Origin: Dioscorea cayenensis subsp. rotundata
Taxonomy: Eukaryota > Streptophyta > Magnoliopsida > Dioscoreales > Dioscoreaceae
Length of the DNA stretch: 64,000 nt
Assembly (NCBI RefSeq): GCF_009730915.1
Contig: NW_024086646.1
Location: 1 to 64,000, forward strand
Reading direction: 5' to 3'
Under the pieces are notes generated by a model. That model did not search any database, had not been told where the DNA came from, and saw nothing but the letters and a program-made list of their open reading frames with translations. Positions 1 through 64,000 of the stretch are shown in pieces. Each line of letters starts with the position of its first letter. Positions within the stretch are counted from its first letter, which is position 1. A program made the position numbers and the translations under genes.

Positions 1-90
1 CAGAGGCAAGCCTCTATTATTAATTACCCCAGTTAAAAATCTTAAGAACCTCCGATTAAAGGTAAAAGTACAAGTAAAAAAACAAGAAGA
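1..90. repeat. dispersed repeat, end of an LTR-like element
   Basis: This short stretch ends in the words GAACCTCCGATTAAA. It resembles 29065-29125, where the same motif order recurs: a short AGGGGC/AGAGGC inverted word, then GATTACCC or AATTACCCC, then GGGAACCTCCGATTAAA. Two copies in one window show that it is a dispersed repeat. The class is not determined; the longer copy at 29 kb looks like part of an LTR element. Confidence 0.45.
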
Positions 91-294
91 TCTGCAAATT
101 ATAAATTTTATTATTTAGTATATATATATATTCAATGCATCATTATATGTCAACATATAACTTATATGCCTGCCTGATTGCCATCTTAAAATAAATATAT
201 CTCAAAACAATTTTTTGCTGCAGTCTTGAAATGAATAGGTCACCACTTCCTGTGCCTTATCATCGCGTTCCAATATATATCACATTGCTGCCTT

Positions 295-354
<60 letters not shown>

Positions 355-357
355 TAA
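91..357. repeat. AT-rich spacer ending in a (TA)n microsatellite
   Basis: No gene is seen. The stretch is AT-rich and ends in an uninterrupted (TA)n run at about 298-351 that abuts a strong palindrome. Confidence 0.7.
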
Positions 358-618
358 ACATCATCTGCGGACGTTCGTAGAGTCGTCCGCAGATGATGTA
401 CAGTACTTTTCATAAGGTTGGATGGGTCGTGATTGATTCGCCATTCGCGTCTTGAGATTGATTGACCTGTTCGGATCAAAATACCATGCATCCCACTTTT
501 TACCGCGCTTATAAATACAGTGCACAAATATTACATTCACGTATTGATGCAGTCGCCGTTGATTGAAATCAACGGTCCCTATATCAACGCTCACAGATTA
601 CATTTCTGTGAACGTTGA
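358..618. repeat. cluster of three palindromes, MITE-like
   Basis: Three inverted repeats lie within 260 bp. A perfect 16-bp stem (358-373 with 384-399, 10-nt loop) is built on ATCATCTGCGGACG. A perfect 8-bp stem (556-563 with 568-575) is built on CCGTTGAT. A 14-bp stem with one mismatch (584-597 with 605-618) is built on TCAACGYTCACAGA. The segment is richer in GC than its flanks. I saw no outer terminal repeats or target duplication, so the MITE label is a guess. A 77-codon frame on the minus strand here shows no family resemblance. Confidence 0.45.
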
Positions 619-1740
619 CAGAGGATGCATCCTCTATATATATATATATATATCATTTTCATCTTCCATATATATTCTAAAATTTACCATTCCCTTGAAT
701 TGAACATTCTTGTTATTGTTTCGGACCGAGTAATTTTGTCATTGCTCTAATAGCAAAAAGGATAACAACATGTCATCAGTGTTTGATATATTGTTCAAAC
801 CCTCTTTTTTTATATTGTTGCACATCCCATAGTCCTCTTCATGGTTTGTATCATTGTAGTCACCATCTTTTTCTTGTTTAATCAACATCATCACTATTCT
901 TTTCATTAACCATTTCGAACTAATCATTGGGATCCAGGTTTAGAAACATTTTATATATATATGCATATATTAAATGTTCCCATGAAGCCAAACTCACCAC
1001 CGTTGCTTACCCTTCAATTAAGCTTCCTGCTTGAACTTATGAGATGTTTTGGTCATGTACGGTTTTTTTTTTTTTTAAATACAAAACAACCATGCATGCT
1101 ATTACATAGAACCCATTCTTTTGAATTATTTTTATTGTTACTGAACGTATGCTTTCACTTTTTAATATATTTCTTTTATTTTATTTTATGGCATGCTTCT
1201 ATTTTTTTTTATTATATTTTATATATTTTTTTAATTTTATTTTTTTTATTATTTTTTTATGCATACTTGTCACTCTCTTTTTTTAAATGATGGGTCTATG
1301 CATGTTTCTCATTTTTATATTTTTTAATATTTTTATTTATTTATTTATTATTTTATTATTATTTTTTATGCATGCTTCTCATTTTGGAAATTCCAGGTGC
1401 ATTATTATTTTTTTATTATTTTTATTTTTATATATATTTCTTTTAATTTTTGTAAGTGTCTCTTTCATGGTGGGCCAAACAAATTAATGATCCTCCTCTC
1501 ATTGAGTTTTGCATGTCCTACTAAGAAACAAAGTAGCCATTACGTACTTCCCATGCAATATTTCTATTTTATTTATTATACTTTTTTTTAATCATTTTCG
1601 TTCATCGTGAATTTGCATGCATGGTGAACCCCTGTCTTTTGGATATCTTTTATATGGCTATAAATGCATAAATTATTCATTTTTAGATTTTTACATGCAA
1701 ATCACCTGTTTTGTCTCACACGACCCATGCTCTTTTTTTT
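619..1740. other. T-rich spacer, no gene seen
   Basis: This is a strongly T-rich stretch, especially 1050-1600, with repeated TGCATGC words. The open frames here are low-complexity Phe/Leu/Tyr strings produced by poly-T and do not look coding. Confidence 0.6.
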
Positions 1741-1990
1741 TGTAATTCGCATTTTGCCTCGAGATATGATCTCAGGGGCAATTTTGTAATTTATATTATT
1801 TTTTTATTTGCCTCGGGATTTACATTCTAGTCCAACACAACCAAATAATCAATTAAGATTAAGATTAAGATAATTAAATTTTAATTCTAAATATATAATA
1901 TATTAGAATTTAAATTAAATTGAGATTTGGGTTACATTAAGACATTTGGTTCTATTAGGACATACATTATATTTTTTTTATATATAAACA
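1741..1990 (+). repeat. dispersed repeat, inverted relative to 51375-51640
   Basis: The reverse complement of 51375-51640 matches this block nearly throughout. Shared landmarks in order are TGCCTCGAG/TGCCTCGGG words, ACATTCTAGTCCAA, AACCAAATAATCAATTAA, TTTTAATTCTAAATATAT, a TATTAGAATTTAAA word and TATTAGGACATNCNTTAT. It is probably part of a retrotransposon LTR, but no LTR pair or coding domain was found with it. Confidence 0.6.
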
Positions 1991-2086
1991 ATTTATTCAT
2001 TAATTTATTGGAAAGTTTTGGTTTTTTTTAAGTTATGAAATGTTGTAGTTATTTTGGTTTTTTTTTTGTATTTAGTTTCCTCATAG

Positions 2087-2174
2087 AGGATGTATACAGA
2101 GATGGTGTGAAGAGAAAGGGAACACTATTTGTGAAATTTGTTTGCAGGTGAAAACTCAAAACAAGACTATGGAA

Positions 2175-2207
<33 letters not shown>

Positions 2208-2317
2208 TATTATTATTATTATTTATATATGTATTTATTTATTTATTTGTAGGAATTTGAGTCAGGGTACAGTGCACTAGCCAAAAAGGCTATGGTAGAT
2301 GTGCCAGTAACCATTAG
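2087..2317 (+). pseudogene. RINGv (MARCH-type) E3 ubiquitin ligase fragment, two exons
   Basis: Two exon-like pieces can be read. Exon 2087-2147 is followed by a GT donor and encodes the end of a RING-CH domain, with the pattern [10 protein letters not shown]...CEICLQ. This matches the C-terminal zinc ligands of plant RINGv membrane E3 ligases. Exon 2253-2317 starts after TTTGTAG and is followed by GTAAAC. It encodes EFESGYSALAKKAMVDVP, the segment that in this family follows the RING (normally a PGYTAPP-like stretch). The intron between them is mostly (ATT)n. The N-terminal half of the RING and the membrane segments are absent, so this is a fragment. It sits in a row of other gene fragments on the same strand and was probably captured with them. 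Confidence 0.7.
2178..2245. repeat. (ATT)n/(ATTT)n microsatellite
   Basis: This is a nearly pure ATT then ATTT repeat inside the intron of the RINGv fragment. It is an ordinary simple repeat. Confidence 0.85.
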
Positions 2318-3652
2318 GTAAACCTTTTCTTTAATTGGTTTCTGTGATTGGATTAAATTAGTAATGATTTCTTTTTCCATTAGCTTGATTTGCTTTGGCT
2401 ACTTCATTTGTGTGTAGAAATCCCTTATAAATAAAAGGGAACACATGATAGTAAATACTCACTCAAGTTAAGCAATTTGGCCTTAAGATGCTGTAGGAAC
2501 ATGTGCCAAGTGTCATTTAAAGTACCAAATCTGATACTTATAATCATTATTATTTTGTTGTTTTGGCTTTTATTCTTCCTTGGTATTTTTATTTTTATTT
2601 TTACAAATAGACTGATACATGAAGTTAAGAAACTATTGCAATCCCAATAGACTTGGAGAACACACTAAAGCTAGAATATATATATATATATATATATTAT
2701 GAAAATGGAATCTACCCAAAATTGAAACGTCAAATCTTAATTAAAAGATCAGGATCTAGGGTGAATCTGAGTTGGATCTTGCCTTGTGATGCTTAATTTG
2801 ACTGCATAGAGTATATTCATTTGAAAGGAGATTCTCAACATGTAAGATTATGTTGTTTGTTATGGAGGTATATTTTTGAAACAAAGGAGAGATTATCTGA
2901 GGATGAGCTTAGGTGGAAGGACCTAGATAGTGTTGAGTTATGAGAGTAGATCCAAGGATGATGGTGTCCAAAGAGTCATGAACATACTATTTGAAGAATA
3001 GTTAAGCTTATTTGGATTGTATAGTTTAGAAACTGTAATATTCAAATGATAATAACAGTAGCTGAGTTGCAAATGATGAGGTTGTGCCTATCATTACTTG
3101 CTTAGTATTTTTAAATGACAAATGTTTGTAGAATTTAATTAATTATCTCAAATAAAAACTCTTTTTTAGGTTTGTGGCTTTTCAATAAGATTGCACACCT
3201 TATGCAGAAAATTGAGATTGTCAGAAATGTGTCTGTAGTGAACTGACATCTGCTGAGGAATCTATGGGTGGAAGTAAGCAAAGAATAGTAGTTTGTGGTT
3301 CACATAACAACCATGTGAATGGCGTTTTCGTTGAGGGCTAACCCGATGGCCTATTTTCGTGGTATCTTTAGTTGGTGCTTTTGTACAATATATATGAGGG
3401 GGCTGATTGTAGAATCAGGGTAGGAAGTTGCTTTTCACAAATTATTCTTCAGATGTTGAATATTATTTGTCGGTTATGTACTTCAAAACAAAATGCTATA
3501 TCAACAGTTGGTGGATTAAATTTGACTTTAAATGATGTTCCTTCAGTGATTCTTATGACACATATTTTAGTATACCTTAATTCAATTGTTTGGTATTTTC
3601 ATTTATGTTCTTTTTTTGGCCTTTTATTGAGACATTTTATCATATGGGCATT

Positions 3653-3708
<56 letters not shown>

Positions 3709-3947
3709 AAATTATTGTTATTACATTTAAAGTTCTAGTTTTCTCTTCTTTGATCCATCTTGTGTAATATATTTATTTCGTTTATGCTACCCAAATATTT
3801 ATTTCATCACAAACTAAAATTTGATTCTCTTGTTTCTTAGTTGGAGTTTGTTACCTTTTTCTTTGCTTTTGTCCATGTATTGATGAATTAGTTTTCTGTT
3901 GACTTGTTTATTTTCCTTCAACCCCCAAAAATAAAATCCTTTATCAG
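2318..3947. other. non-coding stretch with (CT)n tract
   Basis: No gene is recognised. It holds a long (CT)n run at about 3654-3706 and a short (TA)n near 2678-2698. The open frame 3372-3710 is mostly a read-through of the (CT)n tract. The stretch may be intron or flank carried with the captured fragments on either side. Confidence 0.5.
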
Positions 3948-4305
3948 CGTTGTTGTTGCAACTCCTCTTGAGAATATTGAAGAACCATTAAAAGGTTTTG
4001 CTTGGTAATTTGATAAGATATTCTTTTATCTCTGTTCCCTCTTGCTTTGCTTTAATGTGCTCTGAGTTATCTAATAATTGTGTTTTAGCCTTATGCAGGG
4101 TGATTTTCATCATTGGTTTGAACTTTTTAATCATTTTGACTCTTTCTTTGAGAAATACATAAAGTCAAGGAAAGATTTGCAACTTGAGGACAACTTTTTG
4201 AAAGAAGATTCCCTTTTTCCTAGGGAGGTTGTTCTTCAGATTCTCCGAGTTACAAGGATTATTTTAGATAATTGCACAAACAAACATTTCCATAGTTCTT
4301 ATGAG
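3948..4305 (+). pseudogene. UPL1/UPL2-type HECT E3 ligase fragment, two exons
   Basis: Exon 3948-4017 encodes TPLENIEEPLKGF followed by the F-D-K of the family. Exon 4099-4305 (69 codons) encodes GDFHHW...LFNHFDSFFEKY...RKDLQLEDNF...NCTNKH. Both are unmistakable for the conserved N-terminal region of plant UPL1/UPL2, giant HECT ubiquitin ligases. The second exon has AG before it and GT after it at the family's expected intron positions. Damage is clear. The codon after the Trp of the first exon is TAA (4006-4008) where the family has Glu, and the donor after it reads AT instead of GT. About 90 residues of a protein of more than 3,000 are present, with no HECT domain. It is a captured or decayed fragment, not a working gene. 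Confidence 0.85.
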
Positions 4306-6206
4306 GTGGATACTTACTAAGCATTTAGTCTACTCATCTATACTGCATACTTAACTATCACATTTTCTTTATTGCATGATCATTTGTCACTGAGTTTTCT
4401 TATTCTTCTGTAAAATTCTTGTGTAGATGTAGAGGGAGGATAGGATTACTCAGATTAGTTAACTTGTTCATTGCTAGTTAATATTGTTAATTTGCTTATT
4501 TTAGAACATTTTTACTAAATGATTCACTCGCTAACGACTCATTGGGTTGAAAGGGAAAGATCCGCTTTTTATGTATATTTTTTATTTTTTATTCTTTTTA
4601 ATGTGTGTTTGTTTGTTTTGCTTATATATTTAAATGACTTTGTTGAATCCCTTGGAAATAAGCTTTAGATAAGTAAGTCACTACAAAAATAAATAGTCAA
4701 AAAATGCATTAGAAAATAAAATTGTTGTACTGATTAATAAATACAAATTCATTGTATTTATGTATACATTCTCTGATTTACTCAGTCATACCATAAAAAT
4801 CGCAGTACTCGAAAACACCTCTAAAATTTTAAAATTAGTGTTATAATATATATATATATATAACCATAGGAAAGCATCCATGAAATGCAATGCACGGATT
4901 TGAAACTTTTACTTAGAATTCATTTGATTTCTAGTGTTGTGTGCTGGCCTAATGCTTGTATGGATTTGGTGATGATTATTTTTTTTATTTAAAAAATTAA
5001 CAAAGTTTTTGTTCTCCCCCCAAAAGAGGTTGGTTATGGCCAGTCCGTGATGCATGTAGTTATGTTTTCAAAGCTCAACATTAAAAAGAGCTCATGGAGC
5101 TAAGAGGGAGAGAGAATTGTCTATGACTCAATATGACCATTTTTAATGGTTAGCTTTTGATTACTTCTGTTGGTGGAGTTTGTTTCCACCAACAAAATTT
5201 TGTGATTGTTATTTCTATGTTAAAATAATGCTACAATTTCTAATGAATTTCTTTAATGTTTTCTTGCTTGAAGTGTCATTCAAAGTAGCTGTTGGTCACT
5301 TATTCAGCAAGGTGAACATGCAAATTTCTTCATTTTGGAAAAATGCAAGACAGTTCTCAGCCAATGCCCATCAGGTCTTGGTGAGAGCCTTTAATGAAAC
5401 CAATAATTCCTGATCTTGTCTTCATTGCCATCATATTTTTATATTGTAAAAATGTTTCCTTTTCAAGGATAAGTGTTAATCTGCAAAAGAATATGATGTG
5501 GGTTAGTTTGTTTGGCTAAGGATTCCATTCTCTTTCTAAAGATTATGGAGTTTCACCTAACTATATAAGTTTTCTACTATGTTTTTCAGATGTTCATCTA
5601 GTTATAAATCTTGACAAGTATTTGTTGACATGTCTTTGTCTGCATACAAAACGACCCTTGTTCCTTTCTATTAGATATAATGCAAAAGTAATATGCATGC
5701 ATGTACTAGCATGTTCTTCATCATAGGTGGGGATAACACAACAATTTTTTATGTCTATATGTAGGTGTTCTGTTTGTTTGAAATTTCAGGATGATTGAAA
5801 GAAACAATGATAATGATTCACTGCCAGTTACATTAATAAAGTAAACTTTGCATGTGATATTATAATTATTGTACACTATAATTGTTCCACATGTAGGACT
5901 TTTAAATGCATTGATACACATTCAAATTGAAAATTCTTATAAAATTTCAATTGGTTGATAGTGAACTTTAAACTTGAGAGTACTCAAAGATGGGCATCCA
6001 AATGCCAACCAGTTCATCATTTTATGAAGATTATTGGTGATATACTTCACATTATTGGTTTCTTAGCTAGTTATCATCTTTATATGCTGGATTTTGGAAT
6101 GCCTGCTCTTATAAGTAAAAAGGGTTTTTCATGCTTGTTCTGTATTGTGATAATTGTTTTAAATAATTAGAGAAATATATTTTGAGCAATAAATATTGGT
6201 CTGCAG
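4306..6206. other. non-coding stretch between gene fragments
   Basis: No family was recognised. A + frame at 5180-5413 ends in a moderately coding-looking segment (HLFSKVNMQISSFWKNAR) that I could not place. A CACTACAAAAATAAA word at 4683 resembles a CACTA terminus but has no partner. The rest is AT-rich intron-like DNA. Confidence 0.4.
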
Positions 6207-6288
6207 AAAATCAAAGAGTGGAGTATGCTTATGGGTATCTCGAAGTTCTTGCAAATGTTCCAAATAGAGTATCTCAAGGGTTTCTTAG
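6207..6288 (+). pseudogene. isolated exon-like segment, family not identified
   Basis: An 82-bp segment is bounded by CTGCAG on the left and GTGAGT on the right, both good splice signals. One open frame reads NQRVEYAYGYLEVLANVP and another reads KIKEWSMLMGISKFLQ; neither could be assigned. It lies between the UPL and CRR42-like fragments on the same strand and is probably a further captured exon. No function is proposed. Confidence 0.35.
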
Positions 6289-7229
6289 GTGAGTTCATTG
6301 TTTTACGCATGAACTCTTTTTCCTCTTTTCGATTTAGCTTTTCAATTTTTTGTCTTCTGATACTCCAAGCAAGATGTCTTACATTAAGTTAAAAATTTAT
6401 TGGGCTAAGTCTGTTAGTCAAAGGAGATTAAAAAGAGAAATAAGTACTGAAAAACAGCATGCTGCCTTGGGTAGATTTTTTTAAAATACATGTGACAACA
6501 AGGGTTTTTCTCAACTCTTGCAATGCATTTATGGACTATCATTTGGTTTCTCCTTGCAGCATACTACATGCTAATGTGTGTGAGCTTGACAACCTATGTA
6601 TTCCAATATTCTAATTGTGTGGATTTTTATGACATGATTTTCAAATTCTAATCTTCTAAGGCGCATTAGCTCTCTTACCTTGTATAGGAATTCATCCATT
6701 CATTCATGTTTTACCTTATTTATTTATTTATTTATTTTTATTTTTTTGAAAACATTCATCTGTGACCTGCTGACAAGTTATACCCCAAACCTCTCTTGCC
6801 TCTCTTTATGTTTTTTTATTATATCTATAATTATATATTTGAAAAGGAATACTTCCATAGGTATCTTTGAGTTTTGTCTGGTCAAAGGACCCTTTTAGCT
6901 ACATCGGACATTAACCTGTTGGGTACTCCAAGAAACCCTTGAATTTGACTCGTATTATACATAACCTATGCATATGCACATACCTATCTGTTTATATGTA
7001 CATCTTATATGGATGTATATGTGTATACGTGTATACTATGTATGATCTTGTTATTTCATTTTTTTTTGTGATTACCGTTACTATTTTCTTGCCATTATAT
7101 CTTTAGCTTTGTTAAATTTCTGGGCTTTATTTTATCTTTACCGATACTTTTTTGTGATTACCGTGTATATGTGTATACGTGTATACTATGTATAATTTCT
7201 TTCTTATCAAGGATGTGTTATTATTGCAG

Positions 7230-7899
7230 ATAAGGCCGAGCTGGAAGCTTCTGATGGAGGTAAGTTGCAACCACTCTTCATGGTTATTATATGTTAAACT
7301 TGTCATCTATGCATTCCTGATCTATTTCAGGTTTAAGATCTTGATTTGTTGGTTGAACATGTTGATGCTTCAAATTATAAGAGGGCATGTTTGTATCTAA
7401 CAAGCTCCTCTAGGTATCTGAATTTCTTTGTGTATTTGAAACATTGAGCTATATTAAATATGAACTCTTGCAGTTAGCTTACTATATTTTCTTTTAACTA
7501 TTTTCTTCTATCGATGACACAATGTTGATGTATTTTTAAGAATAGAATTATCTAATTACTGGTTGAATTTTCTTCACCAAGCAGGTTTTGGAATGCGTTG
7601 ATGTGTGCCATTGTAATTATTTAAATTCCTTGCCCATATTTTTTATTTAGTTTCTTGCATGGTTTTATATTGCTAGTACTATAGGTGGTTCCTTCCCTTT
7701 CAAATTTTTTTTTTTATCGTTTGTTCAGTTGTTGTTTTCTCACAATTGATATTATAATTATTTTCAGGTGGGCACTCAGAGCTTCAAATAGGCTCTCCGA
7801 TCATCATTGTTGAAGCACCACTAGCCTTCAAAAGGCCACGGCTTACATGCATTCATTGAGAGTTAACACTGGTCAAATCAAGGCCAAAGATATGGGAAG
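7230..7899 (+). pseudogene. CRR42-like (DUF3148) gene fragment, frameshifted
   Basis: Exon 7230-7259 lies between TTGCAG and GTAAGT. Exon 7768-7899 lies between TTTTCAG and GTACAA. The splice phase agrees between them, giving DKAELEASDGGG then HSELQIGSPIIIVEAP. After a one-base shift near 7830 the match resumes as LRVNTGQIKAKDMGR. The order IGSP-V-VEAP, then K-TA, then LRVN-G-K-GD-GR fits the small chloroplast protein family DUF3148, to which CRR42, needed for NDH complex accumulation, belongs. The first exon is only ten codons and the C-terminal half is missing. The frameshift marks it as dead. Assignment to CRR42 is from memory of the family pattern and is moderately secure. Confidence 0.55.
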
Positions 7900-8339
7900 G
7901 TACAATTAATTAAGGCGTCATATCATTATATAATTTTATTATAATATATGTTTGATTCGCATTTAAAATAATACAAGATTGTCGCAAGAAAACTAAAATA
8001 TGTATGGGCTGTTTGTTTAGCATTGGGACATATCTTTTGTATGGGAAGCATTTTAAGCCATTAGAGATTGATGAATGAAGGATTGCATCAACTAAGGTCC
8101 TCTTATACATCTTCAGGACTTTTGTAATGTTTCTAGCCATTAAGCTCATTGTGAACAATATTATATTTGTATTCTCTACATTGTCTAGTATTTTCAAACA
8201 ATCCATCAGCCATAGTGTTTTTATTGCTAGTCAGAAGATGTTGAAGAACTTGATTAAAGGAATGTGTATGTATTGTTAATTCAATAAAATGATTTTTAAT
8301 TAGCGATTCAAAAAAAATTTGATTGGTGTAATTCAAGAA

Positions 8340-8766
8340 AATTTAAATAAAATTAATTTCATATAAATTATTTTTTTACAGAATAAACAAAAGCGTGCCC
8401 AAAGCCATAACAAAAAATTTTGCCAAAAATTGTGCCAAATATCATGAAAAAAATATATAGTATATAAAATCGTGCCAAAAAACCGTGCCAAATATTGAAT
8501 CAATAAAAACGTGCCAAATATGGAACCAAAGTCCGTGCCAAAAATCAATGGTAATATTTGGCACAATAGTAAAAAAAACGGTGCCAGAAATGTGACAAAA
8601 TTTGGCATGGTATTAAAAGACGGTGCCAAAATTTATTTGTGACCATTCTATAGGCATAATTAATTTTCGGTGCCAAAATTTATTTGTGACCATTCTATAG
8701 GCATAATTAATTTTCGGTGCCAAATACGGTGCCAAAATCAATTTGGCGCGGATTTTTCTTGTAGTG
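8340..8766 (-). mobile_element. CACTA-type transposon terminus (element A)
   Basis: The block ends at 8766 with GATTTTTCTTGTAGTG, the inverse of the classical CACTA terminus CACTACAAGAAAAATC. Inside lie many subterminal GTGCCAAA/TTTGGCAC words, including a direct repeat of about 50 bp at 8619-8716. The whole block is the mirror image of 9744-10165, so both are the same kind of end in opposite orientation. No matching left end with a CTT target duplication was found in the first 8 kb; it may be deleted or lie outside the window. Confidence 0.75.
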
Positions 8767-9740
8767 CTTACTGAAGTTGGTTACTCAACACGTGATGTGC
8801 CTAAAGTTTATTCATATTATGCATATAGTGAGACTAGAACATTCAAATTCTTGGGCGCACCAGATATTCTCTGCCAGTACATGGCAGAGGAGCTTGTAGG
8901 ACCACCAGATATTCTTGTAGTGTTTTGCATGTGTTTTTTATAACTTGATTGTAAACTTATAGCTTCACTTATGGTGTTGGATTTGTTATTAATGTGTAAT
9001 GCTATCAGATTGGAACTCTATTTTGAGATTTATTGAATTGTTGTAATGCTAATGTTTTCATTGTCTTAAGGCATAATCATTTTGTCATTAGGTACGATAA
9101 TTAAGTTAAATTTTTGTTTCTTTACATTATGATTTTATTAATTACTACAGTCTAAAAGATTATCTCAATATTTTAAACTAATTAAATTCAATTAGAAAAA
9201 TCAAGTTAAATAATAAATTGCTATGTTATTCTTTAATAATCCTTTTAAAAAAATTTCATGCTAAATAAATAAAAATTCATCTATTATTATCCATTATTTA
9301 AATCAAATATTTACTTAAAATATTTTAAAAAATAAATTTCTCTAATCATCCACTATAATTGAATTTAATTAAACAATTTCAAAATATTTTAAAAAATTAT
9401 TAATTAAATAAAGGGTAACTTCACCCCCTCCCCTCATGGATAAGGTTATGATATCACTCCCATATCCACCCAACCAAACATTCAAAAATGGATACCCAAA
9501 ACTTTACATATCCTTATCCCTCTAACCAAACACTAAACAATCTCTATCCTTACTATTAAATCCCTCCAACCAAACACTTAAACATGGATATCCCCATCCA
9601 TAGAATACAATATCCCACTATCCAAACACTACCAAAGGTGAGGCTTTGCCTGGAACTCAGTCTGTACTAGCTTCAATGTGACATCAAATTTAAAGAGAGA
9701 AAGGTACATATATAGTTGTCGAAAACATAAGGCAAAGTAT
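8767..9740. other. spacer between two CACTA ends, with MITE-like block
   Basis: The first 170 bp form an open frame (LTEVGYSTRDVPKVYSYYAY) of unknown origin. The rest is AT-rich. At 9415-9645, CCAAACACT/CCAACCAAACA words are repeated together with ATGGATA words, the look of a hAT-type MITE, but no clean terminal repeats were resolved. Confidence 0.4.
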
Positions 9741-9743
9741 AGT

Positions 9744-10165
9744 CACTACAAGAAAAATCATAAATCGGCATGGTACAATTGGCACATAAATGGGTTTAAA
9801 AATCGTGCCAAATTAACTTTGGCACTGCATTTAGCACCAAAAAATAATCGTGGCTATAGAATAGTCACAAATCCATTTTGACACCGTCTTTTTATACCGT
9901 GCCAAACCTTGTCACTGTTTTTAGCACGATTTTTTAGTGTTGTGCCAAACATTAACATCAATTTTTTGCACAGACTTTGGTCCCATATTTCTCACTGTTT
10001 TTGGCAATGTTTTATTGGTGCAGTATTTGGCATGGTTTTTTAGCATGATTTTATATACTATTTTTTTATGGTATTTGGCACAATTTTTAGCAAAATTTTT
10101 TTGTTACAGCTTTCGGCACATTTTTGTCTGTGAAAAAAATAATTTATATGAAATTAATTTTATTA
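9744..10165 (+). repeat. left subterminal region of element B
   Basis: It carries GTGCCAAA, TTTGGCAC and related words every few tens of bases. From about 10040 it is the inverse of 8345-8480 almost base for base, including the AAATAATTTATATGAAATTAATTTTAT-type inner boundary. Such arrays bind the CACTA transposase accessory protein in characterised elements; that role here is inferred. Confidence 0.7.
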
Positions 10166-11156
10166 AAATATATTCTATAGTTTTATATTGCTTTACAGGC
10201 AAAATGAACAAAAATTTTACGAAAATCACAACTTTAAAAAGACATAACTCGACAAACTAAGTAGAAGTTGAATGAAATGAATAACAAAACATCCAATGAA
10301 TTAATAATAATTTTAGTGCTCACTTGTGCAGTGAGTTTTTTACAAGACTGTAAAGCAATTCCTTAATCTCAGGGTGGAGAGCTATGAGTCCTTAAGGCAA
10401 GCTTTCAATCACATCATGATAACCAGGGAGGTGCAAAAAATAAAACCACCAACAAAAAATCAGGATCAACACACCCTTCAAAACTCACCAACAACTCCAC
10501 ACTTCCCTACAGACCTCTTTCGGATCAACAAGCTCTGCAAACACTCCATAAGGGTCCTTCCTGCCACAACACACAAACAATCAAAAATATATATATCTTT
10601 CAACACAAATCAGAGGCAAATACTAACACCACATTCTGTAGCTTATCAAGGACCATTTCCAATATCTTATGATCCGGCAACCGAGAACCCATTCACGAGC
10701 CATTACAAACACCTTAAAAAAAGGCATTAATAACATCATAAACACCCACCTTCGTTTCAAATTCCTAACAAAAATCAATGCAGAAGCTGATAAAATTCAA
10801 AACCTTGAACTCGGTCCTACTACAAAGCAATGTATTGCATGCATTTCATGATATATAACTTGAACTTGTTCTGCTTAACATCAAAAGAATTCACTCAAGT
10901 GTTTGGATCTAACATACAATTAGTGATGAGAATAAAACATAAAGCTAATACAGTGAACATGTCCATTAGCATAGTCTTCCCCTGCATGCGACATATTAAC
11001 TTCAGCAAAAAGCACCTAAATATCAACCATGCAAGAATGTCTAAAAGGTTGTAAGATCAGTTTGATAAATCAAAGAGAAAGAACAAATATACGGATTAGA
11101 AATAAAGGATGAGAACTTCAAAGGATCAACAAAGCCTCGTTAAGAAGTATACAAAC
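10166..11156 (-). other. interior of element B, coding-like relics on the minus strand
   Basis: On the minus strand, 10340-10425 reads HDVIESLP, stop, then GLIALHPEIKELLYSL. Near 10600-10690 a frame reads PDHKILEMVLDKLQNVV. Both look like degraded exons but could not be assigned. The + strand frames 10374-10730 and 10669-10851 are Thr/Pro/Lys-rich and look non-coding. This may be the 3' end of a captured gene. Confidence 0.3.
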
Positions 11157-12250
11157 CTATAAGATCAATAGTAGGCCCATCTTCAACTGTGACCTCAGTG
11201 ATAGAAGCATAAAGATCCAAAAGTAAGTGAACAGTCTCAGCATGTCCATTCAGCGCAGCCATGTAGAGGGCAGTGACGCCACCATCAGCCTTTTTGTTAG
11301 CTATCTTAACTAGAGCACTGCCAAGGAAAAATTAGAAGAAAGTGATGTAAGAATTTATCAAAAATAAATTTGATGTGGATGAGGAGCAGAGAATTCCACA
11401 TACTCTTCATCAAATTTTGATGTAGAGGTCTCTTGACCTGACCTCATCCTCATAATATGCCAAAAATAGATATGCTCCGCACATAGTCAACCAGTAGAAG
11501 GCGAACACAGCGAGCATGACCATTTAGAGCTGCAAAGTGGAAAGCGGTTCCACCATTAAGATAATCCATTCTGTTAATCTAAAATCCAATGCCCATATAT
11601 TGCATGAGAAGTGTAATAAAAGAAGTCATTCGACATCAGCATTATCAACAAAAAGAACAATGATAACTCATCAGAATCACTTTCGTTGGCTCTGAAAAGG
11701 ATTAGAGTCTCAACAACCTCCCAGTGACCATATTGACATGCTTGCATTTAAGTAGTCTGATAGTAACATGATATTGTTATATCATTATTGGAACTCAATC
11801 AAATGAAAGCAAACATGGTCTTCTTATAAATTCAGCATCTGACAATGAAAATAAATAAACCAGAGCATAGAGTTCATACCATACATAAGATTGAACAAGG
11901 AAAAGATCAAAGCTTTACCTGACCACAAATATTTTGAAGATTTATATAAACACCAGACTCAATCAAAAGAGTGACAATCTGAGGAAGCAGAAGGAAGGAA
12001 CTCATCAAATAAAAGAAAACCATATCTGGCACACCAAATCAAATGGTGGCAAAGCATTGATAATCAGTAACCTCATTGTGGCCCTGTGCAGCCGAATAAT
12101 GCAAAGGCGAATTCGGAACACCAAAGGTGGAATACCGGGCAAGTCGGTGATTGTATTCCAAGAGGGCCTTGGCTTCCTGAAGGTCGCCATCTCTGGCAGC
12201 TGAAACTGACCTCCCTCTTCCGACCTCCAACGTCAGCTTCCTCATCAACA
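11157..12250 (-). pseudogene. XB3-type (XBAT32/XBOS33-like) ankyrin E3 ligase fragment, five exons
   Basis: Five exons read in order on the minus strand. Exon 1 (about 12250-12072) gives [18 protein letters not shown] through [14 protein letters not shown], followed by a GT donor. Exon 2 (11979-11920, 20 codons) gives IVTLLIESGVYINLQN. Exon 3 (about 11756-11692) gives [18 protein letters not shown], with a stop codon before it. Exon 4 (about 11571-11462) gives [20 protein letters not shown]. Exon 5 (about 11325-11157) gives [16 protein letters not shown] through [12 protein letters not shown]. These are the successive ankyrin repeats of the XB3/XBAT32 family of RING E3 ligases. The RING domain is not found. 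Exon order and introns are preserved, so a genomic segment was taken, not a cDNA. It lies wholly inside the CACTA element. Confidence 0.88.
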
Positions 12251-12494
12251 CTCTCAACAAGATCAACCCTCATCGCCGAAGACCTTATTATTTGCTTCAT
12301 TATAAGCAAATAATAGTACAACAATTCATAAAAGTACAACAGATAAAATAAAGAAGACAAAAGAAACATGATACATTATCATCGCCCACGAAAGGTAGAG
12401 TCCAAACTAGAAATAGCAATAAGATATTAGTGGTGTCCTGAAGTCTGTATAAGGAGCGTCATCCATCCAAGCAATTGTTCAATAGATTTATAAC

Positions 12495-12565
12495 TTCATT
12501 AGTCATATATATATATATATATATAGCCAATTAACATTGCTGATATTATATGCAACTGTATGACA

Positions 12566-12625
<60 letters not shown>
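12495..12625. repeat. (TA)n microsatellites
   Basis: Two long (AT)n runs (about 12505-12525 and 12568-12622) lie inside element B. They are simple repeats with no other content. Confidence 0.85.
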
Positions 12626-12626
<1 letters not shown>

Positions 12627-12892
12627 TAATAGACGAGACTAGATATTGAATGCATTTTGAATCGTAGGAATGAAAGAGAAGGCATGTCTTGGGGGAAAGT
12701 GAATGTAGTTACCAGAAGATTAACTGTTGGGGAAGCTTCTAGCCTCCTCTTTGACTTCCTATTAAACTCGGGGCTCGGTTTGTGGTATGTGGTTGAGGAT
12801 CCGTTGACAATGCTTCTCTGTTTAGTTTCTCAAACTCGTTTGTCTGCTTTGTTTGTTACTTTGTTGTGATAATAATAATAAAACACACACAC

Positions 12893-12927
<35 letters not shown>

Positions 12928-13040
12928 GGGGTTCAAGATGTGTGACGGTGTCCATGGGTCTAGTGGTACTGTTACTGAAGTGAATTGGCTTTGTTTGTTT
13001 CTTTGTATCCGTGCAATGTAGATATAATGTCATGTGAATA
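12626..13040. other. interior of element B, no gene seen
   Basis: This holds an (AAT)n tract at about 12889-12926. The + frame 12657-12869 starts in Arg/Glu-rich sequence and shows no family motif. Confidence 0.5.
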
Positions 13041-13044
13041 AAGA

Positions 13045-13955
13045 TGAAAAACTAAATAGTTGCGCTGGTACCTGGCCTTGAACAATCCCTAGTTTAATAT
13101 TTTTAGCTGTTTGTATTCGTTGTAGTTAGTTAATGCAAGACTATACTCATTAGATAAATGAACATTCGAAGAAGACCAAGACTTGCATTGATAATGAGTT
13201 ATTTTTTAGCCGTTTGTATTCCTTGTAGTTAGTTAATGCAAGACTATACTTATTAGATAAATGAACATTGGAAGAAGACCAAGACTTGCGCAGTCTGTAA
13301 TGGTGAAAAACTATATAGTTGTGCTGGTACCTGGCCTTGAACATGTGTTTTTTGAGTAATCTGCAGTTTAAACATATGCACATTAGAAATATTAAGTTGA
13401 ATGAATAATCCAGAGAAAGAGAGAGTGATGTACAGTGTTGTCAAAGATGGCAAGGTTGAGAACCATGAAGGCACGTCTAATGCACCAAAGGAATTGTTAC
13501 TCAAGTCCCTGAAAGCAAAAAACTAATTATTAAAAAAAATCAGCAAAGTGATTCAGAAATCACTGAAAATCTAGCACTTACACATAAGAGAGTGCATTCA
13601 TTCCAATTAAGTTTGGCAAGGACCAGATAACATATTATTCGATAAATACCAGAAATGGAAACAATGATCACTGATCGTATATTATTTACATGAAACATTA
13701 TAAAGTTTTCAACAAAAATATTTCTTCTCACAGTTCTTTGATGCTAGCAAGGCTATTAAGGGTGGGAGGTACTTGCCCGGTTAATTTATTTCGATCGAGA
13801 CGCTTGTTAGAATGTTTCAAGTAGTAAATCTCAATGCATTGCATTTGTTAATTTCTCTTTAGATAAACTTATAGAGCCTCTAATGTCGGCACTAGGTTCA
13901 GTGTTGAAGGAATGCTTCCATTGAAGTTATTGTTGTTGACAATCCTGGTGCATGT
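13045..13955 (-). pseudogene. HPCA1-like (LRR-VIII) leucine-rich repeat receptor kinase fragment
   Basis: Exons of the extracellular LRR region read on the minus strand. About 13950-13869 gives NNNNFNGSIPSTLNLVPTLE. 13807-13733 gives RLDRNKLTGQVPPTLNSLAS. 13624-13582 gives LPNLIGMNALSYV with a GTAAGT donor. 13506-13435 gives DLSNNSFGALDVPSWFSTLP. About 13372-13267 gives VQGQVPAQLYSF then LQTAQV. The order and intron phases match plant LRR receptor kinases of the group containing HPCA1/At5g49760. The last exon and its flank are partly duplicated in tandem at 13045-13170. There is no transmembrane or kinase part. The fragment is captured in element B beside the ankyrin fragment and in the same orientation. 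Confidence 0.8.
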
Positions 13956-15049
13956 CAAAGATGTTAAAACTAAGTATAGTAATTTAGCTTTGATATATAG
14001 AGCTTACACATATATAGAGAAAATACAGAAGAATTAGATATTGCAAACATACAAAAAGTGAAGTGATTGACCTGTATATCCTTTATTCTCTATTTTTGAA
14101 GTCATCCTGCCAAAATAATAACAATAGTAATAATTAAATTTAAGAAAAAAATTCAAGTTGATAACATGATTTTCTGGTGATCATCATCCAGAATGCAGTT
14201 TAATTATTTCTGATATGCAAGAGTCCAGAATATTGGAAACTGCAATTTATCTGAATTCTTTTGTACCCCAAGTTTAATAAATGCACCCCAAGTTTTACTG
14301 CAATTTCAATATTTTTTAATTGATTAAATCCTAAATTACTACTAAAATCTTTTCAACCTATAGTATACAACTTAAATCCATGCAGCACATTATCTGCTAA
14401 GACTAGAAACTGATAAGCCCTGACTCAGTACCAAGAAATCAAATTCATAAGTGTACTCCAAAGCATTAATTAACTGAAACAATCCCAATCAGTCATTTCT
14501 TGATAAGGTTTCAAAAGAATTAATTAAATGAAACAATCCCAATCATTCATAAGTGTCAACGCCCAGAGGAAGCGTACTACTAAAATAGGGTTTCAAAAGA
14601 GGTACCAACAAAGGTAAGTAACTAATGTGAGGACCTAGAATTTGAGAACAAACACACCATAATCCAACCTTGAAATCAAAACTCCGAAGTTTAATATCAT
14701 CAATTAAATTGTTATGCATGTAGAACCAGTTTAAACAATAAAACTCCAATGAAACCTCAATATCATCAAGTTAACAATTAACTTAGTAACTCATTCTAGT
14801 TAGCCTACAGGTTTCACAAGAATATATATATACATATGAGTTTATCTGAATTCTAGTTTCTGTCAAGGTGGTAAGCAAAAACAAGGATTTCTTCAAAAAT
14901 GTCTTTTTTATAGATTTTTTTTTTCAAACACCATTACTATCACAGTCAGTCCTCATCTATTCTAGCTAACCATTCTTTATATATGTATATTATATTATAT
15001 ACACACCTATCATATCATGTAAATGTACATTAATTATTTTTTCCTCATT
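13956..15049. other. interior of element B, no gene recognised
   Basis: AT-rich DNA with a near repeat of AAACAATCCCAATCA words at 14479 and 14532. A minus-strand frame at 14543-14749 has no recognisable motif. It may be introns of the captured kinase fragment. Confidence 0.4.
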
Positions 15050-15560
15050 GCAAGGTATAGTGAACAAAGAAAATTACCTCTTAATTAATGTTGAGGTGGC
15101 TTCGGTGGAAAGAAGTCTTGCTCCTTTCTTTTTGTGCTTTTGTAGGAGCGGTTGGAGGGATGTGGCTGTGCAAATTAAGGGGTAGGGAGGAGCGAGAATT
15201 TGAGCTCTTAACAAATTCCAACCCTAAATACCACAAATCATGACAAACACATCAAAACACGAGATCAAACACCTTAATGCATCAAACCGAAAGCCCTAAA
15301 ACAATTCAATCGATGAAAAAACCAAAGAAAGGTACTTCGATCAAGCACAAACTTCAAGGGTTTCACAAATCGAGATCTAATCAACTCCAAGATGAAGAGA
15401 TACTACGAGATCAGAAGAAGATGGAGATACAAAGCAGCACACGAATGCGAGGATTTACGACAAACAAGAAGCTCTTCAAACTTTCTCAAGAGGGTTTCAC
15501 AAAGAGAGAGAGAGAGAGAGTCTGAGAGAGGAAGAAGAAGGAGAGAAAATGGGAGGGTAA
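15050..15560 (-). promoter_or_regulatory. 5'UTR-like pyrimidine-rich segment (minus strand)
   Basis: Read on the minus strand, this starts with (CT)n, then holds GTGAAACCCT, TTTAGGG-type words and a T-rich tract resembling the leader and first intron of a plant housekeeping gene. On the + strand it appears as a GA/Lys/Arg-rich frame. It lies upstream, in the minus-strand sense, of the kinase and ankyrin fragments, so it could be a captured leader. There is no direct evidence of transcription. Confidence 0.3.
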
Positions 15561-15629
15561 TTTTCTCAGTTGAGTACTAACGTTTACTCTTATTTCAATT
15601 TGAGCACTAACATTCAATTTGTATCTAAA

Positions 15630-15963
15630 TGGGCACTAACTTTCAATTTGATTGCACCGATGAGCCATTTGGGGTTTTCCGATGAAGGTTAGTCGATGTG
15701 GCGCGGATCGCTGCGTGGCCACTAATAATCCACGTCATTTGCACTCGTGGAAGATGCCATGTCAGCAAGGTCAACAGCTGGCCTTTAATATGGCCACGTA
15801 GGATGCCACGTAGGATAGTTGACCTCTTGGCGCATGGCATCTTCCACGGTGCAAATGACGTGGATTATTAGTGACCACGCAAGCGATCCGGCGGCTCACG
15901 CTAGCTTCATCGGAAAACCCCCAAATGGCTCATCGGTGCAATCAAATTGAAAGTTAGCTGCCT
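15630..15963. repeat. foldback (long inverted repeat) element
   Basis: The left arm begins near 15636 with CTAACTTTCAATTTGATTG and the right arm ends near 15957 with its inverse. Arms of about 150 bp pair through CCAAATGG, TTTTCCGATGAAG, CGATCC, ACGTCATTTGCAC and GGAAGATGCCATG, leaving a small centre at about 15790-15810. This is a typical plant foldback or Mutator-like MITE, nested in element B. No target duplication was resolved. Confidence 0.75.
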
Positions 15964-16289
15964 AATCTAGATACGAAATAAACGTAAGTCTGAGATGAGT
16001 GCGATAAATGACGAAAAAGTACCCGAAAATGGGAAGAAAAGTTATTTAATCGATCGTGAGTTTGAATCGAGATTGGGATTCTGTGATGAAGTGATGATAG
16101 ATTCATTTGGAAATTCATGTATTCACTTGCATCAAGATCGGGATTTTGTGATGAAATACTGTAGTTTTTTAACTTACGGTTGTCATGACATGTGTATGTA
16201 TACATACACATACAATGAAGAGAGAACCATCCCACATACAATGTTTTTTTTTTACCTGGTCTATAATATTGTTATATTTTTGGAACGTT

Positions 16290-16830
16290 ATTTAACTCGA
16301 GATTAATATATTATTATATTTATATTTTTAGCATGGTATTTAGCACGGAATTAATATATTATTATATTTATATTTTTAGGACGGTATTTGGCACGATATA
16401 AATATATTATTATATTTGGGTTTTTTGGCATGGTATTTGGCACGGTATTAATATATTATTATATTTATATTTTTGGGACATTATTTGGTACATTATTAAT
16501 ATATTAATATATTTATATTTTTGACACGGTATAAATATATTATTATATTTTTATTTTTTGGCATGCTATTTCGCACTATATTAATATATTATTATATTTA
16601 TATTTTTTGTACGGTATTTGGCATGGTATTAATATATTAATATATTTATATTTTTGGCGCGGTATTTGGCATGGTATAAATATATTATTATATTTTTCGT
16701 TTATTAGTATGGTATTTGGCACGCTATTAATATACTGTTATATTTGTAATTTGGCACGACATTTGGCACGATATTAATATATTATTATATGTAGGTTTTT
16801 GGCACGATATTTGGCACAATATTAATAAAT
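16290..16830. repeat. right subterminal tandem array of element B, about 47-bp units
   Basis: About twelve units follow one another. Each has an ATTAATATATTATTATATTT core and one or two GGCACGGTATTTGGCACG-like words, with a period near 47 bp. The array ends about 200 bp before the terminus. Its composition differs from the left subterminal region, so the two ends of the element can be told apart. Confidence 0.8.
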
Positions 16831-17063
16831 TATTTTAAAATAAAAAAATACATTTTAGCTTTCAATGACTCGATCATGCTAAATTTATCAAATTCAGTAT
16901 ATTCTAGACTAGATTTTGAATCCGAATTAAAAATAATATTTTAAAAAAATTATATATTTGACACAATTAGTTAGTTTCATATCAGATGTTGTGACAAATT
17001 GTCACGATTTTTTTTCCTGTGCTAATTTTTTCGTGCCGATATAGGATTTTTCTTGTAGTGAGT

Positions 17064-18341
17064 ATCCAATAATGAGTTCATCAACAATGAGCAACGAGGC
17101 AAGCATATGTTCCCATTTATGCATCTATGCATCTGCATCTATCTAATTAATTCAAGCTACTGAAATGCCAAAGCTAGCTTTGATGAATTGGGACCATGAA
17201 AGCATAAGATCTGACTTTCATCAGACGCGTTGGAGTGTTGAATTCCAATGAACTTAATCTGTTGACTGGATCTTGACTTCATAATATGTATATGACTCAA
17301 GTCAAAGGAACACAAAGTCTGATAAAAATCAAGAATATATCAGTTTTGTGTCAACAACCAGTCTTAAAAGCCAGCATAAATATATATATATATATATGGG
17401 CCCTTTCTTGCACACAAAATATGACACTAAAAGCTCACCATACTGAGTTTTGTTTATGTTTTTCATTCATTTGTAATTAGTTGAAGATTTTAAATTAAGT
17501 TAAATGAAGGCATGGGCAAGTAATTAATAAATGTTTTCTAAAAATTTTAGTAATTAATAAAGTATTTTTTACCATGTTAAGAATTAATTAATGAGATGAT
17601 CATATGATCAGTGATTTACTACCATGTCTTAAAAAGTTAGATTTATGTCAAGCCAAATTAGAAGGAATGAAAGCTCATTAAACAAAGGTCTAACAAAGGA
17701 CATAAATCCATGAATTGAAAGTTGAGTCCTATTTAATAAAAAGTAGTGGTATGCATTCATGGCTCCATTTAATTTACTAAGCAAAAGACAATAAATCCCA
17801 TTGAATTTTTGTGGAGTTTCAATTCTCTACATTTACTTTGAACAATAAATCCCATTGAAGAAATTGAAATGACAAGTGCAAGTAATGGAAGAATAAGAAT
17901 CAAGAAAGAAAGAAAGTCAAATGAAAGAGAAACAGTTCACTTTCACATCTCATTTACCTTTGAACCTTAAAAGAAGTCAGAACCTCATCAGTGAGGAATA
18001 AAAAGGAGAAGAAGATACAGCACAATGCAACAAGAGATACAGATATAAAAACAAACCTAAAAATAGTTGAGAAGTTAATACCATTTAAAATATGGTTCAG
18101 AGTTTTTGACAAGTCAAGGTCCAAAGAATTAATGCCTATAAATAACAAAGTTTAAGCTTTCATCTCATGAAGAAATCAAGCCCTTGCATTTACATCCAAT
18201 CTTTTCAAATACTATATTAGAAATAAAATAGCTAGAAACAAAAGAATAGAGAGATGAGAAGGGAAAACAACCATACTACCATTAAAGCCTCTGTTGGCTT
18301 GTATTAAAGAAGCTCCCCTCATCCTCTTCAATCTCTCTTCT
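17064..18341. other. intergenic, upstream of GIR1-like gene
   Basis: No coding region is recognised. AT-rich DNA with scattered TTAATTAATAA words and a small (TA)n at 17380. The last few hundred bases are presumably promoter of the next gene. Confidence 0.5.
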
Positions 18342-18349
18342 TATATAAT
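18342..18349 (+). promoter_or_regulatory. TATA box of the GIR1-like gene
   Basis: TATATAAT lies about 90 bp before the end of a CA/CT-rich leader (CCACCACCACC...), as in a plant pol II promoter. The start of transcription would fall near 18375. Confidence 0.5.
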
Positions 18350-18537
18350 GCCATTCAACCCTCATGACCACCACCACCACCACTATCATCATCATCTCTT
18401 CACAACTCCTTCCCAAACACCATCACCATCATCATCAAGGTATGCCCATGTCCATATATATATTTGATAAAAGTTTTCATATAGTATTTTGAGTGCATGA
18501 ATATATGTTTGTTTAGTTATTATTGGAGAAAAGAAAC

Positions 18538-18885
18538 ATGAATGGGAAGAGCCCAAAGTTGGAGTTGAAGCTGAACCTATCACCACCAAGGAGGGGGAGT
18601 GCAGGACCATCAAGAGAGAGAGAGGAACATAACTCACCAAACAAATCATCTCCAATGTCTCCAAGATCACCACAAAGCTCATGCTTATCATCAGAGAGTG
18701 ATCAAGGGATGAAACACTACTCCAGCAGCCCTGAAACAGCATCCATGGTGCTTGCTGGCTGCTCAAGGTGCTTGATCTATGTCATGGTTTCTGAAGAGGA
18801 CCCGAAGTGCCCCAAGTGCAAGAGTCTTGCCCTTCTTGATTTCCTTAATGACAACACTGAAAATAAGAAGAATAACAAGATCTAA
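18538..18885 (+). CDS. GIR1/GIR2-like EAR-motif transcriptional repressor
   Basis: A small protein of 115 residues. Near the N-terminus is KLELKLNLSPP, an LxLxL EAR motif that recruits TOPLESS-type corepressors. The middle is Ser/Pro-rich (SPRSPQSSCLSSESD). The C-terminus carries the family's conserved block SMVLAGCSRCLIYVM then EEDPKCPKCKS and LLDF, with two CxxC pairs. This architecture and length match Arabidopsis GIR1/GIR2 (GLABRA2-interacting repressors, trichome and root-hair control). I chose the ATG at 18538; the frame extends 15 bases upstream but without an ATG. A leader intron is likely at 18440-18516 (AAG/GTATGC to GTTTAG). The frame is intact and the gene looks functional. A (GAA)n tract lies in the 3' region (19027-19058). 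Confidence 0.9.
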   Translation: MNGKSPKLELKLNLSPPRRGSAGPSREREEHNSPNKSSPMSPRSPQSSCLSSESDQGMKHYSSSPETASMVLAGCSRCLIYVMVSEEDPKCPKCKSLALLDFLNDNTENKKNNKI

Positions 18886-20240
18886 ACAAGCACTGTAGTA
18901 CTGTTAGTAGTTCCTACTGTTGTTGCTGTTGTTGGTGTTGGTGTTGTTTTCTTTGTTTGTGGTTTTAGAGTTTTCAAGTTAATCTCTGTCTCTTTTTCTC
19001 TTTATCTTCTTCCTTGTTGTGAAGAAGATAGAAGAAGAAGAAGAAGAAGAAGAAGAAGAGATCTAGTTTAGAACTTTTAATGAATGATGATGGTTAAGGT
19101 GATGATGATGACATTAAGTGGTTAAGGGCATTGAATCAAAGGGAGAAGGGTTTTGGGTTGAAATTCCATAAGAACACTTAAATGCATGAGTAATTGAAAC
19201 AGTTGAGGAAATTATGGTGCTTTTAACTTCACATGATTAAAAGCTATTTAATTCCAATCCTTTTCAATTTTTCTCTTTTTCTCTATTTGGTTTGAGTTAA
19301 AAACATTGGAGAGACATGCACGTAAGGTTAATTACTAATTATATATTTATATGTATGACGTGTATCAAACTTTAGGTGTGGAATTATTGAATGATAATTA
19401 AATATTAAAAAAAAAATAAGGAAGGAAAAAAGTAAAGGTAAAGCAGAGTAAGATGTGTTACACTTACACGTATCTAATTCGTCCTCAAGTTAGATATGTT
19501 ACAATATTCATAGTATTTGGGCCTAAACCTTTATCCCTTGTATCTTCTTTTAATGAACTATCTTTCATTAAAAAGGAGAAAAAAGAATAAAACAAATGAG
19601 TTGCACCAAATAAGGGAAAGATAAGAAGGGGAAAATATTTAACAAATCCAAAGTGACCAATGAAAATCACTTTGAATAGTCCTTATATAGAGTTTTCTTC
19701 TCTTCCCATGTTCTTTGAGGGTCATATATTTTTCAAGAAGATTTAAGTGAGTGATTTCTTTTTGACATTGATTTATTTGTAATAGGAAGTTGATGTTTTT
19801 ATCCATTTGCTCTTGGTTAGGTCAAGGTTAGACTTATTCTATTCAAATTTTCTAACTAATTGATGTTGTAGGTGCACCACTGGCATGCATCAATATTCTC
19901 TTTCTCCATCTATGTGACAACATGCTCCTGCATTTGTTAAACTTTGACTTCTAATGCTTATGAGCTAAACTAATAATAAAGAATGGGTGCTAAGATTTTA
20001 TTAAAGGTTGTATTGGTTTATTAGCACTGAGTTTTTTATTTTATTTTATTTTATTTTATTTTTATGTTGAGTATTTGTATTTTTAACAAAAATTTCTTGT
20101 ATAGTGTGTTTGTGTTTTAATTTTACCAAAGAAGAAAATTTGAACATTAAGTCACACAAGTAAATACAAAGATAAGTTGAGGCATTAATTTTTTACCTGT
20201 GCACATCTTTGACTTGGTTTATTCACTTTATCAATTATAT
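18886..20240. other. 3' flank and intergenic DNA
   Basis: Begins with the presumed 3'UTR of the GIR1-like gene, GTT- and GAA-rich to about 19060. After that no gene is seen. Confidence 0.5.
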
Positions 20241-20244
20241 ATAG

Positions 20245-21385
20245 GGTGCGTCTGATAGTTCTGGTGGGTAGTGTGATAAGAAAAGACACTCAAGAACTCA
20301 TTCTAATATTGGACACACACATACAATCAAGCAAGAGAAAGAAGACAAGCAAGTTGGTAACCCAGTTAGGCACAATTTTACCTACATCTGGGGGGTCAAG
20401 CTCGGAGAAACAATTCACTAAAAGAGGTTATAGAATAAAGAGTACAACATTCCCTTACTCTCTCAAGACAAAGAATACCCTCTTAAGATTGACCGATGCC
20501 CACTCTTCAACCCTCACCAAAGGGTCTCTCACTCCGTGGCTCATCTTAAATCTTCAAGCAGGATATCTTATATAGAGGCACCGACGTCCAATGAAACTTC
20601 TTCTTTTAGAATTCTCCGCGGCTTCCTAACTTTGACACTTTCCAAAGTTAGATGTTACAACACCCAGTTGCAACATTGCCCACCTTACTGAACGTGATTG
20701 AGTTCTAGCCAATTACACCGGAATCTGCGACCTTCAACTTTCCCGGTTCCTTCAGTCCACCTCGTAGCAATTGACTCGACCCGAGCTCCTCCTGCCTGCA
20801 GCTGCTTCTTTCCTCATGTCATTTCAATATGTCTCCTCTCCCGAGAAACGCGCCCACCAAGGCACAAGCAACCATCTCACCAAAGATGGTCACCAAAGAT
20901 CTTCCGATCTTCTTTCCAAACTTGGTCCAAGTTTGGTCTTCCCAAATGATCTTCGTTTGACTCATGGAAATATTGTTACTAAACTTGATCTCATTTTATC
21001 CAAGTTTAGCCTTCAAGAACTTCAAGCATGATCTCCAATCATTCATGCTTAGATCTTCAAATCTTCAATCAAATCTCATGTAATCTTCAATCAATCTCCA
21101 TACATGATTAGTCTCCTTCAATAGTTCTGCCCATAATTAGTTCTTAGATCTTCCTTCAAATTTTGTTGCTAAATATGGTCTTGATAATCTTATTAATTTG
21201 TCCTTGCCTAACTTAGTTTGTGTCTTCAAATAGCTTCTCACTAATAGAACTTAATTTATTTAGTTATGTTTGATATGAACTCTTAGTTTAATCATTATTT
21301 AAAACTCTCGCTAATTGTTTATGTGAACTTTAATATTTATAAATTTTCTGCGCCGCCCAGATGAATGTCCCATCAGTTACCAATT
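20245..21385. mobile_element. LTR-retrotransposon-like sequence, no coding domains
   Basis: The stretch is less AT-rich than its flanks. It contains GGTAACCCAGTTAGGCACAA and CTACATCTGGGGG, words I associate with the leader or LTR of plant copia-type elements, and many short CTTCAA repeats toward 21100. The open frames (20246-20575, 20698-21031) have no domain. At the right edge TTACCAATTTATTTTGATAGG resembles an inverted primer-site region. It may be a solo or broken element; the boundaries are approximate. Confidence 0.4.
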
Positions 21386-21391
21386 TATTTT

Positions 21392-21395
<4 letters not shown>

Positions 21396-21438
<43 letters not shown>
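21396..21438. repeat. (GA)n microsatellite
   Basis: Uninterrupted GA dinucleotides adjoining the LTR-like block. Confidence 0.9.
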
Positions 21439-21441
<3 letters not shown>

Positions 21442-24000
21442 CAAGTATCGTATCAATCTATAGTATATCCGCTTATGGTGATAAGATTTGAGACGCAATG
21501 CAAATGTTTCAAGCTAAGTATCTTATAGCCAATCATTTATGACTGATTTGAACAAGATCCTGCATGAATATTTAAGTGGTTTTGTATTATTAAAATTTAA
21601 CATGCATACATATGTTTTATATATGTATTTTTTAGAAAAAAAATAAATGAATACCCTATTTGAGTGAATATTATAATAAATAACATTATTTGTAAACAAT
21701 AATTTTTATAATTAAATATTGCTTCTTACATGTTAATCTTTATAACATTAAGAAATAGTGAATGGTTTTATTAATACCAAACACTCTGCCTACTACCGCC
21801 TGGGGGTGAGAGTTGATTGTAGTAAGAGGAGTAGTTATGAACCCTATAAACTATTCCATGAGTTAGTTCCTCTATTCAATCATTTTCCTTCATGTTAATT
21901 TTGTGTCAAGATAAAAAAAAACATGGTTTATTTTGACTTATCTACCAAATTGATTAATCCCTCAAACATATTTTATGTATAAATGAGCTGCTTCTAGCAA
22001 TAGTCTTGTAGATGCTGCCAACATCATCCCCTCCTAGAATATTGATGTGTTTGATCTTTTCTATCATCTTTGCCTCACCACTAATGGATCATAAGATATA
22101 TTTTTATATTATTTGTCGTTTGTCGAGGCTTTTTGATTTCAATAAAGTTGTGGTTTATCAAATATTTTTTTAAAAAAATTGAATCTTTATGTTAAACACT
22201 GTCATACAAATCAATATTTTTTTTAGGTTTTTTTTAATTATTTTTATAAGAAAATTCTGATGTTTGTAATAAGATTATTTATATGTTAAAAAAATTAAAA
22301 ATTGGTGTTATTGGCCCTTAATGGGATAAAATTTTCATGGGGCCACTAAAGAAATTATTATTTTAATTTGTTGGGAACTCCTTGCCTAATGTTAATATTA
22401 TTGTATTTTACATTTTCTCCCTATTTATCATTATTTGTTTTCGAATTTACCACAATATTTTTTAGAATAACGCTCATGTTGCAAGAATGATGGAAGTTTA
22501 TATATTAACTTCATTATAAACAAATTTACACACTCCATATAAGATAGGTATATGAATTTCCTCTTAATAATATTTCATTTTAATAGATAAAATATAAGAT
22601 AATAGATGAATATTATTTTATTTTTTATAAGATAATCTTAAATGTGATCTTGGATAAATTTTTAAGAGATTGGATACCATTTTATAGTAGGCATCCGGTT
22701 TGAATATTTAAAAAATAATTTTAAATTTATCAGAATTTAAATGAGATCATGTTAATTCTAAAAGTATTATTAAAGGATAAAGATAGAGTTACAATAAAAT
22801 ACTTGTCTATTAAAGATAAAGAAAATTTAGCATACCAGTTAAATTTAATTTAGAAAGATAATTATAAAAATTATTTTAGATATTAGGCTATCGCCGACAA
22901 ATAAAATATGTCAATTGATAAAATATAGATGTTCAATTGAAATAATTAAATTTTAATTTACTACAAAGTAAGCAAAAGATGTGAGATTTGAAACCTTATT
23001 CCTATGGTATTATTCACATGTATTGTTCATATACTATGTATTAGGGAAAAGTATTGTTCTGTTAATTCTGGAGTTGGGTCTCATATGGATCTCCTGAAAG
23101 AAAAAGTGTTTTCTTCTTTTTAATAGCTTGTTTGGCCAGAGAATTTTATAACTAATACACTTTCTCCATACCAGTCTTTTTTTGTTTTTATCATGGTGTT
23201 TGTCATCATTATCAATAATAATTAATATTTAATTAAGAGTAAATTGAATACAAGTCTATCAATAATCACATCAATTTAATATGTACACCCTCGTTCCTAT
23301 TTATGTCACAACTCCACTTTTTTTATCCTGCTATTTTCTAACATCAGCATAATTTATTATCGTTTTTCTAAAATTATCTTTTAACACTCGCTAAGATATA
23401 AATTAGAGAGTAATTTTAAAAAAATATAACTAATTTTTTTATAAAAATTTTTATGAAATAACTAAATATATAAAATTTAATTAATCACGATAAATAAAAA
23501 AGAAGGATGGCGTAATTTGATATGAACTATATTTTTCAAAAATATACATATCTATTTCTTTTAGAATATATCAAGATAAACATTATTTAATTATTAGTAA
23601 ATAAGAAAAAAAAAATATGAACACACATATATCTCAAACCCCAATAACACATCAGATATCATTGAGAACATTGACCATTGACTACTAGAAGCATGCACTG
23701 AACCAGTCCACTCTGACCAAAACCCCAGTCAAACTTCACACGCTAATCCTTTTTAAAAAAATAAATAAATAAATAAAACCCAAAAACATATTCACACGCT
23801 TTCCACGTTCATAATGCCCCACTTAAAAATCCACCTTGTTTGTCAAAATTACGATCACACCCTTGCAGGATCAATCCAACGGTTCAAGAATTCACCACGT
23901 CATCCCGGACCCCTCAAGCATTAAATTTAAAAATAAAACTCCGAAGCAGAGAAAGACCACTCGCCTTTCTCCATTACTTCTCCGAACCATCATACCGATC
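21439..24000. other. AT-rich intergenic DNA
   Basis: No coding region, RNA gene or repeat family was recognised over about 2.5 kb. The last 300 bp become GC-richer toward the CAF1 promoter. Confidence 0.55.
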
Positions 24001-24008
24001 TATAAATA
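24001..24008 (+). promoter_or_regulatory. TATA box of the CAF1-like gene
   Basis: TATAAATA lies 71 bp upstream of the expected ATG at 24079, followed by a pyrimidine-rich (CTTTCTTTTTCTTTCTC) presumed start region. Confidence 0.6.
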
Positions 24009-24078
24009 AAACCACTCCCTTTCTTTTTCTTTCTCACAGCAAACGGAAATTGGAAAACGAAAAGGGAAAACGAAAACG

Positions 24079-24917
24079 ATGATGGCTTCTCGATCTTCGG
24101 TTCAGATCCGGTCCGTTTGGGCCGATAACCTGAAACCGAATTCGAACTGATCCGGTCCACGGTGGACCGGTTCCCCCACGCCGCCATGGACACAGAGTTC
24201 CCCGGCGTGATCCACCGGTCGCGACGCCACCCGAACCTCCTCTCTCCCGGCGATCGCTACACCCTCCTCAAATCTAACGTTGATTCCCTAAACCTAATCC
24301 AAATCGGGCTCACGCTCTCCAACGCCAACGGGGAGCTCCCAGATCTGGGCACCGACGATGGCGCTCGCTTCATCTGGGAGTTCAATTTCAACGATTTCGA
24401 TCCCCTCCGGGACCGCCACGCGCCGGAATCCATCGATCTATTGAGATCCAACGGGATCGATTTTGAGATGAATCGAGAAAAGGGGATCTCATCAGTGAGG
24501 TTCGCGGAGCTGATGGCCTCGTCGGGGTTGATCTGCAACGACTCGGCGGTGGCGTGGGTGACGTTCCACAGCGCGTATGATTTTGGGTACCTGATCAAAG
24601 TGTTGACGGGGCGGACGTTGCCGAAGGGGTTGCCGGAATTCATGGCGCTGGTGAGGGTGTTCTTCGGCGAGAGAGTGTTTGATGTGAAGCACATGATGAG
24701 GTATTGCGAGGGTTTGTATGGGGGTTTGGAGAGGATGGCGAAGGAGTTGAAGGTGGAGAGGGTGGTGGGGAAGTGTCATCAGGCCGGATCTGATAGCTTG
24801 CTCACATGGCATGCCTTCTTGAAGATCAAGGATCGCTTCTTCTCCGACGATGTCGGCGCCGACCATCACCGCCATCATGCCGGTGTTCTCTATGGCCTTG
24901 AGCTCCAAGTCTATTAG
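24079..24917 (+). CDS. CAF1: CAF1-type poly(A) deadenylase (CCR4-NOT subunit) with N-terminal frameshift
   Basis: The family removes mRNA poly(A) tails as the DEDD nuclease of the CCR4-NOT complex. The first frame starts at ATG 24079 and gives [11 protein letters not shown], the family's opening, then runs into TGA at 24148. From 24132 the match continues one frame over as [15 protein letters not shown], then MDTEFPGV, to the stop at 24915. One base is therefore missing at about 24130-24132. The DEDDh residues I expect are all present: D and E in MDTEF, D in [10 protein letters not shown], and H and D in [11 protein letters not shown]. The gene is intronless, as usual for plant CAF1. An ATG at 24186 (MDTEF) has strong context (GCCGCCATGG) and could start a protein lacking about 35 residues. 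It could be a real shortened allele, a young pseudogene or a sequencing error. Confidence 0.85.
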
Positions 24918-25250
24918 CTAGCTTCTAAGGATTCGCTAATCCCGATATTTAGTCAATCAATTGTTTATTATTTTAATTATTTAAATTTTTTTTTTATATA
25001 TTATCAATTTTTGTGCATAATATATATATATTTTTTAATTTAAAAAAATTACATAAATCGCTGATAGTCCTAATTATATTCATAATTTTAATTTATTGGC
25101 ACCAAAATCTTATCTTTGCTCAGTTGCTGTAGGGTGAGAATACCTAAATATATTTGAAAAGTCCGCACATGCCTCTACCAGGTAATTTGTCCATGTTTAT
25201 AATATATTTGATAACAGAGGACTGACTGATGAGTTGCATATTTAACATTG

Positions 25251-25289
<39 letters not shown>

Positions 25290-26408
25290 AGTTAAAATAA
25301 ATAAATAATTGGAGAGAGATGATGAGTGAGTGTGGTCATTGAGCATCTGAATAATGCAGGAGCATGTCCTGTGGCAGAGGCAGGAAATTGAAACTGAAAT
25401 TGCTGATGGTTTCATGTTAAAAGATGCACAGTAAAAGGTGTGATGAAAGACAAACTGAGTAATTGTGCAGATATAAAGGCATCATTTTATCTTTACTTTT
25501 CTGAGATATAAACCTTGATACATATGATATCTGATGTATGATGTATGATGTATGATGTATGATAGATGATAGATGATAGATGGTCCTCCTCCTCCACATG
25601 AGGGATGGATAGATAGATAGATAGATGGAGGAAGAGGGAAAAGATAAGAGAGAAAGCAAGGCCTACACTGTGGGGGACTTGCTTGGATTATTTGTTTGTA
25701 ATTTTTCATTGAATCATTGCTTCTTCTGTGAGACAACGAAGTTACATGCAATTGGCCTCTCACTGTGGGTGTTCACACTAGTTTTGATTCATATATTTAT
25801 ATATTAATAATGTGATATTTATCACTGTTTTTGATTGGAATTTATATTTTTGCATTCCTGTTCATTGTGATATCTTTTTGGTGGAGAGTGCTGAATGTGA
25901 AGGAGTTCACAAGTTTGTGAGACATGACATATCCCTGGTAAAGCTTTGTTGTTGGGAAAAAGGAACAAGGTGGAGAATAAAATCATGTCCAACTTGTGAA
26001 GCAATAAATCCTCTTGTGACTTGTCTGATTCTTCTTCACCGCTACATGAATACATACATCATATTTCCATATTATTAACCATTTATTAACCAAAAGCTCA
26101 ATTTAAAAAAAAATAATAAAGGGGAAAGGAAAAATTCAAACAGTTTTTGCAACCACAATTCAATGGTGAAATAAATATGACATTTAATTCTGCAATCCCC
26201 TGCAGTAAATGCAAAAGGCATTTGCATGAATGACCCCACAACCACACAAACTTTAAAACCCAAACAGGCCACACCTAATCTCCATCTTGCTGCTTCAATG
26301 CCCCCACCAAAGCCATGAGAATTTGTTGAACCTTCACTCACTCCCCACTCACTCGCTCACTCACTCACTCACCTCTGTTCATCTTTTTGTCTCTAGTCCT
26401 AGAAGAAA
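24918..26408. other. intergenic DNA with short tandem repeats
   Basis: No gene is recognised. It contains (TA)n at about 25257-25285, a GATGTAT/GATGATA array at 25530-25582 and (GATA)n at 25607-25625. The small frames (25812-26078 and others) have no motif. The end of the stretch, with CACTCACTC repeats, is presumably the leader of the OVATE gene. Confidence 0.5.
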
Positions 26409-26984
26409 ATGGGAAGAAAGCTTGGGCTCACCTCCCTCTTCTACAAGACTAAAGATCCAAGAAGCTTCTCTTCATGGCACTGGCCTTCTTGCAAGCAAGC
26501 AAGGACAAACTCCTTCAGAATTGGAGATGAAGCAGTGCACCAAGGAGATAATAAAAGCATGGACTCAGTGGAGCGTGTAATACATGGGTTGAGATCTGCA
26601 GACAGGCTCTTCTTTGAGCCTGGTGGGACAAGTTCAATCATGGAAGATGCTAGAGCAGCCATGAGAGTCCCATTTGAAGGGAGCCATGCAGTGGCAATGG
26701 AGTCAGATGACCCTTACCATGACTTCAGAGCTTCAATGGAGGAGATGGTGGTGGCTCATGGAGTTAAAGGATGCGGGTGGCTTGAGGAGCTCTTGGGTTG
26801 GTACTTGAGAGTCAATGGGAGGAAGACTCATGGTTTCATTGTTGGAGCTTTTATGGATTTGCTTCTCATGCTTGCTTCTCCTCCTCCTTCTACTTCTTGT
26901 TCTTCAACTTCTTTTTCCTTTGAGATTAAAGAGTTGGAACAAGAGCAAGAGGAAGAAGATGAAGCCAGTGATCTGTCATCTTAG
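26409..26984 (+). CDS. OVATE family protein (transcriptional repressor)
   Basis: A single exon of 191 residues. Residues 1-30 (MGRKLGLTSLFYKTKD...WHWPSCKQ) match the basic N-terminus of the family. DRLFFEPGGTSSIMEDA at about 66-82 is typical of the OFP13/15/18 group. The OVATE domain follows at about 95-155: AMESDDPYHDFRASMEEMV, then GWLEELLGWYLRVNGRK and GFIVGAFMDLL. The C-terminus is acidic (EQEQEEEDEASD). OFPs act in the nucleus with TALE homeodomain and TRM proteins to control organ shape. The ATG at 26409 is the first in frame and has good context (GAAAATGGG). The frame is intact and the gene is probably functional. Confidence 0.93.
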   Translation: MGRKLGLTSLFYKTKDPRSFSSWHWPSCKQARTNSFRIGDEAVHQGDNKSMDSVERVIHGLRSADRLFFEPGGTSSIMEDARAAMRVPFEGSHAVAMESDDPYHDFRASMEEMVVAHGVKGCGWLEELLGWYLRVNGRKTHGFIVGAFMDLLLMLASPPPSTSCSSTSFSFEIKELEQEQEEEDEASDLSS

Positions 26985-28555
26985 TTAATTAAATTAACTT
27001 CATTTGATTAATCACAGCAAACTCATCTTATCTGTAATGTAATTTTTTCTTTTCTTTTTTTTTTCCCCCTTTTTAATTTTGATGTATGAGAGGCTGGATT
27101 TGTCACTATGTGATGCAGGTTGTGACCAAGGCCAGTTCTGGCACTGGTACAAGAAAGCTGAAAGACAGGGCTGGTCCATTGTTTTCCTCTTTCATTTCTA
27201 CATAAAGATACTGTTCCTTGTGGTCCTCTCACTGTATACTTATCTGCCTCTTATTGAAACATCAAGCTACTAATACTTGGAAGTACATGCAACTCTACTA
27301 CTGATGAAATATTTTGCATTGAAGTGTGGGCAATCTTATCTGAGGGAGGTTTATAGACATATATGCATGATAAGAATCTAGGGTGGTGAAGGATAGTGGA
27401 TTGGGTTTGCAGGTTTTTTGGCAACCATGAATCTGGTGGTACTCAGTTTTGAAATCCATATAGGCTGTAGCACAGCACATTCATGTGTTTTTAATGCACA
27501 AGTCTCCTTTGTCAATGAAGGCCTCTGTTTTGTACTGCAGACATACATCATTATCTGCCAAGCTGCATTGGATTGATGTTGTTTAATTTGAGAGAAAAAA
27601 CAATAAATATCTCCTCTAATTTCTTGTAAAATGAATCAAAACCCATTCATTGAGAAAATGATAAATACTACAGTTGAACTACAGATTGAGGATATTCCTG
27701 TCTTTATTAAAGACATATATATAAACTATCCACCCCCCATTGTTTCATTAAACTATATATAAGATGAAGCAATTTCTAATCCTGTTTTTTCTGTTTGGTC
27801 AAATTAAGACACCAAGGTACAAATAATAAAACATTCAATTTGCTTGCTGGAATTATGATCTTTCTTAAGAATGTGTTTGGATTGAGGAATTAAAATAGAG
27901 GAATAAAAAAAAAAAACAGAGATTTATCAGCAAATGGATCAGAAACAACTCTTGTGCTGTCTTTCTTGTTAACATATGCAAATGGAATATGAAGATGGTG
28001 ATGGTAAGGTAATGGTGGACCAAATGAATTGAATAAATAGTTCCAATGGTTCCTGTATATCCCCTGTTTCTCTTAAGGGCTGTGACCACAAATGGCATGC
28101 ATGGAAAACAATGCCTTGTACTCTAGTGAGTTCCATAATTCATATATAAAGAAATTACTTGTCTCTCTATTGGATATTCAAGTTAGCCCCCCTCCTCTTC
28201 TCGTGGGTCATTATGTATTATGCAACTGTGCAATGTTGTTTGCATGCATGAGTAATTTGGACCACTTAGACCCACCATCCATGCATCAATTTCTTTATTT
28301 TCTGCCATGAAGATAATAAAAAAAATATTAATTTTCTTGTTATCCCTTTCCTGTTTTAATTTGTCTTAAAGTATCTTTTTCTTATTTATTTATATAATAC
28401 AAATTTATTTAAATTTCAATTAAAACACATGGGAAAAAGAAAAAGAAAAAGAAAAGGAAAAGTGATGGTAAATTAGTAATATTTGAAAAGTTGAAAATTA
28501 GGAGTTAGAAAAGTAAATTCCTCATTTTTCAGGGGGTGGAATGTAAAAACATTGC
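26985..28555. other. 3' flank and intergenic DNA
   Basis: No gene is recognised; the frames on both strands are short and without motifs. A TTTTCTTTTC-rich stretch at 27045-27075 may be the 3'UTR of the OVATE gene. Confidence 0.5.
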
Positions 28556-28860
28556 TATAAAAGCCCTATATCAGCGCGCTTGGGGTTTCAACTTTCATCT
28601 CTCATTCTCGAAGTCATTTCGATCTCCTCCATCTCCGTCCTCTCAAGGGCTTTCATCTCTCATTCTCGAAGTCATTTCCATCTCCTCCATCTCCCGTCCT
28701 CTCTAACCATTTCTCTTATCCTTCTTGATCTACCTCCATTTTCGTTTCCACTTCTCTAATACCTTCTCTGCCATTTTCTCCTGGAGGTTTTAGTTGGAAA
28801 TTTAGGGTTTCCCAGATTTCCATCAAGAAAGCTATCTTGTTTATTTGTAAGAAATTCTTG
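28556..28860 (+). promoter_or_regulatory. orphan promoter and 5'UTR-like segment
   Basis: TATAAAAG (28556-28563) is followed about 30 bp later by a CT-rich leader. The leader contains a direct repeat of about 50 bp (CTTTCATCTCTCATTCTCG at about 28600 and 28655), then TTTAGGGTTT (a telo-box-like word, 28801) and a possible donor TTTGTAAGAA at 28845. This looks like the start of a ribosomal-protein-type housekeeping gene. No coding exon follows before a repeat begins near 29040, so it is probably a truncated gene start. Confidence 0.45.
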
Positions 28861-29044
28861 TCAAGTTGTCATGAAATTTGCTTTAATTTATTACGAAAAT
28901 TGTGTTATTTTGTTTTCTTTTACTCCATTAAAACAATATATTTCATTGGTTTTTGTGGGCTCCTTTCTTTCCACCTGGCCTTTAATTAGGATTAACAAAT
29001 TACAAATCAGATTTTAATTTTTTTATATTTGAGATGATTGGGAG

Positions 29045-30215
29045 TTCATGACTCCTATTAGGGGCAAGGCAACCCCTAATATTGATTACCCAGACGATAT
29101 TATGGGAACCTCCGATTAAAAAACAAGTGTGAATGAGTAATTTTTTTAATTAATTTCAAAGATGTATATGAACACATGATCATAAACGAGAATACAAAAG
29201 TAAGAGAGCTATTTCTCTAAGAGAGTGCTATCAAGAGATTTTTAAAAGAGGGCTATTTTTATCGCTTCTTCAAACTCCTCTTTTTAGCCGCCTCTGGCTC
29301 CTTTTATCGAAAGCACGCTGTAAGATTCTTTTTAACTTCACTGAATGTGGCCCTCCTCAATTTTTTCTTATTTATATGCGGGTTTTGCCATCTTGACATA
29401 TCAGCTTTCGTTCGCGCATCTATTCTACATTCTATAGTCACTGTTTGGTCATCTTTGCTTTTCTCACACCCGAAGACTTCTGGCCCTCATGTGCTAGAAA
29501 ATCTCCAGCCTCCCCTGACCATGAAACCCTCAAGTCTTTGGCTTTCGTGACTTAAAACTTCGTAGAAACAGATTGTCGCTTACACGACGATTTAGTGTCT
29601 TAAATCTTCAAACGATTTTGAGCTCTTTACCATTTGATTTATTTATTTTTAAATCGTGACCCCTCAACACTAGTTAGGGTCATCAACTCGATAATTTTCG
29701 ACTTGTTTTTTTAAAATCGATCTCAAACTCATTTTTTTCTCGAAAAGAGACCTCATAACGGGCTTTTGTGAAAAGCTTTTCGCTAACTCAACTTTTTTCA
29801 AACGAAAGTGCTGACGGTAGACATCTTTTGTTTTCGTGAAAATTTCCATTCATCTTCCTTTCATTCATTGAATTTTTATTTTTCACTCTTTCTTTCATTT
29901 CAAGAAAAGTTTTTTTTCACCTCTTTTCACTCTAACGAGTATCAAAAGATCTCCAAGCGAGCTTCAAGAAAATCTTTGTTAACTCTTCTCTTTTTTTTTT
30001 TAACGAGTGTTGATGAGAGATATTTTTTGTGAACTTTTCATCCTTTTCTTCTCTTCTTTCCACTTCAAGAAATTTTTACTCTTCTTTTCACTCCCTTTTT
30101 TTCTTTTACTCCAATAAGTGTCAAAAGACCCTCATGCTGAGCTCAAGAGAGCTTAGAAAATTGCCTTTATCTCAAACGTGTCTAAAACCACACATGCATT
30201 AGAGTATTTCATGAA
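29045..30215. mobile_element. LTR-like repeat, unclassified
   Basis: The start shares the GGGAACCTCCGATTAAA region with window positions 30-60. The rest has long T-rich runs, CTCTTTTCACTC-type repeats and isolated GC-richer segments (29260-29560) but no protein domain. It may be the LTR or untranslated region of a gypsy-type element; the boundaries are uncertain. Confidence 0.35.
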
Positions 30216-30220
30216 AATTC

Positions 30221-30600
30221 CTTGTTACCCCAAGAAAGTCAAGATTTTGAGGTGGAATTAGAGAATTTGTAAAAAATTTCTCGTTACCCCAAGAAAATCA
30301 AGACTTTAAGGTGGAATTAGAGAATTTCTGAAAAATTTCTCGTTATCCCAAGACTTCAAGGTGGAATTAGAGAAAAAATATGAAAATTTTCTCATTACCC
30401 TAAGAAATTCAAGACTTCATGGTGGAATTAGAGAAAAATATGAAAATTTTCTCGTTACCCCAAAAAAGTCAAGACTCAAGGTGGAATTAGAGAAATTTAT
30501 TAAAATTTCTCATTATCTGAAGAAAGCCAAGATGAGAAAATTTTATGAAAAGTCTCGTTACCCCAAGAAAGTCAAGGTAGAATTAGAGAAATTTTATAGG
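30221..30600 (+). repeat. tandem repeat, six or seven units of about 55-60 bp
   Basis: The unit reads approximately TTACCCCAAGAAAGTCAAGA, then a TTCAAGGTGGAATTAGAGAA segment, then ATGAAAATTTCTCG. Units differ by small indels. A 145-codon frame through it (30361-30798) is a by-product and ends in low-complexity Phe/Ser sequence. Such arrays are common in the untranslated part of plant gypsy elements. Confidence 0.75.
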
Positions 30601-31159
30601 ATTTTTTTAGAGGAAGCCTTGCAAAAAAATTACCAGAATAGCCTCGATAAATTCCTCCATCATTCATTTTCATATCTTCTCTCTTTTCACTCTTCCTCCA
30701 TTTTTTCTCTCTTTTTTTTAACCCATCCTTCATTTTTTTTTCATTCTTCCTTCATTTTTTCCTCTTTTTTACTCATCCTTCGTTTTTTTTATCAATAACG
30801 AAGCTCCATTGCTAGAATTATAATGTAACTACATTAAGAGGTAGTAGCTTCTGTCATAGTCATATGAACATAGATGAGCACATTAGCACTAGCAATGAAA
30901 ATCTTATCTAGGAATAGATATAGCAAATAATAATAAGCACACCTAAGCGTAAATTATAATTATAGAAATCACAACAACTACGAAATTTCCATGCAGCTAG
31001 TTGTAGTTTTATTTTGAGAAAACCCTTTTGTTGAGTTCAGAGATATACTTGATCAGTGAATCCTTGATTGATAGCAACTTTGGGAACTTATTTTTTTTTA
31101 ACTTTGGTGCATCCATCTCATTGTTGCTTCGAGGTTCAACAATAACTTTAATCATTAAA
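30601..31159. other. T-rich then AT-rich spacer
   Basis: TTCATTTTTTC-rich DNA to about 30790, then plain AT-rich sequence. The last 150 bp may hold the unrecognisable end of the DnaJ pseudogene that follows. Confidence 0.4.
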
Positions 31160-31623
31160 TTGATCAGTCTTGACAACATTACCAGGGTTGGATTTGATGA
31201 GTAGCTACATGTTATCTAAATGAGTAAGCACAAACTGGAAGCCACAGAGAGCCTCAGTGAGAAATAGTGTGTGCCCGACAAAAAGATCATCATCCTTTCT
31301 CTTAAACATGGGATTATCCTTTTGTTGGAGGACAAACACAATGTCACCTGTAATGCAATCAGCACTTCATCGCCCTCTCCGTGGAAAGGTAATCTTTTGG
31401 CCATTCTTCATCTCCCTTCTCAACAACCTTTCAGCTATTTCTTCTCATGACAACTTTCTTTTCCCTTTGCACTCGAGGGCACCCGAGTCCTTGTCATCGA
31501 TGGTCTCACCTGCGCTTTTGCACTCACTGCAAGGATGTTGCAACTGTTGGATCATGGAAGGACTCTTTTTTTTTCCGGTCCCATTATAGTGGTCCTCCAA
31601 TGAAACCTTCAAGGGATGAATAA
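31160..31623 (-). pseudogene. DnaJ (ANJ1-type, type A J-protein) pseudogene, 3' part
   Basis: Minus strand. From 31623 downward it reads HPLKVSLEDHYNGT, then IQQLQHPCSECKSAGETI, then KNGQKITFP in another frame, then HTLFLTEALCGFQFVLTHLD and LLIKSNPGNVV. This is the zinc-finger to C-terminal substrate-binding order of plant type A DnaJ proteins. There are several frameshifts, a loss within the Cys-rich region and a stop near 31210. No introns separate parts that are on different exons in many relatives, suggesting a retrocopy. The upstream part lies at 36643-36750; the copia element 31624-36642 separates them. Confidence 0.8.
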
Positions 31624-31990
31624 TGTTGAAATTAATCATGTTGTAGTAATCAGTTAATTTTTATTTTATATTTTCTGCATGAGTTTGTGTGCATGCATGA
31701 GTGTACATGCATGCATGAATTTGTGTGCATGCATGAGTTTGTGTCATAAAAATGTTTGAATGAGTCAGTTAAGACACGTTCATGGTTGACGCTGTCAAAG
31801 CATGTCGTGACTCAAGAGTCGGGCACGTTTGTTAGCCCACGTTGTTTTCTCTCTGTGACTGGATGTTTATATAAAGATAAAAAAAATCAGAAAAGCTGTA
31901 ACTTTGACATCACAAAAAAAATTCTTATTGTCTCACATTGCATGAAAACAAATACGAAACCATAGACAAAGCTCCGATTTGTTACCTACA
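31624..31990 (+). repeat. 5' LTR of the copia element
   Basis: 367 bp, from TGTTGAAATTAATCATG to TTGTTACCTACA. It contains a GCATGCATGAGTTTGTGT repeat and, near its middle, TATATAAAG (about 31868), a plausible TATA box. Confidence 0.95.
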
Positions 31991-31992
31991 CG

Positions 31993-32004
31993 TGGTATCA
32001 GAGC
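31993..32004 (+). other. primer binding site (initiator tRNA-Met type)
   Basis: TGGTATCAGAGC lies two bases after the 5' LTR; this is the usual copia primer site complementary to the 3' end of plant initiator tRNA-Met. Confidence 0.9.
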
Positions 32005-32029
32005 TGGTGCTAAGTTTGATCCTACCAAA

Positions 32030-33037
32030 ATGTCAGATCATGGAGCTGGTTCTCTTTCAAGATCTTCTTCTGCACCTACGCTCCGCAACCAAGGTGATGG
32101 TAGTAGCGGAAGTGGCAACGACGACCACAACGTTGTGGTGCAGCGAGTGGTGAAGGAGACTAGGGGCACAGTGGTTTATCCAATGTTGACCCGTACGAAT
32201 TATGGTGAGTGGTCTCTCTTGATGAGGATGAACTTGGAGGCACAGGGACTATGGGACGCAATCAAACCTGGAAACGTTGACTACCGGGATGACCGAATGG
32301 CGTTATCTGCCATCCTTCGGGCCGTATCATCCGAGATGCTGTCGACTCTCACCATCAAAGATACGGCCAAGCAAGCATGGGATGCTGTGAAGACCATGCG
32401 AATGGGTGCCGAGCGTGCACAAGAAACAAAAGCGCAGACGTTGCGTGCAGAATTCGAGTCTATCAAGTTCAAGGATGGTGAAACAGTCGACGAATTCGCC
32501 ATGCGGCTCACTGGTTTAGTAAACAATATGAGAATCTTGGGTGACAATATCGACGACAAGAGGGTTGTGAAGAAGTTCCTTCGTGTCGTTCCTCTGAGGT
32601 ACATGCAGGTCGCGATCTCCATTGAGACACTCGCCGACCTCAAAACACTAACCGTGGAGGAACTCACAGGACGGCTCAAAGCTGTTGAGGAACGCTACGA
32701 GCTCGGCAGCGACAATGGTGGCACTAACAGTAAACTGTTCTTCACTGAGGAGGAGCAGTTTGTTCACCAGAAAAGGAGAGAACACGGGGATGGTTCTTCT
32801 GGTGGAGACAAAGGAAGCAGTATTGGTGGTGATAATCGTTGTCGTGGCAAGCAACGTGGCCGTGGCCGTGGCCGCGGCACGACAGTAGGCAGCCGTGACA
32901 TGACCAAGGTCAAGTGTTTCAATTGTAACATCTACGGCCATTTTTTGAAGGAATGTCGAAAACCACGCCGCAAACCCAAGCAGGTGGTGAACCTTACGCA
33001 AGTGCAAGACAACGCACCGGCGATGTTAATAGCATAG
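32030..33037 (+). CDS. copia gag (capsid-nucleocapsid) region
   Basis: 335 residues from the first ATG after the primer site. It has the copia gag core (YGEWSLLMRMNLEAQGLWDA, then AKQAWDAVKTMR and VKKFLRVVPLRY), a Gly/Arg-rich stretch (RGKQRGRGRGRGT) and a CCHC zinc knuckle, CFNCNIYGHFLKEC. In copia elements this frame normally runs on into protease. Here a TAG at 33035 ends it, and the same frame continues beyond, so the stop is probably a later mutation. Confidence 0.88.
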   Translation: MSDHGAGSLSRSSSAPTLRNQGDGSSGSGNDDHNVVVQRVVKETRGTVVYPMLTRTNYGEWSLLMRMNLEAQGLWDAIKPGNVDYRDDRMALSAILRAVSSEMLSTLTIKDTAKQAWDAVKTMRMGAERAQETKAQTLRAEFESIKFKDGETVDEFAMRLTGLVNNMRILGDNIDDKRVVKKFLRVVPLRYMQVAISIETLADLKTLTVEELTGRLKAVEERYELGSDNGGTNSKLFFTEEEQFVHQKRREHGDGSSGGDKGSSIGGDNRCRGKQRGRGRGRGTTVGSRDMTKVKCFNCNIYGHFLKECRKPRRKPKQVVNLTQVQDNAPAMLIA

Positions 33038-36000
33038 CATTGTGATCTTGTCCAAGTTGCTGAAGATGTGTCGGAGATGGTGTTTCTTAATGAGGAGAAA
33101 GTGTTTCCCATGGACGCTAGCAGTGATGTGTGGTATTTCGATACGGAGCTAGCAACCATATGACCGGAGTAAAGGAAATGTTCACATCACTTGATGATTC
33201 AGTTAAAGGCACGGTGAAGTTCGGAGATGGCTCGATCGTGGAAATCTGCGGAAAAGGCGTTGTTATGTTTCGATGTCAAAATAAGGAACATAGGGTGCTT
33301 ATTGAGGTGTATTTCATACCTCGGCTTCGTAGCAACATCGTCAGTTTGGGCCAGCTTGATGAGAGCGGATGCAAGGTCGTCATCGAGCACGGGGAGTTGT
33401 CAATTTATGATCGCAAGCGAAAGCTACTTGCACAAGTTCTACGTTCCAAGAATAGACTGTACACTTTATCCTTGAACTTGGCCTTACCTGTGTGCTTGCT
33501 AACAAAAGTAAATGAAGTGACATGGTGTTGACATGCAAGCTATGGTCATCTCAACTTTCGCGCACTGCATGACCTGAGCGTTAAGCAGATGGTGAAAGGA
33601 ATTCCCATCATCGACTAAGTCGAGCAACTTTGTAGCGGATGCATGCTTGGTAAGCAACATCGCATACCGTTTCCTCACGCTACGACGTATCGCGCCGAGC
33701 GCCCACTGGAGTTAGCACACGGTGATCTCTGCGGCCCGATCACACCGACAACACCAGGAGGTAAATGTTATTTTCTTTTGATCGTTGATGATCACAGCAA
33801 ATATATGTGGATCGAGGTGCTCAAGTCCAAGGATGAGGCGTTCAAGCATTCTAAAAGGATTAAGGTTGCTGCTGAGAACGAGATGAATGTCAAACTTAAA
33901 GCATTTTCTACTGATCGTGGGGGAATTCAATTCCACAGAGTTTGGCGACTATTGTGATGAGTTGGGGATTAAACACTACACCACCGCACCCTATTCACCA
34001 CAGCAAAATTTTGTCATTGAACGGCGCAACCAGATGGTTGTGGAGATGGCCCGGAGTCTACTGAAAAGCATGTGTGTGCCAACTACATTCTGGGGCGAGG
34101 CTGTGAAGACTGCAGTGCACATTTGCCGACGCGAAGCCTCGATGGGAAAACACCTTATAAGGCATGGTACAGAAGAAAGCCAAGTGTGCACTACTTTAGC
34201 ATATTCGGCTGCGTTGCACACGTGAAGTAGGTCGAACCCTGGTGTGACAAAGTTGTTGGACAGATCAATGCCGATGGTGTTTCTCGATTACGAAGAAGGA
34301 TCCAAAGCCTATCGCGTCTATGACCCCAAGTCGAAGAAGCTATATGTAACATGAGATGTCGTGTTTCAGGAGGAGAAGAAATGGGAATGGGCATCAACTT
34401 TAACTGAATCCTTTAACGGCGGTGAAAATTCTTTCACGGTTGGGTATACCATTGATCATGTAGCAGGTGCTCCGATTAACATCGTCAACACGACTCCAAC
34501 AATTAATGAAGGCTCATTGGGAAGATCAACAATAGATCTGAATACATCATCGACTCTCGTCGCTATGATCAATGTTGATGAGGTGACACCAATTACCAAC
34601 ATGTCATGAGACTCAGAGGGTGCATCTCTGCGATACAGGATGGTGTCAGGCATCTATGACATGACCCAACCGGTGATGTACGAAGATGACATTGAATACA
34701 ACGAGTCTTGTTTTTTTACTGCCGAGGAACCCGTTAGCGTTGAGCATGCATTGAAGGAAGTGTGCTGGAAGCGCGCCATGGATGATGAGATGCAGTCCAT
34801 CCATCGCAATGACACATGGGTACTGGCAAACCTTCCCACCGGACACCGAGCCATCGGGCTCAAGTGGGTTTTTCAAGGTTAAAAAGGATCCTGAAGGTAA
34901 TATCATCAAGCACAAAGCTCGTTTAGTCGCGAAGGGTTATGCTCAACGACAGGGGATAGATTTCGATGAGGTATTCGTGCCGGTGGCACGTATAGAGACC
35001 ATGGGGTTGTTGATTGTACTAGCAGCTCACGGTGGTTGGCAAGTTTCATCATATGGACGTCAAATCCGCATTTTTAAATGGTGAGCTCACCGAGGAGGTG
35101 TATGTACAGCAACCTCCTGGTTACATCGAAGGCAAGCATAAACACATGGTACTCAAGCTATGCAAGGCTTTGTATGGTCTGCGGCAAGCACCGCGTGCGT
35201 GGAATTCCAAGCTCGACAGTTCTTTGACTTTTCTTGGTTTCGAGAGAAGTCCTCTGGAGCATGCAGTGTACAGGAGGAGAAAGAGTGACATGTTACTACT
35301 TGTAAGAGTATACGTTGACGATCTGATCATCACAGGCTCACGCGTCGATGACATCATTGGATTTAAGAATCAGATGCAAAAGCTATTCAGCATGAGTGAT
35401 CTTGGTCTTTTAACGTATTACTTAGGAATTGAGGTTAAGCAAAATGATGACATGATCACATTGTGCCAAAGCAGCTATGCGCATAAAATATTGGAGCTTT
35501 CTGGTATGGCCGACTGTAATCCATGCTTAACCCCGATGGAGAATAGATTAAAGCTGAGAAGAAAAGATGGTAGAGCCGCAGTTGATGCCACCAAATATCG
35601 CAGCATAGTCGAGAGTCTATGATATATGTCTAGTGAACACCAGACCGTATATCGCCTATGCCGTAGGTATTGTTAGTCAGTACATGGAGGCACCTACGAT
35701 GTAGCACATGGCAGCCGTCAAACACATACTAAGATATGTGAGCGGCACAGCCGATTTTTGGTGTTGCTACAAGAGGCACGTCAAGCTGGAGCTAGAGTTG
35801 GTCGAGTTTAGTGACAGCGACCTGGCCGACGACTTAGATGACCGCAAGAGCACCACTGGAATGGTGTTCTTACTTAGTGCAAGCCTCATCACATGGGCGT
35901 CATAGAAGCAGAAAATTGTTACGCTTTCATCGTGTGAGGCTAAATACATTGCAGCGGCGACGACGGCATGTCAAGGAATGTAGCTCAGCTGATTGATTGG

Positions 36001-36283
36001 AAATTTAAGAGGCACCAAGCCTTGTGAAGTCAAACTACTGGTAGACAACAAATCGGCGATTGAACTATGCAAGAACCCAGTACATCACGACCGTAGTAAG
36101 CATATCAACACGAGGTTTCATTTCCTTCGTGAGTCTGTCGAAGATGGCAAGGTAGTCGTGGCACATGTCAGTACCAACGGACAGCTTGCTGACATCTTAA
36201 CAAAGGCTCTCGGACACACCAAGTTCATTGAGATACGGGAGAAGCTGGGTGTGTTTAAAGTAAAATCAAGATATCATGATTAA
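33038..36283 (+). pseudogene. copia pol region (PR-INT-RT-RNaseH), inactivated
   Basis: Protease: the WYFDT motif near 33130 loses frame one base into the TGAS core, then SNHMTG follows in the next frame. Integrase: ELAHGDLCGPI and FLLIVDDHSKYMW at about 33710-33810, STDRGG near 33915 with a frameshift, then YSPQQN. Reverse transcriptase at about 34740-35620: [38 protein letters not shown] and the active-site YVDD (35311-35322). RNase H at about 35790-36230: SDSDLADD...KSTTGM and an in-frame stop at about 35903. At least four frameshifts or stops are visible. It cannot make a working polyprotein. Confidence 0.9.
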
Positions 36284-36293
36284 TGGGGTGATT

Positions 36294-36642
36294 TGTTGAA
36301 ATTAATTATGTTGTAGTAATCAGTTACTTTTTATTTTATATTTTCTGCATGAGTTTGTGTGCATGCATGAGTGTGCGTGCATGCATGAGTTTGTGTGCAT
36401 AAAAATGTTTGAATGAGTCAGTTAAGACACGTTCATGGTTGACGCGGTCAAAGCATGTCGTGACTTAAGAGTCGGGCATGTTTGTTAGCCAACGTTGTTT
36501 TCTCTCTGTGACTGGATGTTTACATAAAGATATAAAAATCAGAAAAGCTGTAACTTTGACAGCACAAAAAAAATTCTCATAGTCTCACGTTGCATGAAAA
36601 CAAATACGAAACCATAGACGAAGCTCTGATTTGTTTCCTACA
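36294..36642 (+). repeat. 3' LTR of the copia element
   Basis: 349 bp, preceded by a short purine-rich GGGGTGATT tract. It differs from the 5' LTR by about 18 substitutions counted by eye and by loss of one GTGTGCATGCATGAA-type unit. Confidence 0.95.
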
Positions 36643-36750
36643 AATAACATCATCCCCTCTCCTCTGCCTGTGCCCTCAGCTGTTCCTACCTCCTCCAAAA
36701 GGATTGCCACCAAAGAAGAACTGGAAGATGTCAAATGGATCATGGCCACC
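36643..36750 (-). pseudogene. DnaJ pseudogene, Gly/Phe-rich part
   Basis: Read on the minus strand this gives GGHDPFDIFQFFFGGNPFGG, then RNS, a TGA, GHRQRRGDDVI. This is the Gly/Phe linker of type A DnaJ proteins. It joins in frame to HPLKVSLED on the far side of the copia insertion when one copy of the AATAA duplication is ignored. The J domain that should precede it is missing: the match stops at 36750, where another repeat begins. Confidence 0.85.
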
Positions 36751-36751
36751 A

Positions 36752-37284
36752 CACTACAACATTATGTATCTATAGCTATGGAAGAAATTGTAGCAAAAGG
36801 TGCAAAATCCTGTAGCTAAACACGTTAGCTTCAAAGATGAATCTCAGAGCAAGAAATGCCATAGCTAAAAAGTTAGCCACATATTTTTATGACTTATGTA
36901 GCTAAGTGTAATATTTTTTTGCTACAACTTTTTATTTTTTTCATATCTAAAAACAATAAAAATATTTTTGCCATGAAAATTTAACTTGGTAGAAAATAAT
37001 TAGTTGTTTTAGCTACGTTATATTTATATATATAGCAAAATAGATTTTAGTTGCAATAGAGAAACTTTGTGTCTAAAAGTTTAATTTACTTGTCACAATG
37101 AAATTATTGTCACAAATATTTTATAATTTAGTTATAAATGTAATACATCCGTAACTAAATTAAACATTTATTTGCTATAGTTACTAAAATGTAGCTAAAA
37201 AGATAGCACCTTTGCCTCAAAACAAATCAGTTATATCTACACACTAAAAATATTTTTGCTATGAAATAGGAGGCTTGTAACAAA
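36752..37284. repeat. repeat block with CACTACAAC start and TAGCTA words
   Basis: Starts CACTACAACATTATG at the break in the DnaJ homology and carries many GTAGCTAAA/TTAGCTAC words in both orientations. It is CACTA-like or another TIR element; the right end was not resolved. Confidence 0.45.
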
Positions 37285-39118
37285 TTCTACAAGAAAACAA
37301 GAGTACCAGGGACATAAATTTCCATCACTGAAAGATCAAATTCCGTCGGTGATGACTTTCACGGACGGGAATTTCCATTGGACATTACCGTTGGTAATAA
37401 TAAAGTGGCTAATACTATTCCATTAGTAAAAAAATATTTCCGTTGGTGATGTTGCAAAGATTAGTGATGGAGTACTCGTCACTAAAAAGTGTTTTTTTCA
37501 TCCATAGAATTCTATCATCGAAGATATTCATCATTAACGGAATTCCATCATTAAAGTGTTTATCACCCACTGAAGTCCGTCAACGATTTCTTTACCAACA
37601 CCAATGCATTCCGTCACTGAAAGTGTTTATCACCCATGGAATTCCACATTGATGGTTTTCATCAACAATGGAATTTCGTCACTGAAAATATTTATCACCA
37701 CAGAATTCTGTCACTAAAGGTACTAATTACCAACGGATTTTGATCACTAATTGTTTTTATTATCCATAAAATTTCGTCTATAATACTATTTTTTATTAAT
37801 TCATTTTTTTAGTTTTATTTCCTTGTAGCACATATATATTACAAATGCTATTTCACAAATTATTTATAATGTATAAAATTATTTATTCATAAAAAAACAA
37901 TTCCAACATTGTTTAAGACAAAAACCTTCAATGTTTCATCAAATTTAAAAAGATCATAAGAGAAGTCATAGGTAAAATTAACCATAAAACACCCAAGTTC
38001 TATGAATCACTCTCTCAAACATTCAATCTTCACCATCGGTGGTTTCATCTTCATGGTCTTTGTCATTCGTTCCAATTTGATAAAATCCAGCATTCCTACA
38101 AAATGTTGTAGGATTTAACATCTCAGTAATGCAATACAAAAATGTCTTGATTTCATTCTGAGAATCCTCTAAGCTTTGTAGTTTATTCTTCATAGTTACT
38201 ACTTATTCCCGTAGATTATCAACTTCGGTGGAAGGACGTGGAGTTTCAATTAGTGGACTACAATCCGATGAATAGTAGCCTTCCCCAATACTAAGAGGAG
38301 GAGAAATTAAATTTTTTTCCACGTGGCGTGGTCCCAAATCCATACACATGTGTACGCGTAGTCTCCATTCCTCCAATTGCATCACACCAAGCTTGTGGGT
38401 CAAATTCAGGATGAGAAGATTCATCGATACCATATTTTATGGCTCATTGAAGAAGTATAAGATTTCTACAAAAACATAAAATTCTTATAAGTGGTATGAT
38501 TAAGATAATAAAAGAATTATTAATGCATTAGAAAAAAATTTGCATATTAATAATTAGAATATAATTATGAAACCAATTTACTTACACTCATGGATTTAGA
38601 TTTATTATCAACATAATCATCACGACCCTTGTCACGCATGTGTGTGCGATTAAACACTTCTGCATATGTTGGCTTCCGATTTAATTGGGTTTGCCTACAC
38701 ATTGATATAGAATAAATTACTCATGGACATAAAATTAAAAAAAAATGTAAACCTTGTGAAAAAGATATAAAATCTTGAAAACAACAATTATAAAGCGATA
38801 TAGATCATATATACCATCCTCTCCGTATGAAGAAAAAAGGAATCGATCCACCAATATGTTTGGTAATACTTCCATTTTTTTCTGTGTGCCTATTTTGCTT
38901 GGCCTTTTGAGATCGATTTTTCCATGTTTCACTATTCCAAACATTTTCAATTAAATGATCCCAAATATCAACTCTCATCCAACCCTCATTATTACCTTTA
39001 CAATGTGCAATGTCACTCACTCCAAAATGCTTCTTTGCTCAACTCCTTTCTTCTTCCATCATTCCTTTAAATCGCTCTTTGCATGTAGTGTCCCATATTT
39101 TTCGTATAACATTTGTTT
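37285..39118 (-). mobile_element. CACTA (En/Spm) transposon remnant, 3' end and accessory transposase exons
   Basis: The left edge reads TTCTACAAGAAAAC, a mutated CACTACAAGAAAA terminus. From 37300 to 37780 there is a subterminal array of CCGTCACTGA/GGAATTCCGTC words. On the minus strand, 39110-38830 reads FGVSDIAHCKGNNEG, WDHLIENVWN, then KNRSQKAKQNRHTEKNG and ITKHIGGSIPF. An exon at about 38697-38590 reads RKPTYAEVFNRTHMRDKG then YVDNKSKSM. These match the En/Spm-associated Transposase_24 family. Frameshifts are present and no TNP2 transposase is seen. The MULE begins directly at the right edge. Confidence 0.65.
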
Positions 39119-39260
39119 TTTGGGAAAATTGCTTGCCTATCCCTGCAAAATCATAAAATTGCTTAAATACCCCTATAAAAATACTATTTACTTGAATACC
39201 CCCATAAAATTAAATTATTTACTTATATATCCCTGCCGTTAGTTACCGTTAGCCACTGTT

Positions 39261-40184
39261 AAGGTTTATGGAATTAACCATAGTTCCCACTTAAACCAAC
39301 TTAATAAATTTACGTAATTACCCTTAACTCTTTCTTTCCCATTTTCTTCCAAACAAGAACCCTTCTATCAAGCCATACCATCTTCGTCGTTCACTGGCGC
39401 CGTTGGATGATCTCTTCCATCGCTGCTCGCTCGTTAATGGCGGTCTGAGGGCTTCTCCATCCTTTCTTCCCCATCGCTCTCTCAGTTTCTTAGTTTCCCA
39501 ATTGTTGAAGGTTAAATCTAATCTGCCTTTTTTTTTCCTCTTTTCTGTGATCTTTTATTCTTGGTCAGTAGGGGTTCTAGAGTTGCAAGATGACCAGGTC
39601 AGGATGGTCATTTTGTTGTTTTTATATTATTTTTGAATTATTTTCCCATGATTTAGTGTGTTGGAATTTGTTATTTGTGAATCGATTCTGTTGAGTCTTT
39701 TTTGTTTTGCCAGATCCGTTTTATTTTTCCTTTTTCTTTTTTGAAGATTTATTGCTTTTGCTAAGTGAGTAATTGTTAATTAACTCCATGGTTTAGTAAT
39801 CAAAGAGATGGTCACATGTGTTTTTGGTTAATGAGATCCATTTCGTTTTCCATCTTGAAGACCTTGACATTTTGCAGTCGGACTATTACTTTTGAAGAGA
39901 TTTATTTATGATTATGGGAACTCTTTATTACTTTTGAAGAGATTTATTTATGATTATGGGAATTCTTTGTTGTCAATGCCAAAGTGCAGAGAGTGGTGAT
40001 AATTAGTTTGAGCTTTGGATTGATCTCATTTAATTAATTTCTCATATTTTGCTCAACTTGTCTTTGTTGCAGGTATTTCTAGATGTTTTGTTGGGAAATA
40101 TAGTGTTTATTGTTGTTCTGCTTCTTGGGACAAAGTTTTTTGACAATTGTTCCCTTCCTATAACTAGGTAACTGTTGAACTTTG

Positions 40185-40217
<33 letters not shown>

Positions 40218-41216
40218 TTTTTATTGTTTTGAGAGACTCTTTAGTGGATAAAACCTTCCTCTAAATTTATATTGCATAATATTTAGTTTATGTTATATGT
40301 ATCTTGTGGTAAAATAACATAATTTAAAGTAATGAAGTAGAAGAATATAAAAATCACCTGTAAAACAAAAGTTGCTATCTTCTGGCTCCCAGTGGCACAT
40401 GGTAATGTCCTTTTTGGTAGGTGGTTATGTCCTCCCATATGAACAAAAATAATTCATTTTTATATAATGGTTGCCATTCTAGATGCCTTCATTCAAGGAC
40501 TCCATATAGAAGCAAACTGGACCATCACAAGACTTCTTCTATTGAAAAGCATTTCCGTCCCTGCATCTTTGGATTAATAGAAATTAGTATATCAATAAAA
40601 CTCATGCTTAACAAATCCAAAAGAGTTCACATCAAAAATTAGACTTTTTATTGCAAGTTCAGATGTGTCTCAAAAATTTTGTTTTTGGTGATCACAAGCA
40701 CAAGCACAACACTACACATGCAACTTTGAATTGAAGTTCGATTGTGAAAATGGCTGGCATTTCTTTGGATTCAGCAAAACTTGACCAACATATAATAGGC
40801 ACACCTCCACAAATACTTTCTAAAGTTGATTCAAAAACTGCATGAATGAGAAGTTAATAAAATTCTATGAGAAGTTCATAAATTATGAGCAACACTTACG
40901 AACCATGAGAAGTTAATAAAATTCTATAATGTTTCAAGTTTTGATTCTTTCTATGTGTCTTTGTTAATGCTTGACTATATAGAAATGCCTTCATGCTTCA
41001 CTAATTCAAAAACCATGTTTGTGTTGTTGAACATGGTAATGTTTTTGTGATCTTGGTGATGTTTTTACTTTTTAATCCAAAGTTTCTTTAATTTTGGGTT
41101 TGCAACTATTTGAAGATTGTATATCCTTTCATGTACACTTTAGTTAGAAAGTGTTGCCAACTGCACGCAATTTTCTTGCTTTTTAGCATGGTCATAGAAT
41201 TTCATCCTAATGGTAT
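39261..41216 (+). other. MULE 5' non-coding region
   Basis: Includes a C/T-rich leader-like stretch (39310-39520), a perfect tandem duplication of about 41 bp at 39887-39968 (TTTGAAGAGATTTATTTATG twice) and (TA)n at 40188-40214. No coding exon is recognised before 41217. Confidence 0.45.
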
Positions 41217-43868
41217 ATGTTGATTATTGGCAGATCATTTCATACAATGGAAAGTTCTTCTACATTAAGACTCAAGTTTAAATATGGTGGATATTTCAAG
41301 AACCATGGGGATGCTAAAATAAAATATTGTTTGGGAAGGCAGAAGACAATGGTGATAGATATAGATTTCTACAACTTGAAGACACTAGAAGAAGATTTAT
41401 CACAGTTTTTTTTCTTCGGATATCAACCAAATTCCAAAGTATTGGTGCATCATAAGAGGTGTGGAGCCAAGGGAGTTTGTTGAAATCATCACTGATTCAA
41501 ATCTTCTACATGCATTAGATATGTGCAAAGAAGATAAAACATGTGAGATTTATGTGGTGTTGGATGATGTTACACCTATTGCAGTACAAGAGGGGTTGGA
41601 AAAAGCAAATGAGGGAACAAGATATGGCCTACGAAAGCAAAGTTACCAAGTGCATCAAATAGAAGGAAGCTCATGTGATCCAATTGAAACTGAACCAAGA
41701 ATCATAAATGAAATCCAACAGGCAGATGAAGATGAATTAGATGAGGACTATGTAGGCAGTGATGAGGATAGTGTCTCTACAGGAGTTGATGAAGATATGG
41801 AGGTTGAAAGTGAAAAAAGTTATCATTCTCTCTATAATAGCAGTGACTCTAATGATGACAAACATGTTGATGCCTTTAAAGGTGTAATTTATGAAGTTGA
41901 TGAAGAAAATCCCATTATAGAAGTTGGAAGAAAGTTTGAAGATGTCTATCATTATAGAAGATGTTTATAACATTTTGCTATATTGAGAGAGTTCTCAATA
42001 ACTTATATTAAAAGTGACCAAAGAAGAGTAACTTCAAGATGTGCTTCTGAAGATTGCTCATGGAGAGTTCATGCATCTAGACTGCCGGAAGAAGATGTAT
42101 TTCAAATCAAGACAATGCAAGGAGAACATTCATGTAGTTCAGTGAACAAAAGTGGGAACAAAATGGCTACCAAAAATTGGGTTGCAGATAGAGTTATTGA
42201 GTGGCTTAGAAATGAGGGTGAAGTGGCACCATCTGAATTAAGAAGAAGACTAGTGGAAAAATATCATGTGGCCTTGCCTTACCATAGAGTGTGGAGGGGA
42301 AAGGAGATTGCGATGTCTATTATTCATGGTTGTTGGGACAACTCTTATTTGAAGATGATGGCATTCAAAGAAGAGTTGGTTAGAAGAAACCATGGCACTG
42401 TAGTGAAAATTGGTAGGATTCAACAACATGATGGATGGCATTTTAGAAGAATATTTATTAGCATTGGTGCTTGCAGTGTAGGCTTCTTGACTGGGTGTAG
42501 GCCTTTCTTGGGCCTAAATGGATGTCATCTAAAAGGCAAGTACAAAGGCGTCATGCTAGCTGCAACCTCAATTGATGGTGTTAACGATTATTTCCAGAGC
42601 CTATGGGATTGTAGAGTCGAAAAATATTGAATCATGGACATGGTTTCTCAGTGCATTGTATGAAGCAATTGGAATGCCTAATGGATTGGTTTTGGCTTTA
42701 GACAGGCAGAAGGGGTTAGAGGAAGCAATTTCTAAGATATATCCTCTTGTCGAACACGTGACATGTGTGAGACATTTATACAAGAACTTCAAGAAGAAGT
42801 TTGTCTGGAATATATTGCAGTAAGATTGTTTGGTCACCGCAAATGCATTTACTACAACAAGCTACATTTCTTCTCTAGAAAGTTTGAAAACAATAAATAC
42901 GAGGGCATATGAATGGTTCTTAGACTTGGAGAAAAGGCGTGAAATTTGGAGTAGATCTCAATTTGGGACTATTGCCAAGTGTCATTACATCACAAACAAT
43001 ATCTCCGAAAAGCTTCAATGCATGGGTTGCGGATCCAAGACACGAGCCAGTGTTGGATTTACTTGATACTGTCAGACAAAAAATTATGGAGATGATGGAT
43101 AAAAGAAGGACTTTGGCAGCTAGATGGAAAGGGAAAGTTGTTCCATTTGTAGTAAAAAATGTCAAGGAATCAAGTATGTGTTTAATCGAATATCATGTCG
43201 GAAGAAGCACTCGACTATAAAGGCGTAGTATCATATAAAGACAAGAGATGTGAAGTGGTACTCAATGAGAGAAAAATGTACATGCGTAAGATGGCAAGTA
43301 TCGGGTATACCATGTATGCATGCCCTTGCTTTTTATCCATTCCATCGAGGAGCAAAGTGGGAAGATTATGTTGATGATTATTTTTTTCAAGAGACAAATA
43401 TAAAAGCAACCTATCAAATGGAGGTTGCACCCTATGCTCGATATTAATGAATGGGTCATTCATCGGTGATGGTGAGTCTTTACTACCACCTATCTCAAGG
43501 AGGCCAGCTGGTAGGCCTAGGAAAAATAGGATCAAAGATTTTGATGAAGTCAAGAAAGGTAGGCACAAATGCAAAAGGTGTGGATCATTTGGTAATCATG
43601 CAAAAAAATGTAAAGAGCCAGAGAAAGAAAGTGATCCTTCAATGCAATCTATGACTTCATCATCTAGTGTTCAACAAGCCTACAGGTAAGCAATGAATAT
43701 TTAGTTAGGGGCTTCAATAAATTCATGCCATACTCATTTTTAACAAACGAAATATTTTATTTAGGGGAAGATCAAGATCAAGGAGAGGATACAATGTTTA
43801 TGTGCCACCAACAGTAAAAAGAAGTGGGAGGCCTAAGAAAATTAGAAGGGAGAATCAAAACCAATGAG
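41217..43868 (+). pseudogene. MuDR-type transposase, inactivated
   Basis: The N-terminal domain (STLRLKFKYGGYF) breaks frame at an eight-T run (41405-41412). An acidic stretch follows (EDELDEDYVGSDEDS), then a TAA at 41968 inside the MuDR domain. DNA-binding and core parts follow (SRCASEDCSWRVHAS, FLGLNGCHLKGKYKGV, LALDRQKGLEEAI), with frameshifts near 42595, 42820 and 43015. The SWIM zinc finger reads CTCVRWQVSGIPCMH (about 43268-43315), then RPAGRPRKNR and a CCHC knuckle CKRCGSFGNHAKKC. A last exon (about 43766-43867) follows an intron. In GLNGCHLKG the first catalytic Asp of the family (GLDGCHLKG) is Asn. The gene is dead both by frame and at the active site. Confidence 0.88.
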
Positions 43869-44255
43869 TTGGGTGTTCCACAATTGATACTTAAACATGT
43901 ATATCTTCATTTTCTCATTTTTTGTTAGTTATTGATTATGAGTTTCATTCTTTCTTCATGTTGTCTTTCCTATAATGATTTCATTTATTTTTAAGATCTA
44001 ATTGCAAATTCATTTTCATTTTTTAGGTTGATGTTGAGAATGGAGTTTGAGGTTGTTATTTGTGTTATTTGGAGAATGTTGTTTTTTAGAAGTTTAGTGT
44101 GTTTTTGCATTAATGAACATATGTATTATTTTAGCTGATGTTAAAAAAGTTGGTGTTACATGTAATTTGTTTCAAAGAATTTTATGGGGAACTTGTTTTG
44201 TTCAAAAATTTGATGTCCTATAGAGAACTTGATGGTAAAAATCTTAATATTTGAT

Positions 44256-45074
44256 AGAGCAGTCAAAACGGGCTGGCGGGGCGGGCAGGCCCGCGGCCCG
44301 CCAAATGGCGGGCCGGCAAAATGCCAACCCAACCCCGACCCTGCTTTTGGGTTGTGGGTTGGGCGGGCGCTGCCAAAAAAATCAAAAATAAATAATTTAT
44401 TTTTATTTTTTTATAAATGTTGTAATATATGAAACATTGAAACATTCATTATAAATTCATAAAAAAAACTAAATTAAAAATTAAAAAAATGCAATAATTA
44501 ACAAAAATGAAAACATCCATTATAATATTCAAAAACCTAACAAAATCAACAATAATTACAAAAATCTCTAAATAAAAACACTATTATAAATTTACAATCA
44601 ACAAAATTTAAAAAAACAACAACAAACCACAAGATAAAACATCTATTACAATTAAAACATTCATCCATTACAATCAACAAAAATTTAGCAAAATTAACAA
44701 AGCACAAAATAAAAACACCCATTACAATCATAATATTCATCAAAATCAACAAGTCATTAAAATGTTTTTGTTATCTCCATATTTCTTTTTAAAAACATAA
44801 TTAAATGCATATTAAATTTCATTAAAATTATTTATTTATTTTTTAATTTAAATCCTTAACAATATTTCAATATCAATATATATATATTATATATAAATTA
44901 GAGGCGGGTCATGGGTCGACCCCGCTCTAACCCATGCCCCGCCCGCCCAACCCAGGCCCGGCTAGGGTTGGCTCATTTAGGCTCAGCCTCAGTGGCCTAT
45001 AAAACCAACCCGACCCGGTCCCATTTTTATTGACGGGCGGGTGTCTCAGGGCCAGCCCGAATGCGATGTACTCT
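44256..45074. mobile_element. GC-rich-ended MITE nested in the MULE
   Basis: AATATTTGAT occurs directly before (44246-44255) and after (45075-45084) the block, a target duplication of 10 bp (11 with a preceding T). The ends are inverted: AGAGCAGTCAAAACGGGCTGG against the inverse right end AGAGTACATCGCATTCGGGC. The GGGCGGGC and CCCGCC tracts just inside them are typical of hAT-like MITEs in plants. The middle is AT-rich and non-coding. The duplication length would suit a Mutator type better than the 8 bp of hAT. Confidence 0.7.
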
Positions 45075-45760
45075 AATATTTGATGGATGTTCAAAAAATA
45101 ATTATTGGTCTTCTTTCTTATAAATTTCATATGTGATTATATTTTGAGTAGGTGTATGAAATTATTTGTTATATATTGTTACATGTCGTAATTTTTACCT
45201 ATTTTTAGGTTGTGTTTGTAAAGAGCAAGTGATAAGGTAAAATTTTTTAGAGATGTTTGTAAAAACCTTAAAAATATGAATTTACTAAAAAATTCATAAT
45301 TTTTTAATAATTTTTTAAAAAATTATTGTGTATATAAAAAAAAATTACATTGGTTATCTATAATTTAAAGCCTATAAAATATAATAAAATATTTGATGGG
45401 TATATTAACAAACCCATAAAAGTCATGTATTGAATGAAATGAGTAATATCTACAAAATAAGAAGAAAAAAAATTAAAGGGGTATATAAGCAAACTCATTT
45501 TAGTAATTTACCCATTTGTTGAATGAAATGTGTAATGTCTATAAAATAAGGAAAAAAAATTTAGAGGGGTATATAAGCAAACCCATTTTGGTAATTTATT
45601 CTTATTCCATCCATTGATTTAACACCATTAATAGTCAACTTAACCATAGGGGCATATAAGTAAATATAATTGATTTGTAAGGGTATACAAGCAAATATCA
45701 TTTTTATGAGAGTATTTAAGTAAATTCATGATTTTATAGGGGTATACAAGTAAAAACCCC

Positions 45761-45840
45761 TAAAATAATTTATATCTCAATGCTTGGACTTTAGTAAAAT
45801 AACTACGAGCCAAAAAATCACAAGACCTTCTTTTGTAGTG
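45761..45840 (-). mobile_element. CACTA-like terminus beyond the MULE
   Basis: Ends at 45840 with TTCTTTTGTAGTG, the inverse of CACTACAAAAGAA. Only 80 bp separate it from the MULE. It may be the other end of the CACTA remnant at 37285-39118, with the MULE inserted between, but the flanking bases (AAA and CTA) do not form a target duplication. Confidence 0.4.
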
Positions 45841-46514
45841 CTAACCCGTTTAAACTTACTTTTGATCTTAGAATCAATAAGGTTGCCAACCCATGTTAGA
45901 ATTTGATGATTTTTACAATCCTAATCCTTAAACTGTTTAAATAGTTCATCATCTTTCATGATTGATTTAATGGCTTTTCTTGTCTAAAAAAATCATAAAT
46001 TTCTTCCCTTGGGGAATATGCCCATTTCATCAACTAATAATTGATTATTTAAGCTATAAAAAACATAAGATATAGGTTTAGAGAACTCTAATTCACCTAT
46101 AGTGCAATTTAAAATAGAAAATAAAACCAAAAGTTGAATGAGGGTGAATATACATGGTGGATCAAAGTGTTGGAAAGGATAGGCAAAGTGTCAAACGTGT
46201 TGGGAACATCACCATATTCTTTTGGTTGTCGCTATTGTGAGCCAGTTTTTTTCTCCCTCCCAGTTTTTGGAATTTGTTAGTCTTTCGATAAGCAGCTAAG
46301 ATGTAGAACGATTAGGGAAAGATGATAGATCTCTATATACCCAAGAAATGCTTGGCGATGAACGAGCTTACCATTGTAAAAGATCACGCTTCAATGTAGA
46401 TCAACATCAAGGTATCTCGATAAGAATAGAATATATATCGAACAGTCCGCCACCATTACTTCTTGCTTAGGGTGATGTAAATAGGGCTTTAATACCGAGC
46501 TGAGAACAAATTAG

Positions 46515-46551
<37 letters not shown>

Positions 46552-47712
46552 GTTTGTTTTAGAGCCGAGCACTAAAAGCAATGGGGGTTATGAGTGATAA
46601 TGGTGGCAATGCGAGCTATGCTCTTGGCCACATACAGAATTAAATATATGTATATAAAGTTGCCATCCAACTATGATAGATATTATTATTATTTTAACAT
46701 ATGGAAGCTTTAGGGAGCTTTTGGTCGTGTTTTAGGTCGAAGAAGATTCTAGCTGGTTGGTGAATGCTAAGCTTATGTGACGCTAGGAAGGGCACATTGT
46801 AGTTGTTATTAGCATACATAGCCATAGAGATGTGCTAATAGGGTTCTTGAGTCATGACACAACTTAGTTATGCAAGAGCTCAACCCACGAGCTAGGCGCT
46901 ACTGATAGCCATTAGTGTGTGGGCTACATGCTAGTAGTAGTAATTAACTAAGTGCTGGTTTGGGTAAGAGAGATTTTGCATGGAGTATATATATGTTGAT
47001 TAGTTGTTGGTGAGAGTTCATGTTAGTGAGGTGGTAAAGAGGAGAAAAGGCACATTGTGCTTCGATGCTTGCAAGGAGATAAAGCATGCATGTAAATGCA
47101 TGTGTGTGCATATTTGCGCTTTGTGACATTGGAGAAAGGGCAATTATATACACACACCCTCACAAGCACATGAGTATGCTATTAATGAGTTATTGTGTGT
47201 AGATGGTGACCACGCAAGGGTTTTAGATGGCACCGGAGTGGAAGGATGTTGATGTAACGCGGCATTAGATTGAATATATATCGATTATATATTTTTATAT
47301 TCAGATGAAGAGTTGTAAGACCTTCACAAAGTTACAATTAATTATGAGGTCCCTGCAATTTTACAAGTGAGCTCGAGGTCCTACTTTTTTTAAAATTTTT
47401 TAAAAAGATAACAACTAATAAATTTATAAAAACTTATATTATTGCCCATGTCCTTTTAATATTTAAAATATGGGAAACTAAAATGCATTAAATAATGAGG
47501 TATGATACTGTTCATCTTCCCTATGTGAGAAACGAAAGAAGAAGAATATGATGATGATGGTGACGACAACGATATGCCAATCATAATGGATGATGATAAA
47601 AAGTATAGAAAAAGAGAATAAGGGAGTGTGATTAAGAAGAAAGAGGAGAATACAAATAGGGGAAAAATGAATATTTATACAAAAAAAAAAGAAAATTAAG
47701 GGAAGGATTTGG
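45841..47712. other. intergenic DNA, no gene recognised
   Basis: Contains (GA)n at about 46517-46547 and mixed-composition DNA on either side. Read on the minus strand, 46200-46520 resembles a leader with a CT tract, but no coding frame with motifs was found. Confidence 0.4.
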
Positions 47713-48600
47713 ACATACTAAAACACTAAACTTTCAACCATTTCTTCTGAATTTGGTATTTAGATTAACCTGCCAGTTCGGGAAATCACCTAGCAGGTCA
47801 ATGATCTCTCCTAGCAAGTCAATGAATGGATGGTATTTCAAAATTGTTAAAAATGCAAGTGTGGGGATTTAAACCATGGTCATTTGGCCAACAACTTGGC
47901 CACTAAGCCAACCTATCTTGTTTGTTTAAATGAAAATTTTTATATATTTGAACCTACCCAATTTTGGATTCATTAAATCACTAGCAGTTCAAAAATCTCT
48001 TATCAATTTGTTGTCTAATTAACCTTCCACTTTGGGAGACCACCTATCAAATCAATGATTTCTCCTAGCATTTTGATGACAGATAGTTATGGCCTCATGT
48101 TTAAAAATGTAAAAAATGCAAGTATGGAGGCTTGAACCATAGTCGTTTGGTAACAAACCTAAGAACTTAGTCACTGATCCAACCTATCTTATCTATTTAA
48201 ATTCAAATTTTAATATATTTGGACCTATTTGATTTTGGATACACTAAAACACTAGCATTGCAGTCAACTCTTACTAATTTGGTGTTTAGATTGGCTTGCA
48301 AGTTCGGGAGATCATCTAGAAGTTCAGTGATCACTCCTAGCAGTTTACGAACAGATGGTGGTTTAAAATATACACACAAAAAAAAAATGCAAAAGTGGGA
48401 TTTGAACCATGGTCATTTAGTAACAAACTCAAAAACTGAACCAATAGACCAACCTATCTTGTATTTAAATGCAAGTTTTTATATATTTTGAACCTACATA
48501 GTTTTGGATACACTAAAACAGTAGCAATTCAGCCATCTCTTACCAATTCGATGTTTAGACTGACTTGGCAGTTCAAGAGATCAATTGGCAGATCACGATC
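47713..48600 (-). repeat. tandem repeat of about 260-bp units with tRNA-like (SINE-like) boxes
   Basis: Units begin near 47713, 47966, 48236 and 48507 (the last partial), each with a GGATNCACTAAAACACTAGC-like start and CCTNGCAGTTCGGGAGATCA-like words. On the minus strand, each full unit carries a B-box-like word (inverse of 47864-47874, 48129-48138 and 48398-48408): GGTTTAAATCC, GGTTCAAGCC and GGTTCAAATCC. About 40 bp upstream is an A-box-like word such as TTGGCTTAGTGG or TTGGTCTATTGG. Two internal boxes at this spacing are the hallmark of tRNA-derived SINEs or tRNA-like genes. There is no cloverleaf good enough to call a functional tRNA. Confidence 0.6.
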
Positions 48601-50944
48601 CGATTTCTCTTCCATCTTTCTAAACTTCTTTATCACTAACTATTTTAACCTCACTCCTATTTTACTTAATTTGTCATTCTTCCTACTTGCTATCGTAATT
48701 CATACAAAAATAATAACTATTTTTAATGGAATTTTACAACATATATGAAATAAAATGAAGAAGAGGAAACACATGAACAAGAGTGGCGATGAAGTACATA
48801 AATACAAGAAAAGAGAAAAGAAAAAAAAATATATATATATATATACATATCCAACAACAAGAAGATAATGATGGCGATGAAGATGAAGGATGAGAGAAAA
48901 TAATAAAAGAAAAACACAAGGGATTATGAAAATTAAAAAAAAGTTGATTTGATCTGTATATGCAACATCCTCTAAACTAAAAACTAGAGCTAAATTTGCA
49001 TTAAAATTTATGATTATGCATATTCATGCATCATTATCATTTAGATTTGCATATTTGTAGTAAAATAGTATAACTGTTGAGTAAGGTATTTTCAATAGTC
49101 ACTAATGAATCACGAGGGTTAAAACAAAAATTAAACTAAATATAAGAGGGTCAATGTGGCAAATGGGGATGAAATAGAAATTAAGTAAATGCCGGTGGTT
49201 AATGTGAAAACAAGAGAAAAAATTATATAAAAGCCTCATAACCCTAGCTATTCCTCTTATTTGCCTCACACACCCTCTAGTTTGTTCCTTCTAAAAGGTT
49301 TCAAATTTACCCTTCTCCTTACTTTAATCCCTTGAGATACCCGAATTATTTTCAATCTAAAAGAGTTAAACTGGATTCTAAAGGGTTATTAGCATTTGAT
49401 ATCAGATTATAGGTATGCTGGATAATCCCTTTTTATCATTCTTTCCTATTAACCGAATTCAATATATATTCTTGCAATTTTGATGAAATCTATTTATATA
49501 TATACACACACTGATTTAGTCAAAAGGAAGTAGAGAGTGATATTGAATTGATTACAGTAGTAGGACAATTCATATAATGGATTTAAGTAATTATTTTGGT
49601 ATCTTAAAAAAATCTCATATATAGCTTGAATTTATCGTAAGCAAAAGTTTAATAGGTATCACTACATTTACACCATCGTGTAGAGATTAGAATTTATTAT
49701 GGGTATGTGTGTTTGGTTATTGGTGAGCAGAAATAGAGGTGAAACAGATGGTGGATAAACTCTTGCTTAGCATTGGAGAGGTAATACTTTACTTATACTT
49801 GTATATAAGTACTGTATATTTGATGATGTGAATATATATATATATGTAGATTTAATACTCAGTTTAGTCCCATTATTATTTTGAAATGACCCTTCACCCA
49901 TTGGGGGTCTCTCGTATTATCCATTTTTGGAAAAATAGTCCATCCACCTAGCACCCGTCATATTTTCTGTTTGCGTAGCTGACATGGCATTAAACATGAT
50001 TAAAAAAATAATATAATAATATAAAAAATACATGTGACTGTAATTACCCATATAACAAGCATTATTAGGTAATTGGATCCGAATTGAAATCAAATCCCGA
50101 CCCAAAGGTAATATAAACCTAGAGTGAAGATGGTATAATGATGATCATGCACCAATTAAGGCCATCCTCGTCATCATCATCATCATCATCGTCATCTGTT
50201 GTCGCACTGATGTCTCCAATGGGATACTGGATCAAGAAAAACTCACCTTGAAACTTATATTTCTAGCAATGAAATAATTAGCAAAAATAGATACAGAGGC
50301 ATTATTGTAAGTGCGGAGTTGATGGCCATTGGGCCCTCGGTCACATGCCCGATCATGCCATTCAATCACCATCTCGTCTCATCCAGCTCCTTGGAAAGTG
50401 ATGTATGGCTTTGCCCGTAGAACCACCACCTTCTCTCTAGCTTTTATTAAAGAAACAAGAAACGATGAGTGAAAATGAAGACTTTGTTGAAACTTCAAAC
50501 AAATTTAACTTGTCACATTTCTATTGAGATTTTTACAATACAATGCCCCATTTGATAAATATCCAAAAATCCAAAAAACAAAAAACCAAATCTTCTCCTA
50601 GTTGAGACCTCTCCGCTGCCTATCATCATGTAGTGCTGAGGCTATATCGTATTGCCTCCACCAATTGCTAGATGAAAAATAGATGGTGAAGGTGCCGATG
50701 AAAACACAGATGATTATCAAAGGCACACGCCCGACTGGAGAAGATGCCTAGTTGAATGAGATGCCCAACCATGACATGTCCATGATAGGTATACATTAGT
50801 TTAATTATAGCCATATGTATTTTTTTACATTATTTTATAATTCTTTCAATCATGATTAATGCCACGTTAGTTGCACAAACGAAAAATGTGATTAGCGTTA
50901 AGCGGAGGGATTACTTTTTTAAAAAATTGATAATATAGGGAGTC
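48601..50944. other. intergenic DNA
   Basis: AT-rich with GAAGATGAAGATG words near 48870, a short (TA)n and an ATCATC/GTCATC repeat at 50175-50200. No gene is recognised. Confidence 0.5.
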
Positions 50945-52314
50945 AGTCACACCCACCCTTTCTACGGAGGTAAATGTGGCACCCATCAATTAAAAATCCA
51001 TTTTAATCTGAAAAACTGACACCCCTAAAAAAAAAATCAGACTTATAAACACGACTGATAACTTTTACATAAACTTCAAGTTCAAATACACGTACACAAT
51101 AAACCTCTGTACTCAAATATGCCATTACAACCGCTATAAGATCACAACACCAACAAATAGAAAAAGAGGGGACCTATTATAATCTTGGACTCAACCCTGA
51201 GTGACTCTATACTCGCACAGACGATCTAGTAGGACCTTGCTCCTGCAACTGTAACACACATTAGTTGGTCGATAGTGGCTCTATAATTTAAAATAATTAA
51301 ATATAGAGTATATAAAGATCAATTTCTCAAATAAAGTTTCCAACTTCCACAAATACCAAAATTTGGCATAATACTGATTATATATAAATAATATAACGCA
51401 TGTCCTAATAAAATTCAATGTCTTAATGGAAACCATATTCCAATTTAGTTTAAATTCTAATATATCCTAATCATAGATATATTTAGAATTAAAATTTAAA
51501 TGTCCTAATCTTAATATTAATTGATTATTTGATTGTTTTGGACTAGAATGCAAATTCCAAGTTAAATACATACAAAATGCAAATTACAAAATTGCCCTTG
51601 AGAACATATCTCGAGGCATAAATGCAAAATTACAAAATTGGCCCTGAGAATTTATCTCGAGGCATAAAGGCAAATTACAAGATTAACGCTGAGAACACCT
51701 ATCTCGAGGCAATCTCAAATCTTAGGATAGCCCAAACACACATCTCGAGGCAATCCTAAATTTTATGTGGCATGAGAACGGATCTTGAGGCGATTTAAGA
51801 AAGTGCAAATACCGAGGCATCCAAACACATATCCCGAGGCAAATTGGATTTCAAAATAAATAAATAAATAAATAATGATAATAATAATAATAATTTAAAA
51901 ATAATAATAAATAAAAAAATAGTAAAATAATAATAATGAAAAATAATAATAATAAAAATAATAAAAATTAAAATTTTAAAATTTTAAAATAAAATCTTAT
52001 CCTCTTCTGATTTAGTTAATGTTGTGATTATGAGGGGATCCAGCGTGAAAAAAAGGGGACGAACAAAAAAAATGATGATAAAAAGAAAAAACTTTAAATT
52101 TCAAATTTCGAATTTGAAATTAATTAAAAAAATATAATAAATAAAAACAAAATAAGAAAAAAATAATAAATAAATAAATAAAAAAATAAAAAAAAAGATA
52201 AAAAAAATTAAAAATAAAAAATAATAATAAAATCTAATTAATTAATTAAGAAATTTTAAAATGTATACACATAAATTTAAATTTTTTTAAAAAATGAAAA
52301 TCTTATCCTATTTC
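50945..52314 (-). mobile_element. LTR-like block including the inverse copy of 1741-1990
   Basis: Contains TCAGTCACACCCACCCTTT, CATCAATTAAAAATCC and a series of TCTCGAGGCAAA/ATCTCGAGGCAT words (51600-51840). 51375-51640 is the inverse of 1741-1990. After 51850 it passes into (AATA)n-rich simple sequence. No coding domain is seen. It looks like the LTR or flank of a gypsy-type element, but the ends are not resolved. Confidence 0.45.
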
Positions 52315-52492
52315 GATTTTGATTCGCTGCGATTCTGCGGGTTTGATCTGCTGTGATTCTACGGGGTTTTGATTTTGAAGATGAGATTGAGTAAGCTTTT
52401 AAAAGGAGGGACCGGCCAACCAAAAAAGAAGAAGAGATCTCTGAAAGAAAGAAGCTATAAGGTTTTTTTTTTATCTCTTACCCTATGCTACC

Positions 52493-52527
<35 letters not shown>

Positions 52528-52867
52528 AAGAGAAGTCGCCGTCGCCGCTGCTGCCTATCAAAGAGATCACGGACATGGTTGAATAGCTGAAATAATGCTG
52601 CCAACCATGTTCGATACCCACTGCTTCTACTGCCTAATGATCGTCGCTGCTTGACGCTGTTGCCATCGTCGTTACTTGCTCGCCACTGCTGCCGGTCAAC
52701 GAGGTCGCGGACATGGTTGAATGGCTGAAATAATGCTGTCAACCATGTTCGGTACACGCTTCTTCACTGCTCCCCTCTCTCTCTCTTTCGCTCTTTCTAT
52801 ATTCATCTTTCTTGGTCTCTCTACCTCTTTCTCTCTTGTGGTTGTGCTTGGAAAGCCGAGGTCGAGA
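52315..52867. repeat. leader-like segment with a 140-bp-spaced direct repeat
   Basis: GGACATGGTTGAATRGCTGA and the following AATAATGCTGYCAACCATGT occur at about 52571 and 52711. (TA)n lies at 52505-52527 and a CT-rich tract at 52767-52840. It joins directly to the GME pseudogene start and could be a retroelement leader or the 5'UTR of the retrocopied gene. Confidence 0.4.
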
Positions 52868-53850
52868 ATGGGCAGCAATGGATAATGGCACCAATTTTGG
52901 TGAGTATACTTATGCAAATTTTGGAGAGGAAGCCTTATTGGCCAACTGAGAAGCTCCGTATCTCCATAACTGGTGCAGGTGGTTTCATTGCCTCCCACAT
53001 TGCACGGCGTCTGAAGAGTGAGGGCCACTACATTATTGCTTCTGATTGATGAGCACATAATCGAGGACATGTTTCCGCCATGAGTTCCACCTTGTTGACC
53101 TCGGGGTGATGGACAACCGCCTAAAAAGTTACTCAAGGTGTGGATCATGTATTTAACCTTGCAGGATGATATGGGAGGCATGGGTTTCATCCAGATTCAA
53201 CCATTCGAGTGATCATGTACAATAATACCATGATCAGTTTTAACATGCTTGAAGCTGCAAGGATTAACAGCGTCAAAAGGTTCTTCTATGCCTCTAGTGA
53301 TTGCATTTACCCTGAATTCAAGCAGTTGGAGAATAATGTGAGCTTGAAGGAGTCTGATGCTTGGCCTGCAGAGCCTCAAGATGCTTATGGCTTGGAGAAG
53401 CTTGCTACCAAGGAGTTATGCAAGCATTATACAAAGGACTTTGGCATCGAATGTAGGATTGGCCGTTTCCATAACATCTATGGCCCATTCGGAACATGGA
53501 AAGGTGGAAGGGAGAAGGCCCCTGCTGCTTTCTGTTGAAAAGTGATCACTTCTGCTGACGTGTTTGAAATGTGGGGCGATGGACTCCAAACTCGATCCTT
53601 CACTTTCATTGATGAATGTGTGGAGGGTGTTCTGAGATTGACAAAGTCGGTCTTCCATGATCCAGTGAACATCGGAAGTGATGAAATGGTGAGCATGAAT
53701 GAGATGGCTGAAATTGTTCTCAGCTTCGAGAACAAGCAACTTCCCATCCGATAACACTCTTATTAAGGAGAAGCTCGGCTGGGCCCCGACGTTGAAACTG
53801 AAGGATGGACTCAGATTCACATACTTCCGGATAAAGGAACAGATCGAAAA
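52868..53850 (+). pseudogene. GME: GDP-mannose 3,5-epimerase (GME) retropseudogene
   Basis: GME makes GDP-L-galactose for vitamin C and cell walls and is highly conserved in plants. Almost the whole protein can be followed without introns: SITGAGGFIASHIARRLKSE (Rossmann GxxGxxG), NNTMISFNMLEAARIN, FYASSDCIYPEFKQLE, AWPAEPQDAYGLEKLA (catalytic YxxxK kept), FHNIYGPFGTWKGGREKAPA, FEMWGDGLQTRSFTFIDE, VNIGSDEMVSMNEMAEIVLS. It is disabled by a frameshift after codon 5, one near 52935, a stop and deletion near 53050, a stop near 53536 and loss of about 15 codons near 53750. The Ala before the active-site Cys is Asp. Absence of introns points to a retrocopy. Its 3' end runs without a gap into Tat retrotransposon sequence. 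Confidence 0.92.
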
Positions 53851-53949
53851 GAAGCCCTATATGCATCTCATACATCTTCAGTGTCAAGCATACTTTGCCG
53901 AGGTCAACATAAAAGAAGCCCTATATGCATCTCATACATCTTCAGTGTC
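53847..53949 (+). repeat. 39-bp direct repeat at the GME/Tat junction
   Basis: An identical 39-bp word beginning AAAAGAAGCCCTATATGC lies at 53847-53885 and 53911-53949, period 64 bp. The first copy overlaps the end of the GME homology; the second runs into the Tat protease region. Confidence 0.85.
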
Positions 53950-56900
53950 CTTCACAGATGAGGACCTATTACTTGGGACTACGGCACACAACAGACCACT
54001 ATATGTGACATGATTTTGTGATGGAGTAAAGATCAACCGGGTTTTGATTGATCCAGGGTCTTCTTTGAATTTAATGACCCTCAACACTCTTCGAGCATTG
54101 GCTCTTGAAGTATGCCACTTGTCTTCGGAGAAGATCATTATCCAGGGCTTCAATCAACACAACCAAAAGGTATTGGGATCGATCACTCTTCCCCTCAAAT
54201 TTGGAAAAAATATCATCTAACGTGAAATTCCAAGTAATTGACGCTGATGCATCCTACAAAGCCCTCTTAGGAAGGCCATGGATTCATGAAAACCAACTGG
54301 TTCCTTCAACACTGCATCAATGCGCAAAGTACATGGTGGATGGGGAAGAGTTCAGAATTGATGGAGAGATCCAACCCTTTGGCATCCATAGAATACACAA
54401 TGAGGATGCGAGGTATTACCTTAACGCATCCAAGTCAACCAAAGGGGGCAAATTGCCGTGCCCAGATGAAGTGTCTTTGATCAAGACAACCAAAACTACT
54501 CCTGTACTCGAGAAAAGAGAACCAGTGCCACCTCACTTTGGTAGTGACACTGAGTCATCAGAAGATGAGAGCGATGCAGATATACACCAAAGTAAGGGTC
54601 AAGTTGAAAGATCTACTGAAGAAAATGCATTGTACATTACGAGAATTCCTGAGGGGCTGTACAAATCCCTGCATGACTTGAATGTAAATACAGTTGAGCA
54701 TCTAAAGACATTTCATGTGCCAGCTCGACATGAAAAGGAAACAAGTATTTTCTTTTATAAAGACAAAAGCAAAAAGATCTTGAATGATGATATCATAAAT
54801 ATTGAAGAAATAAAAGATGATGAAGTTCAACCCATAAACTTCCCAAGCCATTACCCCAACAAGATCTAGACAATAGTTGAGAGGTTTGGGAGCAGAATCA
54901 AGTGGTCAAGAAAGTCACATCAGGGCTTTCGTAGATTGTGGCATCCTACACATGTGGATAAGAGAAGAATAGGCTACTCTGAGTCTTCTGGGCACTCATG
55001 TTACATGGTAACATTGCAATAGGAAGAAGAAGAAATCAAGATGAAGAATGAACCACTTGAACTAGAAGACGGGGAGCAAGCAACAATTGATGAGTTGGTT
55101 GAAATTGACTTGGGAAGCGATGAGGACCCGAGGCCGACTTTCCTAGATGCACAATTATCAGAAGAAGAAAAAGCATCATTCAAGGCTCTCTTGAAGGAAC
55201 ATATTGACTGCTTTGCTTGGAACTATATTGAAATGCTAGGGTTAGATGATGAGGTAGCTGTACACAGACTGGCCATTGATCCTAATGCTACTCCAGTCAA
55301 ACAGGTACCAAGGAAGATGAAGTTTGACCTAGAAGAAAAGGTGATAGAAGAAACAAAGAAACTGATTGAAGCAAACTTTATTAGAGAAGAGAAGTACCCT
55401 GATTGGATAGCTAGCATAGTCCTTGTGAAAAAGAAGAATGGGCAAATAAGGATATGTGTAGATTTCAGAGACTTGAACAAGGCATGTCCCAAGGATGATT
55501 TTCCCCTCCCAGTTATGGAGATCATGATCGATAACACCTCATGGTACGAGACGTTCTCCTTTATAGATGGGTATTCTGGATATAATCAAATCAAAATGCA
55601 TCCGGATGATCAGAAGAATACTACTTTCCGAACCCCCATGGGCATCTATTGTTATAGAGTAATGCCATTTGGACTAAAGAATGCGGGAGCAACATATCAA
55701 AGGGCTATGACTATAATATTTGATGATTTAATTCACAAAGTTGTTGAATGCTATGTGGATGATCTTGTGGTTAAAACAAATTCCAAAGACAAGCATCTTG
55801 ATGATCTGAGGACAGTTTTCACACGTATTATAAAATACAAGTTGAAAATGAATCCCATGAAGTGTGCTTTTGGAGTCCTCTCCGGGAAATTTTTAGGTTT
55901 TATTGCGAGGCATCGGGGAATAGATATAGATCCCTCCAAGATAAAGGCAATCCTAGAAATGCCTCCTCCTAAGACACTGAAGCAGCTGCGCTCATTCCAA
56001 GGGCGTTTAGCATATATATCAGGAGATTTATTTCCAACCTCTCTGGAAGATGCAAGCCCTTATCTAAACTGGTCAAGAAAAATGCTCCTTTCAAATGGGA
56101 TGATGAATGTCAAAGAGCTTTCGATGACATTAAACAGTACTTGTTGAATCCACCAGTGCTAGCAGCCCCGATTCATGGAAAGCCTCTGATCTTATATACG
56201 GCCGCATTGGAAAGGTCTTTGGGGGCTATGTTGGCTCAGAATAATGAAGAAGGCAAAAAAAAAAAATGCGTTATATTACCTTAGCAGGATGTTGGTAGGA
56301 GCTGAGAGTAAATATATGCCAATTGAAAAGCATTGCCTAGCTTTGGTGTTCGCAGTCAAGAAGTTGAGACACTACTTGCTAGCGCATAAAGTAATACTCA
56401 TATAAAAAATAGACCCACTCAAATACCTTTTGACGAGGCCGTTGCTTACAGGAAGACTAGCAAAATGGGCATTGATTCTGATGGAATTTGATATAACGTA
56501 TACTCCACAGAAGGCAATTAAAGGGTAGGCTCTGGCAGACTTTCTAGCAGCACATCCTCTCCCTGATGATTCACCACTTAATCTTGAACTCCCCAATGAA
56601 GAGACATTAATAGTGGAAGAAGCAAGGTGGCGACTATACTTTGATGGAGCGTCATCTATAAAACCGACACTCATGTCCCGAATGCTACAAATCAAAGCTG
56701 GAATAGGACTCGTATTCGTTACACCGGAAGGGGGAATCCTCATATATGCTCTCTCCCTCACGGAACCATGTACAAACAATGAGGTAGAATATGAAGCTCT
56801 CATAGCTGGTTTGGAACTAGTAATCAAAATGGGGATCCAAGACATACACATCTTTGGAGACACACAACTCATTATGAAGCAAGTCGAAGGAGACTACAAG

Positions 56901-58402
56901 ATATACAAACCTGAACTTCTTAAATATTATAAGAAGGTCAAAAATCTGATGAAGAAAATTTCCCAAGTGCAATTGAGGAGGGTTTCAAGATCAGAAAATG
57001 AAGAAGCTGATTCTTTGGCAAAAGTAGCAAAGGAACTGGCGAATCCAAATTATGAAGAAATCCATATAACCATAAAAAATAGAAGACCCATTAGTACGAT
57101 CCCAGACGAAGTCGAAGAGGAAAGTGTTGGGGGCAATGCGGAAGTCTTCACTCTCGAAACGCCAAAAGAAGATTGGAGACAACCGTTTATGGAATATTTG
57201 AAATATGATAAACTCCCAGAGGATAAATCAAAAGGTCTTCAGATAAAGCGAAGAGCCCTAAGATTCACCCTCATAAATGATATATTATATCACAGGTCAC
57301 ATGATCAACTGCTTTTGCGGTGCTTCTCATATGAAGAAGCCCAAGAAGTTATGCATGATGTGCATTCCGGGATATGTGGTGCGCACCAATCCGGACCCAA
57401 GATGCGACTCAAGATCAAACGCTTGGGGTATTACTGGCCAACCATGGTCAGAGATTGCATTAATTATACTAGAAAATATCATCTATCTCAGATACATGGA
57501 GACTTTATTCATCAACATCCAAATCCTTTACACCCCACAGCCTCTTCATGGCCCTTTGAGATATAGGGAACGGATGTAATCAGTCCTATTGAACCACCAT
57601 CATCTTTGGGACATCGATTCATATTGGCTGCAACAGATTATTTCTCCAGATGGGCAGAAGCAATCCCAATTAGAGAAGTCAAGACTGAGAATATCCTCAA
57701 ATTCTTCAGGTAAAACATCTTATATAGATTTGGGACTCCAAGATGAATTATTTCAGACAACGGCCCCGCTTTCAGAAGCTTCAAGGTTGGGAGATTTGCA
57801 CAGCATCATAAAATAGATTGGAGATATACCTCCATCTATAACGCTAGAGCAAATGGATTGGCAGAAGCATTCAATAAAACCCTCTTAAAGCTGTTGAAGA
57901 AAGCAGTGTCTAAAAACAAGAGAGATTGGCATGAAAGACTCCCGGAGATGCTATGGGCATATCGCACTACCAATAGGACTCCGACACAGTGCACGCCATT
58001 TTCTTTGGTGTTTGGAACTGAAGTGGTCTTACCTTGAAATCCAGATACCCTCCCTGAGAATGTCATTGCAAAATAAAATTTCTAATGAAGATAATGTTCG
58101 GCTCTGCTTGGATGAGTTGGACTCTCTTGATGAAAAAAGATTAGGGGTGCAACAAAATCTCGAAGTCTACAAAGCACAAATGTCTCAAGCATACAACAAG
58201 ATGGCTCGTTTTCGGACTTTTACCAAAGGTAAGACCTATCATTACCAACAAAAAGGCCGGGGGCAAATTCAAAGCAAATTGGGAAGGCCCTTATGTTGTG
58301 GAGATCGTCTATGAAGGAGGCGCATACCAACTTATCGATGCCAATGGAGAAAGACCGATGCCACCCATCAACGGCCGTTTCTTAAAGAAATATTATGTCT
58401 AA
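53886..58402 (+). pseudogene. Tat-lineage Ty3/gypsy protease-pol region, inactivated
   Basis: Protease: SFTDEDLLLGTTAHNRPLY, then VLIDPGSSLNLM (about 53943-54080). Linker to 54869. Reverse transcriptase 55041-56147: DFRDLNKACPKDDFPLP, FIDGYSGYNQI, MPFGLKNAGATYQRAM, YVDD at 55752-55763. First RNase H at about 56150-56540, broken. A second RNase H at about 56613-57010 (YFDGASSIKPT, NNEVEYEALIAGLE, EEADSLAKVA); a dual RNase H is the mark of the Tat lineage. Integrase about 57290-58060: the zinc-finger CxxC is changed (RKYHLSQ), while ATDYFSRW, ISDNGPAF and NGLAEAFNK keep the D, D, E. It ends with INGRFLKKYYV, stop. Many stops and shifts break it. No gag or LTR was found upstream. Confidence 0.9.
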
Positions 58403-59812
58403 TGTAAAAATGTTTGCCTATGATAGAACGTCTGGTCCCTCACAAGGGTTGACTAGTCATGTACAATTAAATGTGTTTCTCGAGGCAAAACATTTATTTT
58501 CATGCATTTATGTACTAAAATAATTTTTGTACTAAAAATTAGTTCAATGAAATAAGGAGACATGTGTTTGTCTATGAAGGAACGTCCCGCTCCATGTAGA
58601 CCGGTCATGCACAGTTAAGCGTGCTTCCTGAGGCAAATACATTGGTTCCTGTGTTTTAAAAAAAAAAAAATCCTTATGCATGTTAAAGTGTTGAAAGCTA
58701 AAAGCTTCTTTGATGGTATTGTTCCAATCAAGGTCTTCATCAGGTGACCAAATTATCTTTGATTGCCTTGAAATTTCTTTCAAATCATAAATACATGTTT
58801 GGTCTTTAATCTGAACGGTTGAAATTTGATTTGAAGTCTACATTATTTATAGAAGAAAGTAGGAATGTGAGTCATGATGTAGGACACCGCTTCTCTACAT
58901 TCAATGTTGATCAATGTGTTAATCGGACCATGCCAAAAATTCGGATCAGTCTAAAATTTTTTTATGAAAACTCTAGCATTGATAACGCTCAATGTGAACG
59001 GTTATGATTGAGCCTCAAGTCCATCAATTATCAAAATAAAATCACAAATCAAGCATGAAATTCATTAATGATTGTCATTACACTATATTCAAATTCTAGC
59101 TTAAGATCAGATAGTAAAAATAGTTTCAATCCTCTTGAAATTTTTTCTATATGATCAAGGCGTTCTGATCTTCAATATGAACGGTCACGATTGAATTCTA
59201 AGTTCATATGTCCATTATAAAAAAAATCGGACATTTAGAGGCAGAATCTGCCTAAATTCCTGCCCAGCTACCTCTTCATCAAGTCAAGTGTCACCATATC
59301 AAATCATATTCAATTTTGGTGAAAATTCTTATAGTCATTTATAAGGTCCTTATCTCTAAAATGAACGGTGGAGATTGGAATTTGAGCTCATTTGATTATC
59401 ATAAAAAATTGAGTTCACAAACCTTGTTTGTCTAATTCCCTATTCGCCTATGGTGCTATCAAGTGGATGAATGGCTTATAAAATCATTCCAAATGTGGCT
59501 GAAAATATTGACAAATATAAGGCCCTCATTCAAAACGAATAATAACAAAAAAAAAAAACAAGGAAAAAATCAATCATGATTTCAATTCTCCAAGTATTCT
59601 ATTAAAAACAAAGAGATACGAGAAAAAAAAAGAAGAAAAAAAGCAAAGTCTTATTCAAATCAAATGTCCATGATCGATGTTTTAAAATCAAATTGCTAAA
59701 GCATAAACAAACTAGAAAAGCAAACTAAGAAAACAAACTACCAAAGCAAAGAAAGAGAGAGGGCTCTTTAATGCCCAGTAAATTTCAACAACGATTCTTT
59801 TGCTTAATCCAA
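58403..59812. other. Tat element spacer between pol and antisense ORF
   Basis: Contains a diverged direct repeat (GTTTGYCTATGAWRGAACGT at 58431 and 58567, with CTCGAGGCAAA/CCTGAGGCAAA) and several AATCTGAACGGT-like words. No coding region is seen. Confidence 0.5.
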
Positions 59813-60404
59813 CTAATCAAGCCATTTAGTGAAAATAGCCATAAGAGGAGTATCTAAGTTCTCTCCTTGATTCTCAGCAAGTTGTGTCTTGGCCTCATCC
59901 AATGCAATTTGAAGATTCGCTTGTGTAGGCTTGGAAGCTTCAAATAGGTCCGTCGTAGCATAGGATGCACATCGAGCGATCTTCTCTATGAAAGGCTCTA
60001 GATTGTTCAAATCAACGTTGAAAGGTTGAAAGAGTAATTTTGACTCCTTCACTTTGTTGATGATGTCTTGGTAGTTGTGTTGGTTGAGGGACTTGATGTT
60101 GTTGATCATCTCGTCTCGCAGGCGTAAAACTACATTCGGTATATTCTTTGAACCTACAAAGAGAATATACAAATAAATTTTGACCTTCAATAAAAAAAAA
60201 AAGATTAAAAAAAAAACCTTGGGCTTGTTCCGGAAAATTGGTAATCCCGACGTCGGCATTAGAGCCATCACTTTCCAATTTCTCGGTGGGAGTATGAACG
60301 TCCTTGGCAATTTCTTGGACGTCTAACAAAAACGAAAGAGAAAAAAGAAAATAATATATATATATATATATATACATATATCATGGCGGTTCGCGAAAAA
60401 AAAG

Positions 60405-60436
<32 letters not shown>

Positions 60437-62040
60437 ACCTTCGTTCTGCATTCCTAGAGGCGTGGTATCAACATTGACGTTACCACTATTACGAGGCGTG
60501 TTTTTCAATGTTAGCGTTTTTGCTATCGCATAGAGTACACTCTCAACATGAGTATTCCCTCCATCACTCTCCATTGAAGAGGGCATCTTTTATAAAAACT
60601 TCGCGAAGGAGTTTGACTAAGAGATGAAATACTTTCTTGAATACGCTATATCGTTATGCGATGAAAAGAAAAAGAAAATAAAAAATATATATAAATAAAT
60701 AATATATATATATATATATATATATTTAAAAAAAAAACCTTCTTGGATTATTGGCGGGTTCTGCGGGAGCTCATTTTCCAAGGCAACGGGTGCATCCCCT
60801 AATAGAAAGAAAATTTAAAATAAATAAGGGGCAAAAAGAAATAACAAGAAAATGAAAAAAAAAAGAAAATGTTGAAGAATGATTGTCTTCCTTGTTGAAA
60901 TATAATACATGACTTCTCAAATCTCATGCATGGATACATGAATTAGATGGATGTTGAATTTATACTTACATGCTTGGTGGACCCCACCATGGGTTTCATG
61001 TCATTCAAATGCATGATGCATGTTGGCCATGTTACATGTGCATATGATATAATGAGTTAGGAATAGAATAGGTATGCAGGCCTATTCATATTTTTCTAGA
61101 AAATATTTGCTTTGTTGAAACCAAAAAAAAAAAAAAGGTTATTGGAAAATTAAAAAAAATGAATAAATGATGATGGGAAGTGAAAAGAAAATGTTTGGGG
61201 GAATTTGCATTAAAAAAAAGAGAGGGGCTTTGTTGCAAAATTTATGGGAAAAAAAAATAATAAAAAAATATATTTGAGGACATGCATGCAAAATTGTGAA
61301 CACATGTGAAATAAGAAAGCTAGAGGGTGTAATTGCTAAAAACATGAAGAATATGAAAATATGGAAGTTTGGGGGTTATTTGCAAATATGGAAGTTTGGG
61401 GGCTAGTTGTATAAAAATTATGAAAATATGTGAAAATATGAAAGTTAGAGGGTTTAATTGCAAAAAAACCATGAAGAATATGAAAATATGGAAGTTTGGG
61501 AGTTATTTGCAAATTTTGAGGAAATAAAGAAAGGTTAGAGGGCCTGGTGGCATAAGTTTTTAAACTCTTAGAAATTCAAAGGGTTAATTGGCAAAAACTA
61601 CATGAGAACAATACCTTGTAATGGGTTAGGGAGAGCTTCTTCAATCTCAATATTTTCTTCTACTCCAATGTTGTCTTCCATCCCTACATGGTCACCGACA
61701 CTTAAATCTTGTGCGTTTATTTGATCTAGATATAAGACGTCATCAAATTCATTAAAGATGCATAGATGAAAAAGAAAGAGAAAGAGATATTTCTTACCAT
61801 GGGAGCTCATGTGCATCTCTAGATCTAATGCGGGAACATCATCAATTCTTGGAGGACTTTGAATAGCCCTAACATTGTCTAATGGGGTGTCATGAATTTG
61901 TATCCCTACATTGAAAATAAACTTTGAGTCAAAATTTGGACTTGAGTCAAATAAAAAGTGTGAAGTTACAAAGTTTGACCTTGAGTCAAAATTTGGACTT
62001 TGAGTCAAATAAAAATTGTGAAAACTATAAAGTTTGATTT
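59813..62040 (-). pseudogene. downstream exons of the antisense ORF
   Basis: Separated minus-strand open blocks look like short exons between T-rich introns. About 61910-61803 gives VGIQIHDTPLDNVRAIQSPP then LDLEMHMSSHG with a GTAAGA donor. About 61728-61620 gives QINAQDLSVGDHVGMEDN. About 60586-60440 gives SMESDGGNTHVESVLYAIAK. About 60323-60215 gives DVQEIAKDVHTPTEKLESDG. The last, about 60155-59813, gives RLRDEMINNIKSLNQHNYQD, LFEASKPTQANLQIALDEAK and a TAG stop. They resemble one another in acidic, repeated ESDG/NxxV words. The function of this tail is not known to me. Confidence 0.45.
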
Positions 62041-62393
62041 TGAATTAAAAAAAAATTAAAATAAATAAATAAATAAAATAAAAATGAAAAAAATTAAAAA
62101 AATTAATTAAAAAAAAATTCAAGGAAAAAAAATTCAGAATTTTTGAAAAAAAAAATTTAAAAAAGAAGGAAATCAGATTCGTTGGGAAAAATAAATAAAA
62201 AAGAAAATTAAAATTAAAATTAAAATTAAATTAAGAAGAAAAAAAAAAAGAAAAAGGCGTAAAAGAAAAAGGAAAGGTTCCTGGAGATTTTTGAAAATTT
62301 TTGTGAAGGAAAATTTTAAAGAAAGTTGACTTTTTCTTTAAAAAAATATTAATAATAGAAAAATGAATAAACAAATAAGCAAATAAATGAAGG

Positions 62394-64000
62394 TGATATA
62401 ACTTCAGTTCTTTGTCGCTTTGATGGGACAACTGGGTCAACAGTAAAATCAATGTCATCAATGAATATACTTTCATTGATAAATCTATGGCCCTTCGAAG
62501 ATTGTCCTCGCTCCCTATTAATGGTTCTCTTGTCTTTGAAGTCATCTTGGATCAACAATGAATGTTTCTGTTGGAAAAAAGCTTCAACAGTCCTTAACCA
62601 TTTCTGTGTATAAACAAGTATAAGTCTCCCTTCTCTGTCATGCACAGGGATGTAGAATGCGCTATATGTCCTTTGGCGAGAAAGATGGAGCCAGTACCCC
62701 GCAAGAATCCCGAGAGAAGGGGCCCTCCTGGGAATATTAATGAACGCCAGAGTATGCTGATCGTATCAAATTGGCGCCCAAATCGATGCGGATTATAAGG
62801 TTCTGCAAAAAAATCTTCTGCACACCGAAGTGGAAGAACTCCACAACGAAGATTCATCACATATTGCATGGTACATGAATCCAATGCATATGGTCCAATC
62901 GGGTATCTGGAATCTCATACTACCTCGTCATTATGATGCATGAACGAGAAAGGGCGAGATATGAAGTTGCTTTCATGTCGGATAAAGTTCCTCACATATA
63001 TAGGATTGACAAACGGAGTTGCGGTGGAATTCATAAATTGCAACATCTTGGGTATTCTCAGCAACCCAGGGATACTTGAGGTATTGTCATCTATTCTCCT
63101 TTTGAGATATATGCTCCAAAAATAATACCCGCCCAAGCATACAAGAAATGAATAGGGAACGTTGTGGTAGAGAATCTGGGCCCTCTTCTGTGTTTAGCCA
63201 TGGCATTTAAGCCTAAGTATAAGCGCGCTAGCACTGCAGGGGCAAAAGCTACTCTCCTCCCGTGTGCGATGTTGCATACCATCATAAAAACTCCTGGTCT
63301 AATTACCTTGCGATCACCCGGCATAACAAAAAAGCAAATCCACAGTGCTATGAAAGCAACTAAATCTGCCTTGAAAACAGGCTTTGGAGGGGGATTAGAC
63401 GCCGACCTATAACGGGAGCTATGTCTTGATCTTCTAAAGAATTCCACCCAATCCTCAAAAAATACATCTTCGTCAACACTTTGTCTTGAGAGCCATTGAA
63501 AGATGTTGAAAAGATTTCTTAAAATAGAAAGTTCAGGGTCATATATTCGGCAGATTGTGTCATTAGGAGGTATGACTTCATCATAGATGTCTCTAGTAAT
63601 TGGAATTCCTCCCAATTCCTTGATGTCCCATAATGAAATCCCAACTTCTCCGTGTAAGAAGTGGAAAGTATTAGTTTCTGGACACCATAGTTCCACTAAT
63701 GCTTTATAAAAATTTATATCAAAATCATAGCGGCTGACTGAAGCCACAATCCCGCCCACCAATTCTGCTTCAGATAACTCCTGGGAGTAGTTATTGACTA
63801 TGAATTTGGCCCACTCTGCGTAATACGGAAGATCAATCAAACTATTTTGGATTGGTTCCCTACCCTTCCATCCCAGGCGGTGATTGATGATTCTTGATCC
63901 AAGGGTTTCGAATGTCTTCAAATCTTTCACTTCTCCTTCAGGTTTCAAGCAAATTGCATCAGTTAGGCCGTCTTCAAACCAACGGTTTATGGATAATTTG
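62394..64000 (-). pseudogene. plant mobile domain (PMD) antisense ORF of the Tat element, partial
   Basis: The open frame enters from beyond the window end (NRWFEDGLTDAICLKPEG) and runs to 63091. It reads LVGGIVASVSRYDFDINFYK, LVELWCPETNTFHFLHGEVG, SLWDIKELGGIPITRDIYDE and RKVIRPGVFMMVCNIAHGRR. These are hallmarks of the aminotransferase-like plant mobile domain (MAIN/MAIL1 family). It continues in a second frame (FIRHESNFISRPFSF), past a TGA near 62912, to RCGVLPLRCAEDFFAEPYNP, and shifts again near 62645 to DREGRLILVYTQKWL. Antisense ORFs with this domain downstream of pol are known in Tat-lineage retrotransposons, and the position and strand fit. Three disruptions make it a pseudogene. Confidence 0.8.

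Follow-up and report, generated by a model that had tools for sequence, protein, structure and literature searches.

A 7317-bp segment with the features of a complete non-autonomous CACTA element carries decayed fragments of three or more unrelated genes in Dioscorea cayenensis subsp. rotundata

The segment between positions 9744 and 17060 of the analysed DNA (contig NW_024086646.1, positions 1 to 64,000; the 64-kb window) carries broken pieces of host genes. This 7317-bp segment, called element B, is very probably a complete non-autonomous CACTA (En/Spm-type) transposon that, itself or through a forerunner, took up fragments of three or more unrelated genes and was inserted with duplication of AGT, the gene pieces having decayed.

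Inverted ends and AGT on both sides had been described in the first-pass annotation, and they were borne out by exact matches. The 16-nt sequence CACTACAAGAAAAATC is present at the left end (9744-9759, plus strand) and again at the right end (17045-17060, minus strand), where an order-1 Markov model predicts 1.1e-4 exact copies per window for both strands together. The trinucleotide AGT lies directly outside both ends (9741-9743 and 17061-17063), an agreement that has a chance of about 2% for a 3-bp match. The subterminal regions are rich in the motif TGGCAC/GTGCCA: on the left this region occupies 9744-10169 (plus strand), and on the right a 48-nt unit with TGGCAC motifs is repeated 11.9 times (16272-16834). 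The density of the motif is 13.1 and 8.1 per kb at the two ends, whereas the 6-kb interior (10201-16200) contains a single copy (0.17 per kb), and the value for 17061-64000 is 0.36 per kb. Inverted repeats starting with CACTA, a 3-bp duplication and subterminal arrays in both orientations place element B in the CACTA (En/Spm) superfamily. A Pfam scan of its six frames, which is weak for short pieces, detected no transposase family with an E value of 1 or lower, and there is host coding DNA inside, as in Pack-CACTA elements. The Pack-CACTA reading proposed earlier has good support, which comes from the ends and the duplication, from the subterminal repeats, and from foreign exon pieces accompanied by introns.

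The six-frame Pfam scan of element B detected ankyrin families only, apart from a weak stray match to CD34_antigen (0.21), and gave nothing at E up to 1 on the plus strand. It missed two further gene pieces, an LRR and a bromodomain piece, which were matched only via exon peptides joined by hand. Six ORF peptides from element B, one of them the open frame of the last bromodomain exon, matched no Pfam family with an E value of 1 or lower, and Rfam at gathering thresholds found nothing in the window.

The ankyrin-repeat fragment (11157-12260, minus strand) consists, as previously described, of five inferred exons: 12260-12072 (start approximate), 11978-11919, 11756-11685, 11578-11400 and 11317-11157. 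Their hand-joined peptides matched Ank_2 with an E value of 1.6e-26. Exon 3 contains an in-frame TAA and has lost its donor, exon 4 has a 1-nt frameshift, and the inferred join of exon 4 to exon 5 breaks the reading frame. The fragment is provisionally labelled XB3/XBAT33-like; the PDB search returned ankyrin repeats in general, and an XB3-type chain was absent among the best 60 of 406 matches. No RING domain was found after the repeats in the six-frame scan, which a short decayed RING exon could escape.

The LRR fragment (13434-13944, minus strand) has four inferred exons (13944-13873, 13803-13732, 13649-13582 and 13508-13434), whose hand-joined peptides matched LRR_1 in Pfam with an E value of 2.4e-10. 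A further partial LRR exon (VQGQVPAQLYSFSPLQT) is present twice on the same strand, at 13298-13343 and, as a duplicate with 91% identity over 46 nt, at 13039-13084. With this partial fifth exon, the earlier count of at least five HPCA1-like LRR exons holds. The third exon has a 1-nt deletion, and one donor and two acceptors of the piece are damaged. In comparisons made against PDB chains, among which the closest plant paralogues of HPCA1 may be absent, the LRR peptide was collinear with HPCA1 (query 3-119 to chain 226-342), which ranked 39th of 222 by whole-chain score. For the last 54 residues of the query, a stretch passing 1e-5 alone was found in 3 of 43 rows, all HPCA1 chains; for a 72-residue query at 0.001, such a stretch was found in 12 of the best 60 of 69 matches, three of these being HPCA1. 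The six-frame Pfam scan of element B found no protein kinase domain, and since the same scan was blind to the LRR exons, this absence is not strong evidence.

Pieces of three inferred exons of a bromodomain-protein gene were overlooked in the first reading. They lie at 10398-10690 on the minus strand (10690-10636, 10560-10515 and 10430-10398), with exons 1 and 2 joined out of frame and exons 2 and 3 in frame. The hand-joined peptide, which includes one assumed lysine, matched PF00439 (E 3.5e-5) and, in the PDB, BRD1/BRD9 chains. Both pieces named in the first-pass annotation are present, in the common minus orientation ascribed to them, and its count of two host genes was too low, at least three being represented. 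Similarly, ankyrin and LRR exons were found where an E3 ligase and a receptor kinase had been named, and the RING and kinase domains were not found in the six-frame scan; these names likely denote the parent genes, not domains detected in element B.

Upstream of both originally named pieces, as had been stated, lies a pyrimidine-rich leader-like segment (15080-15553, minus strand), whose C+T content of 61.8% was reached by 2.8% of 1272 values obtained for overlapping windows of equal length on both strands. A nested MITE-like insertion (15555-16024; 15545-16034 with its flanks), missed in the earlier reading, is located directly upstream of this segment. It has inverted-repeat arms (GGGTA...TACCC) and the 10-mer GAAAATGGGA on each side, which has one additional occurrence in the window, at 26405.

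These features bear on the idea that a spliced chimeric transcript starts in the leader-like segment and takes in the LRR, ankyrin and bromodomain pieces, and that its RNA or peptide is functional. All three recognised pieces lie on the minus strand, the pyrimidine-rich segment is upstream of them, 15 of the 21 inferred splice borders are canonical (LRR 5/8, ankyrin 8/9, bromodomain 2/4), and there is a precedent in the soybean element Tgm-Express1, for which spliced chimeric transcripts are described (PMC1947982). However, the other six borders are damaged, so that the statement that splice signals were kept holds for most borders and was too strong as a whole. The LRR and ankyrin pieces are each frameshifted, the latter also containing a stop, and the nested insertion lies directly upstream of the leader. 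When the complete exons of all three were concatenated in order, leaving out the leader and the partial LRR exons, the longest open stretch was 113 codons, partly in wrong frames. Moreover, the isolated Tgm-Express1 transcripts start at the promoter of the host gene and not inside the element (PMC1947982). A functional chimeric product is accordingly improbable. A fused protein, rejected on the frameshifts, the in-frame stop and the length of the open stretch, is very unlikely, and translation of the decayed gene pieces is improbable. Any transcript of them would be chimeric and either non-coding or a source of small RNAs.

A second member of the family, element A, is represented by its left end at 8341-8766 on the minus strand, 977 bp from element B and inverted relative to it. 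The exact terminus is at 8751-8766, and the homologous part (8341-8677), read on the minus strand, is 79% identical to 9830-10169 in the left end of element B. The end at 8766 faces away from element B and is followed by CTT, not by AGT. No family ends were found in the window beyond this one and the pair of element B. The far end of element A was not found, as none of the three CACTA[CG] sites on the plus strand before 8300 has a CTT flank; element A would extend past the window start, be truncated, or have an altered far end. Behind the 8766 end, host-gene fragments were recognised by Pfam and PDB searches on the plus strand (3946-7420). A UPL1-like fragment with an in-frame stop (about 3946-4305) matched PF06012 (5.4e-6, below its cut-off) and, weakly, HUWE1 (0.033), and an RPN1-like fragment (about 7229-7420) matched PF17781 (1.5e-5) and the proteasome subunit 8amz_Z (5.3e-8). 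On the minus strand of 1-8340, Pfam gave one weak stray match (TopBP1_BRCT0, 0.083). Three ORF peptides behind the end matched nothing in Pfam with an E value of 1 or lower, and one of them had no PDB chain match either. Between the two elements, a 58-codon frame (8767-8940) likewise lacked Pfam matches with an E value of 1 or lower and had only three weak PDB matches (0.28 to 0.94). A second gene-carrying element probably adjoins element B. All five recognised host fragments, three in element B and two behind the element A end, point to the homologous left end. Conceivably, this CACTA family captures or retains fragments directionally, for example by favouring reading from one end, although we consider this unlikely.

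A third family end just 977 bp away shows that ends do cluster here, as would be expected if the two ends of element B came from separate insertions with ordinary genomic pseudogenes trapped between them. We regard this as highly improbable. The AGT flanks match, the opposed ends each have their own subterminal array, and we judge it unlikely that ordinary genomic sequence would hold three unrelated gene pieces side by side. The lone TGGCAC/GTGCCA core in the interior, set against the dense ends, gives no sign of termini from two insertions, which the first-pass annotation had named as a finding that would speak against its reading. Least probable of all is that elements A and B form one larger mobile unit that begins before the window or close to its start and ends at 17060, since, in spite of related inverted ends 977 bp apart with gene pieces on both sides, the 8766 end has CTT instead of AGT, the left ends are just 79% identical, and no far end of A with a CTT flank exists at the three candidate sites.

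Taking element B as a single transposon, we envisage one or more captures, by it or by a forerunner, of exons with introns from three or more unrelated genes, followed by insertion at the present site with duplication of AGT. The transposase of an autonomous relative would bind the subterminal repeats and move the element in trans. Capture most likely followed a published model, in which compatible neighbouring insertions are mobilised together and the intervening DNA is carried along; re-mobilised neighbouring insertions are the source proposed for Pack-CACTA capture in PMC8903248. The gene pieces would have decayed after capture. With respect to this model, a second family end lies at a distance of 977 bp, and different gene pieces follow behind it; on the other side, the 8766 neighbour is in inverted orientation, unlike most local pairs counted for maize hAT and PIF elements, which share one orientation (PMC8903248). 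Conserved orientation is likewise reported there for Arabidopsis Pack-CACTA, and PMC8903248 was the only paper retrieved from the literature searched on how captured pieces are oriented in CACTA elements.

Multi-gene CACTA elements are already a well-known kind, to which element B adds another example. Tgm-Express1, a 5.7-kb soybean CACTA element described in 2007 with five host gene fragments (PMC1947982), shares with it the family, a similar size, inverted-repeat ends, and exons and introns of several unrelated genes. The genes carried are different, and Tgm-Express1 is inserted into an expressed gene, within an intron, and yields chimeric transcripts (PMC1947982), whereas element B was not seen within a gene. 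The Pack-CACTA elements of Arabidopsis and maize also have CACTA-type ends and captured coding DNA; their annotation relies on copy number and clustering (PMC8903248), and the neighbour of element B is inverted. CACTA-like elements of Chenopodium have captured gene fragments and tandem arrays toward one end as well, but the examples described keep element coding domains (TAD) (PMC8978399), and in element B a transposase family was not found. The literature searched contained no report combining a CACTA transposon with captured ankyrin and bromodomain sequences, and no occurrence of the 15-nt word CACTACAAGAAAAAT.

Alone, element B changes little, a CACTA element with pieces of five genes having been known since 2007 (PMC1947982). 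It is a clean, complete case of gene-fragment capture by a CACTA transposon, and its oppositely oriented family neighbour is close to the arrangement proposed for how capture starts. Surveying the whole family across this genome could test the capture model and show whether captured pieces have any preferred orientation.

A complete 7317-bp CACTA element occupies 9744-17060. In agreement with the first-pass annotation, the terminal inverted repeat CACTACAAGAAAAATC was found as an exact match at the left (9744-9759, + strand) and the right end (17045-17060, - strand), and AGT lies immediately outside both ends. Under an order-1 Markov model, the whole window, both strands counted, would be expected to hold 1.1e-4 copies of this repeat. 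With five flanking bases included in each, arms 9739-9786 and 17018-17065 are 83% complementary. The core motif of the subterminal repeats (TGGCAC/GTGCCA) occurs six times in the 457 bases of the left end (9744-10200, 13.1 per kb) and seven times in the 860 bases of the right end (16201-17060, 8.1 per kb), as compared with once in the 6000 bases of the interior (10201-16200, 0.17 per kb) and 17 times in the 46,940 bases of 17061-64000 (0.36 per kb). The right end also contains a 48-nt unit in 11.9 copies.

Read along the minus strand, the element first carries a pyrimidine-rich segment (15553-15080), which had been described as leader-like and upstream. It is followed by four LRR exons (13944-13434) and a partial fifth LRR exon that is present twice, at 13343-13298 and at 13084-13039. 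After these come five ankyrin exons (about 12260-11157) and, last, fragments of three bromodomain exons (10690-10398). The two gene fragments noticed before are present, but the bromodomain piece had been overlooked. With hand-joined exon peptides, Pfam matches were LRR_1 (2.4e-10), Ank_2 (1.6e-26) and, for a query containing one assumed lysine, Bromodomain (3.5e-5). The bromodomain peptide also found BRD1 as well as BRD9 chains, with 1.4e-4 as its best E, and its last exon, read in its own open frame, gave no match. Local duplications occur in 13039-13343: 46 nt with an LRR exon piece recur at a distance of 259 bp (91%), and a unit of 87 nt recurs at 103 bp (95%).

The LRR piece aligned with HPCA1 (query 3-119 to chain 226-342). 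By whole-chain score, HPCA1 came only 39th among 222 sequences, since many repeats sum up in longer receptors. When the last 54 residues were used, a stretch passed 1e-5 alone in 3 of 43 rows, all of them HPCA1 chains; with a 72-residue query at 0.001 this was so in 12 of the 60 matches listed, three being HPCA1. 'HPCA1-like' is a family label, since the closest plant paralogues may be absent from PDB. The ankyrin piece, which we take to be of the XB3/XBAT33 type, matched ankyrin repeats in general in Pfam and PDB. Of the proposed E3 ligase and receptor kinase, the ankyrin and LRR exons were recovered, but no RING, kinase or transposase family was detected in six frames of the element at Pfam E up to 1, a scan that short remnants could escape, as the LRR and bromodomain pieces did.

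The pieces are decayed. With exon borders set from known relatives and by eye, GT or AG stood at the expected place in 15 of 21 (LRR 5/8, ankyrin 8/9, bromodomain 2/4), so the splice signals, previously described as kept, are lacking at six. The inferred LRR exon lengths are 72, 72, 68 and 75 nt, 68 being one below a multiple of three, and one nucleotide is deleted from this piece. An in-frame TAA and a 1-nt frameshift are found in the ankyrin piece, whose exons 4 and 5 join out of frame as inferred, which makes their border doubtful. The first bromodomain join is also out of frame. Joining the complete exons of all three pieces in order, with leader and partial exons left out, gave a longest open stretch of 113 codons, partly in wrong frames, and a protein from these joined exons is very unlikely.

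A 470 bp inverted-repeat insertion (15555-16024; 15545-16034 with repeats), starting with GGGTA and ending with TACCC, abuts the leader-like segment on its 5' side and thereby displaces any promoter farther upstream by 470 bp. The 10-nt direct repeat GAAAATGGGA flanks the insertion on each side and has one further copy in the window, at 26405. Presumably the insertion is a Mutator-type MITE, a class with duplications of roughly 9 bp; its two ends align poorly past the first bases, with a 15-nt gap.

The 16-nt terminus recurs in opposite orientation at 8751-8766. On the minus strand, 8341-8677 shares 79% identity with 9830-10169 of the first element (E 5e-82), 8341-8766 contains 11 core motifs, and CTT directly follows the end at 8766. 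Two pieces lie behind this end on the + strand. One, which we take to be UPL1-like, has a DUF908 match (5.4e-6, below the family cut-off) and weakly matched HUWE1 (0.033). The other is an RPN1 piece, with matches to PF17781 (1.5e-5) and to proteasome subunit 8amz_Z (5.3e-8). Since no CTT-flanked far end turned up in the window, the two pieces are only likely to sit inside an element. Probably, 1-8766 belongs to a second Pack-CACTA of this family, inverted and carrying the UPL1-like and RPN1-like fragments. All five recognised pieces face the homologous left end, which is a hint only, as five would agree by chance in 1 of 16 cases.

A 58-codon open frame that looks coding begins right at the 8766 end (8767-8940); Pfam gave no match for it, and its PDB hits were weak. 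About 1.5 kb beyond the first element, the open frame 18517-18885 with a GIR1-like zinc ribbon (PF24747, 1.3e-21) is likely a host gene. By reading of open frames, 31946-35622 holds frames of a Copia-like retrotransposon, and a Gypsy-like frame follows what we take to be GDP-mannose 3,5-epimerase pieces with a frame change (52729-54013).

Non-autonomous CACTA elements are mobilised by a transposase that an autonomous relative supplies, and by analogy such a transposase would move the first element. In a published capture model (PMC8903248, PMC13317346), neighbouring insertions are mobilised jointly; the neighbouring end 977 bp away resembles the first step of that model. However, the neighbour is inverted, whereas the local pairs counted in PMC8903248 were mostly in the same orientation (maize hAT 12/15, PIF 12/13). 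According to PMC1947982, Tgm-Express1 contains fragments of five genes and gives rise to spliced chimeric transcripts, which started at the promoter of the host gene. Given this precedent, the first element, with its putative capture, is a further case of an already known kind of CACTA element carrying fragments of several genes.
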